Below are positions 1 to 64,000 of a DNA stretch of 64,000 nucleotides, one piece after another. How positions within the stretch are numbered: position 1 is the stretch's first letter; each line of letters opens with the position of its first letter. Source of the stretch: Pelomonas cellulosilytica. GTDB lineage: Bacteria; Pseudomonadota; Gammaproteobacteria; Burkholderiales; Burkholderiaceae_C. The stretch is from contig NZ_JAJTWU010000007.1 of the NCBI RefSeq assembly GCF_021353265.1, positions 124,001-188,000 of the forward strand, given 5' to 3'. The notes under the pieces were generated by a model. The model worked only from the letters and a program-made list of their open reading frames with translations. It was not told the origin of the DNA and ran no database searches. A program made the translations under genes and the position numbers.

Positions 1-467
1 GTCATGACCGAGAAGCGCCGCGTGGCGTTGGCGGCCATTTGGCCCAGCATCACTGCAGTCTCTTCAAGGCCCCAAACGCCTTCGATGGTGCGCTCCAGCT
101 CTGCGACCAGTCGGCTTGGCGCGGCTGGACGCGAGATGACGACTTCCACCTCGTTGGCGTCAGAATGGACCCTGTCTCGGTAGAGGCGTGCCCCTCGCAT
201 CAGCGAGGCAACTTCGCGGGCCATCCCTTGGGATAAAGCTACGGCCCACATGCCGTGAGAGTCCTTGCTCACGACCCCCGCGTCTTCGGCAGCCTGCAGC
301 GCGGTCAGAACCGCGGGAAGCCGCGAGCTGCTAATTCCGCAGATCCGCGCGAGCTCTCGAGCGCCGTGCGTTCCGGGCAGCTTGCCCGCCCCTGCCCAGC
401 TGAGCGCAGGCTCGAGCACCTCGGCATGAGTCGCGAGTCGGACGAAGAGGTCGTCAGCTTGCTGCAC
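1..467 (-). CDS. drmC: DrmC-like phospholipase-D-fold protein of a DISARM system (5' part, runs off the window edge)
   Basis: About 155 N-terminal codons are visible; the catalytic HKD part lies beyond position 1. The frame opens at a GTG (467-465) that overlaps the end of drmB by 14 bases, and no closer ATG exists in this frame. The N-terminus (VQQADDLFVRLATHAEV) leads into a helical region that could be a winged helix (ARELARICGISSSRLPAVL). A segment VEVVISRPAAPSRL then precedes AVMLGQMAANATRRFSVM, the layout expected at the start of the PLD-like fold in DrmC proteins. DrmC is part of the DISARM core, but its exact role is not settled in the literature. The identification rests on position after drmB and weak pattern similarity, since no HKD motif is in view. 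Confidence 0.6.
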   Translation of the reverse strand, partial: MQQADDLFVRLATHAEVLEPALSWAGAGKLPGTHGARELARICGISSSRLPAVLTALQAAEDAGVVSKDSHGMWAVALSQGMAREVASLMRGARLYRDRVHSDANEVEVVISRPAAPSRLVAELERTIEGVWGLEETAVMLGQMAANATRRFSVM

Positions 468-2691
468 CGGATGACACCTTGGCCGTCGTGATGTCCAGAT
501 AGCCGGTGATGCGCTTGCCTTGCTGCCGGCCCTCATCTTCCCGAGGAGCGAGGCCACCACGAAGCGCCGAGCGCGACATCAGGCGGTTTGCAGCAACACA
601 GGAAGTCTCCGGAATGACGATGCAACTCGGGCATGCGCCGCCGTCGGCGTCGCACAAGCTGCCCGAGCCGCACATCAGGGTTCTTGGCTCCAATAGGTAC
701 TCGAGAAAGACCGTGTTGTAGTTGCGCCAGAGCGCCGACAGGTTGCCCAGGTCCATCGTCGTTCCGTTGCGGTAGACCACGAACGCCAAGTCTGCCGGGA
801 ACAGGTACTCCCCTAGGCTGCCCATATCGAGCCCCGAAAACTCTGCGACCGCCTTCATCAGGGTGTGCGCGTAGGTATGCAGCAGCGTGTAGACATAGCG
901 GTAGGTGTTGGCCGGTCCGGGCTTCAGGTCCGCGAAGTACTTTCCGAACGGAGCCGCGCTCTCCAAGACGTGAGCCCCGAGCTTTAAGTCACCCGCCGGG
1001 TCCCACTCGGGCAGGTCGGTCACGCCGACAGCGCGCAGCCACTCGTAGACGAGCTCGGGGTTGAGGCGTGCGTAGATTGCCTCGTTGGCCTGGGTGACGA
1101 CGTAGATCGGGATCTTGCCGTTTCCCAGCGGCTGGAACAGGTTCAGTCGAACCGGAAGCATGAGCTGCTGTTGATCGCTCTTCTCAATGAGCGGGTCGGT
1201 CGACACGCGCGTGAAGCCGTGCGTGAAGCGGCACAAATCAAACTCGCGGATGAGGCCCATCTCGGCGAGACCCATGGCAGACATCAACCGGGTTGTAGTC
1301 GCCTTCTGCGCGTCCAGCTCCGCCTTCGTTCTGGGGGCAAGGTCACGGTCAGGCTCTGTAAAGCGCACGAACGGAGACCGCCCGTCGGCCACGCTCAGCT
1401 TGGTGAGCTTGCTGCGACGCAAGGCCTCGTGCTCGACGGCGAGCACGAGCGGGTCATAGCGACTTCCGAACTCGGCGCGCCGGTCAATCTGTCCCGTCAG
1501 CCAGGGCGGCGGCTCGTGCTTGACGGGGATGAGGCCCGGCGTGGCCTTCCAGTCGTCGATCATGACCCGCATCTGCTTTGTCGGCATTTCGGCCATCGAT
1601 GTGCCGGCCAACGTCTTGAGCATGTGTTCCATGCTCTCGTAGAGCTGCACCTTCGCCACCTCTCCGGCCTTGCGCATCATCTCGACGATCTCAGCGTCCG
1701 ACGGCGGTTTGACGCCGAGGCCATAACGCTCTGAAGCAAACCCCGCCAGGTCAGCCTCGTTACCCTCCTGCAGCATCAGCAGCAAGTCGCGCTCGCCTGC
1801 TGAAAACACGATGAATTGCTCGCTGTGAGGGTAGAAGGCCGGTGTGGCTCTGTATGAAATCGGCTCCATGCGCCGCCAGCGCGGCGGGCGCTGCAAGCAC
1901 TCGTCACCCAGCAGCTGCGTGGTTTCAGGGTCGTTTTGCAGCCAACTGTCCCCTTCCTTGTGCCCGTTCTCGCACTCGAAGACCCACTCACCGATGCGAG
2001 GCGACTTGTCGATGAGATAGAACTTCCGGCTCTGACACACAGAGCATGCCTGGATGGGGGCTTTCACCTTCTGCTCAGGCTGACTCCACTCCCACTTGCC
2101 CGGGCTCGGCGGCTCCCAGTTGCCTGACCAGTGCACAAAGATGACGTCGAGCTGCCGCCATCGACACTTGCCCTTGTGCTCAGCTTTGCGCGTGTCGCAC
2201 TGATCCCTGCCGAGCTCTCTGATTTCGGCCGACGCCTCCCGCACGGACTCGAACTGTCTAAATCGCCCACATGTGTTGCACACAAAATCCAGCGGAGCAG
2301 GCACATAGCTCATCGCCTTGGGGTCGACAAGCTCGAAACGATTCGGTGAGGGCGCCTTGAATGTTCCGTCTGGCAACAAGGCAGGGTCGAGGCACTGGGT
2401 CGGAAGGACTTGAGCCTTATCTGTGCCGCCTTGCATCGCACGGCTGAACCAGCTCTGCCAAATCTCACGCAAGCGAAGGTGAATCTGGGTCGCGGTCTCG
2501 TTGCTGATGTCAGCCTTCGCGGGGCTTTGGCCCTGGTCGGCGATGGACAAGCAAGCGCCAAGCCCACCCTCAAACGTGAACAGCGCGCCAGGCGCGTAGG
2601 CGGTCGCCAACTGCCCGCGCGAGCGAATCATTCGGGCGGCGGAAGGTTCCCGCTCCTCGGTATCACCCCGGGCAGTTTTTCTTGTTGCCAT
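454..2691 (-). CDS. drmB: DrmB-type DUF1998 protein of DISARM anti-phage system
   Basis: This is the DUF1998 partner of the DISARM helicase; in known systems DrmA and DrmB form a complex that binds DNA. I chose ATG 2691 because GGGAG sits 7 bases upstream; a GTG at 2697 in the same frame overlaps the drmA stop. The protein is about 745 aa. Cysteine pairs near residues 140/143, 167/178 and 218/221 look like N-terminal zinc sites. The C-terminal part has the DUF1998 signature YVYTLLHTYAHTL followed by a cysteine cluster (CGSGSLC, then GGACPSCIVIPETSC) near residues 676-700 and the trailing NRLMSRSALRGG. All five cysteines expected for the C-terminal zinc site are present. Tight coupling to drmA upstream and drmC downstream supports an intact module. 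Confidence 0.9.
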   Translation of the reverse strand: MATRKTARGDTEEREPSAARMIRSRGQLATAYAPGALFTFEGGLGACLSIADQGQSPAKADISNETATQIHLRLREIWQSWFSRAMQGGTDKAQVLPTQCLDPALLPDGTFKAPSPNRFELVDPKAMSYVPAPLDFVCNTCGRFRQFESVREASAEIRELGRDQCDTRKAEHKGKCRWRQLDVIFVHWSGNWEPPSPGKWEWSQPEQKVKAPIQACSVCQSRKFYLIDKSPRIGEWVFECENGHKEGDSWLQNDPETTQLLGDECLQRPPRWRRMEPISYRATPAFYPHSEQFIVFSAGERDLLLMLQEGNEADLAGFASERYGLGVKPPSDAEIVEMMRKAGEVAKVQLYESMEHMLKTLAGTSMAEMPTKQMRVMIDDWKATPGLIPVKHEPPPWLTGQIDRRAEFGSRYDPLVLAVEHEALRRSKLTKLSVADGRSPFVRFTEPDRDLAPRTKAELDAQKATTTRLMSAMGLAEMGLIREFDLCRFTHGFTRVSTDPLIEKSDQQQLMLPVRLNLFQPLGNGKIPIYVVTQANEAIYARLNPELVYEWLRAVGVTDLPEWDPAGDLKLGAHVLESAAPFGKYFADLKPGPANTYRYVYTLLHTYAHTLMKAVAEFSGLDMGSLGEYLFPADLAFVVYRNGTTMDLGNLSALWRNYNTVFLEYLLEPRTLMCGSGSLCDADGGACPSCIVIPETSCVAANRLMSRSALRGGLAPREDEGRQQGKRITGYLDITTAKVSSGAAS

Positions 2692-2693
2692 CT

Positions 2694-5600
2694 TCACTCT
2701 CCCAAATCTGAACCCTCGGCCACGCCGCAGCGGATGAATCGCATGACCTTGCGCGCAACTCCGTCGCTGACTCCATGACGTCCATCTAGATCACGATGGC
2801 CAAAGTAGATGACTCCAGCCTCGTCGACATCTCGGAGGGAAGTCATCGGCCTGTTCATGACGCTGGGCTGCGCCTTGAAGTAGTCCATGAGGCTGCGTTG
2901 CTCACCTAGCGCGTCCCGAGCCCAGTTCGTCAAAAGCGTCTCGACCCGTTCGCGGATGAGCTCCTGGTAGTGCTGCTTGCCACCGGGCGCGAAGTCACCT
3001 TCCAAGCCGATGGCTTTCTCGATGAACTCGCAGATGCCCTTGATAAGGGGGCCCTTGGTCGCGGCGTTCTTGTAGATGTCGACGATGAACGGAATCCAGG
3101 ACAGGTCTCGCAGGGTGTGCTTCTTGTCCGGGTCGAGCTTGTAGAGCTCGGAGACGTAGCGCACGCCGGAAAGGTAGGCTTGGATGAAGCTTGGCAACAC
3201 TCGCTCGATGGCCCGGCCAGCCCAACGGTCGATGGCCGCCGGCGAAACCATCCGCTCGAGGAAGCGGTGGTAGCTGTCAAAGACCTCAACGATGTAGCGG
3301 TCGCGGCGGCGCTGAGGCGTGGGGATGAGTACGACAAACCCCACGTGCGTGCGACCCACTCGCGAGGAGGCCTGGATGTACTCCGCGACGTCCGATGGCA
3401 TACCGGCGAAGAACATTGAGTTGAACTCTTCGACGTCCACGCCGTGCGAAACGGCCGAGGTGGCAATCACCGAGCGCAGCGCATCGGTGAGTTCGGGCAG
3501 CGGCTCCCCAGGCTTGGGGCGCGTCTGAGCTTCTTGAACTGTTGCCTGAATCTCGCCCTGGGAAACCGAGCCCGTGATGAGATTTGTGCGCAGGTCGGAA
3601 ATGGGGAGCTTGCGCTCCGCATGCCTCTTGCGCGTCTCCTCGAACTCTGCGGCCATGATCTGATCGCCACCCTTCTTGTTGGTGACGTAGGTCAGCGCGA
3701 TTCGATGCAAGTCGACGACGGTGGCGAGCTCTGACGGCGACACCTCCAGCAGCTTGTCCCTGTAGAGCTGCTCGAGTGTTCCGGGCGAGACGCTCTCGAC
3801 TAGCTTGGCGCGGGCTGCAGCAACCTGAGCCTCGTCGCCCGAGGTCAGCGCCAGCAAGACCTCGGTGATGATGGTGTGGAAGTTGGAGAGCACTGCCACG
3901 GTTGTCGCAGTATGGGCTCGACCGTTGGTCATGAAGCCGACGTAGACGCGGCTCCAGCGCGACCACTCCTCGACGTTTTTCAATGTGGCACGCTGCGACT
4001 CGTCTTCAGGCGGCGCGGTCGGGCCTGCATAAAAGGACTCGTAGAGGCTCTGTCCTGGATACGGGAACTGCATCGCCGGCACGGGCCGCTGATAGAGGTG
4101 TTCGAGCTGCCGGTCGGGGTCTGAGACCGTGGCAGAAGCGGCCACCACTTTGGCCCGGCGGCGAGTGCTGCCGTCGGGCTCGTAGGCCACGAGCGCGTAG
4201 AGCGGCTTGGCGATAGACGTCAGCACCGCGTCGAGGGCTGACTCGAACAGGCCTGCGAACGTGCCCAGGGACTCGTCGAGCAGGTGTGCCTCGTCTTGGA
4301 TGAGCAAGCTCGGGAACGGGTCGTGGAAGAGGTGCGTTCCGTCCGGATAGGCCGGATAGAGCTTCTCGTAGCCCTTGCTCTCAACGTCCCCCTCGAACTC
4401 GCTGGTCCTCGAGGGCATGACTAGGCGCTTGGTCCCTCGGTCGCGAAGAGGTGCCGCCCCCAGCATCGCGTAGATGCGGCGCAGCGTGCCAGATGACTGG
4501 CCGATGAGGGCTAACTTGTCCACCGTGCCCAACAGCACTGAGGGCGCGAGGTCGTAGATGTCGACGTCGCAGATGTAGAACGGCAGCGGCTGGTAGCCAC
4601 CGGTGTTCGACTCGCACCTAGCGTTAGAACACACGTGAGCGAGTGTTCCGCCCTTGTCTGCGAATCGACGCAAGACCGTCTCACTGCGGCAAAACGGGCA
4701 GCTTGGAATCTTGTTCCATGCAGCCTTCTGCAGCTCATAGTTGACCTCTGCAGCCTCGTGGTCTCGCTCGGACTTGAGGTCTGCTGGGACTTCCTGGATG
4801 TCAGGGATGTCGGCCACACCGGGCGCGTAGTGATTGTTCGGCGATCCGCCGCTACCCACCCAAAAGCCGATGGCGAACGGGTCACCACCGATGGCCAAGT
4901 GCTTGCGGACCTGCTCGGCCCTGGCCAGCGCCAAGGCACAGCGCTGCGCTTGCTGGATGGTCAACAGTCGCAGCGGGTAGCGAATCATCGCGGTCACGCC
5001 GACGTGCTTACCGCGCAGCCGGTCGAGGAACAGTGAGAACACCAGCAGGCCGAAGAACGCCTCGGATTTGCCGCCACCCGTGGCGAAGTAGAGCAGCGAG
5101 ACCGTGTCGTCGCGCTCCCGGTCGTACTTGTCGCGGAAGCACTTCATGCGGCTTGCCATCGCAGGAACGTGCGCGATGACGAAGGCGATCTGAAAGAGGC
5201 GCCACGCGCCGTAGTCACTCTTGAGCTTGTCGCGCATGAGGTCGGCCATCGCCTGGTTCATGCAAAGCCAGGCCTCGTAGACCACCGCCTTGTCATCGGC
5301 TTGAGGACCGCGTTTTGCGGTTTTGTCCCATGCGGCTTTGGACTCCTGCAAGATCTCGAGGCCGGCCTTGACTGCGGCTATCTCCTTCTCCCAGCCCTGC
5401 TTGTCCTTCGCGAAGCCCCCTTGCTCGCGCTCTAGACCCGTTTTGTCACCAGGCTCCAGACCCGCTGCGAGGTCTACTGTCTCGTCGAGCTTGGCAAACC
5501 AGTCATCCAACGCATCACCTAGAGGTAATACCGCATCTAGCCCCTCGGGGGTGGCCAGGAACCGCATCGTGGGGTTGATGCCTGCGTAACTCTTGGGCGT

Positions 5601-6890
5601 GATGCGGGGCTGCGTGTAGCGCGGCGCCCAAGTTGTGCGCAGCCTGAGCGAATTGGGGTCAGGCGAGTGCTGCAACTGCACCCCGCCGTTGAAGCCCATC
5701 GCTGGGTAGTCTAGGAAGCTGTTGTAACGATAGGACGCCTCCACACGCCCCAAGCGCAGCGGAGCGTGAAGCACTCGCGGCATGGAGACCTCCAGATGCA
5801 CCTGAAAGATGCTCTGGTCTGTGAGGTCGGCACTGCGTCGCGGCTCTTCCGAGACGTTTTCCAGGCTGATGTGAAGGTTGGTGCGCGTCGGATGGGTCCA
5901 GTCAGCCGACAGCTTCACCTCCCACGACAAAACGATCTCTGGCAGCGCCAGCTCCCGCGTCGGGTCCGCCCGCAGCTCTTCAAGGAACTTCGGCCAGTCC
6001 CGGTACTGCGACGGTCGAACGACGACGCCTTTGCGCATGCACCACAACTTGCCCTCGTCCGAGTCCGCCCACTGGCGCACCGCAAGCTGGACGGCTGCGG
6101 TCAAGTCGCCCGAGGCCTGCTTGACCTTCGCCGCGATCTCCGCAGTCGACATAGCCGGGTCGATGACCAGAGCGGGGAGGTGGGCCTGGTCGATAGGGAC
6201 GCGCAGCCACTTGTGCGGCAGGTCCATCGGCTTAAAGACCTCATCGCGGATCTCGGGCAGCACCCCGCCGGTCGCCACAACACCTTCGCCAGACCCTTCA
6301 CCTGGCTCGGCAGTGCCATCGCCCTCGACGGAGAACAGCGTCGTGATATTTACCGGCAGCTTCAAGCGCTCAAGTACCTCGCGCCGTACGGCCTGCTCAA
6401 TCTCTCGCCACTGAGGATGGTCGATGCGGCGCTTGTAGGACTTGCCCGCCGATTCAATCTTCCAGCGCTCACTGAGCGCTTCCTTGGTCTGCGTCTGCAA
6501 CAGCTTGCGGACCTCATCGCTCAGCCGAAACCGCGGCGCGCAGTCCGGTCGCTTCATGTCCTCAGGCGTGGGCAACACACGGACATAGACCTGCAGTCGA
6601 GGTTCGACCGTGATGATTCCGGGGATTCCGCGGTGAACCTGGCAATCCAGGCCATGTGCCGTAATGCGGATGGGTTGCGTCACCTCGTCGCCCGTGCCTT
6701 CTGCGCGCAGAGGCGGCAGCAGGAAGGCCGCAGCCAGGATGGAGCGAGGTCGAGAGCCAAATAGCACCTGGCCTTCTGGCCCATGCCCGCTGATGCGCGA
6801 GAACGTCAGGTTCAGCAACGAGTCGACTGTCGCTTCCTTGAGCGTGGTCGAGATCTTGGCCGGGTCGGCGCGAACGACAGCACTACTCAT
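2694..6890 (-). CDS. drmA: DrmA-type DEAH helicase of DISARM anti-phage system
   Basis: A 1,398-aa superfamily 2 helicase expected to load on and move along invading DNA. Motifs are well preserved: Walker A ATGGGKS at residues 603-609, DEAH at 866-869, SAT at 919-921, SHGVDV at about 1148-1153 and QASSRVGRT at about 1173-1181. An inserted four-cysteine cluster (CPFC at 731-734, then C754 and C759) between motifs Ia and II suggests a zinc knuckle. About 590 residues precede Walker A and lack recognisable motifs, as is usual for DrmA. The ATG at 6890 has AGGGAG nine bases upstream. The gene overlaps the upstream 952-aa gene by 8 bases and its stop overlaps the start region of drmB, so translation is probably coupled. 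No catalytic residue is missing. Confidence 0.92.
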   Translation of the reverse strand: MSSAVVRADPAKISTTLKEATVDSLLNLTFSRISGHGPEGQVLFGSRPRSILAAAFLLPPLRAEGTGDEVTQPIRITAHGLDCQVHRGIPGIITVEPRLQVYVRVLPTPEDMKRPDCAPRFRLSDEVRKLLQTQTKEALSERWKIESAGKSYKRRIDHPQWREIEQAVRREVLERLKLPVNITTLFSVEGDGTAEPGEGSGEGVVATGGVLPEIRDEVFKPMDLPHKWLRVPIDQAHLPALVIDPAMSTAEIAAKVKQASGDLTAAVQLAVRQWADSDEGKLWCMRKGVVVRPSQYRDWPKFLEELRADPTRELALPEIVLSWEVKLSADWTHPTRTNLHISLENVSEEPRRSADLTDQSIFQVHLEVSMPRVLHAPLRLGRVEASYRYNSFLDYPAMGFNGGVQLQHSPDPNSLRLRTTWAPRYTQPRITPKSYAGINPTMRFLATPEGLDAVLPLGDALDDWFAKLDETVDLAAGLEPGDKTGLEREQGGFAKDKQGWEKEIAAVKAGLEILQESKAAWDKTAKRGPQADDKAVVYEAWLCMNQAMADLMRDKLKSDYGAWRLFQIAFVIAHVPAMASRMKCFRDKYDRERDDTVSLLYFATGGGKSEAFFGLLVFSLFLDRLRGKHVGVTAMIRYPLRLLTIQQAQRCALALARAEQVRKHLAIGGDPFAIGFWVGSGGSPNNHYAPGVADIPDIQEVPADLKSERDHEAAEVNYELQKAAWNKIPSCPFCRSETVLRRFADKGGTLAHVCSNARCESNTGGYQPLPFYICDVDIYDLAPSVLLGTVDKLALIGQSSGTLRRIYAMLGAAPLRDRGTKRLVMPSRTSEFEGDVESKGYEKLYPAYPDGTHLFHDPFPSLLIQDEAHLLDESLGTFAGLFESALDAVLTSIAKPLYALVAYEPDGSTRRRAKVVAASATVSDPDRQLEHLYQRPVPAMQFPYPGQSLYESFYAGPTAPPEDESQRATLKNVEEWSRWSRVYVGFMTNGRAHTATTVAVLSNFHTIITEVLLALTSGDEAQVAAARAKLVESVSPGTLEQLYRDKLLEVSPSELATVVDLHRIALTYVTNKKGGDQIMAAEFEETRKRHAERKLPISDLRTNLITGSVSQGEIQATVQEAQTRPKPGEPLPELTDALRSVIATSAVSHGVDVEEFNSMFFAGMPSDVAEYIQASSRVGRTHVGFVVLIPTPQRRRDRYIVEVFDSYHRFLERMVSPAAIDRWAGRAIERVLPSFIQAYLSGVRYVSELYKLDPDKKHTLRDLSWIPFIVDIYKNAATKGPLIKGICEFIEKAIGLEGDFAPGGKQHYQELIRERVETLLTNWARDALGEQRSLMDYFKAQPSVMNRPMTSLRDVDEAGVIYFGHRDLDGRHGVSDGVARKVMRFIRCGVAEGSDLGE

Positions 6891-9741
6891 TCTTCACTTC
6901 TCCCTGGGGCTTGCGGATGGCTTCGACGGTATGAATGTTTTCCTTGGCCCGCTCGAAGAGCATCTTCACGACCTCGGGCCTAAGGCGGCGGTGCACCACA
7001 GTCGACTCAGGCTCGAGCAGCATCTCGGCGTAGACATCCGAGACGCGACGGCCGTCTGCCCGGCGTACGCCTCGAAGCGGCTGAATGACGGCCTTCCAGA
7101 AGTAAACGGCGTGGATGTCGTTCATTCCAAGGGTCTTGGCAAACGCCTTGAAGTGGGCTTCGTTGCGAGGGGCGCCGGGCTTTGCATCGTCGAACGAGCG
7201 GCCGGCATACCGGTCCACGTCGAGCCAAGCTCGAACCGTGCCCTCGGCCGGAGGCGCTCCCTTGGGCCCAAGCGCGTGGGTGATGGCTTCGTGCAGGTGC
7301 GCCGCCCTCAAGCTCAGCGTCGTCCCCGGAATCTGGGCGGCCAGATCGCTCACCGTTCGGTGGTAGCGGCGAAGGTCTTCCTCGAAGCGGCGGTCGTGGC
7401 TGATGGGGACGCCAGCCTCCTTCAGCGCCGCCTCGGTGAGCTCCCGGAGCTCCAGAGACATCACGAAGAGCCGGTCGCCTTCTTGGAGGTTCAAGACATC
7501 CACGCCCTTGAACCCGCGGGTTGAGGTGTGTCCAAGTGCTGGATCGTAGAGGTAGGCCCGAGCTGCGGGGCTTCGCTTGACGACCGCGCCGCTGTCCAGC
7601 ACCAGCTCCCAGGCGTTGGGATCGTGCTCCTCATGCTCGTTCACGACCGATGACAGCCCCTGCTCGAACGAGAAGGTCGGAAGGACGAAGTCACCGCGCT
7701 TGAACAGCGTGTACTCGTCGATGTCAGGGAACTCGGGCAGTTGGTGCCAGAGCGCGTCGAGCCGACTGCTCAAGCTCGCAAACCCCGCCAGCGCACGAAT
7801 AGCCTTGATCGTTGCCTTGAGGTACGCCGCGTTTCGGCGGGTCAGAAGCACATAGGCCGGCGACGAAATGCGGGGCTCCAGGACGAGCATGCGCAGAGAC
7901 ACCTCGTCCAGACCCACGAAGATCAGGGTCTCATTGCGCGGGGCATCGGTCTCGGCCTCGAGGTTGCGTGAGACCACGAAACGGACGCAGTCACGCAGCA
8001 CCTCAAAGCCCGCACCCTCCGGGTAGCCGTCGTAGGTCTCGAAGTAGCGCTCGGCCAGGCGACGGGCGGTGGGCTTGGTGAAGACAAGGCTGCACTTCTC
8101 GGTGCCTCGAGTCCGCTGCTCAATGAGCTCGGCGAGCATGCGGGCCAGCGGTGTACCGTTCTCATAGTTGCGCCACATTTCATCGCCTTTGGTGATGACG
8201 CGCTCCAGGCGCGGGCGCTCTCCGAAGGTAGGGTCGTTGCGGATGACTTCGAGCTTGGACTTGTAGACAGGCCAGGCGTAGTTTTGGCGAACAGCCATCG
8301 GCACGTCAGCCTCACCGAGCCAGTTCACGAGCACGCGAGTGCTTGAAGGCAATGCAGCCAGGCGCGCGAGGTAGCCGGCAGCGGCGTCCATCGCATCGGC
8401 CCAGGTCGGATTGGTCACAGCGTTTCGAATGCGCGTCAGCATCTCGATTACGTTGGCAGCTTCTGTGTCGACTACGTTGACGACAATCTGCCTGCTTTCA
8501 GGCTTCAGCGGTTCCGGCCGCACCTGGGGCATCAAGCTGTCGCCGCTGACCGCGCAGATGGCGCCGCGCACCGGCAGGCCCGAGCGAAGCAGCCACGCCG
8601 CAGCCGGGCTGTTCTTCTTCGCACGCTTTTCAAGCTCTTGCCCGAGCTGAGTGCGCACGTGCGGCTCGTCGATGACCAGCAGCACGGGCGGAATTCGTTC
8701 CCGCCACACCTCCCAGGCACAGTCGAGGAACTTGACGATGTTTGTCTTCCATGACGGGTTGTCTCGGCGCAGGGCCCGGGTTGCGTCCAAGAGCAAGACA
8801 TCGGGCTGGCGACCGTTGCGCAGGCTCTTGAGGCACTGCTGCATATCCGCCTCGGACGCCTTCCAACTGACCGCAAGGAGTGCGTCCGGCGCGTTGTCGA
8901 TCTCGCCGATTGCGCGCAACGACAGGTTGCTGAGTGCCCGGCGGTGGTCGACGTCCGTGATGCGCGCCTTGACGTACCGCAGCAAGTCACCGTCACAGGC
9001 CTTCCACGACTGGAAGTCTTTGTCGGCAAAGAAGTGCGGAAGCAGCTCCGCAAGAGTCGGGTGAATTTCGCCGGAAGCGTCTGCGCGCACGCTGTTGAGG
9101 GCAAACCAGAACGCATCCTTCTGCGGCAACGAGACCGTTACAGAAGAGTTGGTACAGCCGGATACCGCCTCCTCGAGCCGCTGCGCGAGCCTGACGAGGG
9201 CCGCGCGGTCAATATGGGCATGGTTGAGCGCCTGCAGGAAGTTGGCTTTGGCCGGATAGACAAGTGTTCGAACGCCTTGCTTGTCGCCTTGATGCCAACG
9301 AACGGCGCACGCGACGGCGTGCACCATGCCCAGCGAGCGAAGAGAGCCCGGCCACAGCAGCACAAGCCCCGAAACCTTAGTTTCCGCGGCGTGCAAGAGC
9401 TCGGAAGCAAGGGCCTCGACTGACGTGGCCGTCTTCAGTGATGTCGTCGCGTCGTCAGCCCATAGTGGAAGCGCGAAAACGGCGGGTGGCGCCTCCTTCG
9501 ACACTTGGCGCGCTGCGGGTGGCGCCACGGCCGAGCCGCCGGATGGGCTTGTGGCTGTAGGCTGATCCAAACCGTTGCGCGCTTTGGATGGTCTGCCAGG
9601 CCCGTCGCCTGTTGCCTCAACGGCGGGGCCACGCATCCACGGCAGCCTGGCTGCGAGCGCCTTTTTGTGCTCGGCCGCAAGTTGCTGTTTCTCCGCTCTG
9701 TCGCGAGGAAGCTGGTTCCGTCCCTTGTCTGACCTGTACAT
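6883..9741 (-). CDS. Helicase-like protein with degenerate P-loop, DISARM-operon subunit (952 aa, DrmE-like or new)
   Basis: I do not recognise this family with certainty. The first 90 residues are charged and Pro/Ser-rich, probably a flexible tail. A RecA-like fold is suggested by GLVLLWPGSLRSLG (about 125-138), which sits where Walker A belongs but has no GK[ST]; by VRTLVYPAKANFLQAL (157-172), like motif Ia; by VLLVIDEPH (353-361), like Walker B with an intact Asp-Glu; and by SLVFTKPTARRLAERYF (551-567), like helicase motif IV. No SNF2 signatures are visible, so it is not a standard DrmD. It sits between the methyltransferase and drmA, where class 1 and class 2 DISARM carry different accessory subunits. 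DrmE, the poorly characterised class 2 protein, is the nearest candidate by size and place. I infer a structural or DNA-sensing role rather than active translocation. Confidence 0.6.
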   Translation of the reverse strand: MYRSDKGRNQLPRDRAEKQQLAAEHKKALAARLPWMRGPAVEATGDGPGRPSKARNGLDQPTATSPSGGSAVAPPAARQVSKEAPPAVFALPLWADDATTSLKTATSVEALASELLHAAETKVSGLVLLWPGSLRSLGMVHAVACAVRWHQGDKQGVRTLVYPAKANFLQALNHAHIDRAALVRLAQRLEEAVSGCTNSSVTVSLPQKDAFWFALNSVRADASGEIHPTLAELLPHFFADKDFQSWKACDGDLLRYVKARITDVDHRRALSNLSLRAIGEIDNAPDALLAVSWKASEADMQQCLKSLRNGRQPDVLLLDATRALRRDNPSWKTNIVKFLDCAWEVWRERIPPVLLVIDEPHVRTQLGQELEKRAKKNSPAAAWLLRSGLPVRGAICAVSGDSLMPQVRPEPLKPESRQIVVNVVDTEAANVIEMLTRIRNAVTNPTWADAMDAAAGYLARLAALPSSTRVLVNWLGEADVPMAVRQNYAWPVYKSKLEVIRNDPTFGERPRLERVITKGDEMWRNYENGTPLARMLAELIEQRTRGTEKCSLVFTKPTARRLAERYFETYDGYPEGAGFEVLRDCVRFVVSRNLEAETDAPRNETLIFVGLDEVSLRMLVLEPRISSPAYVLLTRRNAAYLKATIKAIRALAGFASLSSRLDALWHQLPEFPDIDEYTLFKRGDFVLPTFSFEQGLSSVVNEHEEHDPNAWELVLDSGAVVKRSPAARAYLYDPALGHTSTRGFKGVDVLNLQEGDRLFVMSLELRELTEAALKEAGVPISHDRRFEEDLRRYHRTVSDLAAQIPGTTLSLRAAHLHEAITHALGPKGAPPAEGTVRAWLDVDRYAGRSFDDAKPGAPRNEAHFKAFAKTLGMNDIHAVYFWKAVIQPLRGVRRADGRRVSDVYAEMLLEPESTVVHRRLRPEVVKMLFERAKENIHTVEAIRKPQGEVKNE

Positions 9742-9803
9742 CTCGTTTTGCTATTGAAGTGGGTCTCAAGTGGCGGGGGCGTCCATTGACTAGAGCGCTT
9801 GGG

Positions 9804-11540
9804 TCAGCTCGCCGAGAGGTAAGCGGCTCGGACCGCGTCGTCGAGACAGGTCCCATGGCTTTTTAGTTCCGCAAGGCGGGCGGGGTCGGGCAGCAACAGC
9901 TCGTCGAGTTCTGACACCGCCACGTTGCTGGCCCCAGAGATGGCGCGGAACACTCGGTCGACCGGCTGCGTGTTCAGGATGGCAGCCAGCTCTTCGGGCA
10001 GTAACGCCCCTTCGCTCAAAGGTTCCAGCACGATCACATGGTTCTCACAGACATAGCCTCCAAACCTGGCAACCCATGCTGCGGATACCGGCGCGGCGAC
10101 CAATCGGCGCTTTTGGTCGCTTGACGTCAGGCGCTGCAACAGGACAGCAGGCTTTGAGATGACCCCACGGTCTGCCAAAGAGCCGATTTGGACGAAGCGG
10201 CGGTTGCGGCTGAAACGGCACTCGCGACCGTGATCAAAGCGGCCATCTGGCGTGATGTCGGTCGCCCAAACCAGTGGCACCACCAACCTGCCGGGACGGA
10301 CATCAGGTAACTGCGCGAACCGGGGCCGCACGTCCCGATATGCAACCAAGTGGCCGACGCGGGCTTCGTACCCGTAGTCCGAAAGGGTGAAACCACCCGA
10401 CTCCGCTGACTGAAGCAAGCTGGCGTCACTCGCGGCTCGCGGGATGGGCCAGGGGCGGCCGGAGTTGGGCAACAGGAACTTGCCGACGTCTTCGAACCGA
10501 CCGTCGGCTTTGAGGACGCTCACCCCGGTCTTCGAGTCGACCACTTTGCTTGCGGCACGGCTTCGCAAAATGGTGATTGCGGTCTCCTGTTCAACGTCGA
10601 TGAACATGGCGTTGCGGTCACTGAGCATGTCTACATGCAAGGTGTCGGCATGCGTTAGGAGCTTCGTGCGTAGCTTGGAGAAGGACTGCCCGGATAAGAA
10701 GCTTGTCGGAGTAAGCAGTCCGACGAGGCCACCTCGCCTAACAACCTGAAGGGTTCGGTTTATGAAAAGCCCGTAGATGTTGGGCTGTCCTTCAACCACT
10801 TCGCCGTGCGCCCTTCGGTACCGTTCAACCTCGGTGGCTTTGAGCTTTCGATAGGGTGGATTGCAAGCCAAAACATCGGGCTGCAACGCTTCGATGCTCG
10901 TTGAGGTGAGGCCGTCACCCTCGAAGAGGCGCACCGAAAGATCGCGGCCGGCGACTGCCAACTGATCTGACAACGCCATCCGCAGGAACTGACGCGATAT
11001 CTCAAGTAGTGCGGGGTCTAGGTCGTTGCCGCTGAGGTGGCGATCTATGTGTTCCAACTGCGAAGCTGGCGACAAGCCCGTCCGCGCGAGAGCAGCGGCC
11101 ATCCGCTGAGCGATCGGAACAAGGAAAGCCGCTCCACCGCATGCAGGGTCGTGCCAGTGCTGCGTGGTGAGCGACGCGCCCTGATCTACGAGCTTGTCAA
11201 TCACCCGGTCAGCGAGGCGCGGCGGCGTGAAATAGAGTGACCTCTCAGCTCGGAGTTTGTCGCCGACCAATATGGCGTACGTGCTCGCTAGCCAGTAAGC
11301 GGCATCGTTGAACGGCTCGTCGGAAAGCCAAGCAGCGAAGTCCTGGACGGCGCTTTCGTGGAGGAGCTGGCTGCTTCCGTACGGGGCACGTTTAGCGGCT
11401 AGGTGAGCGAAGGATCGCTGCTGCCAAAGGTGCAGTAGGCCCTTGACGAGGCGTTCCACGCTGTCCGGACTTCGGCCAACGAGAGGCGCCAGAGCCTTGA
11501 CTCGGCGATAGAACTTGAGGCGTGGAACAGGGATGACCAT
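9804..11540 (-). CDS. N6-adenine DNA methyltransferase (DrmMI-like) at the head of the DISARM operon
   Basis: This 578-aa class I methyltransferase would methylate adenine in host DNA so that the DISARM effectors spare it. It has YFTPPRLADRV (103-113), the AdoMet motif I DPACGGAAFLVP (131-142) and the catalytic NPPY (227-230). The C-terminal 300 residues resemble target-recognition parts of Eco57I/HsdM-type enzymes (a GRLVVPLVWATDITPDG segment and a terminal region GASNVAVSELDELLLPDP). It is short for a type IIG enzyme and has no visible nuclease motif, which fits a pure modification subunit. The start ATG is at 11540, and 62 bases separate its stop from the next gene, so the five genes read as one operon. 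Recognition specificity cannot be read from the sequence. Confidence 0.85.
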   Translation of the reverse strand: MVIPVPRLKFYRRVKALAPLVGRSPDSVERLVKGLLHLWQQRSFAHLAAKRAPYGSSQLLHESAVQDFAAWLSDEPFNDAAYWLASTYAILVGDKLRAERSLYFTPPRLADRVIDKLVDQGASLTTQHWHDPACGGAAFLVPIAQRMAAALARTGLSPASQLEHIDRHLSGNDLDPALLEISRQFLRMALSDQLAVAGRDLSVRLFEGDGLTSTSIEALQPDVLACNPPYRKLKATEVERYRRAHGEVVEGQPNIYGLFINRTLQVVRRGGLVGLLTPTSFLSGQSFSKLRTKLLTHADTLHVDMLSDRNAMFIDVEQETAITILRSRAASKVVDSKTGVSVLKADGRFEDVGKFLLPNSGRPWPIPRAASDASLLQSAESGGFTLSDYGYEARVGHLVAYRDVRPRFAQLPDVRPGRLVVPLVWATDITPDGRFDHGRECRFSRNRRFVQIGSLADRGVISKPAVLLQRLTSSDQKRRLVAAPVSAAWVARFGGYVCENHVIVLEPLSEGALLPEELAAILNTQPVDRVFRAISGASNVAVSELDELLLPDPARLAELKSHGTCLDDAVRAAYLSAS

Positions 11541-11673
11541 GGAAGGCAGGCGTTACCCGAAAAATGAAACGGTGTAACGAAGTGCCTATCGGCTGCACCC
11601 AGAGTGCGCATTCCTTCTGTCCAAGCCTAACCCTGCCATACGCGTCCTCCCTAACCATCTTGTTGCCGCAGCT

Positions 11674-11700
11674 TCTATAGCAATAGTCCCTTTAGATCAA
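11674..11700 (-). promoter_or_regulatory. Candidate promoter of the DISARM-like operon
   Basis: On the minus strand TTGATC (11700-11695) and TATAGA (11679-11674) are separated by 15 bases, about 135 bases before the methyltransferase ATG. The spacing is 2 bases shorter than ideal. This is the best sigma-70-like pair in the 222-bp gap, but it is only a pattern match. Confidence 0.3.
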
Positions 11701-11762
11701 TAAGGGCTAGCATCAGGGCCCTCGGCGTTCAACCGCGCCCGTCTTCTCGGTGCGTGCGACGC

Positions 11763-11882
11763 ATGGGCGCGGGCAGCAAGCCTGTGAGCCCGGAGCAGAT
11801 GGAGATCGCGCGGCTGCGCGCCGAACTGGCGCGAGTCAAGATGGAGCGCGATGTATTGGGAAAAGCGACGGCGTGGCGTTGA
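11763..11882 (+). pseudogene. IS3-family OrfA (transposase helix-turn-helix subunit) remnant
   Basis: Thirty-nine codons (ATG 11763, stop 11880-11882) encode SPEQMEIARLRAELARVK followed by MERDVLGKATAWR. This is the leucine-zipper end of IS3-family OrfA, where the family reads roughly EiarLraElarvkmErDiLkKAtA. The preceding helix-turn-helix region and the whole of OrfB are missing, so this is a scar of an old insertion. It lies between the DISARM promoter region and the integron cassettes. Confidence 0.6.
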
Positions 11883-12157
11883 TTTTTTGGGTCGATCAAA
11901 CCCGTTTGCATATTCCGAGGCGACCTGAGCACCAGGTCCAGCGTCTTCTGAGCATGGAATCCAGCGCCTGGTGAACACCTTGTCTGGACGTGTCGTGCAG
12001 GTTAGCGTCCGGAGACTTGATCACTCGGTCCAGCGTCAAATGTGGAAATGCCGGCCGCTTCAGGCTGGCTGCTGCCGCTCGCACTTGACCTACGTGCGGC
12101 AGCTTCGTGCCCGAAGCGGACGTCGGCAAAGGCCTCCCAAGCCTCCAGAAAGCTGCC
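11883..12157. other. Spacer with no recognised gene
   Basis: About 275 bp between the IS3 remnant and the terminal attC site. Both strands give only short open frames without family features. It contains small palindromes (for example GCTGCCGCTCGC and GTGCGGCAGC around 12,070-12,105) but nothing I can name. It may be former insertion-sequence or integron flank DNA. Confidence 0.4.
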
Positions 12158-12226
12158 GTTCAACGTTTGAGTTGAGCCTCGAGCGGCGGCCTGCCGACGC
12201 GAGTCGGTTCGAGCGACTGGTTAGAT
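12158..12226 (-). other. Integron attC recombination site (69 bp) of the HEPN-gene cassette
   Basis: Read on the minus strand, the site opens with ATCTAAC (12226-12220, fits RYYYAAC) and closes with GTTGAAC (12164-12158, fits GTTRRRY). Between them AGTCGCTCGAACCGA and GAGGCTCAACTCAAACG form the imperfectly complementary L boxes. The layout closely follows the well-known aadA1 attC. It begins 6 bases after the stop codon of the upstream leftward gene, as in typical gene cassettes. Confidence 0.8.
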
Positions 12227-12232
12227 TGCTGA

Positions 12233-12745
12233 TCATTCGCGATGAGCAGCTTTCCCTTCAGTCAAGTGAGTTTGATAGTAGCGATTGGCATTCGGCGGTA
12301 GGTCTACGAACGCATCCACGTCGTCCTCGACATCAACCAAATGCTGGTACAGGTATCGAATGCTCTCTAGCGCCGGTTGCAGGTCGGGGATCTGCATTTG
12401 GTTAAGTTCATCAAGGTGAGCCACGAACTTGTCGCGATACGCTCGGACAACGACTCGGTATTGCTCGAATTCCTCTTCGGTCTTGCCCGTTATTTGCCAA
12501 AGACCTTCAGCGAAATTTGCTGTATCAGAAACGCACTTTTCCCAATGGTGCTTTGCTCTCTGATCGCCATAGACCTTGCACCACTCGAGCACTGCCGTGT
12601 CAATGAAGTTGCCGTTAATCGTCCGCCAGAACTCTTGCTGCTTGCGCTCTAGCTTTGCGGCGTTCCATCCGCGGTGATAGGCAAGGTTCCGCATGAAGTG
12701 CAGACACAGAATTCCGGTTCTTCGCAAGCGTGAACGCCGATTCAT
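12233..12745 (-). CDS. Integron cassette protein with HEPN-like R-x5-H motif (170 aa)
   Basis: A helical protein with EFWRTINGNFIDTAVLEWCK in the first third and RAYRDKFVAHLDELNQ at residues 101-116. R104 and H110 form R-x5-H, the signature of HEPN-fold proteins, many of which are RNases in toxin-antitoxin and abortive-infection systems. Nuclease activity here is inference; the protein may also be a non-catalytic member. The gene ends 6 bases before an attC site, so it is a mobile gene cassette. The first ATG is 12745, but Met18 (12694), just before RNLAYHRGW, may be the true start, because the extreme 5' end contains one copy of the 13-bp repeat that flanks the IS110 element and may have been altered by that insertion. 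No antitoxin-like partner is adjacent. Confidence 0.7.
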   Translation of the reverse strand: MNRRSRLRRTGILCLHFMRNLAYHRGWNAAKLERKQQEFWRTINGNFIDTAVLEWCKVYGDQRAKHHWEKCVSDTANFAEGLWQITGKTEEEFEQYRVVVRAYRDKFVAHLDELNQMQIPDLQPALESIRYLYQHLVDVEDDVDAFVDLPPNANRYYQTHLTEGKAAHRE

Positions 12746-12779
12746 AGAAGCAGCCTAGACAAGATGGCTTCGTGATCTG

Positions 12780-12893
12780 AGGCGGCCCGACCCCTGCGGT
12801 GCCGTAGGTTGCAGGCGCGGGGCCTGCAGAGCTACACCAAGGCACCCGGCAGGTGGTCTGCCGGGGCGTTGCGAGTGAGCAAGGAGTCGGGCC
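12780..12893 (+). ncRNA. Candidate bridge-RNA region of the IS110 element
   Basis: IS110-group elements express a structured bridge RNA from the non-coding end next to the transposase gene; it pairs with donor and target DNA. Here the 5' flank contains two strong hairpins: GCAGGC/GCCTGC (12811-12827, loop GCGGG) and CCCGGCAG/CTGCCGGG (12845-12865, loop GTGGT). The position just upstream of the transposase ATG (12894) fits. The guide loops themselves were not assigned. Confidence 0.4.
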
Positions 12894-14054
12894 ATGGGCA
12901 AGGAATCTAGCACCCTGTTCGTCGGGTTGGACGTGCACAAGGACAGCATCGACATCGCCTTGGCGGATGCGCCGCGCGACGCCGAGGTCCGGCACGTCGG
13001 CAGCATCAAGGGCGACCTCGCGTCGCTTGACAAGTCCATCCGCAAGCTCGTCAGCCGAGGCCAGCCGCTGCACATCGTCTATGAGGCGGGTCCCTGCGGC
13101 TACGTCATCCAGCGCCACCTCTGCGCCCAGGGCCTGCACTGCGACGTGGTGGCGCCGTCCAGCATCGCCCGCCCACCGGGCGAGCGCATCAAGACCGACC
13201 GGCGTGACGCCATGCTGCTGGCGCGGCTCGCGCGCTCGGGCGATCTCTCGGTGGTGCGCGTGCCCGACAGCGTGGACGAGTCCGTGCGTGACCTGGTGCG
13301 CGCCCGCGAGGACGCCGTGCGTGAGCAGCGCAATGGCCGCCACCGCCTCAAGGCACTGCTGCTGCGCAACGGCATCCCCTACGCCGGCAAGTCCTCGTGG
13401 ACGGCGGCGCACCTGCGCTGGCTGGCCACGGTCAAGCTCGGCCACACGCCCCAGCAGATCGCCTTCCAGGAGTACCTGCACGCGATCACGCAGGCCGGTG
13501 AGCGCATCGCCCGGTTGGAGCAGGCGCTGCGCGACGCGCTGCCGGACTGGGGCCTGAAGGCCGTAGTGCAGGCGCTGCAAGCCCTGCGCGGCGTGCAGTT
13601 GATCGCGGCGATGACGCTGGTGGCGGAGTTGCAGGACTTCCTGCGCTTCGAGTCGCCGCGCCAGCTGATGGCCTACCTGGGGCTGGTGCCCACGGAACAC
13701 TCCTCCGGCCCCAAGCGCAGGCAGGGCGCGATCACCAAGGCCGGCAACAGCGCGGCGCGGCGCATGCTGGTCGAAGTGGCGTGGCATTACCGGATGGAGC
13801 CCCGGGTGAGTCCGATCATCGCGGCGCGCCAGGACGGGCTGCCCGAGGCCGTGACGCAGATCGCGTGGAAGGCGCAGACGCGGCTGTGCAACAAGTTCAA
13901 GCGCCTGAGCGCGCGCCGGCTCATGAAGACCAAGGCCGTGGTGGCGGTCGCTCGCGAGTTGGCCGGGTTCGTGTGGGCCATCGGGCGCGAGGTCCAGCTC
14001 TCGGGCTGGGCGGGCATCAAGCCAGAGCCGACGGCGCCAGCCCGGGCGGCGTGA
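12894..14054 (+). CDS. IS110-family transposase (DEDD recombinase, 386 aa)
   Basis: The N-terminal RuvC-like DEDD domain shows VGLDVHKD (D13), IVYEAGP (E64) and KTDRRDA (D102, D105). The C-terminal Tnp20 domain has the catalytic-serine segment TKAGNSAARRMLVE with S286. Length is typical for the family. All catalytic residues are intact, so the element may be active. IS110 enzymes move through a circular intermediate guided by a bridge RNA. The start ATG at 12894 gives the usual short N-terminal tail before FVGLDVHK, and AAGGAG lies about ten bases upstream. Codon use is as GC-rich as the backbone, unlike the neighbouring cassettes, which suggests a related host as source. Confidence 0.95.
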   Translation: MGKESSTLFVGLDVHKDSIDIALADAPRDAEVRHVGSIKGDLASLDKSIRKLVSRGQPLHIVYEAGPCGYVIQRHLCAQGLHCDVVAPSSIARPPGERIKTDRRDAMLLARLARSGDLSVVRVPDSVDESVRDLVRAREDAVREQRNGRHRLKALLLRNGIPYAGKSSWTAAHLRWLATVKLGHTPQQIAFQEYLHAITQAGERIARLEQALRDALPDWGLKAVVQALQALRGVQLIAAMTLVAELQDFLRFESPRQLMAYLGLVPTEHSSGPKRRQGAITKAGNSAARRMLVEVAWHYRMEPRVSPIIAARQDGLPEAVTQIAWKAQTRLCNKFKRLSARRLMKTKAVVAVARELAGFVWAIGREVQLSGWAGIKPEPTAPARAA

Positions 14055-14405
14055 CGGTCGTCTTGATCAACAGCGCCGCGCCAAGGAGGTGACGCGCCAG
14101 CATCAGCACCAGAGGCCGGACGGGGAACGCGGCGCAGCTGCGGCCATCAAGGGAACCCTCGAAAACGTTATTGAGCGTGAACGCCGCGCAAGTGGCCGGA
14201 TCGACCTCAGACCCTAGACCGAAGGCAGCCCTGCGACGAACACTTGTCTTGAGGTATCCAACCCTCGCATATCAGCATGATCAACCGTCGCGCATCCACA
14301 TCGGGTGGCAATTCAGGCTCCGTCGCGTTCCCCGTCCGGCAACGGGTTCAGTTCAAGATCTGCAGCGCAGAGGGCCGGGTCTTGCCGCTTGACAAGAAGA
14401 AGCCA

Positions 14406-14534
14406 TATCAACGTTTGAGCTAAGCGGGCAACGGCGGCAGGGTGCCAAGCCCGGGCTGGCGACAATGTACCGTGTACCGCCAGACCGGGCTTGGTGCCCT
14501 GCCGACGGTGCTCCGCTTGAGCGATGGGTTAGGC
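14406..14534 (-). other. Integron attC recombination site (129 bp) of the GNAT cassette
   Basis: On the minus strand it starts with GCCTAAC (14534-14528, perfect RYYYAAC) and ends at GTTGATA (14412-14406), a near match to GTTRRRY. The L-box pair CATCGCTCAAGCGGA and CGCTTAGCTCAAACG is present. Inside, 26-base arms at 14436-14461 and 14478-14503 pair with three mismatches, giving the long folded stem typical of large attC sites. The stop codon of the leftward GNAT gene lies within the first box. The remaining sequence from 14187 to 14405 shows no gene. Confidence 0.8.
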
Positions 14535-15008
14535 AGCCCCGCCGCCCTGCACGTGCAGCAGACACTGGAGTTCCAAGACTTCGTCTCCGTGCGCGTCGAT
14601 GGTCCCGGTGAAGCGCCAGCCGAGGTGACGATAGAAACCATGTGAACGGCTTTGCGGATTTGCTGAGCAGGCGAGGAACAGGCGTGCATGGCCGTGCGCA
14701 ACAAGCTCGCGCATAACCTTTGATAGAAGTTCCTTGCCGATTCCGAGGTTCTCGAACTCCGGGAGCAGCGCCAGAACCGTTACTTCTCCGCTCAGGCGCG
14801 AGCCAAAGCAATAGCCAACCAACTGGCCTTCGCAGCGACACACATGTCCGAGCGCGTCTCCAGCACGAACTGCTTGAGCCCAGTTCTCTTCAGTGATGCC
14901 GATTGAGCGAAGCTGGGTTTCAGAGATTGCGTTCTGGCGCGTTCTCGCTCGCAGACTGATGCATTCAGCAGCGTCTTCAGGCTTGGCAGTGGAGTACTGA
15001 AGATGCAT
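14529..15008 (-). CDS. GNAT-family N-acetyltransferase, integron cassette gene (159 aa)
   Basis: A single-domain acetyltransferase using acetyl-CoA. The central strand-helix VTVLALLPEFENLGIGKELL contains a Q/RxxGxG/A-like acetyl-CoA loop (NLGIGKELL), followed by ARLFLACSANPQSRSHGFYRHLGWRFTG, the standard C-terminal GNAT motif B. The substrate is unknown; cassette GNATs often act on antibiotics or toxins, but nothing here shows that. ATG 15008 is preferred over the upstream TTG (15020). The gene sits 24 bases after the GTTAGGC boundary of the cassette and ends inside its own attC, so the cassette is complete and is the first one after the attI-like site. Confidence 0.85.
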   Translation of the reverse strand: MHLQYSTAKPEDAAECISLRARTRQNAISETQLRSIGITEENWAQAVRAGDALGHVCRCEGQLVGYCFGSRLSGEVTVLALLPEFENLGIGKELLSKVMRELVAHGHARLFLACSANPQSRSHGFYRHLGWRFTGTIDAHGDEVLELQCLLHVQGGGAA

Positions 15009-15031
15009 GGCAGAGTGCAAGTGCTTGGGCT

Positions 15032-15075
15032 GCCTAACGTGTTCTCGGGAGACAGCCGCTGCTGCTTAGGCAGGA
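15032..15075 (-). other. attI-like site at the head of the cassette array
   Basis: On the minus strand the sequence CAGCAGCGGCTGTCTCCC, then GAGAACAC, then GTTAGGC (ending at 15032) aligns closely with the 3' part of class 1 attI1, which reads CAGCAGGGCAGTCGCCC, then TAAAACAAA, then GTTAGGC. The GTTAGGC core gives the left boundary of the first cassette. A degenerate short attC is the alternative reading, because GCCTAA occurs about 40 bases upstream. No integrase gene is found next to it. Confidence 0.45.
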
Positions 15076-15404
15076 ACAGTGCGCCACAACATGTCCCTGG
15101 TTGGGCGCCGCAAGTGCTTGACTCATCAGCGTTTTCTCAAAAAGTTGACGGGCGAACCGGTCATTAAATTTCCGACAAAAGCGGCACGTTGTTACAAGTT
15201 CAAGTCGCGCCAGAACGGCGTGCTTGTAGCCCAGATGATGCCAGCCCAGGTTCGCTCGATCTCCGTGAAAACTGCCCTGCTCGCGGTCTGGCATCTGACG
15301 CAGCGCCGGGTGTTTCTCCCAATGCTGCCGTTCGGCGATCGACTGTCAGCGGCAGCTCAGGGCACATTGCTGCCCTACGGACGCCGGCCGCGAGCGTCAG
15401 CAGT
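15076..15404. other. Region beside the attI-like site with no recognised gene
   Basis: In a complete integron the integrase gene would lie here, divergent from the cassettes. I read all frames and see no tyrosine-recombinase motifs. The longest frames (86 aa minus, 120 aa plus) have no family features. A 10-base repeat CAAGTGCTTG occurs at 15018-15027 and 15111-15120. The integrase may have been lost before or with insertion of the adjacent MITE-like element. Confidence 0.4.
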
Positions 15405-15857
15405 CGCTGCCTATGCGCAGGTCGCAACTATGCGCAGGTGACGGGCGGGCGATCTTGACGTCCAGGATATTCGCGGCCTCCAAGGAGGAACGGGCGGCAG
15501 ACCTTGACATAGTTTTTGCGAGCATGAGGCGTTGCGGAGCAGCGTGTGATGCCGACGGCTGGTTGTCGCGCCCCGCGCCGGTCCTCGACCTGGCAACGAT
15601 GCATCGTCGAACCCAATCACGCGAGCGCCCGCATTCAACGGCTAACCGACCGGTCCCAGGCCCGCGATCCACTTCGGGGCGATGTCAGCCATCGACCTCG
15701 CCAAGACCGCAGTCGTAGCGGGAGCTGTGCAATCTGCGGACTTGTATCGCCGAAAAATATGCGCAGAAGCTGCAGCGCGTCTCGTGCGGCGCTCATAGGG
15801 GACTTCTGCTGTCACGGCTTGATCGTGCGCATAGTTGCGACCTGCGCATAGGCAGCG
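15405..15857. mobile_element. MITE-like element with perfect 32-bp terminal inverted repeats (453 bp)
   Basis: The 32 bases at 15405-15436 (starting CGCTGCCTATGCGCAGG) are the exact reverse complement of 15826-15857. Each repeat itself contains two TATGCGCA units spaced 18 bases apart, possibly transposase-binding sites. The 389-bp interior has no complete gene; a short frame starting MSAIDLAKTA near 15687 recalls the N-terminus of IS110-type transposases but is too short to trust. No clear target duplication is seen at the flanks. The element is therefore non-autonomous and would need a transposase supplied elsewhere. I could not match the ends to a named IS family. Confidence 0.75.
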
Positions 15858-16059
15858 TTATGGAAAGCTCTCCATAGCGCTGCAGAGCTGCCGGTCGTGC
15901 GAGGCCATCATCGGTGCTCAGGAGCACTGGATCGCGTGCCCATCGTGCCGAACTGGATGCTCAGGTCCAATGGAATACGCACCCGTTTGCCTGCGGTGCA
16001 TCGATCAACCGCACGGCCACTTGCTGCAGGAACTGGGGCGCCTCGCCGCGCGGCGGTGA
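15835..16059 (+). pseudogene. Possible 5'-truncated small cysteine-rich (zinc-ribbon-like) protein
   Basis: The frame runs out of the right terminal repeat of the MITE-like element and encodes LQSCRSCEAIIGAQEHWIAC, then PSCRTGC and later VCLRCIDQPHGHLLQ. The C-x2-C, C-x2-C and C-x2-C spacing would suit one or two zinc sites. The only start codon upstream is a TTG inside the mobile element, so if the gene was real its 5' end was removed by that insertion. No homologous family is recognised. It could also be a chance frame. Confidence 0.3.
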
Positions 16060-16130
16060 TCAGCTCTCTCGCCGCGCGTTTGCTCGCGCCGGATCTGGGG
16101 AGGGCAGCAAGTCTTCCGTGGCAATAGCTG

Positions 16131-16158
16131 AAAAACGCCCCCCGAAGCAAGAGGGGCC
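16131..16158 (-). terminator. Probable terminator after the island ttcA
   Basis: On the minus strand GGCCCC and GGGGGC flank a short loop and are followed by GTTTTT (16136-16131). It lies about 45 bases after the stop of the leftward ttcA. The stem is only 5-6 bp. Confidence 0.45.
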
Positions 16159-16204
16159 CGCATCTTCCAATGCGCGCACCCTTCCAATTCAAAGACTTCG
16201 CGGA

Positions 16205-17149
16205 TCAGTCGATCGCTATGGTCTGTTGGAACTGGTCGATCGAGTCGTCACGGTCAAAGAGGATGTCTCCGTACGTCTTGTCGTATGCGACACCTTCGAA
16301 CTTCTCGAAGTCGAACAACTTGCGGTCCATCATGTGGGACGGCACGATGTTGGAGATCGCGGAGAACATGCTGCGCAGCCGCTGAGGATGCGCGCGATCC
16401 CAGCCCTGTAGCAGTTCCTTCATCGCCTGACGCTGCAAGTTGGGCTGCGACCCGCATAGGTTGCAAGGAATGATCGGAAACTGCATCGCGCCGGCGTACT
16501 TCTTGATGTCCGCTTCCTTGCAGTAGGCCAATGGCCGGATCACGACGTTGCTGCCGTCGTCGGACTTGAGCTTCGGTGGCATCGTTTTGATACGGCCGCC
16601 AAAGAACATGTTGAGAAGGAGCGTCTCAAGGATGTCGTCGCGATGGTGCCCAAGCGCGATCTTGGTGGCGCCGAGCTCTTTGGCCGTGCGATAGAGGATC
16701 CCGCGGCGAAGGCGGGAGCAGAGGGAGCACGTTGTCTTCCCAGGCGCCACCTTCTCCTTGACGATGCTATACGTGTCCTGCTCGACGATGCGGAACGGAA
16801 TGTCACGGTCGCTGAAGTAGCGGGGAAGGACATCTTCAGGGAAGCCCGGCTGCTTCTGGTCGAGGTTGACCGCAATGACATCGAACTTGATCGGTGCGAC
16901 GTGCTTCAAGTAGAGCAGCGTGTCCAACATCGTGTACGAGTCAGCCCCGCCAGACATGCAGGCCATGATCAAGTCACCATCTTGAATCATGGTGAAGTCT
17001 TGAATGGCTCGGCCTGTCAGTCGCCGGATCTTCTTCTGGACGCCCTGTTCGGAGTTCGACAGTTGTGGGGTCTCGCGCCTCAGGAACGTCTTTTCACGCA
17101 CCTCGAGGTGCGCCGGTTGCATGCTGGCGATGGGATCAAGGGTGTTCAT
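16205..17149 (-). CDS. ttcA: tRNA 2-thiocytidine biosynthesis protein TtcA, complete island-borne copy
   Basis: TtcA uses ATP and a [4Fe-4S] cluster to thiolate cytidine 32 of certain tRNAs. This copy is full length (314 aa): [19 protein letters not shown] leads into the PP-loop SGGADS (66-71), with CSLC (C141, C144) and PCNLC (C229, C232) providing cluster ligands, and GHHRDD between them. The usual lysine of SGGKDS is alanine here; the family signature SGGxDS is still met. ATG 17149 is chosen because GGAAG lies eight bases upstream; the frame stays open 69 codons further but without TtcA similarity. It faces away from the broken resident copy and differs from it at many positions, so it arrived with the island rather than by local duplication. 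It probably restores tRNA thiolation. Confidence 0.93.
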
Positions 17150-17353
17150 GGGCATTTCTTCCAGAGCCGCCGATTGTCTCTGAACAGAGCAAAACCCGTT
17201 GTCCGCGGCTCTGGGTTCGTGCTCCGTAGCGCGCTGGTGCGTGTCAACTTTGTCGTTTCTCGTCCCAGGAGCCCTCAATCTTGACGAATCGGCGCGCATG
17301 TCAAGTTTGATACGCGGGCTCGATTGCCACTTTCCTCTATGAATTCCGGGGCT

Positions 17354-17368
17354 CAAGAGGTCCTCTTG
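17354..17368. repeat. Palindrome CAAGAGG-T-CCTCTTG next to the island/chromosome junction
   Basis: Perfect 7-bp arms around a single T end 25 bases before the first resident ttcA codon. The position at the end of the island suggests a recombinase-binding site, but it could equally be incidental or an operator. Confidence 0.4.
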
Positions 17369-17369
17369 C

Positions 17370-18143
17370 TTGATGGTGGGTAGTCCAATAAGGAAGGACA
17401 GCTACTCGATGCTGGACATCCTGCTGAACCTGCAGCAGCGCGCGCCGATCAAGTTCGAGCTCGTGGCCGTCAACCTCGACCAGAAGCAGCCCGGCTTCCC
17501 GGAAGGCGTGCTGCCGGAGTACCTGAAGAGCCGCGGCGTGCCTTTCCACATCGAGGAGCAGGACACCTACTCCGTCGTCAAGCGCGTGGTGCCCGAAGGT
17601 AAGACGACCTGCGGCCTGTGCTCGCGGCTGCGCCGCGGCATCCTGTACCGCGTCGCGGGCGAATTGGGCTGCACGAAGATCGCGCTGGGCCACCACCGCG
17701 ACGACATTGTCACGACGCTGTTCTTGAACATGTTCTTCGGCAGCCGCATGAAGGGCATGCCGCCCAAGCTCGTCAGCGACGACGGCAGGAACGTTGTCAT
17801 CCGGCCACTGGCGTATGTAAAGGAGCCCGACCTGGTTCGCTGGGCCGAGCACCGCGAGTTCCCGATCATCCCGTGCAACCTGTGCGGCAGCCAGGAGAAC
17901 CTGCAGCGCGTGCAGGTCAAGGCGATGATCAACGAGTGGGAGAAGCGCTACCCCGGTCGCATCGACAACATCTTCACGGCCATGACCAACATCGTGCCTT
18001 CGCACATGATGGACAAGAAGCTGTTCCCGTTCGAGACGATCAAGGCCACCGGCGTGGCCGACGCCGACGGCGACATCGCCTTCGACGACGACGAGAGCTG
18101 CGCCACCCCGGCGCCGGCCTCCGTCATCACGCTGCACCGCTGA
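17370..18143 (+). pseudogene. ttcA: Resident ttcA truncated at its 5' end by the island
   Basis: From codon AAG at 17394 the frame encodes authentic TtcA ([20 protein letters not shown] onward) with CGLC, GHHRDD and PCNLC all preserved to the normal C-terminus, ending with a short acidic tail. The N-terminal 55 or so residues and the SGG of the PP-loop are replaced by MMVGSPIR, encoded by island DNA. Without the PP-loop glycines ATP binding should fail, so I treat it as inactive. The ORF itself has no stop or frameshift, which points to recent insertion. Base composition rises to backbone level exactly here. The missing 5' half should lie at the other end of the island, outside the window. 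Confidence 0.9.
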
Positions 18144-18236
18144 CCGCGCCGGGCACACGACGCTTTGCCTGGCGGTTACACGCGGGCAATCCGCCGGGTT
18201 CAGAATGTCCGCATCGATTCCCCCGGAGGTTTTGTC

Positions 18237-18857
18237 ATGAATCGCCGTCTCGTCCTCACCGCGCTGGCCGCCGCCTCGGTCGTGGCCATCACCGGCTGTG
18301 CCGGCCCCGCCAGCGTCTCCGCCGACGTGTCCAGTTATGGCGCTTGGCCGTCAGGCCGCCAGCCCGGCACCTATGCGTTCGACCGGCTGCCCTCGCAACA
18401 GCAGAGCGACGAGGCGTCCAAGCGCCAGACGGCGCTGGAAGACGCCGCCCGCGCATCGCTGGAGAAGGCCGGCTTCAAGCCCGCGGCCGACACCAAGAGC
18501 GCCGACGTGCTCATCACGCTGGGCGCGCGTGTCACGGCCTACGACCCCGTCCCCTGGGACGACCCGCTGTGGTGGCGCTGGCGCGGCCGGATGTTTTCGC
18601 CGCGCTACGGCTACGTGGGCGCCGGCCCGTGGGGTTGGCGCCAGGACCCGTTCTTCGACCGCCGCTACGACCGCGCCGTGGCCGTGCTGGTACGTGACCG
18701 CGCCAGTGGCGAGGCGCTCTACGAGGCACATGCCAGCAACGAGGGCTTCGCTCCCGGCGACGCGATGCTCGGGCCGCTGTTCGACGCGGCGCTCGCCGGC
18801 TTCCCGCAGGTGGAGCCGAAGTCGCACCGCGTGACGGTGATGGTGGCTGCCCGCTAG
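18237..18857 (+). CDS. DUF4136-type outer-membrane lipoprotein
   Basis: A 206-aa lipoprotein. The signal peptide MNRRLVLTALAAASVVAITG ends in the lipobox ITGC with acylated Cys21. The mature part matches the general DUF4136 pattern: a tyrosine-rich opening (SSYGAWPSGRQPGTYAFDRL), then an ADVLITLGARV strand, a Trp-rich centre (DDPLWWRWRGR) and a basic end. The function of this family is not known; members are predicted periplasmic lipoproteins. ATG 18237 has CGGAGG seven bases upstream, so longer upstream starts are rejected. It stands alone between ttcA and glmU. Confidence 0.75.
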   Translation: MNRRLVLTALAAASVVAITGCAGPASVSADVSSYGAWPSGRQPGTYAFDRLPSQQQSDEASKRQTALEDAARASLEKAGFKPAADTKSADVLITLGARVTAYDPVPWDDPLWWRWRGRMFSPRYGYVGAGPWGWRQDPFFDRRYDRAVAVLVRDRASGEALYEAHASNEGFAPGDAMLGPLFDAALAGFPQVEPKSHRVTVMVAAR

Positions 18858-18915
18858 GGAGGGTCTGCCTGCCCATAATCGCGGCTTCGTTCAAAAACGC
18901 AGTCGCAAGGCAGGC

Positions 18916-20295
<1,380 letters not shown>

Positions 20296-20404
20296 AATAG
20301 TGACTTAGTTCCGGCGATTGCGTCACGCCGCCGGGATCGCGGGGGCGGCAGCTGGCGTGCGGCGCCCTACGATCACTCTGCCTTCCTGAACGCAGTTGCA
20401 TCCC

Positions 20405-20824
20405 ATGGCCCACGAACTCGACTTTGCTGCGCTTTCGTTCGACGACGCCGTCCCGGCGGACCTCGGCGCCTTCGAGGCCGTCCAGGCCCGCAGCGAGACC
20501 GACGCCCGCAACCGCGCCCTCGAACTGAAGGCGCAAGCTTGCGACAACGCCGCCGAAGCCTGCTGGTACCTGGCCCGCAGCCTCGGCGCCGCGCGCGACC
20601 TGCCGCAGGACGGCGAAGCCAGCCTGGAGCTGCTGTTCCAGCTCATCGGCGCGCTGGCTGACCTGCCGACGGACATTGCTGCCGCGCCGCTGCCCGAGGT
20701 CGTCGGCGGTCGCGACGACGGCATTACGGAGCTCTGCCTGCAGCTTGAGGCCGCCCGCGAGGCGACCGAAGACGTGCTGATCGACGCCGAACTGGCGCCG
20801 GCCCGCACCCAGCGCTGCCACTGA
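20405..20824 (+). CDS. Conserved hypothetical acidic protein (139 aa)
   Basis: I do not recognise a family. The protein begins MAHELDFAALSFDDAVPADL and is mostly helical, with heptad-like Ala/Leu/Glu stretches (LELKAQACDNAAEACWYLAR). It has no signal peptide or membrane segment and one Arg-rich end (APARTQRCH). A TTG nine bases earlier is an alternative start, but no ribosome-binding site favours it. It is followed directly by a strong terminator and preceded by a 110-bp gap after glmU, so it is likely a single-gene unit. Confidence 0.6.
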   Translation: MAHELDFAALSFDDAVPADLGAFEAVQARSETDARNRALELKAQACDNAAEACWYLARSLGAARDLPQDGEASLELLFQLIGALADLPTDIAAAPLPEVVGGRDDGITELCLQLEAAREATEDVLIDAELAPARTQRCH

Positions 20825-20846
20825 CACGGCCCATCCGGCCGCGAGA

Positions 20847-20869
20847 AAGGCGCCCCAGCGGGGCGCCTT
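20847..20869. terminator. Rho-independent terminator (bidirectional hairpin)
   Basis: AAGGCGCCCC and GGGGCGCCTT form a perfect 10-bp stem with loop AGC, between a rightward gene and the 3' end of a leftward one. The flanking T-runs are short. Confidence 0.7.
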
Positions 20870-20889
20870 ATCGTTTGCGCGCGATGCCG

Positions 20890-22155
20890 TTACAGGCCGG
20901 TGGGCGCCTGGCTCACCTGCGTGGCCGGCACGACCAGCCGGTTGTCGACCGCCTTCACGCCCATCGTGCTGGCAGCGACGACCGTGGCGCGCTCGCGGGT
21001 TGGCGCGTCGGGCGCCTGCCCCTCCAGCCTGACGACGCCGTGGTCCGTGCTCACGGCGATGGGCACGGCCGCCAGCGTCGAGTCGGCGGCCAGCGCCGAG
21101 CGCACCTTCACCGTGATGCCGCCGTCATCCGCGGCAGGCTGCTGCGGCGCCTGCGCGAGCGGCGGCGTGCCTGGCGATGTGGACGGGGCAGCCTGCGGCA
21201 GCGCGACCGGCGGGGTCTGCGTGTCCGGCGAGGCGGCGGCCTGCTGCGACGCCACAACGGGCGGGGTGGCCTCGGTAACCGGCGGGGTGGCGCTGGTGCT
21301 CGGGCCGGCGGCCGTGGGCGGCATCGTGATCGGCGCGTTGCCAGCAGGCACGCCTGTCGTCGCATCAGGCATTGCGGCAGGCGTGTCGATGGCCGTCGGC
21401 GCTGTGGCCACGGTCGGGGCCGGGACCGGCTGCAGATACGGCGTGCGCTCCGGCACCTGGGCGGTGTCGCCGCGCGGGTTGGCCCGCGTCACGAGATCTG
21501 GGCGCGGTGCCGGCACGTCGGCGCGGGCCACCTGGCGCGGCTCGACCGCCGGCTTCACGGTGGTCACCGGCGGGCCCAGGCGTTCGCGCGTCGGCGCCGG
21601 CGCGGGTTCTGCGGCAGCTGTCGTCGTGGCAGTGGCGGGCTCGGTCACGGGAGGCGGCGTGGCGGCATCGGCCGGCTGTGCCACGGCTTGCGACGCGGCC
21701 TCGTCGGGCACCGGCGTGGCGGCCGCCACCTGGGCCTGCGGTTCGACGCTGCCGGTCACGGTGGCCGGTGGCGTGGTGGGCGCGTCGGACGAGCGGTTCA
21801 TCGACCACACGGCCACGCCGGCGATCAACGCCGCGCCGGCACCGGCGGCGATCATCCAGCTCAGCCGGTCAACCTCACGCCGGGGCGGCAGTGCGGCGGC
21901 ATGCGTGGCCTGGGGTTGCGGGCGGTCGGCCAGCGTCGGCCGCGGCTCGGCGCGCGGCGTGGCCATGTCGGCCACTGGCGGCGTGGTGGACAGCACCGAT
22001 GTGGCGCGCGGCGTGTTCATACCCATCGCGGCAGCAGGCTTCATGGGGCGCAGCGGCGAGCCGGCGACCTTCGTCGCGCCGGGCTTGCGCTCGACGGGCG
22101 TCGTGTCGATGTGATCGGCCCAACCGTCGGCGTGCAGGGATTTCGGGAATTTCAT
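20890..22155 (-). CDS. Inner-membrane protein with Pro/Ala-rich spacer and C-terminal BON domain (421 aa)
   Basis: The N-terminal 95 residues are hydrophilic and cytoplasmic, followed by one membrane helix (WMIAAGAGAALIAGVAVW). A spacer of some 230 residues rich in Pro, Ala, Thr and Val reaches into the periplasm. The last 70 residues form a BON domain (DGGITVKVRSALAADSTL, then VVRLEGQAPD and MGVKAVDNRLVV), a fold that binds phospholipid or envelope surfaces as in OsmY. ATG 22155 has GGAGG five bases upstream; the longer open frame to 22596 is not used. The spacer would let the BON domain span towards the peptidoglycan or outer membrane. The role is otherwise unknown. Confidence 0.75.
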   Translation of the reverse strand: MKFPKSLHADGWADHIDTTPVERKPGATKVAGSPLRPMKPAAAMGMNTPRATSVLSTTPPVADMATPRAEPRPTLADRPQPQATHAAALPPRREVDRLSWMIAAGAGAALIAGVAVWSMNRSSDAPTTPPATVTGSVEPQAQVAAATPVPDEAASQAVAQPADAATPPPVTEPATATTTAAAEPAPAPTRERLGPPVTTVKPAVEPRQVARADVPAPRPDLVTRANPRGDTAQVPERTPYLQPVPAPTVATAPTAIDTPAAMPDATTGVPAGNAPITMPPTAAGPSTSATPPVTEATPPVVASQQAAASPDTQTPPVALPQAAPSTSPGTPPLAQAPQQPAADDGGITVKVRSALAADSTLAAVPIAVSTDHGVVRLEGQAPDAPTRERATVVAASTMGVKAVDNRLVVPATQVSQAPTGL

Positions 22156-22303
22156 GTCGGCCTCCAGTCGTCGTGTTCTCGACGTTTGCGGTAGGACCCA
22201 CTTTGAGGTGACCCGATGGCCGGCCGTGCCGGCGCAGGCTGCCTCGCCGTGTAGGACGGCGGGCGGCACGCGTGAGCAGTTGTGAGGACTGTGAGAAGAA
22301 GGG

Positions 22304-23143
22304 CTAGAAACCGGCCACGGGCAACGTCTCGTCACGCTGCAGCCAGTTGCGCGGCGAGTAGCGGCTGCCGGCGTCCGGGACGTGCAGCGTGTACGCGTGG
22401 CGCGACTTCTCTGAGCGGTTGGCCGCCGAGTAGTGCGGCAATAGCCCGTGGAAGACGACCAGCGAACCAGCCTCGACCTCCAGCGGCACCGCCGAGCCGG
22501 CGCCGGCCTCGGGCCAGGGCGTAGCGTCCACCGGCTCCATCCAGGCGTGGCGGCCGTCGCGGACGAAGCGCTCACGCAGCGGGCCGCGGTGGCCACCGGG
22601 CAGCGCCCATAGGCAGCCGTTGTGCAGCGTCGCGTCTTCCAGCGCGAACCAGAAGGTCGTCACGGTGATGGGGTCGGTCTCGAAGAAGCTCGCATCCTGG
22701 TGCCAACGCACCTCGCCGCCGATGCCCGGCTGCTTGAAGATGAACATGCTCTGCCAGACCTGCGGCCGCGTCAGGCCCAGCGCCGCGGCCACGTCGCGCA
22801 GCGACGGCCCCTTGGAGAAGGCGCTGAAGACCGGGTCGCGGTCATGCATCGCATGGCCGATCTTGTTGATGGCCAGCTCCTTGGCCACGCGCAGCCGGCC
22901 TTCGTCGTCGAAGGCCTCCTCCTCGAAGAAGCAGCGCACCTGGTCACCGCTGTCGAGGAAGTAGTCGTCGACATGGCGCTGCTGCTCCTCAGTCGTGAAG
23001 ACAGGGCGCTGCTCGCCCGGGTCGAAGGCGTCGACGATCTGCAGCGCGCGCTCGCGAAGCGCGGCGATCTCAGCAGCCGGCTTGAAGCCGGGGATGACCA
23101 GGTAGCCCTGGTCGGCGTAGCGGGAAGCGTCGAGCGATGGCAT
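22304..23143 (-). CDS. Phytanoyl-CoA dioxygenase (PhyH) family Fe(II)/2-oxoglutarate oxygenase
   Basis: A 279-aa double-stranded beta-helix oxygenase. The iron triad is visible as WHQDASFF (His and Asp) and the distal His in FHGLLPHYS, followed by RSEKSRHAYTLH, where the arginine would bind 2-oxoglutarate. NGCLWALPGGHRGPL is the usual strand before the distal His. The length and the MPSLDASRYADQGYLVIPGF start match bacterial PhyH proteins related to PHYHD1. The substrate is unknown; being alone on its transcript it gives no pathway hint. Confidence 0.85.
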   Translation of the reverse strand: MPSLDASRYADQGYLVIPGFKPAAEIAALRERALQIVDAFDPGEQRPVFTTEEQQRHVDDYFLDSGDQVRCFFEEEAFDDEGRLRVAKELAINKIGHAMHDRDPVFSAFSKGPSLRDVAAALGLTRPQVWQSMFIFKQPGIGGEVRWHQDASFFETDPITVTTFWFALEDATLHNGCLWALPGGHRGPLRERFVRDGRHAWMEPVDATPWPEAGAGSAVPLEVEAGSLVVFHGLLPHYSAANRSEKSRHAYTLHVPDAGSRYSPRNWLQRDETLPVAGF

Positions 23144-23179
23144 GGTGCGCGGATTGTCTGCCGCCTCGGCCTGTTGTGC

Positions 23180-23848
23180 TCAGGCCGGCTCCCAGACGAG
23201 CGCCACCGCCAGTGCGGCCTCGGCGACGGCGCGGCCCAGGGGCGTGGCGGCGTCGGGCCGGCGCAGCCGCGGCACGCCGCGGCTGAGGTCCACGCTGCCG
23301 ACGACCTCGCCACCGCGCAGGAACTCATAGCCCACCGGCGACCCGGTGGCGATGGCGCTGCCCTCAAGCCGGTGCACCGAACGCACATCGAGCGTCAGAT
23401 CACCGCGACGGTAGCGGCCCTCGCGCGTCTGCTGCCCCCACTGCACGCGACCCTCGCCCACGTCCATCACGGCGTCGGACGCGCCGCTCCAGCGGCAGTT
23501 CAGCGTCGAGGGCTTGGTGGCCACGGCCAGCACGCCGCGGCTCACCTCCGTCTGGCGTGCCGTGCACTCCGCCTGACTGTCGCCCGTGGGCGTGGCCCAG
23601 GTGTAGCGCAGCGGCGCACGGCCGGTGGCCAGCGTGTCGAAGAGCGAAAGTCGGTCCGCGCCCCGGTCATAACTGACCCGCTGACCGGACAGCGCGAATT
23701 CGCCACGCCGGCCCCAGCCCGGTTTGCCGAACGATTCCTCCGCCACGGCGACCAGCGAGACTGGCTGCGCCATGCGCGCCTCGCGCACGACGCCACAGCC
23801 TGAAGCCAGCGCCAACACCGAGAGGCTCATCATTGCCACGATCCGCAT
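23180..23848 (-). CDS. Putative lipoprotein, first of a tandem paralogous pair
   Basis: A 222-aa protein with the signal peptide MRIVAMMSLSVLALASG and lipobox LASGC. ATG 23848 has GGAG five bases upstream. The body carries GRRGEFALSGQRVSYDRGAD, CRWSG, RRGDLTLDVRSVHRLEGS and the end LGRAVAEAALAVALVWEP. The gene immediately upstream has the same order of motifs, so the two arose by duplication. Two cysteines (ECTARQ and NCRWSG) are shared and may form a disulfide. The family is not recognised. An envelope location is inferred from the lipobox. Confidence 0.65.
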   Translation of the reverse strand: MRIVAMMSLSVLALASGCGVVREARMAQPVSLVAVAEESFGKPGWGRRGEFALSGQRVSYDRGADRLSLFDTLATGRAPLRYTWATPTGDSQAECTARQTEVSRGVLAVATKPSTLNCRWSGASDAVMDVGEGRVQWGQQTREGRYRRGDLTLDVRSVHRLEGSAIATGSPVGYEFLRGGEVVGSVDLSRGVPRLRRPDAATPLGRAVAEAALAVALVWEPA

Positions 23849-23950
23849 ACGCACTCCGTCGTCGTTCATCGACCCGCGCAAATCTAGCCGCCGGGCCGGC
23901 GCATGCCGGTTCTCACCCGTGACGGGCGTCATGCCCGCCGCGGCATGCGG

Positions 23951-24646
23951 TCAACGGGGTTCGGACACCAGCGCCAGTGCTAGCGCGGCCTCGGTGACCG
24001 CCCGGCCCAGCGGCGTGGCCGGGTCCGGCCGGCGCAGCCGCGGCGTAGGTCCGGCGAGGTCCAGGCTGGCGACGACGTCGCCCTGGTAGAGCATCTCGTA
24101 GCCCACCGCACCAGCCTGAGGCCGAGTGCTGCCTTCGAGGCGATGGGCCGAGCGCAGCCCCAGTGTCAGCTCGCCGCGCCGGTACGCGCCTTCGCGGGTG
24201 AGCACGCCGTTGCGCCGCTGGCCCTCGCCGATCTGCAGCATGGCAGCCGGCGCGCTGCCCCAGCGGCAGCTCAGCACCCAGGGCCTGGCATCGCTGCTGC
24301 GCACAGCGGCGCCCGCGGCGGGCATCCAGCTTTCGCAAACCGCCGCGCTGTCGCCCGCCGGGCCGGCCCAGCTGAAGCGCAACGGCGTGGCCAGGCCGGG
24401 CGGCAGCGGCTCGAACAGCGCCAGCCGGTCCGCGCCACGCTCGTAGTGCACGCGCTGGCCCAGCAGCTGGAACTCGCCCTGCCGGCCCCAGGGCCGCTTG
24501 CCGAGACGCTCCTCGGCCAGCCCCGCCGCGCCCGGCGACTGGGCCATGCGCGCGTCGGCCGGCTCGGCCGTCGTGCGAGGTGATTCACGCACGGTGGCAC
24601 AGCCTGCGAGCAGGGCGATGGGCAGGAGGACAAGAGCTGGACGCAT
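23951..24646 (-). CDS. Putative lipoprotein, second of a tandem paralogous pair
   Basis: A 231-aa paralogue of the downstream neighbour. The signal peptide MRPALVLLPIALLAG ends in lipobox LLAGC. Matching blocks are GRQGEFQLLGQRVHYERGAD, SCRWGS, RRGELTLGLRSAHRLEGS, the PRLRRPDPATPLGRAV end and the last helix EAALALALVSEP. ATG 24646 is preferred; a GTG six bases earlier is possible. About 100 bases separate the two genes, enough for a separate promoter. Function is unknown. Confidence 0.65.
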   Translation of the reverse strand: MRPALVLLPIALLAGCATVRESPRTTAEPADARMAQSPGAAGLAEERLGKRPWGRQGEFQLLGQRVHYERGADRLALFEPLPPGLATPLRFSWAGPAGDSAAVCESWMPAAGAAVRSSDARPWVLSCRWGSAPAAMLQIGEGQRRNGVLTREGAYRRGELTLGLRSAHRLEGSTRPQAGAVGYEMLYQGDVVASLDLAGPTPRLRRPDPATPLGRAVTEAALALALVSEPR

Positions 24647-24841
24647 CGGCACGCAACGGTTGACTCGGATGGTGCACTCTAGGCTGGCGCCGGCGGGCGA
24701 CTGTTACCTGGCGTTTCCCAGGTGACGCGCCTTGTCGCCTGCGCGCGCAGGCTGTCACCCCGTCGAGACGGTGCATCGCACAGGCCGTAGGTAGCTCGTG
24801 GCCAGCTGCCATGCTGCGCACTTTCCGTCACACCCGCTGCC

Positions 24842-25573
24842 ATGACACCCTCTGCCTTGCTCCCTCCGCGCGCCGCGCCGCCCTCGGCCGTCGGCCTGCG
24901 CGAATTGCGCCTCGCCGGCCTGTGCTATCTGGCCATCATTGCGCTGGGCCTGTTCAGCGAAGGCGTCGTGCGCGGCAGCCTCGTCGTGCCGGGCGATGCC
25001 GCCGCCACCGCGGCGCGTATCGCCGCGCAGCCGCAGCTGTGGCGGCTGGGCCTGGCGGCCGACGTGCTGATGCAGGTGCTGGACCTGCCCGTCATCGTCA
25101 TGCTGTGGCGGCTGCTGCGGCCGGTGAACGAGGCGGCGGCGCTGGTCGCCACGGGCCTGAATCTGGTGCAGACGGCCGTGCTGGTGGCCAACCGCGTGCA
25201 GTTGCTGGCAGCGCTGGACCTGGTGACCTCGCAGACGCTCGCCGCCACCTTGCCGCCGGGGCAGCGCGAGGCGCTCGCGATGCTGGCCGTCGGCCTGCAC
25301 AGCCAGGGCTTCGGCATCGGGCTGGTGTTCTTCGGCGTGGCCTGCGTCGTCCGCGGCGTGTTGATCGCGCGCAGCGGCGTGCTGCCGCGCGTGCTGGGCG
25401 GGCTGCTGGCCGTCGCCGGGCTGTCCTACCTCGTCAACAGCGGCGCGCTGCTGCTGGCGCCGACCTTGGCGCAGCGGCTGTTCCCGGCGGTGCTGCTGCC
25501 GGCCCTGGTGGGCGAGCTGGCGTTCGCACTGTGGCTGACGGCGGGGCGATCTCCGGCCGCGGTGCGCCGCTGA
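24842..25573 (+). CDS. DUF4386 family membrane protein
   Basis: A 243-aa polytopic protein with about six hydrophobic helices (for example LAGLCYLAIIALGLFSEG, ADVLMQVLDLPVIVMLW, GFGIGLVFFGVACVVRGVL and VLGGLLAVAGLSYLVNSGAL). The order, with a conserved G-x-F-S-E in helix 1 and HSQGFGIGLVFFG in helix 4, matches DUF4386 proteins, whose role is not known. It is transcribed convergently with the penicillin-binding protein gene, 4 bases away, and divergently from the lipoprotein pair. Confidence 0.8.
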   Translation: MTPSALLPPRAAPPSAVGLRELRLAGLCYLAIIALGLFSEGVVRGSLVVPGDAAATAARIAAQPQLWRLGLAADVLMQVLDLPVIVMLWRLLRPVNEAAALVATGLNLVQTAVLVANRVQLLAALDLVTSQTLAATLPPGQREALAMLAVGLHSQGFGIGLVFFGVACVVRGVLIARSGVLPRVLGGLLAVAGLSYLVNSGALLLAPTLAQRLFPAVLLPALVGELAFALWLTAGRSPAAVRR

Positions 25574-25577
25574 CCGC

Positions 25578-27854
25578 TCAGGGCGCCTTGCTGGCCGCAG
25601 CGTCCGGCTTGAGCTCCATCAGGTCCTCGGGCGCCGACGCGGCGCCATCGGGCGCGGGCAGGCCGATGCGGGCGATGGCGAGGTCACCGGCGAACTCGCT
25701 GTAGAACCAGTCGTCGCCCAGCTTCACGAGGCCTTCGTCAGGCGGCGCGATCTGCGTGATGGGCTGGCCCTTCAGCGCGACGGCCATCGTCGCCGCCCAC
25801 ACCGGCAGCGCCAGGCCGCCGCCGCTCTCGCGCTCGCCCAGCGACTTGGGTTGCGGGTAGCCAATCCACACGGCACCGGCCCGCGTGGCCTGAAAACCGC
25901 AGAACCAGGCGTCCACGGCGTCGTTGGTCGTGCCGGTCTTGCCGTAGAGGTCCCAGCGGCCCAGCAGGCTGCTCGCGCGCGCGGCGGTGCCTTCGCGTGC
26001 GACGGCGGCCAGCAGTTGCGACGTCATGAAGGCGTTGCGCGCGCTGACGGCCGTGCGCGGCTTGGGCGGATCGGCCTGCCAAAGCGTCTGACCCTGCGCG
26101 TCCTGCACCCGCTGGATCAGCCAGCCGGTAGGCAGCTGGCCGGCATTGGCGAAGGCGGCATAGGCCTGGGCCATCTGCATCGGCGTGACGGCGCCGGTGC
26201 CCAGCGCCAGCGTCAGGTTCAGCGGCTGGCGCTCCTCTTCCACGCCAAAGCGGGCGGCCCAGGCGCGGGCACGCTGCGGGCCGAGGGCCTGCACGAGGCG
26301 GATGGTGACCATGTTCTTGGAGCGCATCAGCGCCTGGCGCAGCGTCAGCGCCTCCTCGTACTGGCCGTCGTAGTTGCGCGGCGCCCAGTCGCCCTGCACA
26401 AAGGGCTCGTCGCTGACCAGCGTGCCCGACCATGCACCCTGCTCGATGAGCGCCGAGTAGATGAAGGGCTTGAACGACGAGCCCGGCTGGCGGTAGGCCT
26501 GCGTCGCGGAGTTGAACTGGTTGCGCGTGAAGTCGAAGCCGCCGACCAGAGCGCGGATGGCGCCGGTGGCCGGGTCCAGCGTGACGACGGCGCCCTCGGC
26601 CTGTGGCGTCTGACTGATCTGCCAGGTCGACGTGCTGCCCGACTTGCTCTCCAGCACGCGCAGCACGGCGCCGCGCTTGAGGTCCTGCAGTGGCCGCACC
26701 GCGGCGCCCTTCAGTGCAATGCGCTCGCCGTCAGACAGCACCAGCCGCGCGGCCGTCTTGTCGACGCCCAGCAGCACGGCGCCGCGCAGCTCGCCGAGGT
26801 CCGGATGGGCGTCGAAGGCGGCCTGCAGCGCCTCGTCCAGCTCGTCGCTCTCGTCCTTGGCAGTGGCGGCGGGCAACTCCACGGTGGCCTCCGGGCCTCG
26901 GAAGGGCTGGCGGCGCTCCAGTTCGAACAGCGCGCGGCGCAGCGCCTCTTGCGCGGCGGCCTGCTCGGCGTAGTGCAGCGTCGTCGTCACCGTCAGGCCG
27001 CGCGTGTAGGCATCCTCACCGAAGCGGGTCAGCATCTCCTGGCGCACCTGCTCGGCCGCATGGTCGGCCACGCCGGCCAGCCGCTTGGGACGCTGGATGT
27101 CGAGCGCCTGCTCGCGTGCCGCCTGCGCCTGCTCGGGCGTGATGAGGCCCACGGCGGCCAGGCGCTCCAGCACGACGGCCTGGCGGCGCTTGGCGCGAGC
27201 CAGGTGCTGCACGGGGTTGAAGCCCATCGGGTTCTTCGGCAGGCCGATCAGCAGCGCCATCTCGCCGGTGCTGAGCTTGTCCAGCGGCTTGCCGTAGTAG
27301 CGCTCGGCCGCTGCGGCAAAGCCGTAGGCCCGGTTGCCGAGGAAGATCTGGTTCATGTAGATCTCGAGGATCTGCTCCTTCGTCAGCGCATGCTCGATCT
27401 TGATCGCCAGCAGCGCCTCGACGATCTTGCGCGACAGCCGCTGCTCCTTCGTCAGGAAGGTGTCGCGTGCGAGTTGCTGTGTGATGGTGGACGCGCCATG
27501 CAGCGGCCCGCCGTGCGTCAGGTTGCGGAAGAAGGCCCGCACGATGCCGCCGAAGTCGATGCCCGAATGCGTCCAAAAGTCGGCATCCTCGACGGCCAGC
27601 AGCGCGTCCTGCATGGGCTTCGGGATGTCTTTCAGCGGCACGAAGCGGCGGCGCTCGGCGCCGAACTCGCCGATGAGCTGCCCGTCGGCGCTCAGCACGC
27701 GCAGCGGCTGGTGGGGCTGGTAGTCTGTCAGCGCATCGAGCGCCGGCAGCTGCACCCAGATGACGGCCGCGACGATGGCGCCCAGCAGCAACGCAGCGAT
27801 CGGCAGGCCGACGAGCGCGCCCAGCCAGGGACGTTGGACGAAGAACTTGAGCAT
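25578..27854 (-). CDS. mrcA: Class A penicillin-binding protein 1A (peptidoglycan glycosyltransferase/transpeptidase)
   Basis: PBP1A polymerises and cross-links peptidoglycan at the outer face of the inner membrane. After a short cytoplasmic tail and a membrane helix (WLGALVGLPIAALLLGAIV), the GT51 domain shows VEDADFWTHSGIDF with the catalytic Glu, GASTITQQLAR and KEQILEIYMNQIFLG. The transpeptidase has PGSSFKPF (SxxK, near residue 455), SKN (about 511) and KTGTTN (about 637). ATG 27854 is chosen over an upstream Met that only extends into non-conserved sequence. At 758 aa it is close to the usual length for betaproteobacterial PBP1A. All active-site residues are present. Confidence 0.93.
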   Translation of the reverse strand: MLKFFVQRPWLGALVGLPIAALLLGAIVAAVIWVQLPALDALTDYQPHQPLRVLSADGQLIGEFGAERRRFVPLKDIPKPMQDALLAVEDADFWTHSGIDFGGIVRAFFRNLTHGGPLHGASTITQQLARDTFLTKEQRLSRKIVEALLAIKIEHALTKEQILEIYMNQIFLGNRAYGFAAAAERYYGKPLDKLSTGEMALLIGLPKNPMGFNPVQHLARAKRRQAVVLERLAAVGLITPEQAQAAREQALDIQRPKRLAGVADHAAEQVRQEMLTRFGEDAYTRGLTVTTTLHYAEQAAAQEALRRALFELERRQPFRGPEATVELPAATAKDESDELDEALQAAFDAHPDLGELRGAVLLGVDKTAARLVLSDGERIALKGAAVRPLQDLKRGAVLRVLESKSGSTSTWQISQTPQAEGAVVTLDPATGAIRALVGGFDFTRNQFNSATQAYRQPGSSFKPFIYSALIEQGAWSGTLVSDEPFVQGDWAPRNYDGQYEEALTLRQALMRSKNMVTIRLVQALGPQRARAWAARFGVEEERQPLNLTLALGTGAVTPMQMAQAYAAFANAGQLPTGWLIQRVQDAQGQTLWQADPPKPRTAVSARNAFMTSQLLAAVAREGTAARASSLLGRWDLYGKTGTTNDAVDAWFCGFQATRAGAVWIGYPQPKSLGERESGGGLALPVWAATMAVALKGQPITQIAPPDEGLVKLGDDWFYSEFAGDLAIARIGLPAPDGAASAPEDLMELKPDAAASKAP

Positions 27855-27904
27855 GGGCGCATCGTAGGCGCTGGCCACGCCCGCGCCGTCCGACGCCCGG
27901 TCGC

Positions 27905-28597
27905 TCAGTCCGGAACTGCCGCGATGCGGCCGTCGACAACTTCGATGGTCCGATCGCAGCGGCGCGCCAGCTCCGGGTTGTGCGTGACGAAGAACACCGC
28001 CGTGCCGGCTTCGGCGCTGAAGCGGCGCAGTAGCGTGAACACCGCCTCGGCACTCCTGGTGTCGAGGTTACCCGTAGGCTCGTCGGCCAGCAGCAGTGGC
28101 GGCCGCAGCGCCAGCGCCCGCGCCACCGCCACGCGCTGCTGCTGGCCGCCCGAGAGCCGGTCGGCCGGATGGTCGGCGAACGCGGCCAGGCCCACGGCGT
28201 CCAGCAACTCGGCCGCGCGCACGCGCATCGCGTCGTCGGGGAAGCCGCGCTGGCCCAGCAGCGGCAGCATGACGTTCTCCAGCGCCGTGAAGGCAGAGAT
28301 CAGGTGGTGATACTGGAAGACGAAGCCGATGCTGCGGCCCCGCAGCCGCGTGAGCCCGGCGTCGTCCAGCGTGCCGGTGTCCAGACCCTGGATGAACAGC
28401 TGGCCGGCGGTCGGCCGGTCCAGCAGGCCAACGAGGTTGAGCAACGTGCTTTTGCCAGAGCCTGACGGGCCCATGACGGCGCAGAACTCGCCGGCCGCCA
28501 GCTGCAGGTCGATGCCATGCAGCACCTCGGTCTCGACCGGCGTGCCGACGTTGAAGGCCTTCTTGACGCCGACGAGGCGAACGACGGGATCGGCCAT
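27905..28597 (-). CDS. ABC exporter ATP-binding protein, LolD/MacB-like
   Basis: A 230-aa ATPase with Walker [11 protein letters not shown]-loop [19 protein letters not shown], signature [15 protein letters not shown], Walker [13 protein letters not shown] and the switch His in FVTHNPE. This subset (ADEPTGNLD, tripartite efflux or lipoprotein release) pairs with FtsX-like permeases. The gene starts 2 bases after the permease stop codon, and the permease overlaps the adaptor gene by 4 bases, so adaptor, permease and ATPase form one operon. The presence of a periplasmic adaptor favours MacAB-type export over LolCDE. The substrate is unknown. Confidence 0.9.
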
Positions 28598-28599
28598 GC

Positions 28600-29826
28600 T
28601 CAGCCCCGGATCGCCACGACGGGGTCCAGCCGCGCCGCCCGCAGTGCCGGTGCGAAGGCGGCCAGCAGCCCCGTCAGCGATGCCAGCGCCATGGCCGACA
28701 CGAACAGCGCCGGGTGAAGTTCCAGCATCCACAGCGGCGTGCCGTCGGGGTTGCGCTCCAGCCGCTGCCACAGCAGCAGCGCGGCCCCCCCCAGCGAACA
28801 GCCCGCCAGCGCGCCGCCCAGCCCCAGCAGGCTGCCCTGCAGCAGGAACACGCGCAGGATGCGACCGCGCGTGACCCCCATGGCCCGCAGGATGCCGATC
28901 TCGCGCGAGCGCTGGACGACCGACACGACCAGCACGCTGGCGATGCCGAACGCCACCGACAGCGCCACGAAGAAGCGGATGGCGGTGTTGGCCGTGGTCT
29001 GCGCATTGATGGACGTGAAGAACTGCGCGTTGTTGCGGATCCAGCTGTCGGCTTCCACGCCGGTCAGCGCGGTGATGCGCTGCGCCACGGTCTCGGCCGC
29101 CCACACGTCGCGCACGGTCACCTCCAGGCTGGTGGCGCCGCCCGGCAGCGCCATCAGGCTTTGGGCGGTGTGCAGTGCCACGAAGGTGGTGCGCTGGTTG
29201 GCGCCGCGGTTGCCGAGGTCGAAGATGCCCGCCACGGTCAGCGTGGTCTGCGCAACCGCGCCGGCCGTCAGCACCAGCTTGTCGCCCACGACCACGCCGA
29301 GGTCGCTGGCGAGGTCGATGCCGATCAGCAGGTCGCCCGGGCCCAGCCGTGGCTCGCCGCGGACGATCTTGTCGGGCAGCGCCACGATGCGGAAGTAGTC
29401 CCTCGCCTCGACGCCGACGACCGAGATCGAGCGGCTGGCGCCGCCCCGGGCCACCAGCGCCGAGCCGCTGACCGTGGGCGCGACGACGGCCACCTGCGGC
29501 AGCGCCAGCAGCTGTTCGCGCACGGCGGGCCATTGGTCGACCGAGCGCAGCCGCTGCAGTGGGGGCTGCACGGTCGGCGCGCCGATCTCGCCGGGCGCCG
29601 TGGCCAGCACGCGGGCGGCCTCGCGGGGCGGCAGCAGCTGGATGTGGGCCTGCCCGGTCAGCACGCGGCGCACGAAGTTGTCCTGCAGCCCCATCAGCAG
29701 CTCAGACATGAAGACGATCACCGCGACGCCGATGGCCACGCCGCCGACGATGAAGGCCGTCTGCAGCCGCCCCTCGCGCAGGAAGCGCAGCGCGACAATC
29801 CACTCGAACGGCTGCCAGGACCTCAT
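28600..29826 (-). CDS. ABC exporter permease, MacB/FtsX-like
   Basis: A 408-aa permease with one N-terminal helix ([20 protein letters not shown]), a large periplasmic MacB-PCD domain of about 230 residues, and three C-terminal helices (starting at [20 protein letters not shown], then [20 protein letters not shown] and [20 protein letters not shown]). [15 protein letters not shown] is the coupling helix typical of FtsX-like permeases, and the chain ends in [11 protein letters not shown], the family end. It lies between its adaptor and ATPase genes. Confidence 0.9.
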
Positions 29827-31028
29827 GTCGGCGACGCCAGCCGCACGTGCTCGCCGTCGCGCACCGTGACGGTGGCCGGCAGCACGCGGTCCCCGGCCTG
29901 CAGGCCGACGACGATCTCAGTGCGACCGCCCGCGCTGGCGCCCAGGCGCACCGCCACGCGGCGGGCGCGGCCGCCTTCCACGCGCATGACCCAAGGGCTG
30001 GCTCCAGCCGGGTCGCGCACCGCGTCGCTGGGCACGACGATGGCGTCGGCATGCCGGGCCACCTCGATGTTGACCGACACCGTCATGTCCTGCTGCAGCC
30101 CGGCGGGCGGGCGTGGCACGTCGAGCTTGACCGTGACCGCGCCGGTCTGCGCATTGATGCCGGGGTTGACGAAGGCCAGCTGCGCCTGGAAGCGCTGCTC
30201 GGGATAGGCCTCGCTGCTGGCCGAGGCCGGCGCACCGAGCGCCAGATAACGCAGGTGCTTCTCGTCGATCTGCACGACGAGCTGCGTGGCGCCGTCGGGC
30301 GACAGCGTCATCAGAACGTGGCCGGGCGAGACCTGCTCGCCCGCCTCTACAGCGCGGGCGATCAGCACGCCGGTGGCGGGCGCCACGATGCGTGCATAGC
30401 CCTGACGCACGCGCGCCGCCTCCAGCGCCGAGCGCGCCGCCTCGGCATTGGCACGGGCCAGCGCGAACTCGCTGCCGCTGGGCATCTCGCTCTCGGCCTG
30501 CTTGACGGCCGAGCCCCACTGCGCCTCGGACAGGTCAAGCGCCTTGACCGCCTCGTCCAGCGCGGCCTGGCCGATGAAGCCCTGCTGGAAGAGGTCGGCC
30601 TGGCGCTTGGCCTGCGCACGCGCGTTGTCCATGTTCAGCCGCGCCTGCCGCACGGCCAGCGCCGAGACCGGCGCCTGCACCTCGACGAGCTGGCGCAGCT
30701 TGGCCTCGGCCTGCGCCACCTGCGCCTGGGCAGCCTGCACGGCCACGGCCAGCTCGCGGTCGTCCAGCTGCATCAGCAACTGGCCGCGCTCCACGCGCTG
30801 CCCCTCGGCCACCGGCACGGCCACAACGGGCGCCGTGATCTGCGCGCCGATGTCGATGCGGTGCGGCGTCTCGACATGGCCGCTGGCGACGATGGTCTGC
30901 ACGAACTCGCCGCGCAGCACTGTGTAGCTTGGCAGCGCATGCCCGCGCCACCAGCCCCAGGCAGCGGCACCTACCAACACCAGGCCGACGACGCCGGCGG
31001 CAATCCACTGTCTCGAATGCGTCCCCAT
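29823..31028 (-). CDS. Periplasmic adaptor (HlyD/MacA-like membrane fusion protein)
   Basis: A 401-aa adaptor anchored by one N-terminal helix (WIAAGVVGLVLVGAAAWGWW). It then shows the lipoyl halves (RIDIGAQITAPVVAVPVAEG and VAPATGVLIARAVEAGEQV), separated by a coiled coil rich in Ala, Gln and Arg (AVQAAQAQVAQAEAKLRQL), and a beta-barrel plus MP domain (MTVSVNIEVARHADAIVVPS). It bridges the inner-membrane permease to an outer-membrane channel. It overlaps the permease by 4 bases and is the first gene of the operon. No TolC-like gene is adjacent. Confidence 0.88.
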   Translation of the reverse strand: MGTHSRQWIAAGVVGLVLVGAAAWGWWRGHALPSYTVLRGEFVQTIVASGHVETPHRIDIGAQITAPVVAVPVAEGQRVERGQLLMQLDDRELAVAVQAAQAQVAQAEAKLRQLVEVQAPVSALAVRQARLNMDNARAQAKRQADLFQQGFIGQAALDEAVKALDLSEAQWGSAVKQAESEMPSGSEFALARANAEAARSALEAARVRQGYARIVAPATGVLIARAVEAGEQVSPGHVLMTLSPDGATQLVVQIDEKHLRYLALGAPASASSEAYPEQRFQAQLAFVNPGINAQTGAVTVKLDVPRPPAGLQQDMTVSVNIEVARHADAIVVPSDAVRDPAGASPWVMRVEGGRARRVAVRLGASAGGRTEIVVGLQAGDRVLPATVTVRDGEHVRLASPT

Positions 31029-31084
31029 GCATCCATTGGAGACGGCGCGGCCACATCACGCGTTGATGCCGCTCAAACCGTCGT

Positions 31085-31930
31085 CTAGACCGCCCGTTCG
31101 GCTGCGGCGATGAGACGGCTGATGCGCGACACCGACAGACCCTGCTGTGCGGCCAGCTCCGTCATCGCGATGCCACCCTCTGTGTGGGCCAGCCACAACG
31201 CCTGCTCACGGATGCCGCCGGCGCGACGCAGCCACTCGGCCCAGCCGACGCGCGAGGCGCGGGACGGCACGTCGGCAGCAGCACGCATGCGGCGGGCGAA
31301 GTCCGCGTCGCCGAGGAAGATCTGCTCGCGCAGGCGGCCGGTCCACAGCTGCAGGCCCGGGTCGGACGCCACCAGCCGCGCATAGCGGTCGCCGGCCAGC
31401 CTGTGCTGCGCCGTCGTCACGGCAGGCCGGCCCAGCAGGTGGGTGTGCAGGCCATCGACGTCCAGCCAGTCCGGCGCCGGCTCCAGGCCCGCCAGCGCAC
31501 GGAAGCTGGAGGCGGGCCATTCGGCGGCGCCCCGCACCAGGCGCTCGCGCACCGGGTTCAGGTCCACCCAGCGGCAGGCGTCCAGCAGGTGGCGCTCGCG
31601 GTCCACCAGCACGGCACGGAAGCGCCCCTGGAACAGCGGCCCGCTGAAGCCGTGGCGGCGCTGGCGGTGCTGCGTGTAGACGCCGTTGACGTGCCGCATC
31701 AACGCCGACAAGTTGGCCCGGCGCGTGAAGAGCAGCAGGTCGTAATGGTCGGGCATCAGCGCGTAGGCGAGCGCCTGGGCGTCGAAGCGATGCAGTGCCT
31801 GGGCGAGCAGCGCGCGCATCTCGGCCCGATCGGCCTCGTCCGTGAACGCGACACGCCGGCTGCCCAACGCGCAGCGCGCGCTGATCAGATAGACCGCGCT
31901 GGCAATCTCCAGGCGAGGGGGCCGGGCCAT
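31085..31930 (-). CDS. REP-associated tyrosine transposase (RAYT, Y1_Tnp family) with altered HUH motif
   Basis: A 281-aa protein. MARPPRLEIASAVYLISARC starts the Y1 domain; ALMPDHYDLLLF sits where RAYTs carry the metal-binding HUH (usually HVHLL), and VYTQHRQRRHGFSGPLFQGRF contains the expected catalytic-Tyr region. CRWVDLNPVRERLV follows as usual. The C-terminal part (MTELAAQQGLSVSRISRLI) looks like a helix-turn-helix, as in RAYTs. The second HUH histidine is replaced by Asp (HYD), so catalysis is doubtful. RAYTs are domesticated single-copy enzymes that act on REP palindromes; I did not find a REP pair in the adjacent spaces. ATG 31930 is the first start in front of the conserved domain. 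Confidence 0.85.
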   Translation of the reverse strand: MARPPRLEIASAVYLISARCALGSRRVAFTDEADRAEMRALLAQALHRFDAQALAYALMPDHYDLLLFTRRANLSALMRHVNGVYTQHRQRRHGFSGPLFQGRFRAVLVDRERHLLDACRWVDLNPVRERLVRGAAEWPASSFRALAGLEPAPDWLDVDGLHTHLLGRPAVTTAQHRLAGDRYARLVASDPGLQLWTGRLREQIFLGDADFARRMRAAADVPSRASRVGWAEWLRRAGGIREQALWLAHTEGGIAMTELAAQQGLSVSRISRLIAAAERAV

Positions 31931-31999
31931 GCGCCACGTTAAGTCCCGCTGCGCGGAATGGCAAGATCGCGGCCTGCCGGCCGTCCATCCCCTGAAGCC

Positions 32000-32239
32000 A
32001 TGAAAACCCACGAAATCGAAATCCAGAAGTTCAAGGCCGCCGCCAACAACATCCACGGCCAGGTGCTGTTCAAGATCGACGCCCGCGTAGCCAGCCGCGC
32101 GCCCGTCGACGGCATCGAACCCAGCAGCGTGCTCGTCATGACCGAGCAGAATGCCCGCGTGCTGATGGCTTTGCTGAAGACGCAGATCGCCGAGTTCGAC
32201 AGCAAGAAACCCAAGAGCCGCCACGGTCGTCACGGCTGA
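32000..32239 (+). CDS. Small conserved hypothetical protein (79 aa)
   Basis: Not recognised as a named family. It reads MKTHEIEIQKFKAAANNIHG, then a strand-turn pattern (VLFKIDARVASRAPVDG) and a helix (SVLVMTEQNARVLMALLKTQIAEF) ending in a basic tail (SKKPKSRHGRHG). It is cytoplasmic by composition. It sits 15 bases before the UPF0149 gene, so the two are probably cotranscribed. Confidence 0.6.
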   Translation: MKTHEIEIQKFKAAANNIHGQVLFKIDARVASRAPVDGIEPSSVLVMTEQNARVLMALLKTQIAEFDSKKPKSRHGRHG

Positions 32240-32253
32240 ACCACAAGGCCCCC

Positions 32254-32862
32254 ATGCAATACCCGCACTACAACCCCGCCTCCGACAACCGCCCGCTGTC
32301 CGACGACGAGCTGAACGACCTGGACGAGCTGCTGGCCGCGCTGCCCGCCGACGGCACGATGAACATCGAGGCGCTGGACGGCTACCTCGCCGGCCTGCTG
32401 CTGACGCCGGGCCGCGCGCTGGCCGATCTGCCGGGCCAGGCCTGGCTGCCAGTGATCTGGGGGGGTGACGGCGAGCCGGAGCCCGCACCATTCGCCAGCG
32501 GCAAGCAGCGCAAGAAGGCCGTCATGCTGGTGCTGCGCCACCTGCAGTCCATCGCCACCGCCTGGGCCCAGCATCCGCAGGGCTGGGAGCCGATATTCAG
32601 CTTCGCCGATGGCGAAGACGAAACCGTCGAATACGCCGACGCTGAAGACTGGGCGGCCGGCTTCCTGATGGCGGTCGAGCTGGCGCAGGACGCCTGGGCG
32701 CCGTGGTTCGACGCCGAGGCGACATCGACGCTGCTGGCACCGATCGCCGCGCTGGGCAGTGCCGACGGCGCGCTGGCCGAAGGCTCGGCCGAGGCCCGCG
32801 ACGCGGCGAGCCGGCAGATTCCTGACGCCATGCTGGCGTTGTGGTCGATCCGACAAGGGTGA
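32254..32862 (+). CDS. UPF0149 (YgfB/YecA) family protein
   Basis: A 202-aa helical acidic protein. LSDDELNDLDELLAALP and NIEALDGYLAGLLLTPGR form the usual N-terminal part; the centre has DAEDWAAGFLMAVEL and APWFDAEATSTLLAPIAAL, typical of the family. The C-terminal SEC-C zinc motif found in some YecA proteins is absent, placing it with the shorter YgfB-like forms. The molecular role is not settled. It follows the 79-aa gene closely. Confidence 0.8.
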   Translation: MQYPHYNPASDNRPLSDDELNDLDELLAALPADGTMNIEALDGYLAGLLLTPGRALADLPGQAWLPVIWGGDGEPEPAPFASGKQRKKAVMLVLRHLQSIATAWAQHPQGWEPIFSFADGEDETVEYADAEDWAAGFLMAVELAQDAWAPWFDAEATSTLLAPIAALGSADGALAEGSAEARDAASRQIPDAMLALWSIRQG

Positions 32863-32917
32863 AACATCCCGTCAACACGGGTGGCCTAGGCCGTCGGTTT
32901 CGGTCAAACTCGGTGCC

Positions 32918-33232
32918 ATGCTCCACACCGTGCTCGCCGCCCTGGGCCTCGCCATCTGCCTCGTGCTGGCGGTGCACATGGTGCTGCCGCACCCGCTGCG
33001 AGCCCGGGTGGACGCCGCTGTCGCGCGGCTGATGGACTGGTTCCAGGCCCAGGTCGACCGCGCGGTCGGCTGGCGCCGCCGCCAGCGCCAGGCCCGCGCC
33101 GCGGCGCTGGAAGCCGAGCGCGTCATCCGCCGCGCCCGCGAGTCTGCCCAGGGCAATGGCCGCGTGGACGGCGAATGGGACGGCAACGTCTACCGGCCCA
33201 AGAGCTTCGAAAAGCCCAAGAAGCCGCACTGA
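32918..33232 (+). CDS. Small single-pass membrane protein (104 aa)
   Basis: An N-terminal helix (LHTVLAALGLAICLVLAVHMVLP) is followed by a long basic amphipathic helix with coiled-coil character (RRRQRQARAAALEAERVIRR) and a polar tail (DGEWDGNVYRPKSFEKPKKPH). Orientation is probably N-out with a positive cytoplasmic stem. No family is recognised. It ends 28 bases before the convergent ABC transporter. Confidence 0.6.
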   Translation: MLHTVLAALGLAICLVLAVHMVLPHPLRARVDAAVARLMDWFQAQVDRAVGWRRRQRQARAAALEAERVIRRARESAQGNGRVDGEWDGNVYRPKSFEKPKKPH

Positions 33233-33259
33233 CCGGCTGCCCTCGGCCAGCGGGCCGCA

Positions 33260-35077
33260 TCAATCGGCCGATTGCTGCAGCCGCCACATGTCGGCATAGC
33301 GCCCCCCACGGGCCAGCAGTTCCTCGTGCCGGCCGCGTTCGATGATGCGGCCCTGCTCCAGCACCAGGATCTCGTGGGCATCCACGACGGTGGACAGCCG
33401 GTGCGCGATGACCAGCACGGTCTTGTTCTGGCCGACCGACTCCAGCTCTGCCTGGATGGCGCGCTCGTTCGTAGAGTCCAGGGCCGAGGTCGCCTCGTCA
33501 AAGATGAGGATGGGCGGGTTCTTCAGCAGCGTGCGGGCGATGGCCACGCGCTGCTTTTCTCCGCCCGACAGCTTCAGGCCGCGCTCGCCCACCATCGTGC
33601 CGTAGCCCTGCGGCGTGCCGGCGATGAAGGCATGGATGTGCGCCGCACGGGCAGCGGCCTCGACCTCGTCCTGAGTCGCGCCGGGGCGGCCGTAGGCGAT
33701 GTTGTAGGCGACCGTGTCGTTGAACAGCACGGTGTCCTGCGGCACGATGCCGATCGCGCGACGCAGGCTGGCCTGCGTGACGGCGCGAATGTCCTGGCCG
33801 TCGATGCGGATGCTGCCGCCGTCGATGTCGTAGAAGCGGTAGAGCAGCCGCGCCAGCGTGCTCTTGCCCGAGCCGCTCGGGCCGACGACGGCGACCTTGC
33901 GGCCCGCCGGGATCTCGAAGCTGACGCCATGCAGGATGGGCCGCGCCGGGTCGTAGGCGAAGCGCACGTCGTCGAAGCGCACGCTGCCGCCCAGAACCTG
34001 CAGCTCGACGGCCCCCGGCGCGTCGGCCACCTCGCGCTGGCGGTCCAGCAGCACGAACAACTTCTCGATGTCGGTCAGCGACTGCTTGATCTCGCGGTAG
34101 ATGACGCCGAGGAAGTTCAGCGGGATGTAGAGCTGAATCATGAAGGCGTTGACCATGACAAGGTCGCCCAGGCTCATGTGCCCCGCCACGACACCTTGCG
34201 TGGCGCGCCACAGCATCAGCACCAGCGCGGTGGCGATGATGAGCTGCTGGCCGGTGTTGAGCAGCGACAGCGTCGTCTGACTCTTCAGTTGTGCCTTGCG
34301 GAGCTTTTCCAGGCTCTCGTCATAGCGGCGAGCCTCGAAGTCCTCGTTGTTGAAGTACTTGACGGTCTCGTAGTTCAGCAACGAGTCGATGGCCTTGCTG
34401 TGCGCCACCGAGTCCAGCTCGTTGAGCATCTTGCGGAACTGCGTGCGCCAGTTCGTCACGACGACGGTGAACGCCACGTAGACGACCAACGCCGCGACGG
34501 TGATGCCGGCGAACCAGACGTCGAACTTGACGCCCAGCAGCGTCAGCACCAGCACGACCTCGATCAGCGTCGGCACGATGCTGTAGAGCGAGTAGCTGAT
34601 CAGCGAGTGCACCGCGCGCGTGCCGCGCTCGATGTCGCGCGTCATGCCGCCGGTCTGGCGCTCCAGGTGGAAGCGCAGGGACAGGTCGTGCAAGTGGCGG
34701 AACACCTGCAGCGAGATGCTGCGCGCCGTGCCTTCGGTGGCCTTGGCGAAGATCAGCTCGCGGAGCTCGGTGAACAGCGATGTCGAAAGCCGCAGCACGC
34801 CATAGGCCAGCAGCAGGCCCAGCGGCACGACGAGCAGCGCCTGCGGCTGGCCGGGCTTGAGGTCCAGGCTGTCGATGAGCCGCTTGAGGAGCAGCGGCAC
34901 GCCCACGTTGCTGACCTTGGCGCCCACCATGAAGGCCAGCGCCAGCCCGACACGCCAGCGATAGCGCCACAGATAGGGCAGCAGCCGGCCGACGGTGCGC
35001 CAGTCACCACGCACGGCGGGCATGACGGCCGCGTTCGGCGGGGCGGGAAGTTCGATGGCGCGAGGGGTAGATCTCAT
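33260..35077 (-). CDS. Atm1-type ABC half-transporter (heavy-metal/glutathione-conjugate exporter family)
   Basis: A 605-aa half-transporter. The membrane domain includes LLPYLWRYRWRVGLALAFMV and, typical for the Atm1/HMT1 group, LRFHLERQTGGMTRDIERGT and LNYETVKYFNNEDFEARRYD. The nucleotide-binding domain has Walker [10 protein letters not shown], signature LSGGEKQRVAIARTL, Walker B ILIFDEATSALDS and the switch His in VIAHRL. Bacterial Atm1 homologues export glutathione-bound metals or sulfur species. It works as a homodimer. It is transcribed alone and convergent with the small membrane protein. Confidence 0.92.
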   Translation of the reverse strand: MRSTPRAIELPAPPNAAVMPAVRGDWRTVGRLLPYLWRYRWRVGLALAFMVGAKVSNVGVPLLLKRLIDSLDLKPGQPQALLVVPLGLLLAYGVLRLSTSLFTELRELIFAKATEGTARSISLQVFRHLHDLSLRFHLERQTGGMTRDIERGTRAVHSLISYSLYSIVPTLIEVVLVLTLLGVKFDVWFAGITVAALVVYVAFTVVVTNWRTQFRKMLNELDSVAHSKAIDSLLNYETVKYFNNEDFEARRYDESLEKLRKAQLKSQTTLSLLNTGQQLIIATALVLMLWRATQGVVAGHMSLGDLVMVNAFMIQLYIPLNFLGVIYREIKQSLTDIEKLFVLLDRQREVADAPGAVELQVLGGSVRFDDVRFAYDPARPILHGVSFEIPAGRKVAVVGPSGSGKSTLARLLYRFYDIDGGSIRIDGQDIRAVTQASLRRAIGIVPQDTVLFNDTVAYNIAYGRPGATQDEVEAAARAAHIHAFIAGTPQGYGTMVGERGLKLSGGEKQRVAIARTLLKNPPILIFDEATSALDSTNERAIQAELESVGQNKTVLVIAHRLSTVVDAHEILVLEQGRIIERGRHEELLARGGRYADMWRLQQSAD

Positions 35078-35166
35078 GAAGCGGAAGGGCTTGGCAGGCG
35101 GTCAGGCGGACGTCAGGCGGACAATGGCCCCTCGATTCTCCAAGTGATTGCCCCCAAGTGACTGCG

Positions 35167-35577
35167 ATGCCCCAGGATTCAAGCGCCCCCCATCTCCAGC
35201 CCTACCAGCGCGTGCTTGTGCTGCGCGTGATGCCGATGCCGGCGGACTCCAACGCGAATGGCGACATCTTCGGCGGCTGGATCATGGCGCAGGTGGACAT
35301 CGCCGGCTCCATCCTGCCGGCCAAGCTGTCGCGCGGCCGGATCACGACGGTGGCTGTCAACGAGTTCGTCTTCAAGCAGCCGGTGTCGATCGGCGACCTG
35401 CTGAGCTTCTACGCCACGGTCATCCGCGTCGGCCGCACGTCAATCACCGTACATGTGGAGGTCGAGGCCGAGCGCGACCCGGAAAACCCGCACGTCGTCA
35501 AGGTGACTGAGGCCAAGCTGACCTATGTCGCCATCGACCGCGAAGGCAAGCCGCGGCCCGTATCGATCACCGCGTGA
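35167..35577 (+). CDS. yciA: Acyl-CoA thioesterase YciA-like (hotdog fold)
   Basis: A 136-aa single hotdog domain. NANGDIFGGWIMAQVDIAGS contains the active-site Asn/Asp and the helix of the hotdog; NEFVFKQPVSIGDLLSFYA and VGRTSITVHVEVEAERD follow as in YciA. The enzyme hydrolyses acyl-CoA to free acid and CoA, in line with the fatty-acid degradation cluster downstream. ATG 35167 is preferred over GTG 35158. The gene is divergent from the Atm1-type exporter. Confidence 0.88.
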   Translation: MPQDSSAPHLQPYQRVLVLRVMPMPADSNANGDIFGGWIMAQVDIAGSILPAKLSRGRITTVAVNEFVFKQPVSIGDLLSFYATVIRVGRTSITVHVEVEAERDPENPHVVKVTEAKLTYVAIDREGKPRPVSITA

Positions 35578-35717
35578 CGCTGCAGCGGGTCATCTCGGTG
35601 TAACGACGTCGGCTGCGTCCGACTCGACGCTCCCGCGCCGTCCGGCATGACGGACGCAGCATCCGCAGGAGACTTCCTTCGTCCGCCATCCAGGCGTCAA
35701 CCGAGAGGAGTCCCGCC

Positions 35718-35879
35718 ATGCTGCGTTACGCCATCATCTTCTTCGTCATCGCCCTGATTGCGGCCGTCTTCGGCTTCACGGGCATTGCCGCGAGCGCGGC
35801 GGGCTTTGCCCAGCTGCTGTTTTACGGCTTCCTGATCCTGGCCGTCGTGGGCCTGCTGATCGGCCTCGTCCGCAGATAG
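35718..35879 (+). CDS. DUF1328 (YtjA-like) small membrane protein, 53 aa
   Basis: ATG 35718 has GAGAGGAG ten bases upstream and the stop is TAG 35877-35879. The product starts [20 protein letters not shown], then has [19 protein letters not shown] and [15 protein letters not shown], which is the DUF1328 pattern of two hydrophobic helices. These proteins are often stress-induced; the function is unknown. It was too short to be picked up by length alone. Confidence 0.85.
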
Positions 35880-35896
35880 CGGACGGGCCTCACGCC

Positions 35897-36661
35897 TCAG
35901 TCGAACTTACTGAAGTCCGGCGCCCGTTTCTGGAAGAAAGCCTGGAAGGCCTCCATGGCCTCGGGGCTGCGCAGGCGAGCACCGAAGATCTCGGCTTCCT
36001 TCACGATGGCGGCGTTGACCGCCTCGCGCTGAGGTTCACGGATCAACCGCTTGCTGTCGCGCACCGCACCGGGTGCCAGATGGTTGAAGCGCTCCGCCAC
36101 ACGCCGTGCATGGTTGAGCACCTCGGGTGCCGCCAGCACGGCGTTCGCAATGCCGCACTCCACCGCCTGCGTGCCGGTGAACGGATCGCCCAGCAACAGC
36201 TTCTCGGCCGCGCGGCGGTTGCCCATCAGCTGCGGCACGACGAGGCTGGCCGCGAACTCCGGCACCAGGCCCAGGGCCACGAAGGGCATCGCGAGCCGCG
36301 CGTCGTCGGCGACGAAGACGAAGTCGCAGTGCAGCAGCATCGTCGTGCCGATACCGATGGCCGCGCCGGTCACCGCAGCGACAACCGGCTTGCCGCAATC
36401 CAGCAGTGCCTGCATGAACTGGAACACCGGCGCCTGCGCGTCGCGCGGCGGCCGGGCCATGAAGTCCTCCAGGTCGTTACCCGAAGTGAAGATGCCAGGC
36501 TGGCCGGTGATCAGCACCGCCCGCACCGTCTTGTCGGCATCAGCCGCTCGCAGCGCCTCGGCCATGTCGTCGTACATGTCCTGCGTGATGGCGTTCTTCT
36601 TCTCGGGCCGCGCGATCTCGATCGTCGCGACGCCGTTGACGATGTAGGTCTTGATGCTCAT
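35897..36661 (-). CDS. Enoyl-CoA hydratase/isomerase family protein
   Basis: A 254-aa crotonase-fold enzyme. ARPEKKNAITQDMYDDMAEA opens the fold; GQPGIFTSGNDLEDF and AAVTGAAIGIGTTMLLHCDF give the oxyanion hole and the CoA site, and MPFVALGLVPEFAASLV carries a Glu at the usual catalytic place. The C-terminal AFQAFFQKRAPDFSKFD is typical of the enoyl-CoA isomerase-like group. It hydrates or isomerises enoyl-CoA. It begins 2 bases after the thiolase stop, so it is the last gene of the beta-oxidation operon. Confidence 0.88.
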   Translation of the reverse strand: MSIKTYIVNGVATIEIARPEKKNAITQDMYDDMAEALRAADADKTVRAVLITGQPGIFTSGNDLEDFMARPPRDAQAPVFQFMQALLDCGKPVVAAVTGAAIGIGTTMLLHCDFVFVADDARLAMPFVALGLVPEFAASLVVPQLMGNRRAAEKLLLGDPFTGTQAVECGIANAVLAAPEVLNHARRVAERFNHLAPGAVRDSKRLIREPQREAVNAAIVKEAEIFGARLRSPEAMEAFQAFFQKRAPDFSKFD

Positions 36662-36663
36662 GG

Positions 36664-37878
36664 TCACAGCTTCTCGAAGATGCCGGCCGCACCCTGGCCG
36701 GCGCCGACGCACATGGTGACCATGCCGTACTTGCCGCCGGTGCGGCGCAGGCCGTGGATGACCGAGGCCGCGCGGATGGCGCCTGTCGCGCCCAGCGGGT
36801 GGCCCAGCGCGATGGCGCCCCCGTTGGGGTTGACCTTGGCGCGGTCCAGCTCGATGCCCTTGCTGTCCAGGTCGTTCAGCACCGCCAGGCTCTGCGCGGC
36901 AAAGGCTTCGTTCAGTTCGACCCAGTCCAGGTCCTTGGCCGTCAGGCCGGCGGCCTTCAGCGCCGCGGGGATGGCTTCGATGGGGCCGATACCCATGATC
37001 TCCGGCGGCACGCCGCGCACGGCGAACGACACGAAGCGAGCCAGCGGCGTCAGGTTGTAGCGCTTCAGCGCTGCCTCGCTGACGATCAGAAGGCCGCCCG
37101 AGCCGTCGGAGGTCTGCGAACTGTTGCCGGCCGTCACGCTGCCCTTGGCGGCGAACACCGCCTTCAGCTTGGCCAGTCCTTCCAGCGACGTGTCGGGCCG
37201 CGCGCCTTCGTCGAGCCTGACGGTGCGCGTCTTCACGTTGACGCTGCCATCCGCCAGGTTGGGCGTGCGCTCGATGACGTCGAACGGCGTGATCTCTGCG
37301 TCAAAGTGGCCGGCTTGCATCGCGGCGATGGCGCGCTGGTGGCTTTGCAGCGAGAAGGCGTCCTGCGCCTCACGGCTGATCTTCCACTGCTCGGCGACCT
37401 TCTCGGCCGTCAGACCCATGCCGTAGGCGATGCCGATGTTCTCGTCCTTCTCGAAGATCAGCGGCGACAGGCTGGGCTTGTTGCCGCCCATCGGGATCAT
37501 GGACATGGATTCCACACCGCCGGCAAACATCACGTCGGCCTCGCCGACGCGGATGCGGTCCGCCGCCATCTGCACGGCGGTGATGCCGGACGCGCAGTAG
37601 CGGTTGATCGTCACGCCGCCGACCGTCGGGCCGAAACCGGCCAGAACGGACGCCACGCGGGCGATGTTCATACCCTGCTCGCCCTCGGGGAAGGAGCAGC
37701 CAACGATGGCGTCTTCGATCGCCTTGGCCTCGAGGCCGGGCGCTTGCGCCAGCGTGGCCTGCATGACCTTGACGAGCAGTTCGTCGGGGCGGGTGTTCTT
37801 GAAGTAGCCCCGGCCGCTCTTGCCGATGGGCAGGCGGGTGGCGGCAACGATGTAGGCGTCTTGGACTTGCTTGCTCAT
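36664..37878 (-). CDS. Acetyl-CoA C-acyltransferase (3-ketoacyl-CoA thiolase)
   Basis: A 404-aa thiolase that cleaves 3-ketoacyl-CoA with CoA. The nucleophile is in INRYCASGITAVQMAA, and the second catalytic pair in NPNGGAIALGHPLGATGA and GMVTMCVGAGQGAAGIFE. Length and motif order are standard. It sits between the FadB/J-type gene (76 bases upstream) and the hydratase, the usual order of a fad operon. Confidence 0.93.
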   Translation of the reverse strand: MSKQVQDAYIVAATRLPIGKSGRGYFKNTRPDELLVKVMQATLAQAPGLEAKAIEDAIVGCSFPEGEQGMNIARVASVLAGFGPTVGGVTINRYCASGITAVQMAADRIRVGEADVMFAGGVESMSMIPMGGNKPSLSPLIFEKDENIGIAYGMGLTAEKVAEQWKISREAQDAFSLQSHQRAIAAMQAGHFDAEITPFDVIERTPNLADGSVNVKTRTVRLDEGARPDTSLEGLAKLKAVFAAKGSVTAGNSSQTSDGSGGLLIVSEAALKRYNLTPLARFVSFAVRGVPPEIMGIGPIEAIPAALKAAGLTAKDLDWVELNEAFAAQSLAVLNDLDSKGIELDRAKVNPNGGAIALGHPLGATGAIRAASVIHGLRRTGGKYGMVTMCVGAGQGAAGIFEKL

Positions 37879-37953
37879 GTGAATTCCTTCGCTTTGATCA
37901 GTCGGGGACAGAACTCCGCGCAGGTACGCGCTCCGGTCTGTCCCGCCAAGCCG

Positions 37954-40350
37954 TTAGTTGCGGACCGGCTTGCCGGTTTGCAGCATGCCCATGATGCGTT
38001 CCTGGGTCTTGGGGTTGTCGAGCAGCGAGCAGAAGTGCTTGCGCTCCAGCGCCATCAGGTATTCCTCGGTCACCAGCGAGCCGGCCTCCACCTCGCCACC
38101 ACAGACCACGTCGGCAATGGCTGAAGCCAGGTGGTAGTCGTGCTGACTGACGAAGCCGCCATCGCGCATGTTGGCGACCTGGCCCTTGATCGTCGCGATG
38201 CCGCTGCGGCCAGCGACCGGGAAGACCGCCTGGTGCGGCGGGCGGTAGCCCGCGGCGGCCATGCCCTTGACGGTGGCCGTCGCGGCAAACAGCAGTTCGT
38301 CCTTGTTCGCAACGATGACGTCGGACTCCAGCAGGAAGCCGTTCTTGCGCGCCTCGTGCGCGGAGGTCGCGACCTTGGCGGTGGCGGCCGTCAGGAAGGC
38401 GTCCTTCAGGAAGGTCAGCAGGTCGGCGTTGGCATTGCCCGCCGCAGCCATCTCAGCGGCACGGCGGGCGATGTAGGTCAGGCCGCCGCCGCCCGGGATC
38501 AGGCCCACGCCCACTTCCACCAGGCCCACATAGCTTTCCACATGGGCGACGCGGCGCGCGCAGTGCACCGCCAGTTCGCAGCCACCGCCCAGCGCCAGGC
38601 CGCGCAGCGCGGCCACGACCGGCACCTGCGCATAGCGGATGCGCAGCATCATGTCCTGCAGCTTCTTCTCTTCCGGCGCGATGCCCTTGCTTCCCAGCTT
38701 CATGAAAACGGGCATCAGGCTTTCGAGGTTGGCGCCAGCGGAGAACACGTCATCCGGGCTCCAGACGACGAGGCCCTGATAGCCGCCCTCGGCGATCTCG
38801 ACGGCCTTCAGCAGGCCGTCCGTGACGGCCGGGCTGATCAGATGCAGCTTGGCGGTGATGGACGCGATGACGACCTCGCCGTCCAGCGTCCAGACGCGGA
38901 TCTCGTCATTCTTGAACAGCTCCGTACCGCTCTTCAGCGGGTCCGGCGCGCCGGTGCCAAACAGGCTTTCACGGAAGGGCTGGCGCTCGTAGACGGGCAG
39001 CTCGCTGCGCGGCTTGAACCGGCCTTCGGCCGCGCTCCACGAGCCCGCCGGCGTGTGCACGCCACCGGCTTCGGCCACGGGACCTTCGGTGACCCAGGCC
39101 GGCAGCGGCGCGCTCGACAGCGTCTTGCCGTCGGCGATGTCGGCGGCGATCCACTCGGCCACCTGCTTCCAGCCGGCGGCCTGCCACAGCTCGAACGGGC
39201 CTTGGGTGCTGCCGAAGCCCCAGCGCATCGCGAAGTCGATCTCGCGCGCGGTATCGGCCACCTCGGCCAGGTGCACTGCGACGTAGTGGAAGCTGTCGCG
39301 CAGGATGGCCCACAGGAACTGGGCCTGCGGGTTGCTGGACTCGCGCAGCAGCTTCAGTCGGTCGGCCGGAGCCTTCTTCAGCATGCGGGCGACGATCTCG
39401 TCGGCCTTCTTGCCGCCGGCAACGTACTCACCGGTCGCGAAGTCCAGGCGCTGGATGTCCTTGCCGACCTTCTTGTAGAAGCCGGCGCCGGTCTTCTGGC
39501 CCAGGGCGCCCTTCCCGATCAGGCCGGCCAGCACCTGCGGCGTGGCGTACGTCGAGTAAAACGGGTCGTCCTTCAGGTTGTCCTGCATCGTCTTGACGAC
39601 GTGGGCCATGGTGTCCAGGCCGACGACGTCCGCGGTGCGGAAGGTGCCGCTGGACGCGCGGCCGAGCTTCTTGCCGGTCAGGTCGTCCACCACGTCGACC
39701 GTCAGGCCGAACTTCTCGGCCTCGATCATCGTGGCCATCATGCCGGCGATGCCGACGCGGTTGGCGACGAAGTTGGGCGTGTCCTTGGCGCGCACGACGC
39801 CCTTGCCGACCGCGGTGGTCACGAAGGCTTCCAGCTGGTCCAGGATCTCCGGCCGCGTCGCGGGCGTCGGGATCAGCTCCACCAGGTACATGTAGCGCGG
39901 CGGGTTGAAGAAGTGGATGCCGCAGAAGCGTGGCTTGATCTCTTCCGGCAGTACCTCGCCCAGCTTGGTGATGGACAGGCCTGACGTGTTGGACGCGACG
40001 ATCGCGTGCGGCGCGATGAACGGCGCGATCTTGGTGTAGAGGTCGAGCTTCCAGTCCATGCGCTCGGCGATGGCCTCGATGATGAGGTCGCAGCCCTTGA
40101 GCAGCTCCAGGTGTTCCTCGTAGTTCGCCTGCTGGATCAGCGCCGCGTCCTCGGCCACGCCCAGCGGCGCGGGCTTGAGCTTCTTCAGGCCGTCGATGGC
40201 CTTGCTGACGATGCCGTTCTTCGGGCCTTCCTTGGCGGGCAGGTCGAACAGCACGACCGGTACTTTCACGTTGACGAGATGGGCGGCGATCTGCGCGCCC
40301 ATGACGCCGGCGCCGAGCACGGCCACCTTGCGGACTTGGAATCGACTCAT
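37954..40350 (-). CDS. 3-hydroxyacyl-CoA dehydrogenase / enoyl-CoA hydratase (FadB/FadJ-type, dehydrogenase first)
   Basis: A 798-aa fusion. VRKVAVLGAGVMGAQIAAHL is the NAD Rossmann start and NPPRYMYLVELIPTPAT with FVANRVG follow in the dehydrogenase half; the C-terminal half is a crotonase domain (VWSPDDVFSAGANLESL, ALRGLALGGGCELAVHCARR). The domain order, dehydrogenase first, is the reverse of E. coli FadB and is normal for this group. It carries out the two middle steps of beta-oxidation. ATG 40350 has GGAGG six bases upstream; the longer frame to 40488 is rejected. Confidence 0.93.
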   Translation of the reverse strand: MSRFQVRKVAVLGAGVMGAQIAAHLVNVKVPVVLFDLPAKEGPKNGIVSKAIDGLKKLKPAPLGVAEDAALIQQANYEEHLELLKGCDLIIEAIAERMDWKLDLYTKIAPFIAPHAIVASNTSGLSITKLGEVLPEEIKPRFCGIHFFNPPRYMYLVELIPTPATRPEILDQLEAFVTTAVGKGVVRAKDTPNFVANRVGIAGMMATMIEAEKFGLTVDVVDDLTGKKLGRASSGTFRTADVVGLDTMAHVVKTMQDNLKDDPFYSTYATPQVLAGLIGKGALGQKTGAGFYKKVGKDIQRLDFATGEYVAGGKKADEIVARMLKKAPADRLKLLRESSNPQAQFLWAILRDSFHYVAVHLAEVADTAREIDFAMRWGFGSTQGPFELWQAAGWKQVAEWIAADIADGKTLSSAPLPAWVTEGPVAEAGGVHTPAGSWSAAEGRFKPRSELPVYERQPFRESLFGTGAPDPLKSGTELFKNDEIRVWTLDGEVVIASITAKLHLISPAVTDGLLKAVEIAEGGYQGLVVWSPDDVFSAGANLESLMPVFMKLGSKGIAPEEKKLQDMMLRIRYAQVPVVAALRGLALGGGCELAVHCARRVAHVESYVGLVEVGVGLIPGGGGLTYIARRAAEMAAAGNANADLLTFLKDAFLTAATAKVATSAHEARKNGFLLESDVIVANKDELLFAATATVKGMAAAGYRPPHQAVFPVAGRSGIATIKGQVANMRDGGFVSQHDYHLASAIADVVCGGEVEAGSLVTEEYLMALERKHFCSLLDNPKTQERIMGMLQTGKPVRN

Positions 40351-40429
40351 GGGGTTACCTCCTGGGAATCTGATGAACTTGAGGGACTGACCAGGCAGCT
40401 TGCCCGACTGGTCTGCCCCAACTGACTTG

Positions 40430-40861
40430 TCACTCGACGCGGACCCAGGTCTGGGTGCGGCCGAACAGAGGGGCGCCGATGTAGCCACGCACCTCCAGCT
40501 TCCTGCCTGCGTCCACCGGCTTCAGCCGCGTGCGATAGGTCTTGCCGTTATTGGGGTCCAGTATCTCGCCACCACCCCAGACGCCATCACCCTCGGCCTT
40601 GACGCTGCGGATGATCTGCAAACCGACGACAGGCTGATCCTTACGGTCGTCGGTGCACTTGTCGCACTTGGCGTCGGCGGGGTCCTTGGGATCCAGCAGC
40701 TTGTCGATGTTGCCGACGAGGGTGCCCCCCTGTTCGCTGATGCGGACCAGCGACTTCGCGGTTTTGCCGTCGTCGTCGATGGTCTTCCACAGGCCCACGG
40801 GGGTCGCTTGCCCGAAGGCAAGCAGGGGCGACAGCAGTGCAGCAGCGAACAGGACTTTCAT
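40430..40861 (-). CDS. DUF2147 secreted protein
   Basis: A 143-aa protein with a signal peptide (MKVLFAAALLSPLLAFG, cut after AFGQA) and the DUF2147 body: PVGLWKTIDDDGKTAKSLV, GTLVGNIDKLL, CDKCTDDRKDQPVVGLQII, VWGGGEILDPNNGKTY and LEVRGYIGAPLFGRTQTW. It is predicted to be periplasmic; members of this family often sit beside acyl-CoA enzymes, as here, but no activity is established. The CxxC could bind metal or form a disulfide. Confidence 0.88.
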   Translation of the reverse strand: MKVLFAAALLSPLLAFGQATPVGLWKTIDDDGKTAKSLVRISEQGGTLVGNIDKLLDPKDPADAKCDKCTDDRKDQPVVGLQIIRSVKAEGDGVWGGGEILDPNNGKTYRTRLKPVDAGRKLEVRGYIGAPLFGRTQTWVRVE

Positions 40862-40890
40862 CGGGGCATCCTTGGCGTCGGTGCGGGCGA

Positions 40891-42681
40891 TCAGAACAGC
40901 GCTTCGTCCATGGCCATCAGCGGCGCGAGACCGGCGCGGCAGCTGCGGATCAGGCTGGCCGTCTCGGGCAGCAGCTTGGCGAAGTAGAAGCGCGCGGTCG
41001 CCAGCTTGGCGGTGTAGAACGGGTCGCCGGAGTCCTTCTTGGCCAGCGCGATCTTGGCAGCCTGCGCGAACAGGTAGGCAAAGCACAGGTGGCCGACGAC
41101 GCGCAGGTAATCGACGGCAGCCGCCCCCACCTCGTCAGGGTTGCCGAAGGCCTTCATGCCGACTTCCTGCGTCAGCTTGTTGACCTTGTCGCCCAGGTCG
41201 GCCAGCGGGTTCACGAACTCCTGCATGGCCTCCACGACGCCCTCTTCCTCGATGAAGGCGGCGATCTTCTTGCCGAACTTCTTCAGCGTGGCGCCGTTGT
41301 TGGCCAGCACCTTACGGCCCAGCAGGTCCAGCGACTGGATGGTGTTGGTGCCCTCGTAGATCATGTTGATGCGCGCATCGCGCACGAACTGCTCCATGCC
41401 CCACTCATGGATGTAGCCATGGCCGCCGAATACCTGCATGCAGTGCGACGTGGCCGTCCAGCCGTTGTCGGTGATGAAGGCCTTGACGATGGGCGTCAGC
41501 AGCGCGACCTCGGCATCGGCCTCCTTGCGCTCGTCCTCGTCGTCGCTCTTGAGCGCCTTGTCGAGCTGCAGCACCGTGTAGGCCTGCAGCATGCGGCCGC
41601 CCTCGGCATAGGCGCGGGCGGTCAACAGCATCTTGCGGACGTCAGGGTGCACGATGATCGGATCGGCCGGCTTGTCCGGCGCCTTGGGGCCTGACAGCGC
41701 GCGCATCTGGATGCGGTCCTTGGCGTAGGCCACGGCGTTCTGGTAGGCCACTTCCGTCAGGCCCAGCGACTGGTTGCCGACGCCCAGGCGGGCGGCGTTC
41801 ATCATGACGAACATCGCGGCCAGGCCCCTGTTGGGCTCGCCGACCATCGTGCCGACGGCGTCCTCCAGCACGATCTGCGCGGTGGCGTTGCCGTGGATGC
41901 CCATCTTGTGCTCCAGGCCGGCGCAGAAGATGCTGTTGCGCGCACCGAGCGAGCCGTCGACATTGACGTGGAACTTCGGCACGATGAACAGCGAGATGCC
42001 CTTGCTGCCCTGCGGGGCATCCGGCAGGCGCGCCAGCACGAGGTGCACGATGTTCTCGGTCATGTCGTGCTCGCCGGCGGAGATGAAGATCTTCTGGCCG
42101 GTGATCTTGTAGGTGCCGTCGGCCTGCGGCTCGGCCTTGGTGCGCAGCAGGCCGAGGTCGGTGCCGCAGTGCGGCTCGGTCAGGCACATCGTGCCGGTCC
42201 ATTCGCCGCTGGTCAGCTTGGGCAGGTAGGTGGCCTTCTGCTCGGGGGTGCCGTGCGCATGCAGCGCCTCGTAGGCGCCGTGGCTCAGGCCGGGGTACAT
42301 CGTCCACGCCTGGTTGGCCGAGTTCAGCATTTCGTAGAAGAACTGGTTCACCAGGTGCGGCAGGCCGGAGCCGCCGTATTCGGTGTCGCAGCTCAGCGCC
42401 GGCCAGCCGCCTTCGACGTACTGGCGGTAGGCATCCTTGAAGCCCTTGGGCGTGGTGACCTCGTGGGTCGCCTTGTCGAGCGTGCAGCCCTGCTCGTCAC
42501 CGCTGAGGTTCAACGGCGCGAGCACCTCGGCGGCGAACTTGCCGCCCTCCTCGAGCACCGCGTTGATCGCGTCGGCATCGATGTCCGCGTGGGCGGGGAG
42601 CATCTTCAGCTCGTCGACGACGTTCAGCAGCTCGTGCATGACGAACTGCATGTCACGCAAGGGCGGGGTGTACTGGGGCAT
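40891..42681 (-). CDS. Acyl-CoA dehydrogenase with extended C-terminal domain
   Basis: A 596-aa flavoenzyme for the first step of beta-oxidation. MCLTEPHCGTDLG and ITGQKIFISAGEHDM are the FAD/substrate segments; MIYEGTNTIQSLDLLGRKVL (near residue 442) carries the catalytic-Glu motif of this group. The extra 110-residue C-terminal domain marks the long-chain subfamily. It lies upstream of the DUF2147, FadB/J, thiolase and hydratase genes and downstream of a TetR regulator. Confidence 0.92.
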   Translation of the reverse strand: MPQYTPPLRDMQFVMHELLNVVDELKMLPAHADIDADAINAVLEEGGKFAAEVLAPLNLSGDEQGCTLDKATHEVTTPKGFKDAYRQYVEGGWPALSCDTEYGGSGLPHLVNQFFYEMLNSANQAWTMYPGLSHGAYEALHAHGTPEQKATYLPKLTSGEWTGTMCLTEPHCGTDLGLLRTKAEPQADGTYKITGQKIFISAGEHDMTENIVHLVLARLPDAPQGSKGISLFIVPKFHVNVDGSLGARNSIFCAGLEHKMGIHGNATAQIVLEDAVGTMVGEPNRGLAAMFVMMNAARLGVGNQSLGLTEVAYQNAVAYAKDRIQMRALSGPKAPDKPADPIIVHPDVRKMLLTARAYAEGGRMLQAYTVLQLDKALKSDDEDERKEADAEVALLTPIVKAFITDNGWTATSHCMQVFGGHGYIHEWGMEQFVRDARINMIYEGTNTIQSLDLLGRKVLANNGATLKKFGKKIAAFIEEEGVVEAMQEFVNPLADLGDKVNKLTQEVGMKAFGNPDEVGAAAVDYLRVVGHLCFAYLFAQAAKIALAKKDSGDPFYTAKLATARFYFAKLLPETASLIRSCRAGLAPLMAMDEALF

Positions 42682-42707
42682 CGGGGACTCCTGGGGCGAG
42701 GTGAGGG

Positions 42708-43430
42708 TCAGCGCCGGGTGGCGCCGTTCTTGGATGACTTGAGGGCGGCGTCGACCTGCAGGCCGGCCGGCGTCGCGTAGTACTGGATGGCGCGGTCGAA
42801 GCCGATGCCGGCCCGCGCCAGCGCGCCGGGAATGCGCATGAAGCGAGCGTCATGGTGCAGCGACAGGATCAGCCCGTGCAGCTCGAAGACGATCTGGTCG
42901 ACATCGGCATCGGCCTCCAGGTGGCCGGCCTCGACTGACAGCAGGATGGCCTTGTGCAGCGCGGCATGCCAGGCCTTGACCATGGCCACCAGTGCATCAC
43001 GCACGGGGCCGGGCCGGTCGTCGAACTCCACGGCACCGCTGATGTAGATGCAGCCCGAATCGACCTCGACCGACACGCGCCGCACCCAGCGCTCGAACAT
43101 CGCGCGCAGCCGCGGCAGCCCGCGCGGCTCGCGGATCGCGGTGAAGAAGACCTCTTCCTCGAACTTGGCGTGGTACTCGGTGACGACGGCGATCTGCAGC
43201 TCTTCACGCGAGCCGAAGTGCGCGAAGACGCCCGACTTGCTCATGCCCGTCACGTCGGCCAGTGCGCCGATGGACAGGCCTTCCAGGCCCATGTGCGAAG
43301 CCAGGCCCAGCGCGGCGTCAAGGATGGCGGCCCGCGTCTGCTGGCCCTTCTGCAGCGAACGCGCCACGCGCACCGGCTTCGCAGCGCGAAGCGGGGCGGC
43401 TTTCTTGGCGGAGGCGGACTGCGTCGACAC
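42708..43430 (-). CDS. TetR-family regulator of the fatty-acid degradation cluster
   Basis: A 240-aa repressor. The helix-turn-helix is GLSIGALADVTGMSKSGVFA with HFGSREELQIAVV after it. The ligand domain ends in ARAGIGFDRAIQYYATP. No ATG lies near the conserved start, so GTG 43430 is used; the frame upstream has no similarity. A perfect palindrome lies 21-32 bases before this start. It is the first gene in the leftward row with acyl-CoA dehydrogenase, so it probably represses itself and the cluster and responds to an acyl-CoA, as related TetR proteins (FadR/PsrA/PaaR types) do. Confidence 0.8.
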   Translation of the reverse strand: MSTQSASAKKAAPLRAAKPVRVARSLQKGQQTRAAILDAALGLASHMGLEGLSIGALADVTGMSKSGVFAHFGSREELQIAVVTEYHAKFEEEVFFTAIREPRGLPRLRAMFERWVRRVSVEVDSGCIYISGAVEFDDRPGPVRDALVAMVKAWHAALHKAILLSVEAGHLEADADVDQIVFELHGLILSLHHDARFMRIPGALARAGIGFDRAIQYYATPAGLQVDAALKSSKNGATRR

Positions 43431-43450
43431 GAGCGGCTGCGGAATAAAAC

Positions 43451-43462
43451 GAACGATCGTTC
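43451..43462. promoter_or_regulatory. Palindromic operator candidate GAACGATCGTTC
   Basis: A perfect 12-bp palindrome in an A/T-rich window (AAAAC before, TATTTT after), unusual in this GC-rich DNA. It sits just before the TetR gene start, between that gene and the HNH gene. This is the form expected for a TetR dimer site. Confidence 0.6.
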
Positions 43463-43653
43463 TATTTTGCAGGCCGTCGCGGGAATCGCGCCACCTTCTC
43501 CCACGAAATCCTAGGGTGATGCGCCTAATGCGCCTTCGGACACGCGGCCGACGTGCCAGGCAACCCGAGGGAACCCGCAGGCGCCGGCTGTCATACCACC
43601 ACGCTTGAGCCCTGGCGCGGATCTCGCTAGGCTCTCGGGCGGAGGTTGAACCA

Positions 43654-44211
43654 GTGGATGTTCTGCAGCTCGATGTCTCCGGCCGCCCGCAAGCGTGGAT
43701 CACGACACGCGAAGCGGCGGTCATCTACGCCCTGGACGGCGTCGCCTGGACGCTCGGGGAACCCTGCCAGGTACTGCGCGGCGGGCTGCAGCGCATGTCC
43801 GGCCGCCAGTCCCGCATCGAGGTTCATCCCATCATCGCGGTGCGCGGCGCCGTGCCCAGCCGGGCCTGGCGCCAGGCGCCTGCGCTGACCAACGGCAAGC
43901 TCTTCGTGCGGGACCGCTTCATCTGCGCCTACTGCGGCCAGCGCTGCCTGCCGGAAGACCTCACGCGCGAGCACATCCACCCCACGTCGCGCGGCGGGCA
44001 GGACACGTGGATGAACTGCATTACCGCCTGCAAGGCTTGCAACGGCCGCAAGGGCAACCGAATGCCCGAGGAGGCACGCATGAGCCTGCTCTTCCTGCCC
44101 TATGTGCCGAGCCTGCATGAGGACATGATCCTGCGTGGCCGGCGCATCCTGGCCGATCAGATGGAATTCCTGCTGGCCAGCGTGCCCCGCTCCAGCCGCC
44201 TGCATGGGTAA
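43654..44211 (+). CDS. HNH endonuclease family protein
   Basis: A 185-aa protein. The HNH core is FICAYCGQRCLPEDLTREHI with HPTSRGGQDTWMNCI and ACKACNGRKGNR; the two CxxC pairs hold a structural zinc and EHIHP supplies the metal site. The N-terminal half (TTREAAVIYALDGVAWTLGE) is typical of the standalone HNH proteins found in many betaproteobacteria. GTG 43654 follows GGAGG by eight bases. Substrate and role are unknown; it is not next to a phage or restriction locus. Confidence 0.85.
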   Translation: MDVLQLDVSGRPQAWITTREAAVIYALDGVAWTLGEPCQVLRGGLQRMSGRQSRIEVHPIIAVRGAVPSRAWRQAPALTNGKLFVRDRFICAYCGQRCLPEDLTREHIHPTSRGGQDTWMNCITACKACNGRKGNRMPEEARMSLLFLPYVPSLHEDMILRGRRILADQMEFLLASVPRSSRLHG

Positions 44212-44294
44212 AGAGTTGTAGGCCGCTGCATCGAGCGGTCAACGGCGGGACAATCTGGCGCGTTGGGCTCGTGGTTTGCCCAAGGAGAATTCGA

Positions 44295-44789
44295 ATGTCC
44301 AAGCTCATGACTTCCCTCGCCCTGGCCGCCGCCGTGGCACTGTCCGCCTGCTCGACGACCAGCCCGGACGTGGTCCAGCGTGGTGACGCGCAACGCATGG
44401 CCCAAGTGCAGGACGCGACGGTGCTGAATGTGCGCCCCGTCGTCGTGGACGGCACGCAGAGCGGCATCGGCGGTGTGGCCGGTGGTGTGACAGGCGCGAT
44501 CGCCGGCAGCACGGTGGGTGGCCGGCGCGATGGCCAGGTCGCCGGCGTGCTGGGTGCCGTGGCGGGCGCCGTGATCGGCAACGCCATCGAGCGCTCGGCC
44601 ACGCGCGAGGACGCTCTGGAAATCATCGTGCAGCTGCGCAATGGCGAACGCCGCTCCATCATCCAGGCCAAGGGCCAGGAGAGCTTCAACAGCGGCGACC
44701 CGGTCGTCCTCGTGACCACCGGTGGCAAGACCCGCGTGACGCGCGCGCCGGCGGTGCAGCCAGCGGCTGCACCGGCCAGCAACGGCTGA
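44295..44789 (+). CDS. Glycine-zipper outer-membrane lipoprotein (SlyB/17-kDa antigen-like)
   Basis: A 164-aa lipoprotein: signal peptide MSKLMTSLALAAAVALSA and lipobox LSAC. The glycine zipper is GIGGVAGGVTGAIAGSTVGG and VAGVLGAVAGAVIGNAIE, followed by a beta-rich tail (EIIVQLRNGERRSIIQAKGQ). This matches SlyB-type proteins that sit in the outer membrane. ATG 44295 is chosen because AAGGAG lies nearby upstream. A terminator follows directly. Confidence 0.88.
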   Translation: MSKLMTSLALAAAVALSACSTTSPDVVQRGDAQRMAQVQDATVLNVRPVVVDGTQSGIGGVAGGVTGAIAGSTVGGRRDGQVAGVLGAVAGAVIGNAIERSATREDALEIIVQLRNGERRSIIQAKGQESFNSGDPVVLVTTGGKTRVTRAPAVQPAAAPASNG

Positions 44790-44810
44790 GCCGCCGAATC
44801 CCCGATGACA

Positions 44811-44836
44811 ATGGCGGGCTTTGGCCCGCCATTTTT
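44811..44836 (+). terminator. Rho-independent terminator after the glycine-zipper gene
   Basis: ATGGCGGGC and GCCCGCCAT form a perfect 9-bp stem with a four-base loop, followed by TTTTT. It ends one base before the next gene's start codon. Confidence 0.85.
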
Positions 44837-44837
44837 C

Positions 44838-45323
44838 ATGTCTGCTCCCGACGACGAACCGCTGCACGAAGCGCGCCTGTGGCGCGACAACGGCTGGACT
44901 GCCCAGGTCATCAAGAACGAAGACGACGAGGGCTGGGCCGTGGCCATGTACAAGGCCGGCGAAAGCGAGCCGGCGCTCGTGGGCCCCTGGACCATGGGCC
45001 GCGACAAGAAAAACCCCAAGCCGCTGGACGGCAACGCCTTCAACACACTGGTCAAGACGGCGCACGAGGTTATCCGCCGCCACGAGCAGCAGCGCGAGGC
45101 CCAGCTGAACAAGGCGCTCTACGTCGCCCGCGATGGCGCCTGGCTGAAGATCACGCTGGAAATCGTGCCGGCCGAAGAGGAGCCCTACGCCTGGTTGCGC
45201 GCGCAGGACGCGGCAGGTGAGCCCCTCGCGGAATTCAAGGTGGCCGCCAGCTTCCGCCTCACGCAGAGCGCGGCCGAAGCCTGGGTGGACGGCGGCTTCG
45301 AGCGGCCCGCCGGTCGGGACTGA
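44838..45323 (+). CDS. Conserved hypothetical protein (161 aa)
   Basis: Not recognised as a named family. The product starts MSAPDDEPLHEARLWRDNGW, is acidic and soluble, and holds two alpha/beta parts: TAQVIKNEDDEGWAVAMYKA with PALVGPWTMGRDKKNPKPLD, then VARDGAWLKITLEIVPAEEE and FKVAASFRLTQSAAEAWVDG. ATG 44838 is preferred; an earlier ATG (44811 frame) would place the terminator inside the coding region. It ends one base before the convergent nitrilase gene. Confidence 0.65.
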   Translation: MSAPDDEPLHEARLWRDNGWTAQVIKNEDDEGWAVAMYKAGESEPALVGPWTMGRDKKNPKPLDGNAFNTLVKTAHEVIRRHEQQREAQLNKALYVARDGAWLKITLEIVPAEEEPYAWLRAQDAAGEPLAEFKVAASFRLTQSAAEAWVDGGFERPAGRD

Positions 45324-45324
45324 C

Positions 45325-46071
45325 TCAAGCGATTTCGACAAGCTGCAGTGCGGCCGCATCGCGCGGCAGCGTCGCGACGCGCTGCCCGCCCGGCGCGATC
45401 ACCACGCTATGTCCGAAGCCATGCGCCCCCGGCAGGTTCAGCGCCTCGGGCCAGTTGCTCTGCAGCACCCAGGCGCCCAGCTCGACGGCCAGCCGACGCG
45501 CGCCCTCCCGGTAGGCCGCGCACAGCGCGGTCTGCTCGGTGTCCGACTCGCCGATGTAGCTTGGCCAGAAGATCACGCGCACTCCCGGCGGCGGCGGGCT
45601 CAGCTCCACCCGGAGCGCGTCGATGTCCAGCATCTCGCGACACAGAACCGACGTCACCGCCAAGCCGGCCAACGACGTCCAGCCCCGCGTGCCGCCAGGC
45701 GCAAAGAAACCGGCTTCACTGGCCGTGAGGCCGCGCTTGTGCACCCGCCCGACCTCGCGGCCGGCAGGATCGATGTAGACATGGCTGTTGAAGACGGCAC
45801 CGTCGGCGCCCAGCGTCGGCACGCCGATGGCGGCTGCCAGCCGCCGCCGCGCGCAGCAGGCCCGCAGCATCGCCTCGGCGTCGGCCAGGGCCGTGGCGTC
45901 CAGCAATTCAGGCAGCCGGCGATGGAAGCCCGTCAGCGCCAGCTCGGTGCCGACGCAGCCCTCGGCGCCAGCCGCCGCAGCGGCCTCCAGCGCGGCTACG
46001 GTCTCGGCGACATTGCCTTCCAGCGTCCAGTGCATGCGCGGCTGCACGACGGCCCACCGGCGCGGGCTCAC
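45325..46071 (-). CDS. Carbon-nitrogen hydrolase (nitrilase superfamily)
   Basis: A 248-aa amidase-fold enzyme with the Glu-Lys-Cys triad in view: GTELALTGF (Glu), GRVHKRGLTASE (Lys) and TSVLCREMLD (Cys). It hydrolyses a C-N bond of an unknown amide. The start is GTG 46071, overlapping the stop of the upstream acetyltransferase by 4 bases; the open frame further upstream is that gene's shadow. Coupling to a GNAT gene suggests a shared acyl-amide pathway, but that is inference. Confidence 0.85.
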   Translation of the reverse strand: MSPRRWAVVQPRMHWTLEGNVAETVAALEAAAAAGAEGCVGTELALTGFHRRLPELLDATALADAEAMLRACCARRRLAAAIGVPTLGADGAVFNSHVYIDPAGREVGRVHKRGLTASEAGFFAPGGTRGWTSLAGLAVTSVLCREMLDIDALRVELSPPPPGVRVIFWPSYIGESDTEQTALCAAYREGARRLAVELGAWVLQSNWPEALNLPGAHGFGHSVVIAPGGQRVATLPRDAAALQLVEIA

Positions 46072-46613
46072 GCGGTCCGGGCCCGCATTGCCAGCCAGTC
46101 GCTGCGCAGCAGTGCCAGCGAATGGCAATCGACGTACTCGCCGTTCACGAAGACGATGCCGCGCTGGATGCCCTCGTGCTTGAAGCCGGCCTTCTCGGCC
46201 ACGCGGCGCGACGCGTGGTTGTGTACGGTCATGCCGCAGGACAGCCGGTTGACCGGCAGGTTCTCGAACAGATAGTCCACCAGCAGCGCGGCTGCCTCGG
46301 TCGCGAGGCCCTGGCCGCGCATCGATACGTCGGCCAGCATCCAGCCGATCTCGCGCGCCGTCGTGTAGCGGCTGGCGGTGAAGTGCACCACGTCGCCGAT
46401 GACGCTGCCGTCCAGCAGGTGGCAAATCAGCAGCCGCTCGGCGTCCTCGCCGGAGAAGCCGTTCTCCTGCCAGCGCCGGTCCACCTCGCGCGGCGCCAGC
46501 ATGCGCGAGCCGAGGAAGGGCCCACGCAGCTGCGGGTCACCCGTCGTGCGCTTGAGCCAGGGCAGGTCTTCTTCGGTGACGTGGCGAAGGCCGATACGTT
46601 GTCCTCGGAGCAT
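46068..46613 (-). CDS. GNAT-family acetyltransferase (RimJ/RimL-like)
   Basis: A 181-aa acetyltransferase. MLRGQRIGLRHVTEEDLPWL is the RimJ/RimL start, EIGWMLADVSMRGQGLATEA contains the acetyl-CoA loop, and VNRLSCGMTVHNHASRRVAE plus KAGFKHEGIQRG is motif B. It may acetylate a protein N-terminus or a small molecule. It is cotranscribed with the downstream nitrilase (4-base overlap) and starts 11 bases after the end of the SDR gene. Confidence 0.88.
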   Translation of the reverse strand: MLRGQRIGLRHVTEEDLPWLKRTTGDPQLRGPFLGSRMLAPREVDRRWQENGFSGEDAERLLICHLLDGSVIGDVVHFTASRYTTAREIGWMLADVSMRGQGLATEAAALLVDYLFENLPVNRLSCGMTVHNHASRRVAEKAGFKHEGIQRGIVFVNGEYVDCHSLALLRSDWLAMRARTA

Positions 46614-46623
46614 GGTGATCGGA

Positions 46624-48630
46624 TCAGAAGTGGATGCCGCGCATCATCTGCTGAAGCGCGATGGCCTCGGGCGACAGGCCGCCGCCCTTGAGCTTCTCGC
46701 CGGGCTTGAGGTTCTTGGCTGCCTCGCTGTCGGGGAACATGCGGAAGCTCGTGTTCATGACGATCTGCGCGATGCGTGGCGCCGCGGCATGCAGCAGCTC
46801 GCCGGACACACCCAGCTTGGTCGCGATGCGCACGGGCTTGGCGATGCAGGCCTGCGCGATCATGTCCGCGGCCTCTTCAGGCGACAGCGTCGGCACGTTG
46901 TTGTAGATCTTCGTGGGCGCGATCATCGGCGTGCGCACCAGCGGCATGTTGATCGTCGTGAAAGTCACGCCGACATCGGCGAACTCGCTGGACGCACAGC
47001 GCGTCCACGCGTCCAGCGCCGCCTTGCTGGCCACGTAGGCACTGAAGCGCGGCGCGTTCGTCAGCACGCCGATGGAGCTGATGTTGACGACATGGCCGCG
47101 CTTCCTGGCCACCATGGCCGGCAGCAGACCCATCGTCACGCGCAGGCAGCCGAAGTAGTTCAGCTGCATCGTGCGCTCGAAGTCGTGGAAGCGGTCGTAG
47201 CTGCTCTCGATGGCGCGGCGGATCGAGCGGCCGGCGTTGTTGATGAGGAAGTCCACGCCGCCAAAATCCCGCGCGCACCACTCGACAAGGCTGGCCGCGC
47301 CGGCCTCATCGGCGATGTCGCAGGCCAGCGCATGCACCCGCGCGTCCTTGCCGGCCTTGGCCTTGATCTCGGCGACGGCGTCGGCCAGCTTGGCCTCGTC
47401 ACGCGCGCAGATCAGCGTGATGGCACCGGCCTCGGCGAACTTGATCGCCGCCGCCAGACCAATGCCTGACGAGCCCCCCGTCACCAGCACGACCTTCCCG
47501 GCCGTGGCGCCACGCAGGCTACGGTCGATGAACAGGTCCGGGTCGAGGTGACGTTCCCAGTAGTCCCACAGCCGCCAGGCGTAGTCGTTCAGGTCCGGGC
47601 AGGCGATGCCGCTGCCCTTCAGCATCGCGTCGGTGTCGCGGCAGTCGAAGCGCGTGGGGTAGTTGATGAAAGTGAACAGGTCATCGGGCAGCCCCAGGTC
47701 CTTCATCACCGCGTTGCGGATGCGGCGCATCGGCGCCAGCGCCATCAGCCCTTTCTTCACGCTCTTCGGGATGAAACCCAGCAGCGCCGCGTTGATGAAC
47801 AGGTTCATCTTCGGCGCGTGCGCGGCCTTGCTGAAGATGTCCAGCACGTCGCCGACCCGGTAGCCCTTGGGATCGACCAGGTGGTAGCAGCCCTGGCTCT
47901 TGTGGACTTTGTGCGAGATGTGGTCGAGCGCGTCGACGACGAAGTCCACCGGCACGATGTTGATGCGCCCGCCCTCCAGGCCCACCCCGGGCATCCACGG
48001 CGGCAGGATCTGCCGCAGCCGCTGGATCAGCTTGAAGAAGTAGTACGGGCCATCGATCTTGTCCATCTCGCCGGAGTGCGAGTCGCCCACCACCATCGCG
48101 GGCCGGTAGACAGTCCATGGCCGCCGGCACTCCTTGCGCACGATCTTCTCGCTCTCGTGCTTGGTCATGAAATACGGGTGGCCCAGGTTCTCGGCCTCGT
48201 CGAACATGTCCTCGCGGAACACGCCCTCGTACAGCCCTGCCGCCGCGATCGAGCTGACATGGTGCACATGCCCGGCCTCGATGGCCTGGGCGAACTCCAC
48301 CATGCTCCGAGTGCCTTCGATGTTGACGGCCACCTGCGAGGCCTCGTCGGCGCCCAGGTCGTAGACCGCGGCCAGGTGGTAGAGGTGGTCGACCTGGCCC
48401 TTGAGGCTCTTGATGACGTCAGCCGCCACGCCGAGCTTGCGGGCCGTCAGGTCGCCATAGACGGGAATGGCCCGTGTCTTGGACACACCCCAGTAGGTCA
48501 GCAGGTCGGGCAGCTTCGCAGCGCTTTCCTCGCGCATCAGGAAGTAGACCGTGCTGCCCCGCCGGGCCAGCAGCTTCTTGACGAGCCGCTTGCCGATGAA
48601 GCCCGTGGCACCGGTGACGAAATACTGCAT
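46624..48630 (-). CDS. Two-domain SDR: N-terminal acyl-reductase-like domain fused to a classical SDR (668 aa)
   Basis: The first half is an extended SDR (TGATGFIGKRLVKKL; HLAAVYDLGADEASQVAVN; YFMTKHESEK with Tyr-x3-Lys) resembling the NAD-binding-4 domain of fatty acyl-CoA reductases. The second half (from about 375) is a classical SDR (VLVTGGSSGIGLAAAIKFAE near residue 381; LINNAGRSI; YVASKAALDAWTR near 531). Fusions of this kind are annotated broadly as SDR oxidoreductases, some as acyl-CoA to alcohol reductases. ATG 48630 follows GGAG by eight bases. Divergent from a phasin gene, so a link to storage lipids is possible but not shown. Confidence 0.85.
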   Translation of the reverse strand: MQYFVTGATGFIGKRLVKKLLARRGSTVYFLMREESAAKLPDLLTYWGVSKTRAIPVYGDLTARKLGVAADVIKSLKGQVDHLYHLAAVYDLGADEASQVAVNIEGTRSMVEFAQAIEAGHVHHVSSIAAAGLYEGVFREDMFDEAENLGHPYFMTKHESEKIVRKECRRPWTVYRPAMVVGDSHSGEMDKIDGPYYFFKLIQRLRQILPPWMPGVGLEGGRINIVPVDFVVDALDHISHKVHKSQGCYHLVDPKGYRVGDVLDIFSKAAHAPKMNLFINAALLGFIPKSVKKGLMALAPMRRIRNAVMKDLGLPDDLFTFINYPTRFDCRDTDAMLKGSGIACPDLNDYAWRLWDYWERHLDPDLFIDRSLRGATAGKVVLVTGGSSGIGLAAAIKFAEAGAITLICARDEAKLADAVAEIKAKAGKDARVHALACDIADEAGAASLVEWCARDFGGVDFLINNAGRSIRRAIESSYDRFHDFERTMQLNYFGCLRVTMGLLPAMVARKRGHVVNISSIGVLTNAPRFSAYVASKAALDAWTRCASSEFADVGVTFTTINMPLVRTPMIAPTKIYNNVPTLSPEEAADMIAQACIAKPVRIATKLGVSGELLHAAAPRIAQIVMNTSFRMFPDSEAAKNLKPGEKLKGGGLSPEAIALQQMMRGIHF

Positions 48631-48807
48631 TCGGGTCTCCTGATCGTAGGTTTCGGACCATTCTTCCCCAGCGCCCGCGGCGGCCCGGTGCGCACTTTCC
48701 CCAGGGCCGGCGTAGGGCCTTCTCACTAGGACTCGACGTGCCGGCGCGGGACGCCGCCGCTACAGTCAGGCGGCACAGTCAACGCGCTCACCCGAAAGGA
48801 CACTGCG

Positions 48808-49434
48808 ATGGTCAAGAAGCTCCAGAAGATGGCGGACAAGAAGAAGGCCGCGGCGGCCAGCGGCTTCCCGGCCGGCCTGCTCGACAGCGAGATGGCCCAG
48901 AACATCAAGGACAGTGCCCAGCACATCTGGGCCGCGGGCCTGGCCTCCTTTTCCAAGGCGCAGGGCGAAGGCAGCAAGGTGTTCGAGGCGCTGGTCTCCG
49001 AGGGCATGAAGCTGCAGAAGAAGACACAGTCCGCCGCCGAGGAAAAGCTCAGCGCTGTGGCCAGCAAGGTCAGCGGCGTGGCCGGCGACGTCGGCGCCAA
49101 GGCCGGCCAGCAGTGGGACAAGCTCGAAGCCATCTTCGAGGGCCGCGTGGCCAAGGCGCTGAAGAGCCTCGGCGTGCCGACGGCTGCCGAGCTGGAAGCG
49201 TTGGCCAAGCGACTGGATGCGCTCGACGGCGGCAAGAAGCCCGCCACGGCCGGGAAGGCAGCGCCCGCGAAGAAGGCCGCCCCGACGGCCAAGAAGGTGG
49301 CTCCTGTGAAGGCCGCCGCCAAGTCGCCCGCCAAGGCGCCCGCAAAGACCACGGCCAAAACCGCGGTCAAGAAGGCCCCGGCCGCCAAGAAAGCTCCGGC
49401 AAGGAAGGCCACCGCGCCGACCACCGGCGCCTGA
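48808..49434 (+). CDS. Phasin-family protein with PhaF-like Lys/Ala/Pro-rich tail
   Basis: A 208-aa protein. Residues 25-120 form the amphipathic phasin helix pattern (QNIKDSAQHIWAAGLASFSK and KVFEALVSEGMKLQKKTQSA). Residues 125-208 are a tail of KKA, PAKK and AKT repeats (KAPAKTTAKTAVKKAPAAKK) like the histone-like end of Pseudomonas PhaF, which binds DNA and helps share out polyhydroxyalkanoate granules at division. The gene is preceded by GAAAGGAC, about eight bases before ATG 48808. No PHA synthase lies in the window. Confidence 0.85.
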   Translation: MVKKLQKMADKKKAAAASGFPAGLLDSEMAQNIKDSAQHIWAAGLASFSKAQGEGSKVFEALVSEGMKLQKKTQSAAEEKLSAVASKVSGVAGDVGAKAGQQWDKLEAIFEGRVAKALKSLGVPTAAELEALAKRLDALDGGKKPATAGKAAPAKKAAPTAKKVAPVKAAAKSPAKAPAKTTAKTAVKKAPAAKKAPARKATAPTTGA

Positions 49435-49444
49435 CGGTTCCTGC

Positions 49445-49468
49445 CGGCCGCCCTGCACCGGGCGGCCG
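49445..49468. terminator. GC-rich hairpin after the phasin gene
   Basis: CGGCCGCCC and GGGCGGCCG form a perfect 9-bp stem with a six-base loop. No T-run follows, so it is a weak terminator or a messenger-stabilising hairpin. Confidence 0.4.
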
Positions 49469-49562
49469 CTGCAGCGCTCACGCCATCGCGTTGCCACCGC
49501 GGAGCGGTGGCGTTGTCGTCTGCGGGTGCCCGCCGCAACAGGCGGGCACGGCCGGGCCGCGC

Positions 49563-50726
49563 TCAGGCCGCAGCGTCGACCAGCCGGCGCGTGATCGCCG
49601 CGCGCAGCGGCGGCAGGTGGCGGGCCACGTCGATGACGACGCGGCGCAGCGCCAGCACCGGCGCGCGGTCGTCGGTGAAGAAGCGCACCAGCGCGTTCGT
49701 GCCCGCGTACATCGGCCCGGCCGCGCGGCGGTGCTCGGCCTCGTAGGCCTGCAGCGCGCCCAGCTCGCCCGGGTCGCGGCCCGGCGCCAGCCGGCGCGAC
49801 AGCGCCTCGATGCCGTAGAGCCCGAGGTTGTAGCCATGCGCCGTGACCGGATGCATGCCCACGGCGGCGTCGCCGATCAGCGCAAAGCGCGGCGCAACGA
49901 AGCGCTCGGCCCACACCGCCACCAGCGGGTACACATGCCGGCCGCCGGCCACGCGCATCGCCCCCAGCCGCCCCTCGGCCGCCTGTTCGATCTCCGCGGC
50001 CAGCGCCGCGTCGTCCAGCGCCTGCAGCCGCGGCAGCGCCGCATTGGCCACCGTCCACACGGCCGAGCTGCGCCCGCCGTTCATCGGCAGCAGCGCCAGC
50101 GTGTGGCCGGCCAGAAAGCACTCCTGCGCGAGGCCGCCGTGGTCGCGGTCATGCGCCAGCGGCACGAGCAGCGCACTGCGGCCGAAGTCCCGGTGGCGTG
50201 CGCCGATGCCGGCCAGGCGCCGCAGCACGGAGAAGCGGCTGTCTGCGGCCACCACCAGCGGCGCCGCATGCACTTCGCCGCAGGCGGTGCGCAGACTGGC
50301 GTCGCCCGTGGTCGCCTCGAAGCCGGCCACCCGGCGTCCGCACAGTACCGGCACGCCGCGCTCGCGCGCACCGGCCCAGGCTGCCGCACGCAGGTGGCGG
50401 TTGGACACCAGCCAGCCCAGGTCCTGCCCGCGCGCCTCGAAAGGCAGCGGCGTGCTTGATCCGCTGGAGCGCACGCTGGCGCGACGCAGCGGCGCGATGT
50501 CCGGCAGTCGCTGCCACAGGCCCAGGCGTTCCAGCAGCCGGCGCGAGCGGTGCGTCAGCGCAATCTCGCGACCATCGTCGGCCGGCTGGGCCAGCGTGGC
50601 CTCGTCGGCCTGCTCCAGCACGCGCACACGCAGGCCGCGGTCGTGCAGCGCGCAGGCCAGCGCCAGCCCAGCCGGGCCGGCCCCACAGATCAGCACATCG
50701 GTGCCGGCATCGTCCATTGCATCCAT
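49563..50726 (-). CDS. FAD-dependent ubiquinone hydroxylase, UbiM-like
   Basis: A 387-aa class A flavin monooxygenase. DVLICGAGPAGLALACALHD is the FAD-binding GxGxxG, GREIALTHRSRRLLERLGLW follows, and RFALIGDAAVGMHPVTAHGY is the second FAD motif (GD...P). UbiH/UbiI/UbiM-type enzymes hydroxylate the benzoquinone ring in ubiquinone synthesis; the LPMNGGRSSAVWTV segment and the neighbourhood favour UbiM. The ubiG gene lies 540 bases away on the other strand. No active-site change is seen. Confidence 0.8.
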   Translation of the reverse strand: MDAMDDAGTDVLICGAGPAGLALACALHDRGLRVRVLEQADEATLAQPADDGREIALTHRSRRLLERLGLWQRLPDIAPLRRASVRSSGSSTPLPFEARGQDLGWLVSNRHLRAAAWAGARERGVPVLCGRRVAGFEATTGDASLRTACGEVHAAPLVVAADSRFSVLRRLAGIGARHRDFGRSALLVPLAHDRDHGGLAQECFLAGHTLALLPMNGGRSSAVWTVANAALPRLQALDDAALAAEIEQAAEGRLGAMRVAGGRHVYPLVAVWAERFVAPRFALIGDAAVGMHPVTAHGYNLGLYGIEALSRRLAPGRDPGELGALQAYEAEHRRAAGPMYAGTNALVRFFTDDRAPVLALRRVVIDVARHLPPLRAAITRRLVDAAA

Positions 50727-50836
50727 GCTGCCAGCCTAGGACAGGCGCCCCTTGGCCCGCCTTGATCCACATCATCCCTCCCGCGCATGCCCTGCCACAT
50801 GACGGGGTTGTGGCATCGGCGGCACGATGTCGCCTC

Positions 50837-51226
50837 ATGGACAAGTCGATGACTCCGCCGCTGCCCGACCGGCCTACGGTCTACTTCGACGGCGCCTGCC
50901 CGGTCTGCCGCCGCGAGATTGCGCTGTACCGGCGAGGCGCGGGCGCCGACGCACTGTGCTGGGTCGATGCGAGCGCCTGCCCGCCTGTGGCGCTGGGCCA
51001 CGACCTGCCGCGCAACCAGGCGCTGGCTCGCCTGCACCTGCGCCGGCCCGACGGGCAGCTGGTGCAGGGCGCCGCCGCTTTCCTCGCGCTGTGGGCCGCA
51101 CTGCCCGGCTACCCGCTGCTGGCCCGGCTGGCAAGCGTGCTGGACCGGCCGCTGCTCGTCAAGCTACTGGACTTCGGCTACACCGCCTTCCTGAGGCTGC
51201 GCCGGCTCTGGCGCCCGGCGCGATGA
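50837..51226 (+). CDS. DCC-family (DUF393) thiol-disulfide-like protein
   Basis: A 129-aa thioredoxin-fold relative. TVYFDGACPVCRREIALYRR carries the DxxCxxC signature that gives the family its name, and LHLRRPDGQLVQGAAAFLAL with LPGYPLLARLASVLDRPLL follow as usual. It is probably a cytoplasmic redox or chaperone-like protein; the function is unknown. ATG 50837 precedes the conserved fold. It runs in the same direction as ubiG, 38 bases ahead. Confidence 0.88.
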   Translation: MDKSMTPPLPDRPTVYFDGACPVCRREIALYRRGAGADALCWVDASACPPVALGHDLPRNQALARLHLRRPDGQLVQGAAAFLALWAALPGYPLLARLASVLDRPLLVKLLDFGYTAFLRLRRLWRPAR

Positions 51227-51264
51227 GCCCCCTCGCCGCCCGCTGGCCGTGACGGCAGGTCTCG

Positions 51265-52002
51265 ATGGCTGAGCTACGCACCGCACGCGCCGACGAAATC
51301 GCCCGCTTCGACGCCTGGAGCGCGACCTGGTGGGACGCTCGCGGCCCGATGCGGCCGCTGCACGTGACGCAGGCGCTGCGAGGCCGCTGGGTGCGCGACG
51401 CCGCCGAGCGCCATTTCGGCCGGCCGCTGGCCGGGTTGCGCGTGCTGGACGTCGGCTGCGGTGGCGGGCTCATGAGCGAGGCGCTGGCCCGGGCCGGCGC
51501 CGACGTGGTGGGCATCGATGCATCGGCCGGCAACATCGGTGCCGCACGCCGCCATGCCGCGGCGTCGCCCGAGATCGCCGCAAGGCTGGACTATCGCCAC
51601 GGCGAGCCCGCCACCGCGCTGCGGCCGGACGAGCGCTTCGACCTCGTGCTGGCGCTGGAGGTGGTAGAGCATGTGGCCGACGTGGCCGCCTTCGTCGCCC
51701 AAGTGGGCGCGGCCGTGGCGCCGGGCGCACTGATGGTCGCGTCCACCATCAACCGCACCTGGCGCAGCGCACTGCTGGCCATCGGCATGGCCGAGTACGT
51801 GCTGCGCGTGCTGCCAGTGGGCACGCATCGCTGGCGCCAGTTCGTGACGCCCGATGAACTGGAGGCCGCTGCACGCGTGGCCGGCCTGCAGCCGCAGCAA
51901 CGGCTGGGCATGCGCTACCTGCCGCTGCTGCACCGCGCGCATTGGACGCACGACACCTCGGTCAACTACCTGGCCAGCTTCACCCGCCCGGCGGGGCGCT
52001 AG
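51265..52002 (+). CDS. ubiG: Ubiquinone biosynthesis O-methyltransferase UbiG
   Basis: UbiG methylates the two ring hydroxyls during ubiquinone formation. The 245-aa protein has FDAWSATWWDARGPMRPLHV (substrate lid), the AdoMet loop LDVGCGGGLMSEALARAGAD and LVLALEVVEHVAD, then RTWRSALLAIGMAEYVLRVL typical of UbiG, and the end TSVNYLASFTRP. Length is standard. Its 3' end overlaps that of the convergent ABC exporter by 23 bases. Confidence 0.92.
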   Translation: MAELRTARADEIARFDAWSATWWDARGPMRPLHVTQALRGRWVRDAAERHFGRPLAGLRVLDVGCGGGLMSEALARAGADVVGIDASAGNIGAARRHAAASPEIAARLDYRHGEPATALRPDERFDLVLALEVVEHVADVAAFVAQVGAAVAPGALMVASTINRTWRSALLAIGMAEYVLRVLPVGTHRWRQFVTPDELEAAARVAGLQPQQRLGMRYLPLLHRAHWTHDTSVNYLASFTRPAGR

Positions 52003-53767
52003 CCACCTCTTCGAGCGTCTGAAGCTCCACGAGCCTGCGGTACAGGCCGCCGTCGAAGGCCATCAGCACCTCGTGCGTGCCGCGCTCCTGTAGCCGGCCA
52101 TGGTTCAGCACGAGGATCTGGTCCGCCGCGCGGATGGTGGACAGCCGGTGCGCGATGGCCACCACCGTCACGCGGCCGTGCAGCGCCGTCAGCGCCTCGC
52201 CGACGAGCTGTTCGGTCGCGCTGTCGATGTTGCTGGTGGCTTCATCGAGGAACAGGATGCGCGGCGCACCGGCCAGTGCCCGGGCCATCGCGATCAGCTG
52301 CTTCTGGCCGGTGGAGACGCGCGCGCCACCTTCACCGAGCCGCGTGTCGTAGCCCTGCGGGAGCGCAGTGATGAAGTCGTGCGCGCGGGCAGCATGGGCC
52401 GCCGCCTCTACGGCGGCGTCGGTGATGCCCGGCCGGCCCATCGCGATGTTCTCGCGCACGCTGGCCGCCACAAGGAAGGGTTCCTGCGGCACCAGGCCCA
52501 CTGCGTCGCGGAAGGCCACATCCGGCACCGCCGCAAGCGGCTGACCGTCGACGGTGATGCGCCCCTGCTGCGCCGTGTAGAAGCGCAGCAGCAGCGACAG
52601 CAGCGTGCTCTTGCCGCTGCCGGTATGGCCCACGATGCCGCAGAAGTCGCCGGCCGGGATGTCGACATCCACGCCGTGCAGCACGGGCCGTGCAGGGTCA
52701 TAGCCGAAGGTCAGTCCTTCGAGGCGCAGCGCGCCGTGGGCGATCGCACGGCCGTCCTGCGGCGGACCGCGATGCTCATCCTCCTCGAGCAGCGCCCGCA
52801 CGCGGGAGGCCGCCACCATGGCCTGCTGCAGCTGGCCGAACTGCATCGTGATCTGGATCAGCGGCTCGACGACCCGCGCGATGTAGCTGAGGAAGGCATA
52901 CAGCAGCCCCACCTCCACGGCCCCCATCGGGCCCGACAGCTCGCGCAGCCCGAAACCGTAGATGACCGTGACGAGCAGCAGCACGTTCAGCAGGTCCAGC
53001 GCCGGCCGCAGCAGCCACGCGTTGGCGCGCAGCTCGGCGATACGCGAGAGGCGATGCTCGCCGTTCACCGCCTCGAAGCGCGCGCCGAAGCGCTGCGCCG
53101 CGCCAGCCGCCTGAAGCACCGCCATGCCGGCCATGCTCTCGGCCATCTGCGCATTGATGTCGCTGCGCAACTGCCGCGTGCGCGCCACGGCCGGCGCGGA
53201 CAACCGCTGGTAGCCCTTGATGATGATCACCATGGCCGGCACCAGCGTTGCGACGATGAGCATCAGCCGCCAGTCCAGCCAGGCCATGGCCGCCAGCGAA
53301 CCGGCGACGACGATGGACGAGTCCAGCATCACGTACAGCACCTGGCGGTACAGCTGGTTCACCGCCTCGGTATCGTTGGTGACGCGGCTGACAAGCTGAC
53401 CGGTGATGGCCTTGTCGAAGAACGCCATCGGCAGCGCCAGCACATGCGCGTAGACCCGCTCGCGCAGCCGCAGCACCGAACGCCGCGCGACCCCGGCCAT
53501 GCGCGACAGCTGCGCATAGCGCGTCCAGCTCGCCGCCCAGCTGACAGCCAGCACCATCGCCAGCAGCGTGCCCATTTCGACGAAGTCGTAACGGCCCGGC
53601 AGCAGGTGGTGGTCGATGTAACGCTTGCCGAGGATCGGGCCCAGCGCCTCCAGGCCGGCGGCCAGCAGCAGCCACAGCGCACCGCGCACCAGCTGCGGCC
53701 GCTCGGGGCGGGCGGCGTCCATCAGCAGGCCGACGCTTTGCCAGGGCTTCTCGTGGGGCTTCGCCAT
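51980..53767 (-). CDS. ABC exporter half, MdlB-like (second of a heterodimeric pair)
   Basis: A 595-aa fused membrane and ATPase half-transporter. The membrane part holds RYDFVEMGTLLAMVLAVSW and MAFFDKAITGQLVSRVTNDT, typical for the MdlA/B multidrug group. The ATPase has Walker A GHTGSGKST, signature VSTGQKQLIAMARAL (the VSTGQ form), Walker B ILFLDEATSNID and VVAIAHRL. ATG 53767 is used; the frame upstream has no similarity. It follows the partner gene by 165 bases in the same direction. Confidence 0.9.
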   Translation of the reverse strand: MAKPHEKPWQSVGLLMDAARPERPQLVRGALWLLLAAGLEALGPILGKRYIDHHLLPGRYDFVEMGTLLAMVLAVSWAASWTRYAQLSRMAGVARRSVLRLRERVYAHVLALPMAFFDKAITGQLVSRVTNDTEAVNQLYRQVLYVMLDSSIVVAGSLAAMAWLDWRLMLIVATLVPAMVIIIKGYQRLSAPAVARTRQLRSDINAQMAESMAGMAVLQAAGAAQRFGARFEAVNGEHRLSRIAELRANAWLLRPALDLLNVLLLVTVIYGFGLRELSGPMGAVEVGLLYAFLSYIARVVEPLIQITMQFGQLQQAMVAASRVRALLEEDEHRGPPQDGRAIAHGALRLEGLTFGYDPARPVLHGVDVDIPAGDFCGIVGHTGSGKSTLLSLLLRFYTAQQGRITVDGQPLAAVPDVAFRDAVGLVPQEPFLVAASVRENIAMGRPGITDAAVEAAAHAARAHDFITALPQGYDTRLGEGGARVSTGQKQLIAMARALAGAPRILFLDEATSNIDSATEQLVGEALTALHGRVTVVAIAHRLSTIRAADQILVLNHGRLQERGTHEVLMAFDGGLYRRLVELQTLEEVASAPPGG

Positions 53768-53931
53768 CTCAGTGGTCCATCCGGTTCTGCGGGTCGAGCG
53801 CTGGGCCGCTCCCGAGCCCGCCCGCTTTGGCGATGGGCTCGCGGCTCGATGCCTCGAGCATCGCCGCTCCCTCGGGGGACCGGCCAGACGCACCGCGTTC
53901 AGCGGCGTACGGCTGGGCGGGGGGTCTCCTG

Positions 53932-55704
53932 TCAGGCGGCTTCAAGGCTGGCCTCGATCTGTTGATAGCGCCATTGCGAGGCATACCAGCCCTGCAGCGC
54001 CAGCAGCTCAGCATGGGTGCCGCGCTCGACGACGCGCCCCTGCTTCAAGACAAGGATCTCGTCGGCCTCCATGACTGCCGACAGCCGGTGCGCAATGACG
54101 ATGACGCTGCGCCCGGGGCGCACGGTGCGTAGCTCGCGCAGGTGGTCGAGGATTGCCGTCTCCGTGCCGGTGTCGACGGCCGATAGCGCGTCGTCCAGCA
54201 CCAGCAGCGCGCTGTCCGACAGCAGCGCCCGCGCGATGGCAACGCGTTGGCGCTGGCCGCCCGACAGCGTCACGCCGCGCTCGCCGACCTCGGTGGCGTA
54301 GCCGTCGGGAAGTCGAGCGATGTCGTCGTGCACGGCCGCCAGCCGCGCCGCGGCCTCGACCTCGGCGGGCGTGGCGGTGGGCCGCGCCAGCGCGATGTTG
54401 TCGGCCACCGACGCCGAGAACAGGAAGGGCTCCTGCGGCACCCAGGCGATGTGGGCGCGCAGCGTGGCCAGCGGCAGCTGTGGGAGAGCCACGCCGCCCA
54501 GCGTCAGCCGGCCGCCGTCGGGCTCGGCCTGCCGCAGCAGCAGGCGCACGAGGGTGGACTTGCCGGCGCCCGTCGCGCCGACGATGCCCAGCGTGCGGCC
54601 CGGTGCGATCGAGAAGTCCACACCCTCCAGCGCCGGCCGTTTCGCGCCGGGGAAGGTGAACGTGAGGCCCTCCGACCGCAGCGTCGCGTCGGCCGGCAGT
54701 GCCGACCGGCCCTCGTCGGTGAGCGTCAGCGGCGCATCCAGCACGGGCGCCAGCCGCGTCCAGGCGGCGCGGCCGCGCTCCAGCAGCGCCATCACCCAGC
54801 CGGCCGCGAACATCGGCCAGATCAGCTGGCCCAGGTACATCGTGAAGGCCGTAAGCTGGCCAATCGTGATCTGCTGCCGAGCCACTAGCCAGCCGCCGAC
54901 GGCCAGCGCGATGAAGAACGCGGCGCCCAGCGTCATGCCCACGGCCGGCTCGTAGGCGGCCTCCCAGCGCTGCGAGCGGAAGGCCGCCTCCGCCGCTTGC
55001 TCCGCCAGCTCGCCGAAGCGGGCCTGGCTGCGCGGCGCCTGGCCCAGCGCGCGCAGCGTGCGCACGCCAGCCAGGCTCTCCTGCACCTGCTGGTTCAGGT
55101 CGCCGAAGCGGGTCAGCGAGTCCTGCGCGGCCTGGTGCAGGTGCTGCGAGATCCACCAGAACGCCAGCGCCATGACCGGGAACGGCACGAGTGCCGCCAT
55201 GCCCAGCCGCCAGTCGATGCCCACGGTCATCATCGCCAGCACCAGCAGCAGCGTCTGCGTGCCGTCGAAGCCGGCCAGCATCGCCTCGCCGGCGGCCTGC
55301 TCGACGGCGTCGATGTCGTTCGTGGCCAGCGCCATCAGGTCGCCGGTGCGCTGCGCCTGGAAGTAGGTCGGGCCCTGCAGTGACAGCCGCGCAAAGAGCC
55401 GCGTGCGCAGCCGCGCGCCGAGCCGGTAGGCCGCCTTGAACAGCATCAGCCGCCAGCCCACGCGCAGCAGATAGATGACGAGCCCTGCGGCCACCAGTAG
55501 CGCCAGTTGCTGCAGCAGTGCCGGCCCCTGCAGCCCGCCGGCGACGAGCGCATCGACGACATGGCCCACCTGGCGCGGGATCCAGACCGTCAGCGCGGCG
55601 ATGCACGACAGCATCGCCGCCGCCGAGCCGTAGGCCCGCCAGTGCTCGCGCACGAAGGCGGCGAGCATGCGGGTCAGGCTGGGAGCATCGGAAGCGGCAG
55701 ACAT
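53932..55704 (-). CDS. ABC exporter half, MdlA-like (first of a heterodimeric pair)
   Basis: A 590-aa half-transporter: IAALTVWIPRQVGHVVDALV and RTGDLMALATNDIDAVEQAA in the membrane part; Walker A GATGAGKST, LSGGQRQRVAIARAL, LLVLDDALSAVDT and VIVIAHRL in the ATPase part. The catalytic Glu of Walker B is replaced by Asp (LDDA), as in MdlA-type halves of heterodimers where one site is weak, while the partner keeps LDEA. The substrate is unknown. The spacer to the partner gene is GC-rich and holds no gene. Confidence 0.9.
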   Translation of the reverse strand: MSAASDAPSLTRMLAAFVREHWRAYGSAAAMLSCIAALTVWIPRQVGHVVDALVAGGLQGPALLQQLALLVAAGLVIYLLRVGWRLMLFKAAYRLGARLRTRLFARLSLQGPTYFQAQRTGDLMALATNDIDAVEQAAGEAMLAGFDGTQTLLLVLAMMTVGIDWRLGMAALVPFPVMALAFWWISQHLHQAAQDSLTRFGDLNQQVQESLAGVRTLRALGQAPRSQARFGELAEQAAEAAFRSQRWEAAYEPAVGMTLGAAFFIALAVGGWLVARQQITIGQLTAFTMYLGQLIWPMFAAGWVMALLERGRAAWTRLAPVLDAPLTLTDEGRSALPADATLRSEGLTFTFPGAKRPALEGVDFSIAPGRTLGIVGATGAGKSTLVRLLLRQAEPDGGRLTLGGVALPQLPLATLRAHIAWVPQEPFLFSASVADNIALARPTATPAEVEAAARLAAVHDDIARLPDGYATEVGERGVTLSGGQRQRVAIARALLSDSALLVLDDALSAVDTGTETAILDHLRELRTVRPGRSVIVIAHRLSAVMEADEILVLKQGRVVERGTHAELLALQGWYASQWRYQQIEASLEAA

Positions 55705-55867
55705 GGCGCGACAGTGTCGCCGCAGCCGCAACAGCGGCTGCGCGCGGCGGTGGGTGTGCGTGACCCGATGGTCAGGGACACCATGACGACCGGCCTATGC
55801 CGCGGCGCATGAAACCGTCATCAACGCTGCCTAGCATCGCGCCGCCTCGAACCTCTGCCTCTCCGTC

Positions 55868-58800
55868 ATGCAGCTCAAACCCCTGGTTTCCCTCCTTGCC
55901 GCGGCGCTGGCCGCCCCCGTCGCGCTGGCCTCAGCGTCCGGCGTCGTCATCAGCCAGGTGTACGGCGCCAACGGCAACATCTTCGCCAGCGACTACGTGG
56001 AGCTGCACAACACCGGCGCGGCAGTGGTCGACCTGAGCAGGTTCTCCATCCAGTACGCCAGCGCCACCGGCACCGGCTCGTTTGCCGGCAACGGTGTCGT
56101 GGCACTGTCCGGCCTGCTGCAGCCGGGCCAGTTCTACCTCGTGAAGTTGGCCACGACGACCGGGCCCGCCCTGCCGGCGGCCGACGCCACCGGCAGCCTC
56201 AACCTGTCGGGCTCGGCGGGCAAGGTCATCCTCGCCAACGTGACGACGGGCCTGGCCTGCAACGGCGGCTCGTCGGTCTGCTCGTCGACCCAGCTGGCAC
56301 AGATTGAAGACCTCGTCGGCTACGGCAATGCCAACTTCGCCGAAGGCTCGGCCGCACCGGCCACCACCACCTCGACGGCCCTGCTGCGCGCCGCCAATGG
56401 CTGTACCGACACGAACAGCAACGCCAGCGACTTCAGCACCGGCGCGCCGGCACCGCGCAACACCGCCACGACGCTGAGCTGCAATGGCCCGATCAACCAG
56501 CCCATCGTGCCGAGCTGCCCGGACGCCAGCGTCGCCGCCGGCAGCGCCACGAGCTTCAGCGTCAGCGCCACCGACGCCGACAGCCGCATCACGGCGGCGA
56601 CGCTCGTTGGCCCGCTGCCCGACGGCATCACGCTGGGCAGCTTCACCGCGGCCAGCGGCGACGGCGCGGCTGCGACGCAGCAGTTCAACGTGGCCAACAC
56701 GCTGGCGGCCGGCAACTACGACCTCGGCCTGAAATGGGCCAACGACGAAGCGCAGACTGCCAGCTGCAGTTTCAAGCTGTCGGTCAGCGGCGTGACGAAG
56801 ATCTCGGCCATCCAGGGCACCGGCGCCAGGAGCCCGATGGAGGGCGCGACCGTCACGACCAGTGGCGTCGTGACAAAGCTGATGAGCAACGGCTTCTACC
56901 TGCAGGACCCGCTGGGCCGGCATGACGGCGCCGCCTCCGACGGCATCTTCGTGTTCACGAGCACCGCGCCGACGGTCAGCGTGGGCCAGTCCGTCAGGCT
57001 GTCCGGCAAGGTCACCGAGTTCAACACCGGCGCGGCGGGCAATGCCGACACGCTGGCTCACACCGTCACGCAGCTGGCCAGCCCGACCGGCATCACACTG
57101 CTGGGCAGCGGCAACGCCGTCACGCCGGTCGAGCTCGACCTGGCGACACTGCCGGCCGGCGGCCTGGAAGCCTACGAGGGCATGCTCGTGACGCTGCGCG
57201 GCCCGCTGATGGCGCAGCAGAACTACTTCCAGGGCCGCTACGGCCAGGTCACGATCGCCGCGGGCGGCCGCGTCTTCACGCCGACCAACGTCTACCGCCC
57301 CGGCCCCGATGCGCTGGCGCTGCAGGCCGACAACGCGCGCCGCAGCATCCTGCTGGACGACGGCAGCACCGCGCAAAACCCCAACCCGGCGCCCTACATC
57401 GGCACCGGCAACACGCTGCGCGCGGGCGACACGACGGGCAGCATCACCGGCGTCGTCGACTACGGTCTGGCCACCAGCAGCAATACCGACTTCGGCATGT
57501 ACAAGCTCCACCCGCTGGACGTGGCGGGCGTGAGCTTCGCCCGCACCAACCTGCGCGTGGCCAAGCCGCAGGTTACCGGCGGCAACGTGCGCATCGCCAG
57601 CGCCAACGTGCTGAACTTCTTCACCAGCTTCACGAACGGCAGCTTGGTGGCCGGCTCGGCTGGCTGCTCGCTCGACGGTGCCACATCCAACAGCAACTGC
57701 CGCGGCGCGGACAACCTGACCGAGTTCAACCGCCAGTTGGCCAAGACCGTGGCCGAGCTTGGCGCGTTGAACGCCGACGTCGTGGGTCTGATGGAGATTC
57801 AGAACAGCGGCAGCACGACGGTGAACTACCTCGTCAGCCAGTTGAACGCCAAGCTCGGCGCAGGCACCTACGCGAGCGTGCCGCTGCCCGACCAGGGCAC
57901 CGGCAGCGACGCCATTCGCGTGGCGATGATCTACAAGCCGGGCAAGCTGACGCTGAATGGCGCGACGCTGTCGGACGCCGATGCGATCAACAACCGCCCG
58001 CCGCTGGCCCAGGGCTTCGCGCTGCCCAACGGTGAGAAGTTCGCCGTCATCGTGAACCACCTGAAGTCCAAGGGCTCCTGCCCCAGCGGCGCCGGCCCCG
58101 ACGCCGACGACGGCCTGCAGGGCTGCTGGAACGCACGCCGCGTGCAGCAGGCCCAGCGTCTCAAGACCTTCCTGCAGACCGTGAAGTCCACCGCCGGCAC
58201 CGAACAAGTCGTGCTGCTGGGCGACTTCAACAGCTACGCCAAGGAAGACCCGATCGACGCGCTGACCAGCGACGGAAGCATCGTCGACGCGGTGGCGGCT
58301 TTCGACCCGCTGGACTACTCCTACGTGTTTGACGGCGCCTCGGGCCGGCTGGACCACGGCCTCACGACCGCGGCGCTCGCGCCGAAGGTGGTGTACGCCA
58401 CGTCCTGGCACATCAATGCCGATGAGCCGAGCTTCATCGACTACAACACGGAGTTCAAGGTGCCCTTTTCCAGCAGCGGCAGCCCGGACTTCTACACGGC
58501 CACGCCGTACCGCTCGTCGGACCATGACCCGATGGTGATGGGGCTGAATCTGCTGAAGAGCCTCACCGGCACCGACAGCCGTGACGCCATCGTTGGCACG
58601 CCTGGCGACGATGTCATTGAAGGCGGCCCCGGTGCCGACACGCTGACCGGCAACGGCGGCAACAACCAGTTCGTCTACGGCAGCATGCTGGATGCGGGCG
58701 ACGTCATCACCGACTTCGTGCCGGGCAAAGACACGCTGGTGCTGACGCGACTGCTGAAGTCGCTGGGCATCGCCAGCGCCGACCCGCTGGCCAGTGGCCA

Positions 58801-58942
58801 CGTGACCTGCACCGCGTCGCCGACCGGTGCCGTCATCGCCATCGACCGCGATGGCGCCGCCGGCCCGCAGCGCGCCCTCCAACTGCTGCAACTGCGCGGT
58901 GTCGCCTGCGGCGCGCTGACGGCGGCGAGCTACAAGTTCTGA
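55868..58942 (+). CDS. ExeM/NucH-type extracellular endonuclease with lamin-tail domain and RTX-like end (1,024 aa)
   Basis: A secreted DNase. Signal peptide MQLKPLVSLLAAALAAPVAL is followed by a lamin-tail domain (VVISQVYGANGNIFASDYVE; about 25-130), an Ig-like part (about 215-305), an OB-fold region (TKISAIQGTGARSPMEGATV; about 310-420) and an endonuclease/exonuclease/phosphatase domain: RIASANVLNFF (about 573), VVGLMEIQNSG (640), VIVNHLKSKGSC (728), VLLGDFNSYAKEDP (783) and SSDHDPMVMG (882). The end has a calcium-binding RTX-like block (GGPGADTLTGNGGNNQFVYG). Such nucleases degrade extracellular DNA, as in Shewanella ExeM. It uses Sec entry despite the RTX end. All catalytic residues are present. 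Confidence 0.92.
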   Translation: MQLKPLVSLLAAALAAPVALASASGVVISQVYGANGNIFASDYVELHNTGAAVVDLSRFSIQYASATGTGSFAGNGVVALSGLLQPGQFYLVKLATTTGPALPAADATGSLNLSGSAGKVILANVTTGLACNGGSSVCSSTQLAQIEDLVGYGNANFAEGSAAPATTTSTALLRAANGCTDTNSNASDFSTGAPAPRNTATTLSCNGPINQPIVPSCPDASVAAGSATSFSVSATDADSRITAATLVGPLPDGITLGSFTAASGDGAAATQQFNVANTLAAGNYDLGLKWANDEAQTASCSFKLSVSGVTKISAIQGTGARSPMEGATVTTSGVVTKLMSNGFYLQDPLGRHDGAASDGIFVFTSTAPTVSVGQSVRLSGKVTEFNTGAAGNADTLAHTVTQLASPTGITLLGSGNAVTPVELDLATLPAGGLEAYEGMLVTLRGPLMAQQNYFQGRYGQVTIAAGGRVFTPTNVYRPGPDALALQADNARRSILLDDGSTAQNPNPAPYIGTGNTLRAGDTTGSITGVVDYGLATSSNTDFGMYKLHPLDVAGVSFARTNLRVAKPQVTGGNVRIASANVLNFFTSFTNGSLVAGSAGCSLDGATSNSNCRGADNLTEFNRQLAKTVAELGALNADVVGLMEIQNSGSTTVNYLVSQLNAKLGAGTYASVPLPDQGTGSDAIRVAMIYKPGKLTLNGATLSDADAINNRPPLAQGFALPNGEKFAVIVNHLKSKGSCPSGAGPDADDGLQGCWNARRVQQAQRLKTFLQTVKSTAGTEQVVLLGDFNSYAKEDPIDALTSDGSIVDAVAAFDPLDYSYVFDGASGRLDHGLTTAALAPKVVYATSWHINADEPSFIDYNTEFKVPFSSSGSPDFYTATPYRSSDHDPMVMGLNLLKSLTGTDSRDAIVGTPGDDVIEGGPGADTLTGNGGNNQFVYGSMLDAGDVITDFVPGKDTLVLTRLLKSLGIASADPLASGHVTCTASPTGAVIAIDRDGAAGPQRALQLLQLRGVACGALTAASYKF

Positions 58943-58959
58943 TCCCGACAGGAAGACAC

Positions 58960-59472
58960 ATGATCCGCAAGACCATCCTCGCGGCGGCCATCGCCGCCGT
59001 CGCGCTGCACGTGCAGGCCGCCGACGTCGTCATCAACTTCAGCAGCACGCCGTTCGACGACGGCAGCTTGGGGGGCAAGGTGCTGACCGGCCAGTTCGTC
59101 TACGACGACACGACGCTGTTCACCGACCCTGTCTGGAACACCATGCTGGCGCCGGTCAAGAGCCTGAGCTTCATGCTGAACGGCCAGGCCTACAGCGTCA
59201 CTGGTACGGAGCTGGCGGCCAGCGCCGTCACATTCAACGGCAGCGCGGTGGCGGGCGTCGAGATGGTGGCCTCGTTCGGCACCGGCTATAGCCTCGTGAC
59301 GGCCAGTCCCGTCGGCGACTTCCCGGCATTCACCTACTACGCCAATGGCGACTTCAGCGACCAGGGCGCCGCGACGCTCAGTTTCGCCCCGGTGCCCGAA
59401 CCCGAGAGCTATGCGCTGATGTTGGGCGGCCTCGGCGTCATCGGCTGGATCGCACGCCGCCGCAAGGCCTGA
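58960..59472 (+). CDS. PEP-CTERM sorting-domain protein
   Basis: A 170-aa secreted protein: signal peptide MIRKTILAAAIAAVALHVQA, a beta-rich body (VVINFSSTPFDDGSLGGKVL), and the C-terminal PVPEPESYALMLGGLGVIGW with IARRRK, the classic PEP-CTERM signal for the EpsH/XrtA exosortase system. Such proteins are usually tied to exopolysaccharide or biofilm matrix. It starts 18 bases after the nuclease stop and is probably cotranscribed with it. No exosortase is in the window. Confidence 0.92.
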   Translation: MIRKTILAAAIAAVALHVQAADVVINFSSTPFDDGSLGGKVLTGQFVYDDTTLFTDPVWNTMLAPVKSLSFMLNGQAYSVTGTELAASAVTFNGSAVAGVEMVASFGTGYSLVTASPVGDFPAFTYYANGDFSDQGAATLSFAPVPEPESYALMLGGLGVIGWIARRRKA

Positions 59473-59491
59473 CGGGTTTTCGCCCTCACGC

Positions 59492-59520
59492 AACGGCCCG
59501 CTTCGGCGGGCCGTTCGCTT
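59492..59520. terminator. Rho-independent terminator between two convergent genes
   Basis: AACGGCCCGC and GCGGGCCGTT form a perfect 10-bp stem with loop TTCG. CGCTTT follows on the plus strand. It serves the PEP-CTERM gene and abuts the end of ruvC. Confidence 0.85.
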
Positions 59521-60069
59521 TCAGTACGTGCGCCCACCCTTGAACTGAGCGTGCTGGCGGCGCTGCAGCGTCGTGCTGCGGCTCATCGCGTCGAAACTCA
59601 CGCGGGCGTGCGCGTGCATGATGGCCAGGCCCAACGCATCGGACGCGTCCTTGCCAGGCAAGCCCGGCAGGTTCAGCAGCCGCTGCACCATGGCCTGGAT
59701 CTGCTCCTTCTTCGCATGGCCATGGCCCACGATGGCCTTCTTCATCTGCAGTGCGGTGTACTCGCTCACCGCGAGGTTGGCCGACACCAGCGCGGTCAAT
59801 GCCGCGCCGCGCGCCTGGCCCAGCAGAAGCGTGGACTGCGGATTCACGTTGACGAAGACGATCTCGACCGCCGCGCACTGAGGCTCGTAGCGCGCCGCGA
59901 CCTCGCGGATGCCGTCGAACAGGATCTTCAGCCGCGCCGGCAGGTCGCCGACGGCGACGCTGCTCGTCCTGATCGTGCCGCTGGCGACATAGGCCAGCCG
60001 CGGGCCATCGGCCTCGATGACGCCAAAACCGGTCGTCTGCAAGCCAGGATCAATTCCCAGAATTCTCAT
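59521..60069 (-). CDS. ruvC: Crossover junction endodeoxyribonuclease RuvC
   Basis: RuvC resolves Holliday junctions with RuvAB. The 182-aa protein has the four acidic active-site residues: D7 in [16 protein letters not shown]69 in [16 protein letters not shown], and D141 and D144 in [14 protein letters not shown]. The longer frame (to 60225) is rejected; ATG 60069 gives the standard start. No ruvA or ruvB is adjacent. Confidence 0.96.
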
Positions 60070-60079
60070 AGAGGGCCAG

Positions 60080-61078
60080 TCAGCGGTAGCCGAGCGGCAG
60101 CTGGAAGTACCAGCGCACCGAGTGGAAGAACACCGGCGCCGCAAAGCACAGCACGGCAATGCGGTCGAGCAGCCCGACGGCGCCGGTGATGGAGCTGCGG
60201 TTGCCCCAGTACAGCACGCCGGCATCCTTCTTCAGCGCCTTCATGACCAGGCCGCCGAAGCCCGCCGCGCCGGACGTCAGAAAGGCCATCGCCAACGCCT
60301 GGCCGGCCTTGAACGGCGTGATCCAGTACAGCAGCAGGCCGGCCACCGAACCGGTCAGCGTGCCGACCCACCAGGCGCGCATCGAGAAGCTGCGGCTGAT
60401 CTGCCGGGCCACCGGACGGCGGCGCAGCGTCCGCGTCGCAATCTCCTGCGCGATCTGCGAGGCCGCCACGACCATGACGACGAAGAACAGCAGGAAGGCG
60501 CCGCGCCCGGCATAGCCCGGAATGTCCAGCAACAGCAGCGCCGGCGCATGCGACAGGCCATAGACGCAGACCATGATGCCCCACTGGATCTTGGCGTTGC
60601 GCTCCAGGAATCGCTGCGGGTCGCCCGACAACGCGCTGACGATGGGCAGCACGAGGAAACCGTAGACGGGCAGGAAGACGGTGAAGAGGTCGAAGAAGCG
60701 CGTGCCGCAGATCATGTACTGCACGGGCAGCAGCACGAAGAAGGCGACGATGAGCGTGCGGTGGTCGCTGCGCTGCGTGTGCACGAGGGTGATGAACTCG
60801 CGCAGCGCGAGGAACGAGAACAGCGCGAACAGAAGCGTCGCGCCCAGCGGGCCGGACACCCACGCGATCCAGAACATGCAGCCGCCGATCCAGGCCGCGC
60901 GCAAATCGCGGCGCACCCGTTCCCAGGCCAGTTCTGAGGCGCGGCGGGCGGCGTCGTCCTCGCGCTCGCGCAGCGAGTTCAGGAACAGGCCGGCCGTCAG
61001 CAACATCAGGAAGCCGAACAGCACGACGAAGAGCAGGGCCACCTGTTCGCTGGCCGTCAGCGCTTTCAGCCAGCGCAT
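60080..61078 (-). CDS. Phosphatidate cytidylyltransferase family protein (CdsA-like, divergent end)
   Basis: A 332-aa polytopic membrane protein with about eight helices. It sits directly after plsC and shares one base with its stop codon (TGATG). CdsA proteins make CDP-diacylglycerol from phosphatidic acid, the product of PlsC, so the pairing is logical. The C-terminal signature region reads [20 protein letters not shown], then [12 protein letters not shown]. The usual IPGHGG stretch is not seen, but Lys-Asp and the closing LDR remain. It may be a divergent, still active enzyme. Confidence 0.75.
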
Positions 61079-61728
61079 CAGTCGGACTCCCCACCGTGGC
61101 CCACGAGCTCGGGATGGGGACGCTGCTCCATGACGGCCTCGCGGGCGCGGCACAGGAAGTCGGCCTTGCTTTCGCCTTCGCGCAGCTGAATGGGCTCGCC
61201 GAACGTGACAGTGCACAGGATGGGTACCGGCACGACCTCGCCCTTGGGCATGACGCGCTGCACGTTATCGATCCACGTAGGGATCAGCGGCACGTCGGGG
61301 AACTGCTGAGCGAGGTGGTAGATGCCGCTCTTGAAAGGCATCGGATGGCCTTTGCTGGAGCGCGTACCCTCGGGAAAGATGACGAGCGAGTCGCCGTTGG
61401 CGAGCGCCTCGGCCAGCGGCTCCAGCGGGTCTTCGTCGGGGTTACTGCGCGTGCGGCTGACGTAGATGGCGTTGAAGACCTCGGTCGTCAGCCAGCGCTT
61501 GAAGGCGCTGGTCGTCCAGTAGTCCTTGGCGGCGATGGCCCGCGTCGACGCGCGCAGGTCATGCGGGAATGCTGCCCAGATGAGGACGAGGTCGAAGTGA
61601 CTCTGGTGGTTGGCGATGTAGATGCGCTGCTCGGCTTTTGGCGGGCAGCCCTTCCAGTGGCCCTGCGCGCCAGTGATGAGCCGGGCGATGAAGGACAGCA
61701 ACTGGCCGGTGAAGGCGGCAAGCGTCAT
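61078..61728 (-). CDS. plsC: 1-acyl-sn-glycerol-3-phosphate acyltransferase (PlsC family)
   Basis: A 216-aa acyltransferase that makes phosphatidic acid. It shows IANHQSHFDLVLIW (the NHx4D box), VIFPEGTRSSKG and LIPTWIDNVQRVMPKGEVVP. One N-terminal membrane helix anchors it. It is translationally coupled to the downstream cdsA-like gene, forming a two-step phospholipid pair. Confidence 0.88.
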   Translation of the reverse strand: MTLAAFTGQLLSFIARLITGAQGHWKGCPPKAEQRIYIANHQSHFDLVLIWAAFPHDLRASTRAIAAKDYWTTSAFKRWLTTEVFNAIYVSRTRSNPDEDPLEPLAEALANGDSLVIFPEGTRSSKGHPMPFKSGIYHLAQQFPDVPLIPTWIDNVQRVMPKGEVVPVPILCTVTFGEPIQLREGESKADFLCRAREAVMEQRPHPELVGHGGESD

Positions 61729-61856
61729 GGGACGCGATTATCGCGGCCGGTGACGTTGCGGGCCGGCGCGCTCTGGCAGTGCGTTGGCGGCTTGATGCCA
61801 AGCAAGGCATCAGCGTCCGCAAGGAGATCGGCCAAGGTTTCCTTGGCCCGGGGACG

Positions 61857-62753
61857 TCACCAGTCGTCGCTGCTGCCGCCGCCACCGAAGTCGCCCCCGC
61901 CGCCCCCGGCATCCCAGCTGTCGCCGCCGCTGCCGAAGTCGATGTCGCGGCGGGTCAGTTCGTCGGCCGCCCCCATGTCGCCGCCGCCGAAGGCGCCGGG
62001 AACGAGGCCGCTGCCGCCACCCACGTCGGCATCGCGCGGCACGCTGCGCTCATCATGGCCTTCATGCAGCAGCTTCTCGGCCAGCATGCCCGCGGCCACG
62101 CCGCCGGCCGCCGCCAGGCCCACGCCCATCAAGCCAGGGCCGCCGGACGTGGGCTGCACGCCGGGGCCATAGCCGCCCATGCCGTAGCCACCACCGCCGT
62201 AACCCCCTGCCATCGCCGGCTGGGGCATTTGCTGCACCTGCTGAGCGGTACGACGCCGCATCCAGCTCGCTGCCAGCGCGATGAACGCGACCGCACCGAC
62301 GGCCAGCAGCCAGACCGGCACGCCACCGCCGGATTCCGCGCGTTCCACCGGCGGCGCGGCGCGAGGCGCCGGTGCGGCCGGGCTGCCCAGCGACGACGGT
62401 GCGACGGCACGCGCCTCGCCGGTCTGCTCACGTTGCAGCAGTTGCTCGAAGGCAGTGAACTTGGCCGAATCGGTGAACTTGATCGCCGGGTCCAGCGCGC
62501 GGGCACGGCGGGCATGCTCGGCGGCCTCGCGGAACTGGCGCTCATGCGCCAGGATCTCAGCCAGCACGTAGTGCGCGCGCGCGCTGTCGGGCTTGGCCTC
62601 GACAACCTCGCGCATCATCTTCTCGGCACCGGTGTAGTCGCCGCTGCGCGCGGCGGCCTGCACCTGATCCACGGTGGGCAGCGCGTTCGCCGCACCCATC
62701 CACAGCGCGGACAGCAGCGCCAGGCCCATCAGCAGCATTCGGGGGAACTTCAT
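61857..62753 (-). CDS. Secreted TPR protein with glycine-rich C-terminus (298 aa)
   Basis: Signal peptide MKFPRMLLMGLALLSALWMG, then TPR-like helices (AARSGDYTGAEKMMREVVEA and SARAHYVLAEILAHERQFRE), a Pro/Ala spacer, a membrane helix (VPVWLLAVGAVAFIALAASW), and a Gly-rich tail (GGYGGGGYGMGGYGPG and WDAGGGGGDFGGGGSSDDW). The helix topology puts the TPR part in the periplasm and the tail in the cytoplasm. Function unknown. ATG 62753 precedes a clear signal sequence. Confidence 0.8.
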   Translation of the reverse strand: MKFPRMLLMGLALLSALWMGAANALPTVDQVQAAARSGDYTGAEKMMREVVEAKPDSARAHYVLAEILAHERQFREAAEHARRARALDPAIKFTDSAKFTAFEQLLQREQTGEARAVAPSSLGSPAAPAPRAAPPVERAESGGGVPVWLLAVGAVAFIALAASWMRRRTAQQVQQMPQPAMAGGYGGGGYGMGGYGPGVQPTSGGPGLMGVGLAAAGGVAAGMLAEKLLHEGHDERSVPRDADVGGGSGLVPGAFGGGDMGAADELTRRDIDFGSGGDSWDAGGGGGDFGGGGSSDDW

Positions 62754-62895
62754 GTCGACTCTCCTCAGGCCAGCGTCCACGCGCAGCACGCGCGTGGCCG
62801 AACCGGCAGTTTGCGCCCTGGATCTGGCGCCGGGCTTTCCGATTTCAAGGTTCCCGGCGTAGGCGCCGTCCTAGACCGGACCCGACCAGAAGTCG

Positions 62896-63285
62896 CTAGA
62901 ACCAGTAGTCGCCCACCCAGCGCCCGTCTCGAGGCAGGTCGTCGAACGTGTCCAGGCCGTCGAAGTGGTCGATGGGAATGGAGGCCACGTCGCCGGGTTC
63001 GGCCAGCCGCAGGTTGACGGCGATGCGCCGCCGCCCGTCGTCCTCCAGCCGCAGTCCGCGCCAGTAGGCCACGCAGGCGCAGCGCGGGCAGAAGTGGAAC
63101 TCGATCGCGACGCCGCGGATGTACGCCTCGGTCGCGCCGCTCACGTGGATGCCCTCGTCCACGTAGTCATAGGCCCACAGCGCGCCGTAGCGACGGCAGA
63201 TGGTGCAGTTGCAGGCGGTGGCACCGTCCGGTTGGCCATCGAAACGCCAGCGCACGGCGCCGCAGTGGCAGCTGCCTTCGATCAT
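62896..63285 (-). CDS. GFA (CENP-V-like) family zinc protein
   Basis: A 129-aa protein with SCHCGAVRW, CNCTICRR and HFCPRCACVAYW, giving the Cys pairs of the GFA fold, named after glutathione-dependent formaldehyde-activating enzyme. Whether it acts on a glutathione adduct is unknown. Its start overlaps the stop of the upstream GNAT gene by 4 bases, so both are cotranscribed. Confidence 0.92.
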   Translation of the reverse strand: MIEGSCHCGAVRWRFDGQPDGATACNCTICRRYGALWAYDYVDEGIHVSGATEAYIRGVAIEFHFCPRCACVAYWRGLRLEDDGRRRIAVNLRLAEPGDVASIPIDHFDGLDTFDDLPRDGRWVGDYWF

Positions 63286-63830
63286 GGATGGGTCTCCTGG
63301 GTCGGCGGCCGCACGGGCGCGGCGTAGATGGGATCGATGTAAATACGGCCGCCGAACAGGAAGTCCCGCGTGCCCACCTGCCGGAAGCCGGCGCGCTTGT
63401 AGAACTCAACGGCCCGCACGTTGCGATCGTAGACGCCCAGCCAGAGCGTCTGACCGCCGCGCCGATAGGCCTCGGCGTGGGCCGCGGCCATCAACCGCGA
63501 GCCCAGGCCATGTCCGATGAAGTCGGTGCCCAGGTAGAGCCGCCAGAGCTGCAGCGGCGCCGGGCGGGTGACGCAGGCGGGCGGCGCGATGTCGCGCACG
63601 ATGGCATAGCCCGCCAGCGCGCCATCGGCCTCGGCCAGCAGCACGGTGCAGGCGGAATCGGCCAGGATGCCGGCAACGACGTCGGGGCGAAAATGCTCGG
63701 CGACGTAGTCGGCAATGTCCTGCGGGTCATCCAGGCCCCGATAGGTGTCCGTGAAGGACCGGGTGGCGAAGGCGGCGAGCGGCGCGGCGTCCGACGCGCG
63801 CGCAGGGCGGATCTTGAGATCGGCGGGCAT
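63282..63830 (-). CDS. GNAT-family N-acetyltransferase
   Basis: A 182-aa acetyltransferase. KIRPARASDAAPLAAFATRS starts the fold; LYLGTDFIGHGLGSRLMAAA carries the acetyl-CoA loop and LGVYDRNVRAVEFYKRAGFR the C-terminal motif. The substrate is unknown. It is the first gene of a pair with the GFA protein. Confidence 0.9.
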   Translation of the reverse strand: MPADLKIRPARASDAAPLAAFATRSFTDTYRGLDDPQDIADYVAEHFRPDVVAGILADSACTVLLAEADGALAGYAIVRDIAPPACVTRPAPLQLWRLYLGTDFIGHGLGSRLMAAAHAEAYRRGGQTLWLGVYDRNVRAVEFYKRAGFRQVGTRDFLFGGRIYIDPIYAAPVRPPTQETHP

Positions 63831-63895
63831 GGCCGCAGTGTGCCGTGCTCGGTGTTTGAGCGTTATCCGGCGGTGCCCGAATGGCACACAAGCCC

Positions 63896-64000
63896 TCAGA
63901 CCGCCGTCACCACCTCGTCTACCCGCTCCGGCGCCATGCGCATCAGCTCCGCGGCCTTCTCGCCGATCATCATGGCTGGCGCGTTGGTGTTGCCGCTGAC
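63896..64000 (-). CDS. GMC-family oxidoreductase, C-terminal end only
   Basis: The last 34 codons before the window edge read VSGNTNAPAMMIGEKAAELM then RMAPERVDEVV. The SGNTNAPAMMIGEKAA end is the FAD-binding tail of GMC oxidoreductases such as choline dehydrogenase. The remainder lies beyond position 64000. Confidence 0.8.
   Translation of the reverse strand, partial: VSGNTNAPAMMIGEKAAELMRMAPERVDEVVTAV

Follow-up and report, generated by a model that had tools for sequence, protein, structure and literature searches.

Why does a ttcA gene without its start lie beside a complete, divergent copy of the same gene that faces the other way? The arrangement occurs in Pelomonas cellulosilytica, in a stretch of DNA of 64,000 nucleotides (the window, G000:C27:124001-188000, where G000 is the source genome; coordinates without a contig label are window positions). 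A sequence-only reading had proposed that an island broke the resident gene and carries its own replacement. The locus was compared across a genus sample of 20 genomes (including G000 and G013), three genomes of the genus g62 (G080, G191 and G268), and overlapping samples of the family (399 genomes), order (399) and class (312). Four island-type ttcA copies were found, in G000, G013, G191 and G268.

A resident ttcA in two parts

What the window retains of the resident ttcA is its 3' part, at 17392-18143 on the plus strand (NF007972, model positions 51-283). It is an open frame from KDSY onward, lacking the start, the N-terminus and the SGG of the PP-loop, as the sequence-only reading had stated, and the 5' part, which that reading had proposed to seek at the other island end, was located outside the window at G000:C27:90477-90645 (ATG to PP-loop, same strand). 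The two parts are 50.7 kb apart on one contig, the 5' part on the left, and a whole-genome search with the island TtcA returned three matches in G000, one for each part and one for the island copy itself. The 5' stretch sits behind an upstream neighbour, which we take to be folB, and then passes into island sequence. Downstream of the 3' part is a host gene (18916-20295, plus strand), presumably glmU, which also served as the locus anchor in G191 and G268.

Both parts flank a single island of 50,746 bp (C27:90646-141391), recognised by its two junctions and its gin genes, and the proposed breakage of ttcA was thereby borne out. The island starts 33,355 bp before window position 1 and its right-hand part fills 1-17391. 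The change in composition noted near position 17,393 coincides with the last element base at 17391, GC rising from 0.596 in the last 2 kb of the island to 0.681 in the first 2 kb of host sequence, with 0.716 at 18-34 kb.

Uninterrupted, single ttcA genes, as anticipated for relatives, were present in 18 of the 20 genus genomes, and the gene was split in the other two, G000 and G013. The G013 island is 72,930 bp long with the same layout, and this recurrence of split and layout makes chance an unlikely source of the arrangement. An assembly error, or mere decay of the resident ttcA next to an island that has nothing to do with it, might be suspected where some genomes are drafts and G013 is apparently a metagenome-assembled record. 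However, the paired junctions recur in G013, where, as in G000, a single island parts the two halves at the same codon, and the single-contig genome G191 has the same 5' junction, hence we rejected this explanation as barely credible.

The dN/dS ratio was 0.04-0.08 for the G000 fragment against its four closest relatives, 0.18-0.21 for the G013 fragment and 0.29-0.47 for the G191 fragment (compared with another genus), with a median of 0.19 across 123 pairs of intact genus ttcA genes. Neither the G000 nor the G013 fragment bears the marks of prolonged decay, in keeping with a recent split.

Gene content, ends and landing site of the element

A block of four genes, ginABCD, three of them of recombinase type and the fourth small, starts 653 bp inside the left end of the island (L025:6299-11993). 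The predicted proteins GinA, GinB, GinC and GinD have 433, 512, 805 and 146 aa in G000, and 450, 523, 818 and 162 aa in G013. GinA carries a phage-integrase domain (PF00589) and GinB matches a site-specific integrase model at 154 bits, under the curated cut-off of 350, while GinC and GinD had no family match in Pfam or NCBIfam. The gin block that follows ssb on plasmid pTROUS1 contains the best-match counterpart of each G000 protein, GinA to GinD (E-values 5e-18, 5e-22, 3e-16 and 0.002), and each gin protein of G013 likewise pairs with its counterpart there. Between G000 and G013 the gin proteins are 47-56% identical.

GInts were described in 2017 (PMC5385486) and named the Tn6571 family in PMC10121019. 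The 2017 description gives them a tyrosine-recombinase signature in GinA and GinB, degenerate in GinC, imperfect direct repeats of 10-17 nt, a 6-nt overlap, a short AT-rich right end, cargo of 2.5 to 70 kb or more, and ssb as one target; circle excision and integration are stated to need all four gin genes (PMC5385486). The island resembles them as portrayed there in its left-end four-gene gin block, large variable cargo, fixed target and 6-bp overlap, and in carrying putative defence genes, a kind of cargo also reported for GInts (PMC10121019). Judged by its ginABCD genes the element belongs to the GInts, with direct repeats shorter than those reported: the attL and attR overlaps share four of six bases in G000 and all six in G013, and no longer repeat was seen at either pair of ends. 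SEs also possess several recombinase-type core genes, fixed targets and a 6-bp footprint, but they have the order intA-tfp-intB-srap and form separate protein clusters. The order here is GinA-GinB-GinC-GinD, with a recombinase-like protein without family match in third place as in GInts, and does not match that of SEs.

At the left junction of G000 the overlap GCAAAG (attL, C27:90640-90645) is followed by the left arm TTATTGGA (C27:90646-90653), and at the right junction the right arm TCCAATAA (17384-17391), the inverse of the left one, is followed by the overlap GGAAGG (attR, 17392-17397), giving 8-bp inverted arms around a 6-bp overlap. The G013 overlap is GCAAGG at both ends with imperfect arms, and the 5' junction of G191 reads GCAAGG then TTATTGGA. 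The right end between the island ttcA and the junction (17156-17391) measures 236 bp in G000 and 235 bp in G013, with GC of 0.551 and 0.574 (0.483 and 0.567 in the final 60 bp). An Rfam scan at gathering scores gave no match. In SEs, according to PMC10214605, the hexamer at attL is that of the original site and the one at attR a footprint of the site before it. If GInts behave likewise, the two G000 hexamers imply a site that was GCAAAG and a previous one that was GGAAGG; the latter would read Gly-Lys-Asp in frame, suggesting that the previous site was an earlier ttcA.

The crossover hexamer, GCAAGG or GCAAAG, falls in the PP-loop codons SGG-K-DS, across Gly-Lys-Asp. The 18 genus genes without the island carry GCAAGG (n = 16), GCAAAG (n = 1) or GTAAGG (n = 1), the 20 readable loci among 23 further family and order loci carry GCAAGG (n = 16) or GCAAAG (n = 4), and the single native ttcA of G080 has GCAAGG. 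(The core was not readable by the motif pattern in L065, L066 and L071 of the 23 loci, nor in the outgroups L084 and L085.) With one of the two hexamers in 38 of 39 readable island-free ttcA genes, the suggestion that conserved PP-loop codons form the target holds well. One of the 20 readable family and order loci, L083 (G022:C1:3796609-3797091), is the sole ttcA match in a single-contig genome and seems frame-shifted near residue 196, by damage or sequencing error.

The cargo of the 50.7-kb and 72.9-kb islands is largely different. Common to both are the gin genes, ttcA, a polymerase cassette, some small genes and insertion sequences. The cassette is of the error-prone type (L025:17135-18998 and L026:230-3319), its large subunit having DNA polymerase III alpha domains (Pfam); we take its genes to be imuA, imuB and dnaE2, and their order is inverted between G000 and G013. 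In the part of the cargo scanned, a defence-like cluster at 454-11540 (minus strand) encodes DrmB-like (747 aa) and DrmA-like (1398 aa) proteins, a 952-aa protein without family match and a type II-like DNA methylase, and is DISARM-like by two parts only. Left of the window (L026:16350-19517, minus strand; G000:C27:120350-123517) lies a gene for a 1055-aa protein with a SIR2 domain, which matches a full-length pAgo model and SIR2-bearing Argonaute-associated models. An IS110-family transposase gene (12894-14054, plus strand) lies about 2 kb from the stop of the island ttcA.

The island copy of ttcA

The island ttcA runs on the minus strand from an ATG at 17155 to a stop ending at 16205 and encodes 316 aa with the PP-loop SGGADS. 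It had been read as a full, divergent ttcA just inside the island and facing away, and its motifs are indeed complete. When a longer frame was scanned, the protein scored 451.8 bits (NCBIfam NF007972, cut-off 272), and the PP-loop SGGxDS and both CxxC motifs are present in all four island-type copies. A consensus scan found no promoter for the gene. Among the island copies dN/dS is 0.033-0.075 at dS of 1.27-1.97, which is near saturation but as expected of working genes under purifying selection. We infer that the copy would restore the lost TtcA function.

The G000 and G013 island copies are 91% identical in protein, and the island TtcA shares about 63-65% with the resident protein. Its nearest outside relatives are eight genes at 71-75% identity, all with SGGADS. 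In a ttcA tree (quick method, no bootstrap, L083 and L086 left out) the island copies form one clade next to these eight (SH-aLRT 100), and the G000 and G013 resident fragments group with their own genus. The divergence from the resident protein and the changed PP-loop residue could mean that the island copy has a different job, on another tRNA or in another modification, instead of taking over from the resident enzyme. We consider this highly improbable, as the TtcA equivalog cut-off is passed and all motifs are kept. Moreover, a search for further ttcA copies in six of the eight nearest-relative genomes turned up nothing except 26-29% matches in three, hence the nearest lineage seems to do the ordinary TtcA job there.

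All four island-type copies read SGG-A-DS and so are without the landing core, with four, three, four and three mismatches to the six bases of GCAAGG in G000, G013, G191 and G268, respectively. As the core in SGGADS differs at three to four positions, the island copy is probably proof against its own integrase. A bare GCAAGG occurs once per strand elsewhere in the G000 copy, which implies that protection would need the flanks too. The missing core may also be plain ancestry, SGGADS being native to the nearest lineage in all eight genes.

Searches with the island TtcA returned three of the 399 family genomes (E-value 1e-130), nine of the 399 order genomes (1e-125), where G000 was the only island-type match and eight were the 71-75% relatives, and one of the 312 class genomes, G000 itself. 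Two of the eight relatives have one in-frame TGA within the matched stretch. In the family sample, GinA (1e-40) was found in G000 only and a GinC profile (1e-30) in G000 and G191. GinC searches gave one locus in genome contigs, apparently G013's own, none in viral contigs, and weak partial matches to five plasmid records. The element is rare in the searched samples, with island-type TtcA in two of 20 genus genomes. Annotated ttcA genes also occur on plasmid records of Salmonella, Klebsiella and Acinetobacter, at 57-63% identity to the island copy.

Other carriers and a proposed role for the island copy

In the single-contig genome G191 the resident ttcA is split, with about 32 kb between its 5' part and a shortened 3' part, and the gin block is missing the beginning of ginB as well as most of ginA. 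No intact ttcA other than the island-type copy was found in G268, where a short ginC remnant adjoins that copy; the resident gene is reduced to a frame-shifted C-terminal piece near the presumed glmU and perhaps a trace of the start (E-value 0.005), the ttcA pieces lying on different contigs. G268 looks like the end state of a gene swap. The island copy is opposite to the resident gene and at the right end in G000 and G013, and parallel to it and beside the gin genes in G191 and G268. The TtcA tree pairs G000 with G013, whereas GinC places G000 nearer G191 (63% identity, versus 50% to G013), a disagreement suggesting that elements have exchanged the ttcA module.

Our preferred reading is that a GInt-type island, with GinA, GinB, GinC and a small GinD, integrates at the 6-bp overlap GCAAGG/GCAAAG in the TtcA PP-loop, presumably by the action of the Gin proteins, and cuts ttcA into two parts that would both be useless. 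The island would bring a complete ttcA from another lineage, with Gly-Ala-Asp codons in place of the crossover core. If expressed and active, this copy would supply the lost tRNA 2-thiocytidine synthetase; without the core it would offer the element no landing site, such immunity may be why a copy of this kind was kept, and it could in time become the sole ttcA. That a GInt splits ttcA at the PP-loop and that the core-less full copy replaces TtcA is, on the sequence comparisons, well favoured. The wider proposal, of an insert-and-rescue element that breaks ttcA, is immune to itself, makes the host reliant on it and eventually swaps the host gene, as G268 suggests, we regard as evenly balanced. 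The need for rescue may be mild, as ttcA can be deleted in E. coli (reported in PMC4632033).

The island ttcA could instead be chance cargo, a foreign gene captured once by a ttcA-targeting GInt and kept where the resident was lost, with the missing core an ancestral accident of no role in the element. The native SGGADS of the nearest outside lineage, the varying strand and place of the copy, the discordant Gin and TtcA kinships and the varied cargo attributed to GInts in PMC5385486 are all consistent with this. We nevertheless think it unlikely, since all four island-type copies sit beside gin genes or their remnants at the ttcA locus, and the copy lies 236 or 235 bp from the right end in G000 and G013 although their gin proteins are only about half alike.

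GInts are already known, as is ttcA as a target, through the Rac prophage of E. coli, for which it is likewise the landing gene (PMC4632033). Rac is described there as altering only four N-terminal TtcA amino acids and leaving one working gene, whereas the island splits the gene at the PP-loop and brings a second whole gene. A Rac-like prophage was rejected here, the recombination genes being gin-type and the cut at the PP-loop leaving parts 50.7 kb apart. The dusA-specific islands described in PMC4482086 also enter a tRNA-modification gene and replace what they displace, but they replace the 5' end of dusA, while the present island carries a whole gene separately. As described in PMC5385486, GInts occupy gene ends, 5' ends or intergenic positions and are believed to leave the target unharmed, in contrast to this island, whose target is cut in the catalytic loop and which carries a full replacement. 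The terms "ttcA" and "thiocytidine" are absent from the main text of that paper, and in the open-licence literature we found no report of a GInt that breaks its target mid-gene and brings a full, site-less replacement.

Most reports describe islands that leave the target gene unharmed, through entry at a gene end or restoration of a few codons. With a complete replacement that lacks the site, an element could use a catalytic motif, one of the most conserved parts of a gene, as its address, and the host would be tied to the element. If true, this would be a natural parallel of a rescue copy without a target site, and would show concretely how a foreign gene can take the place of a housekeeping gene, with G268 as the apparent end state.
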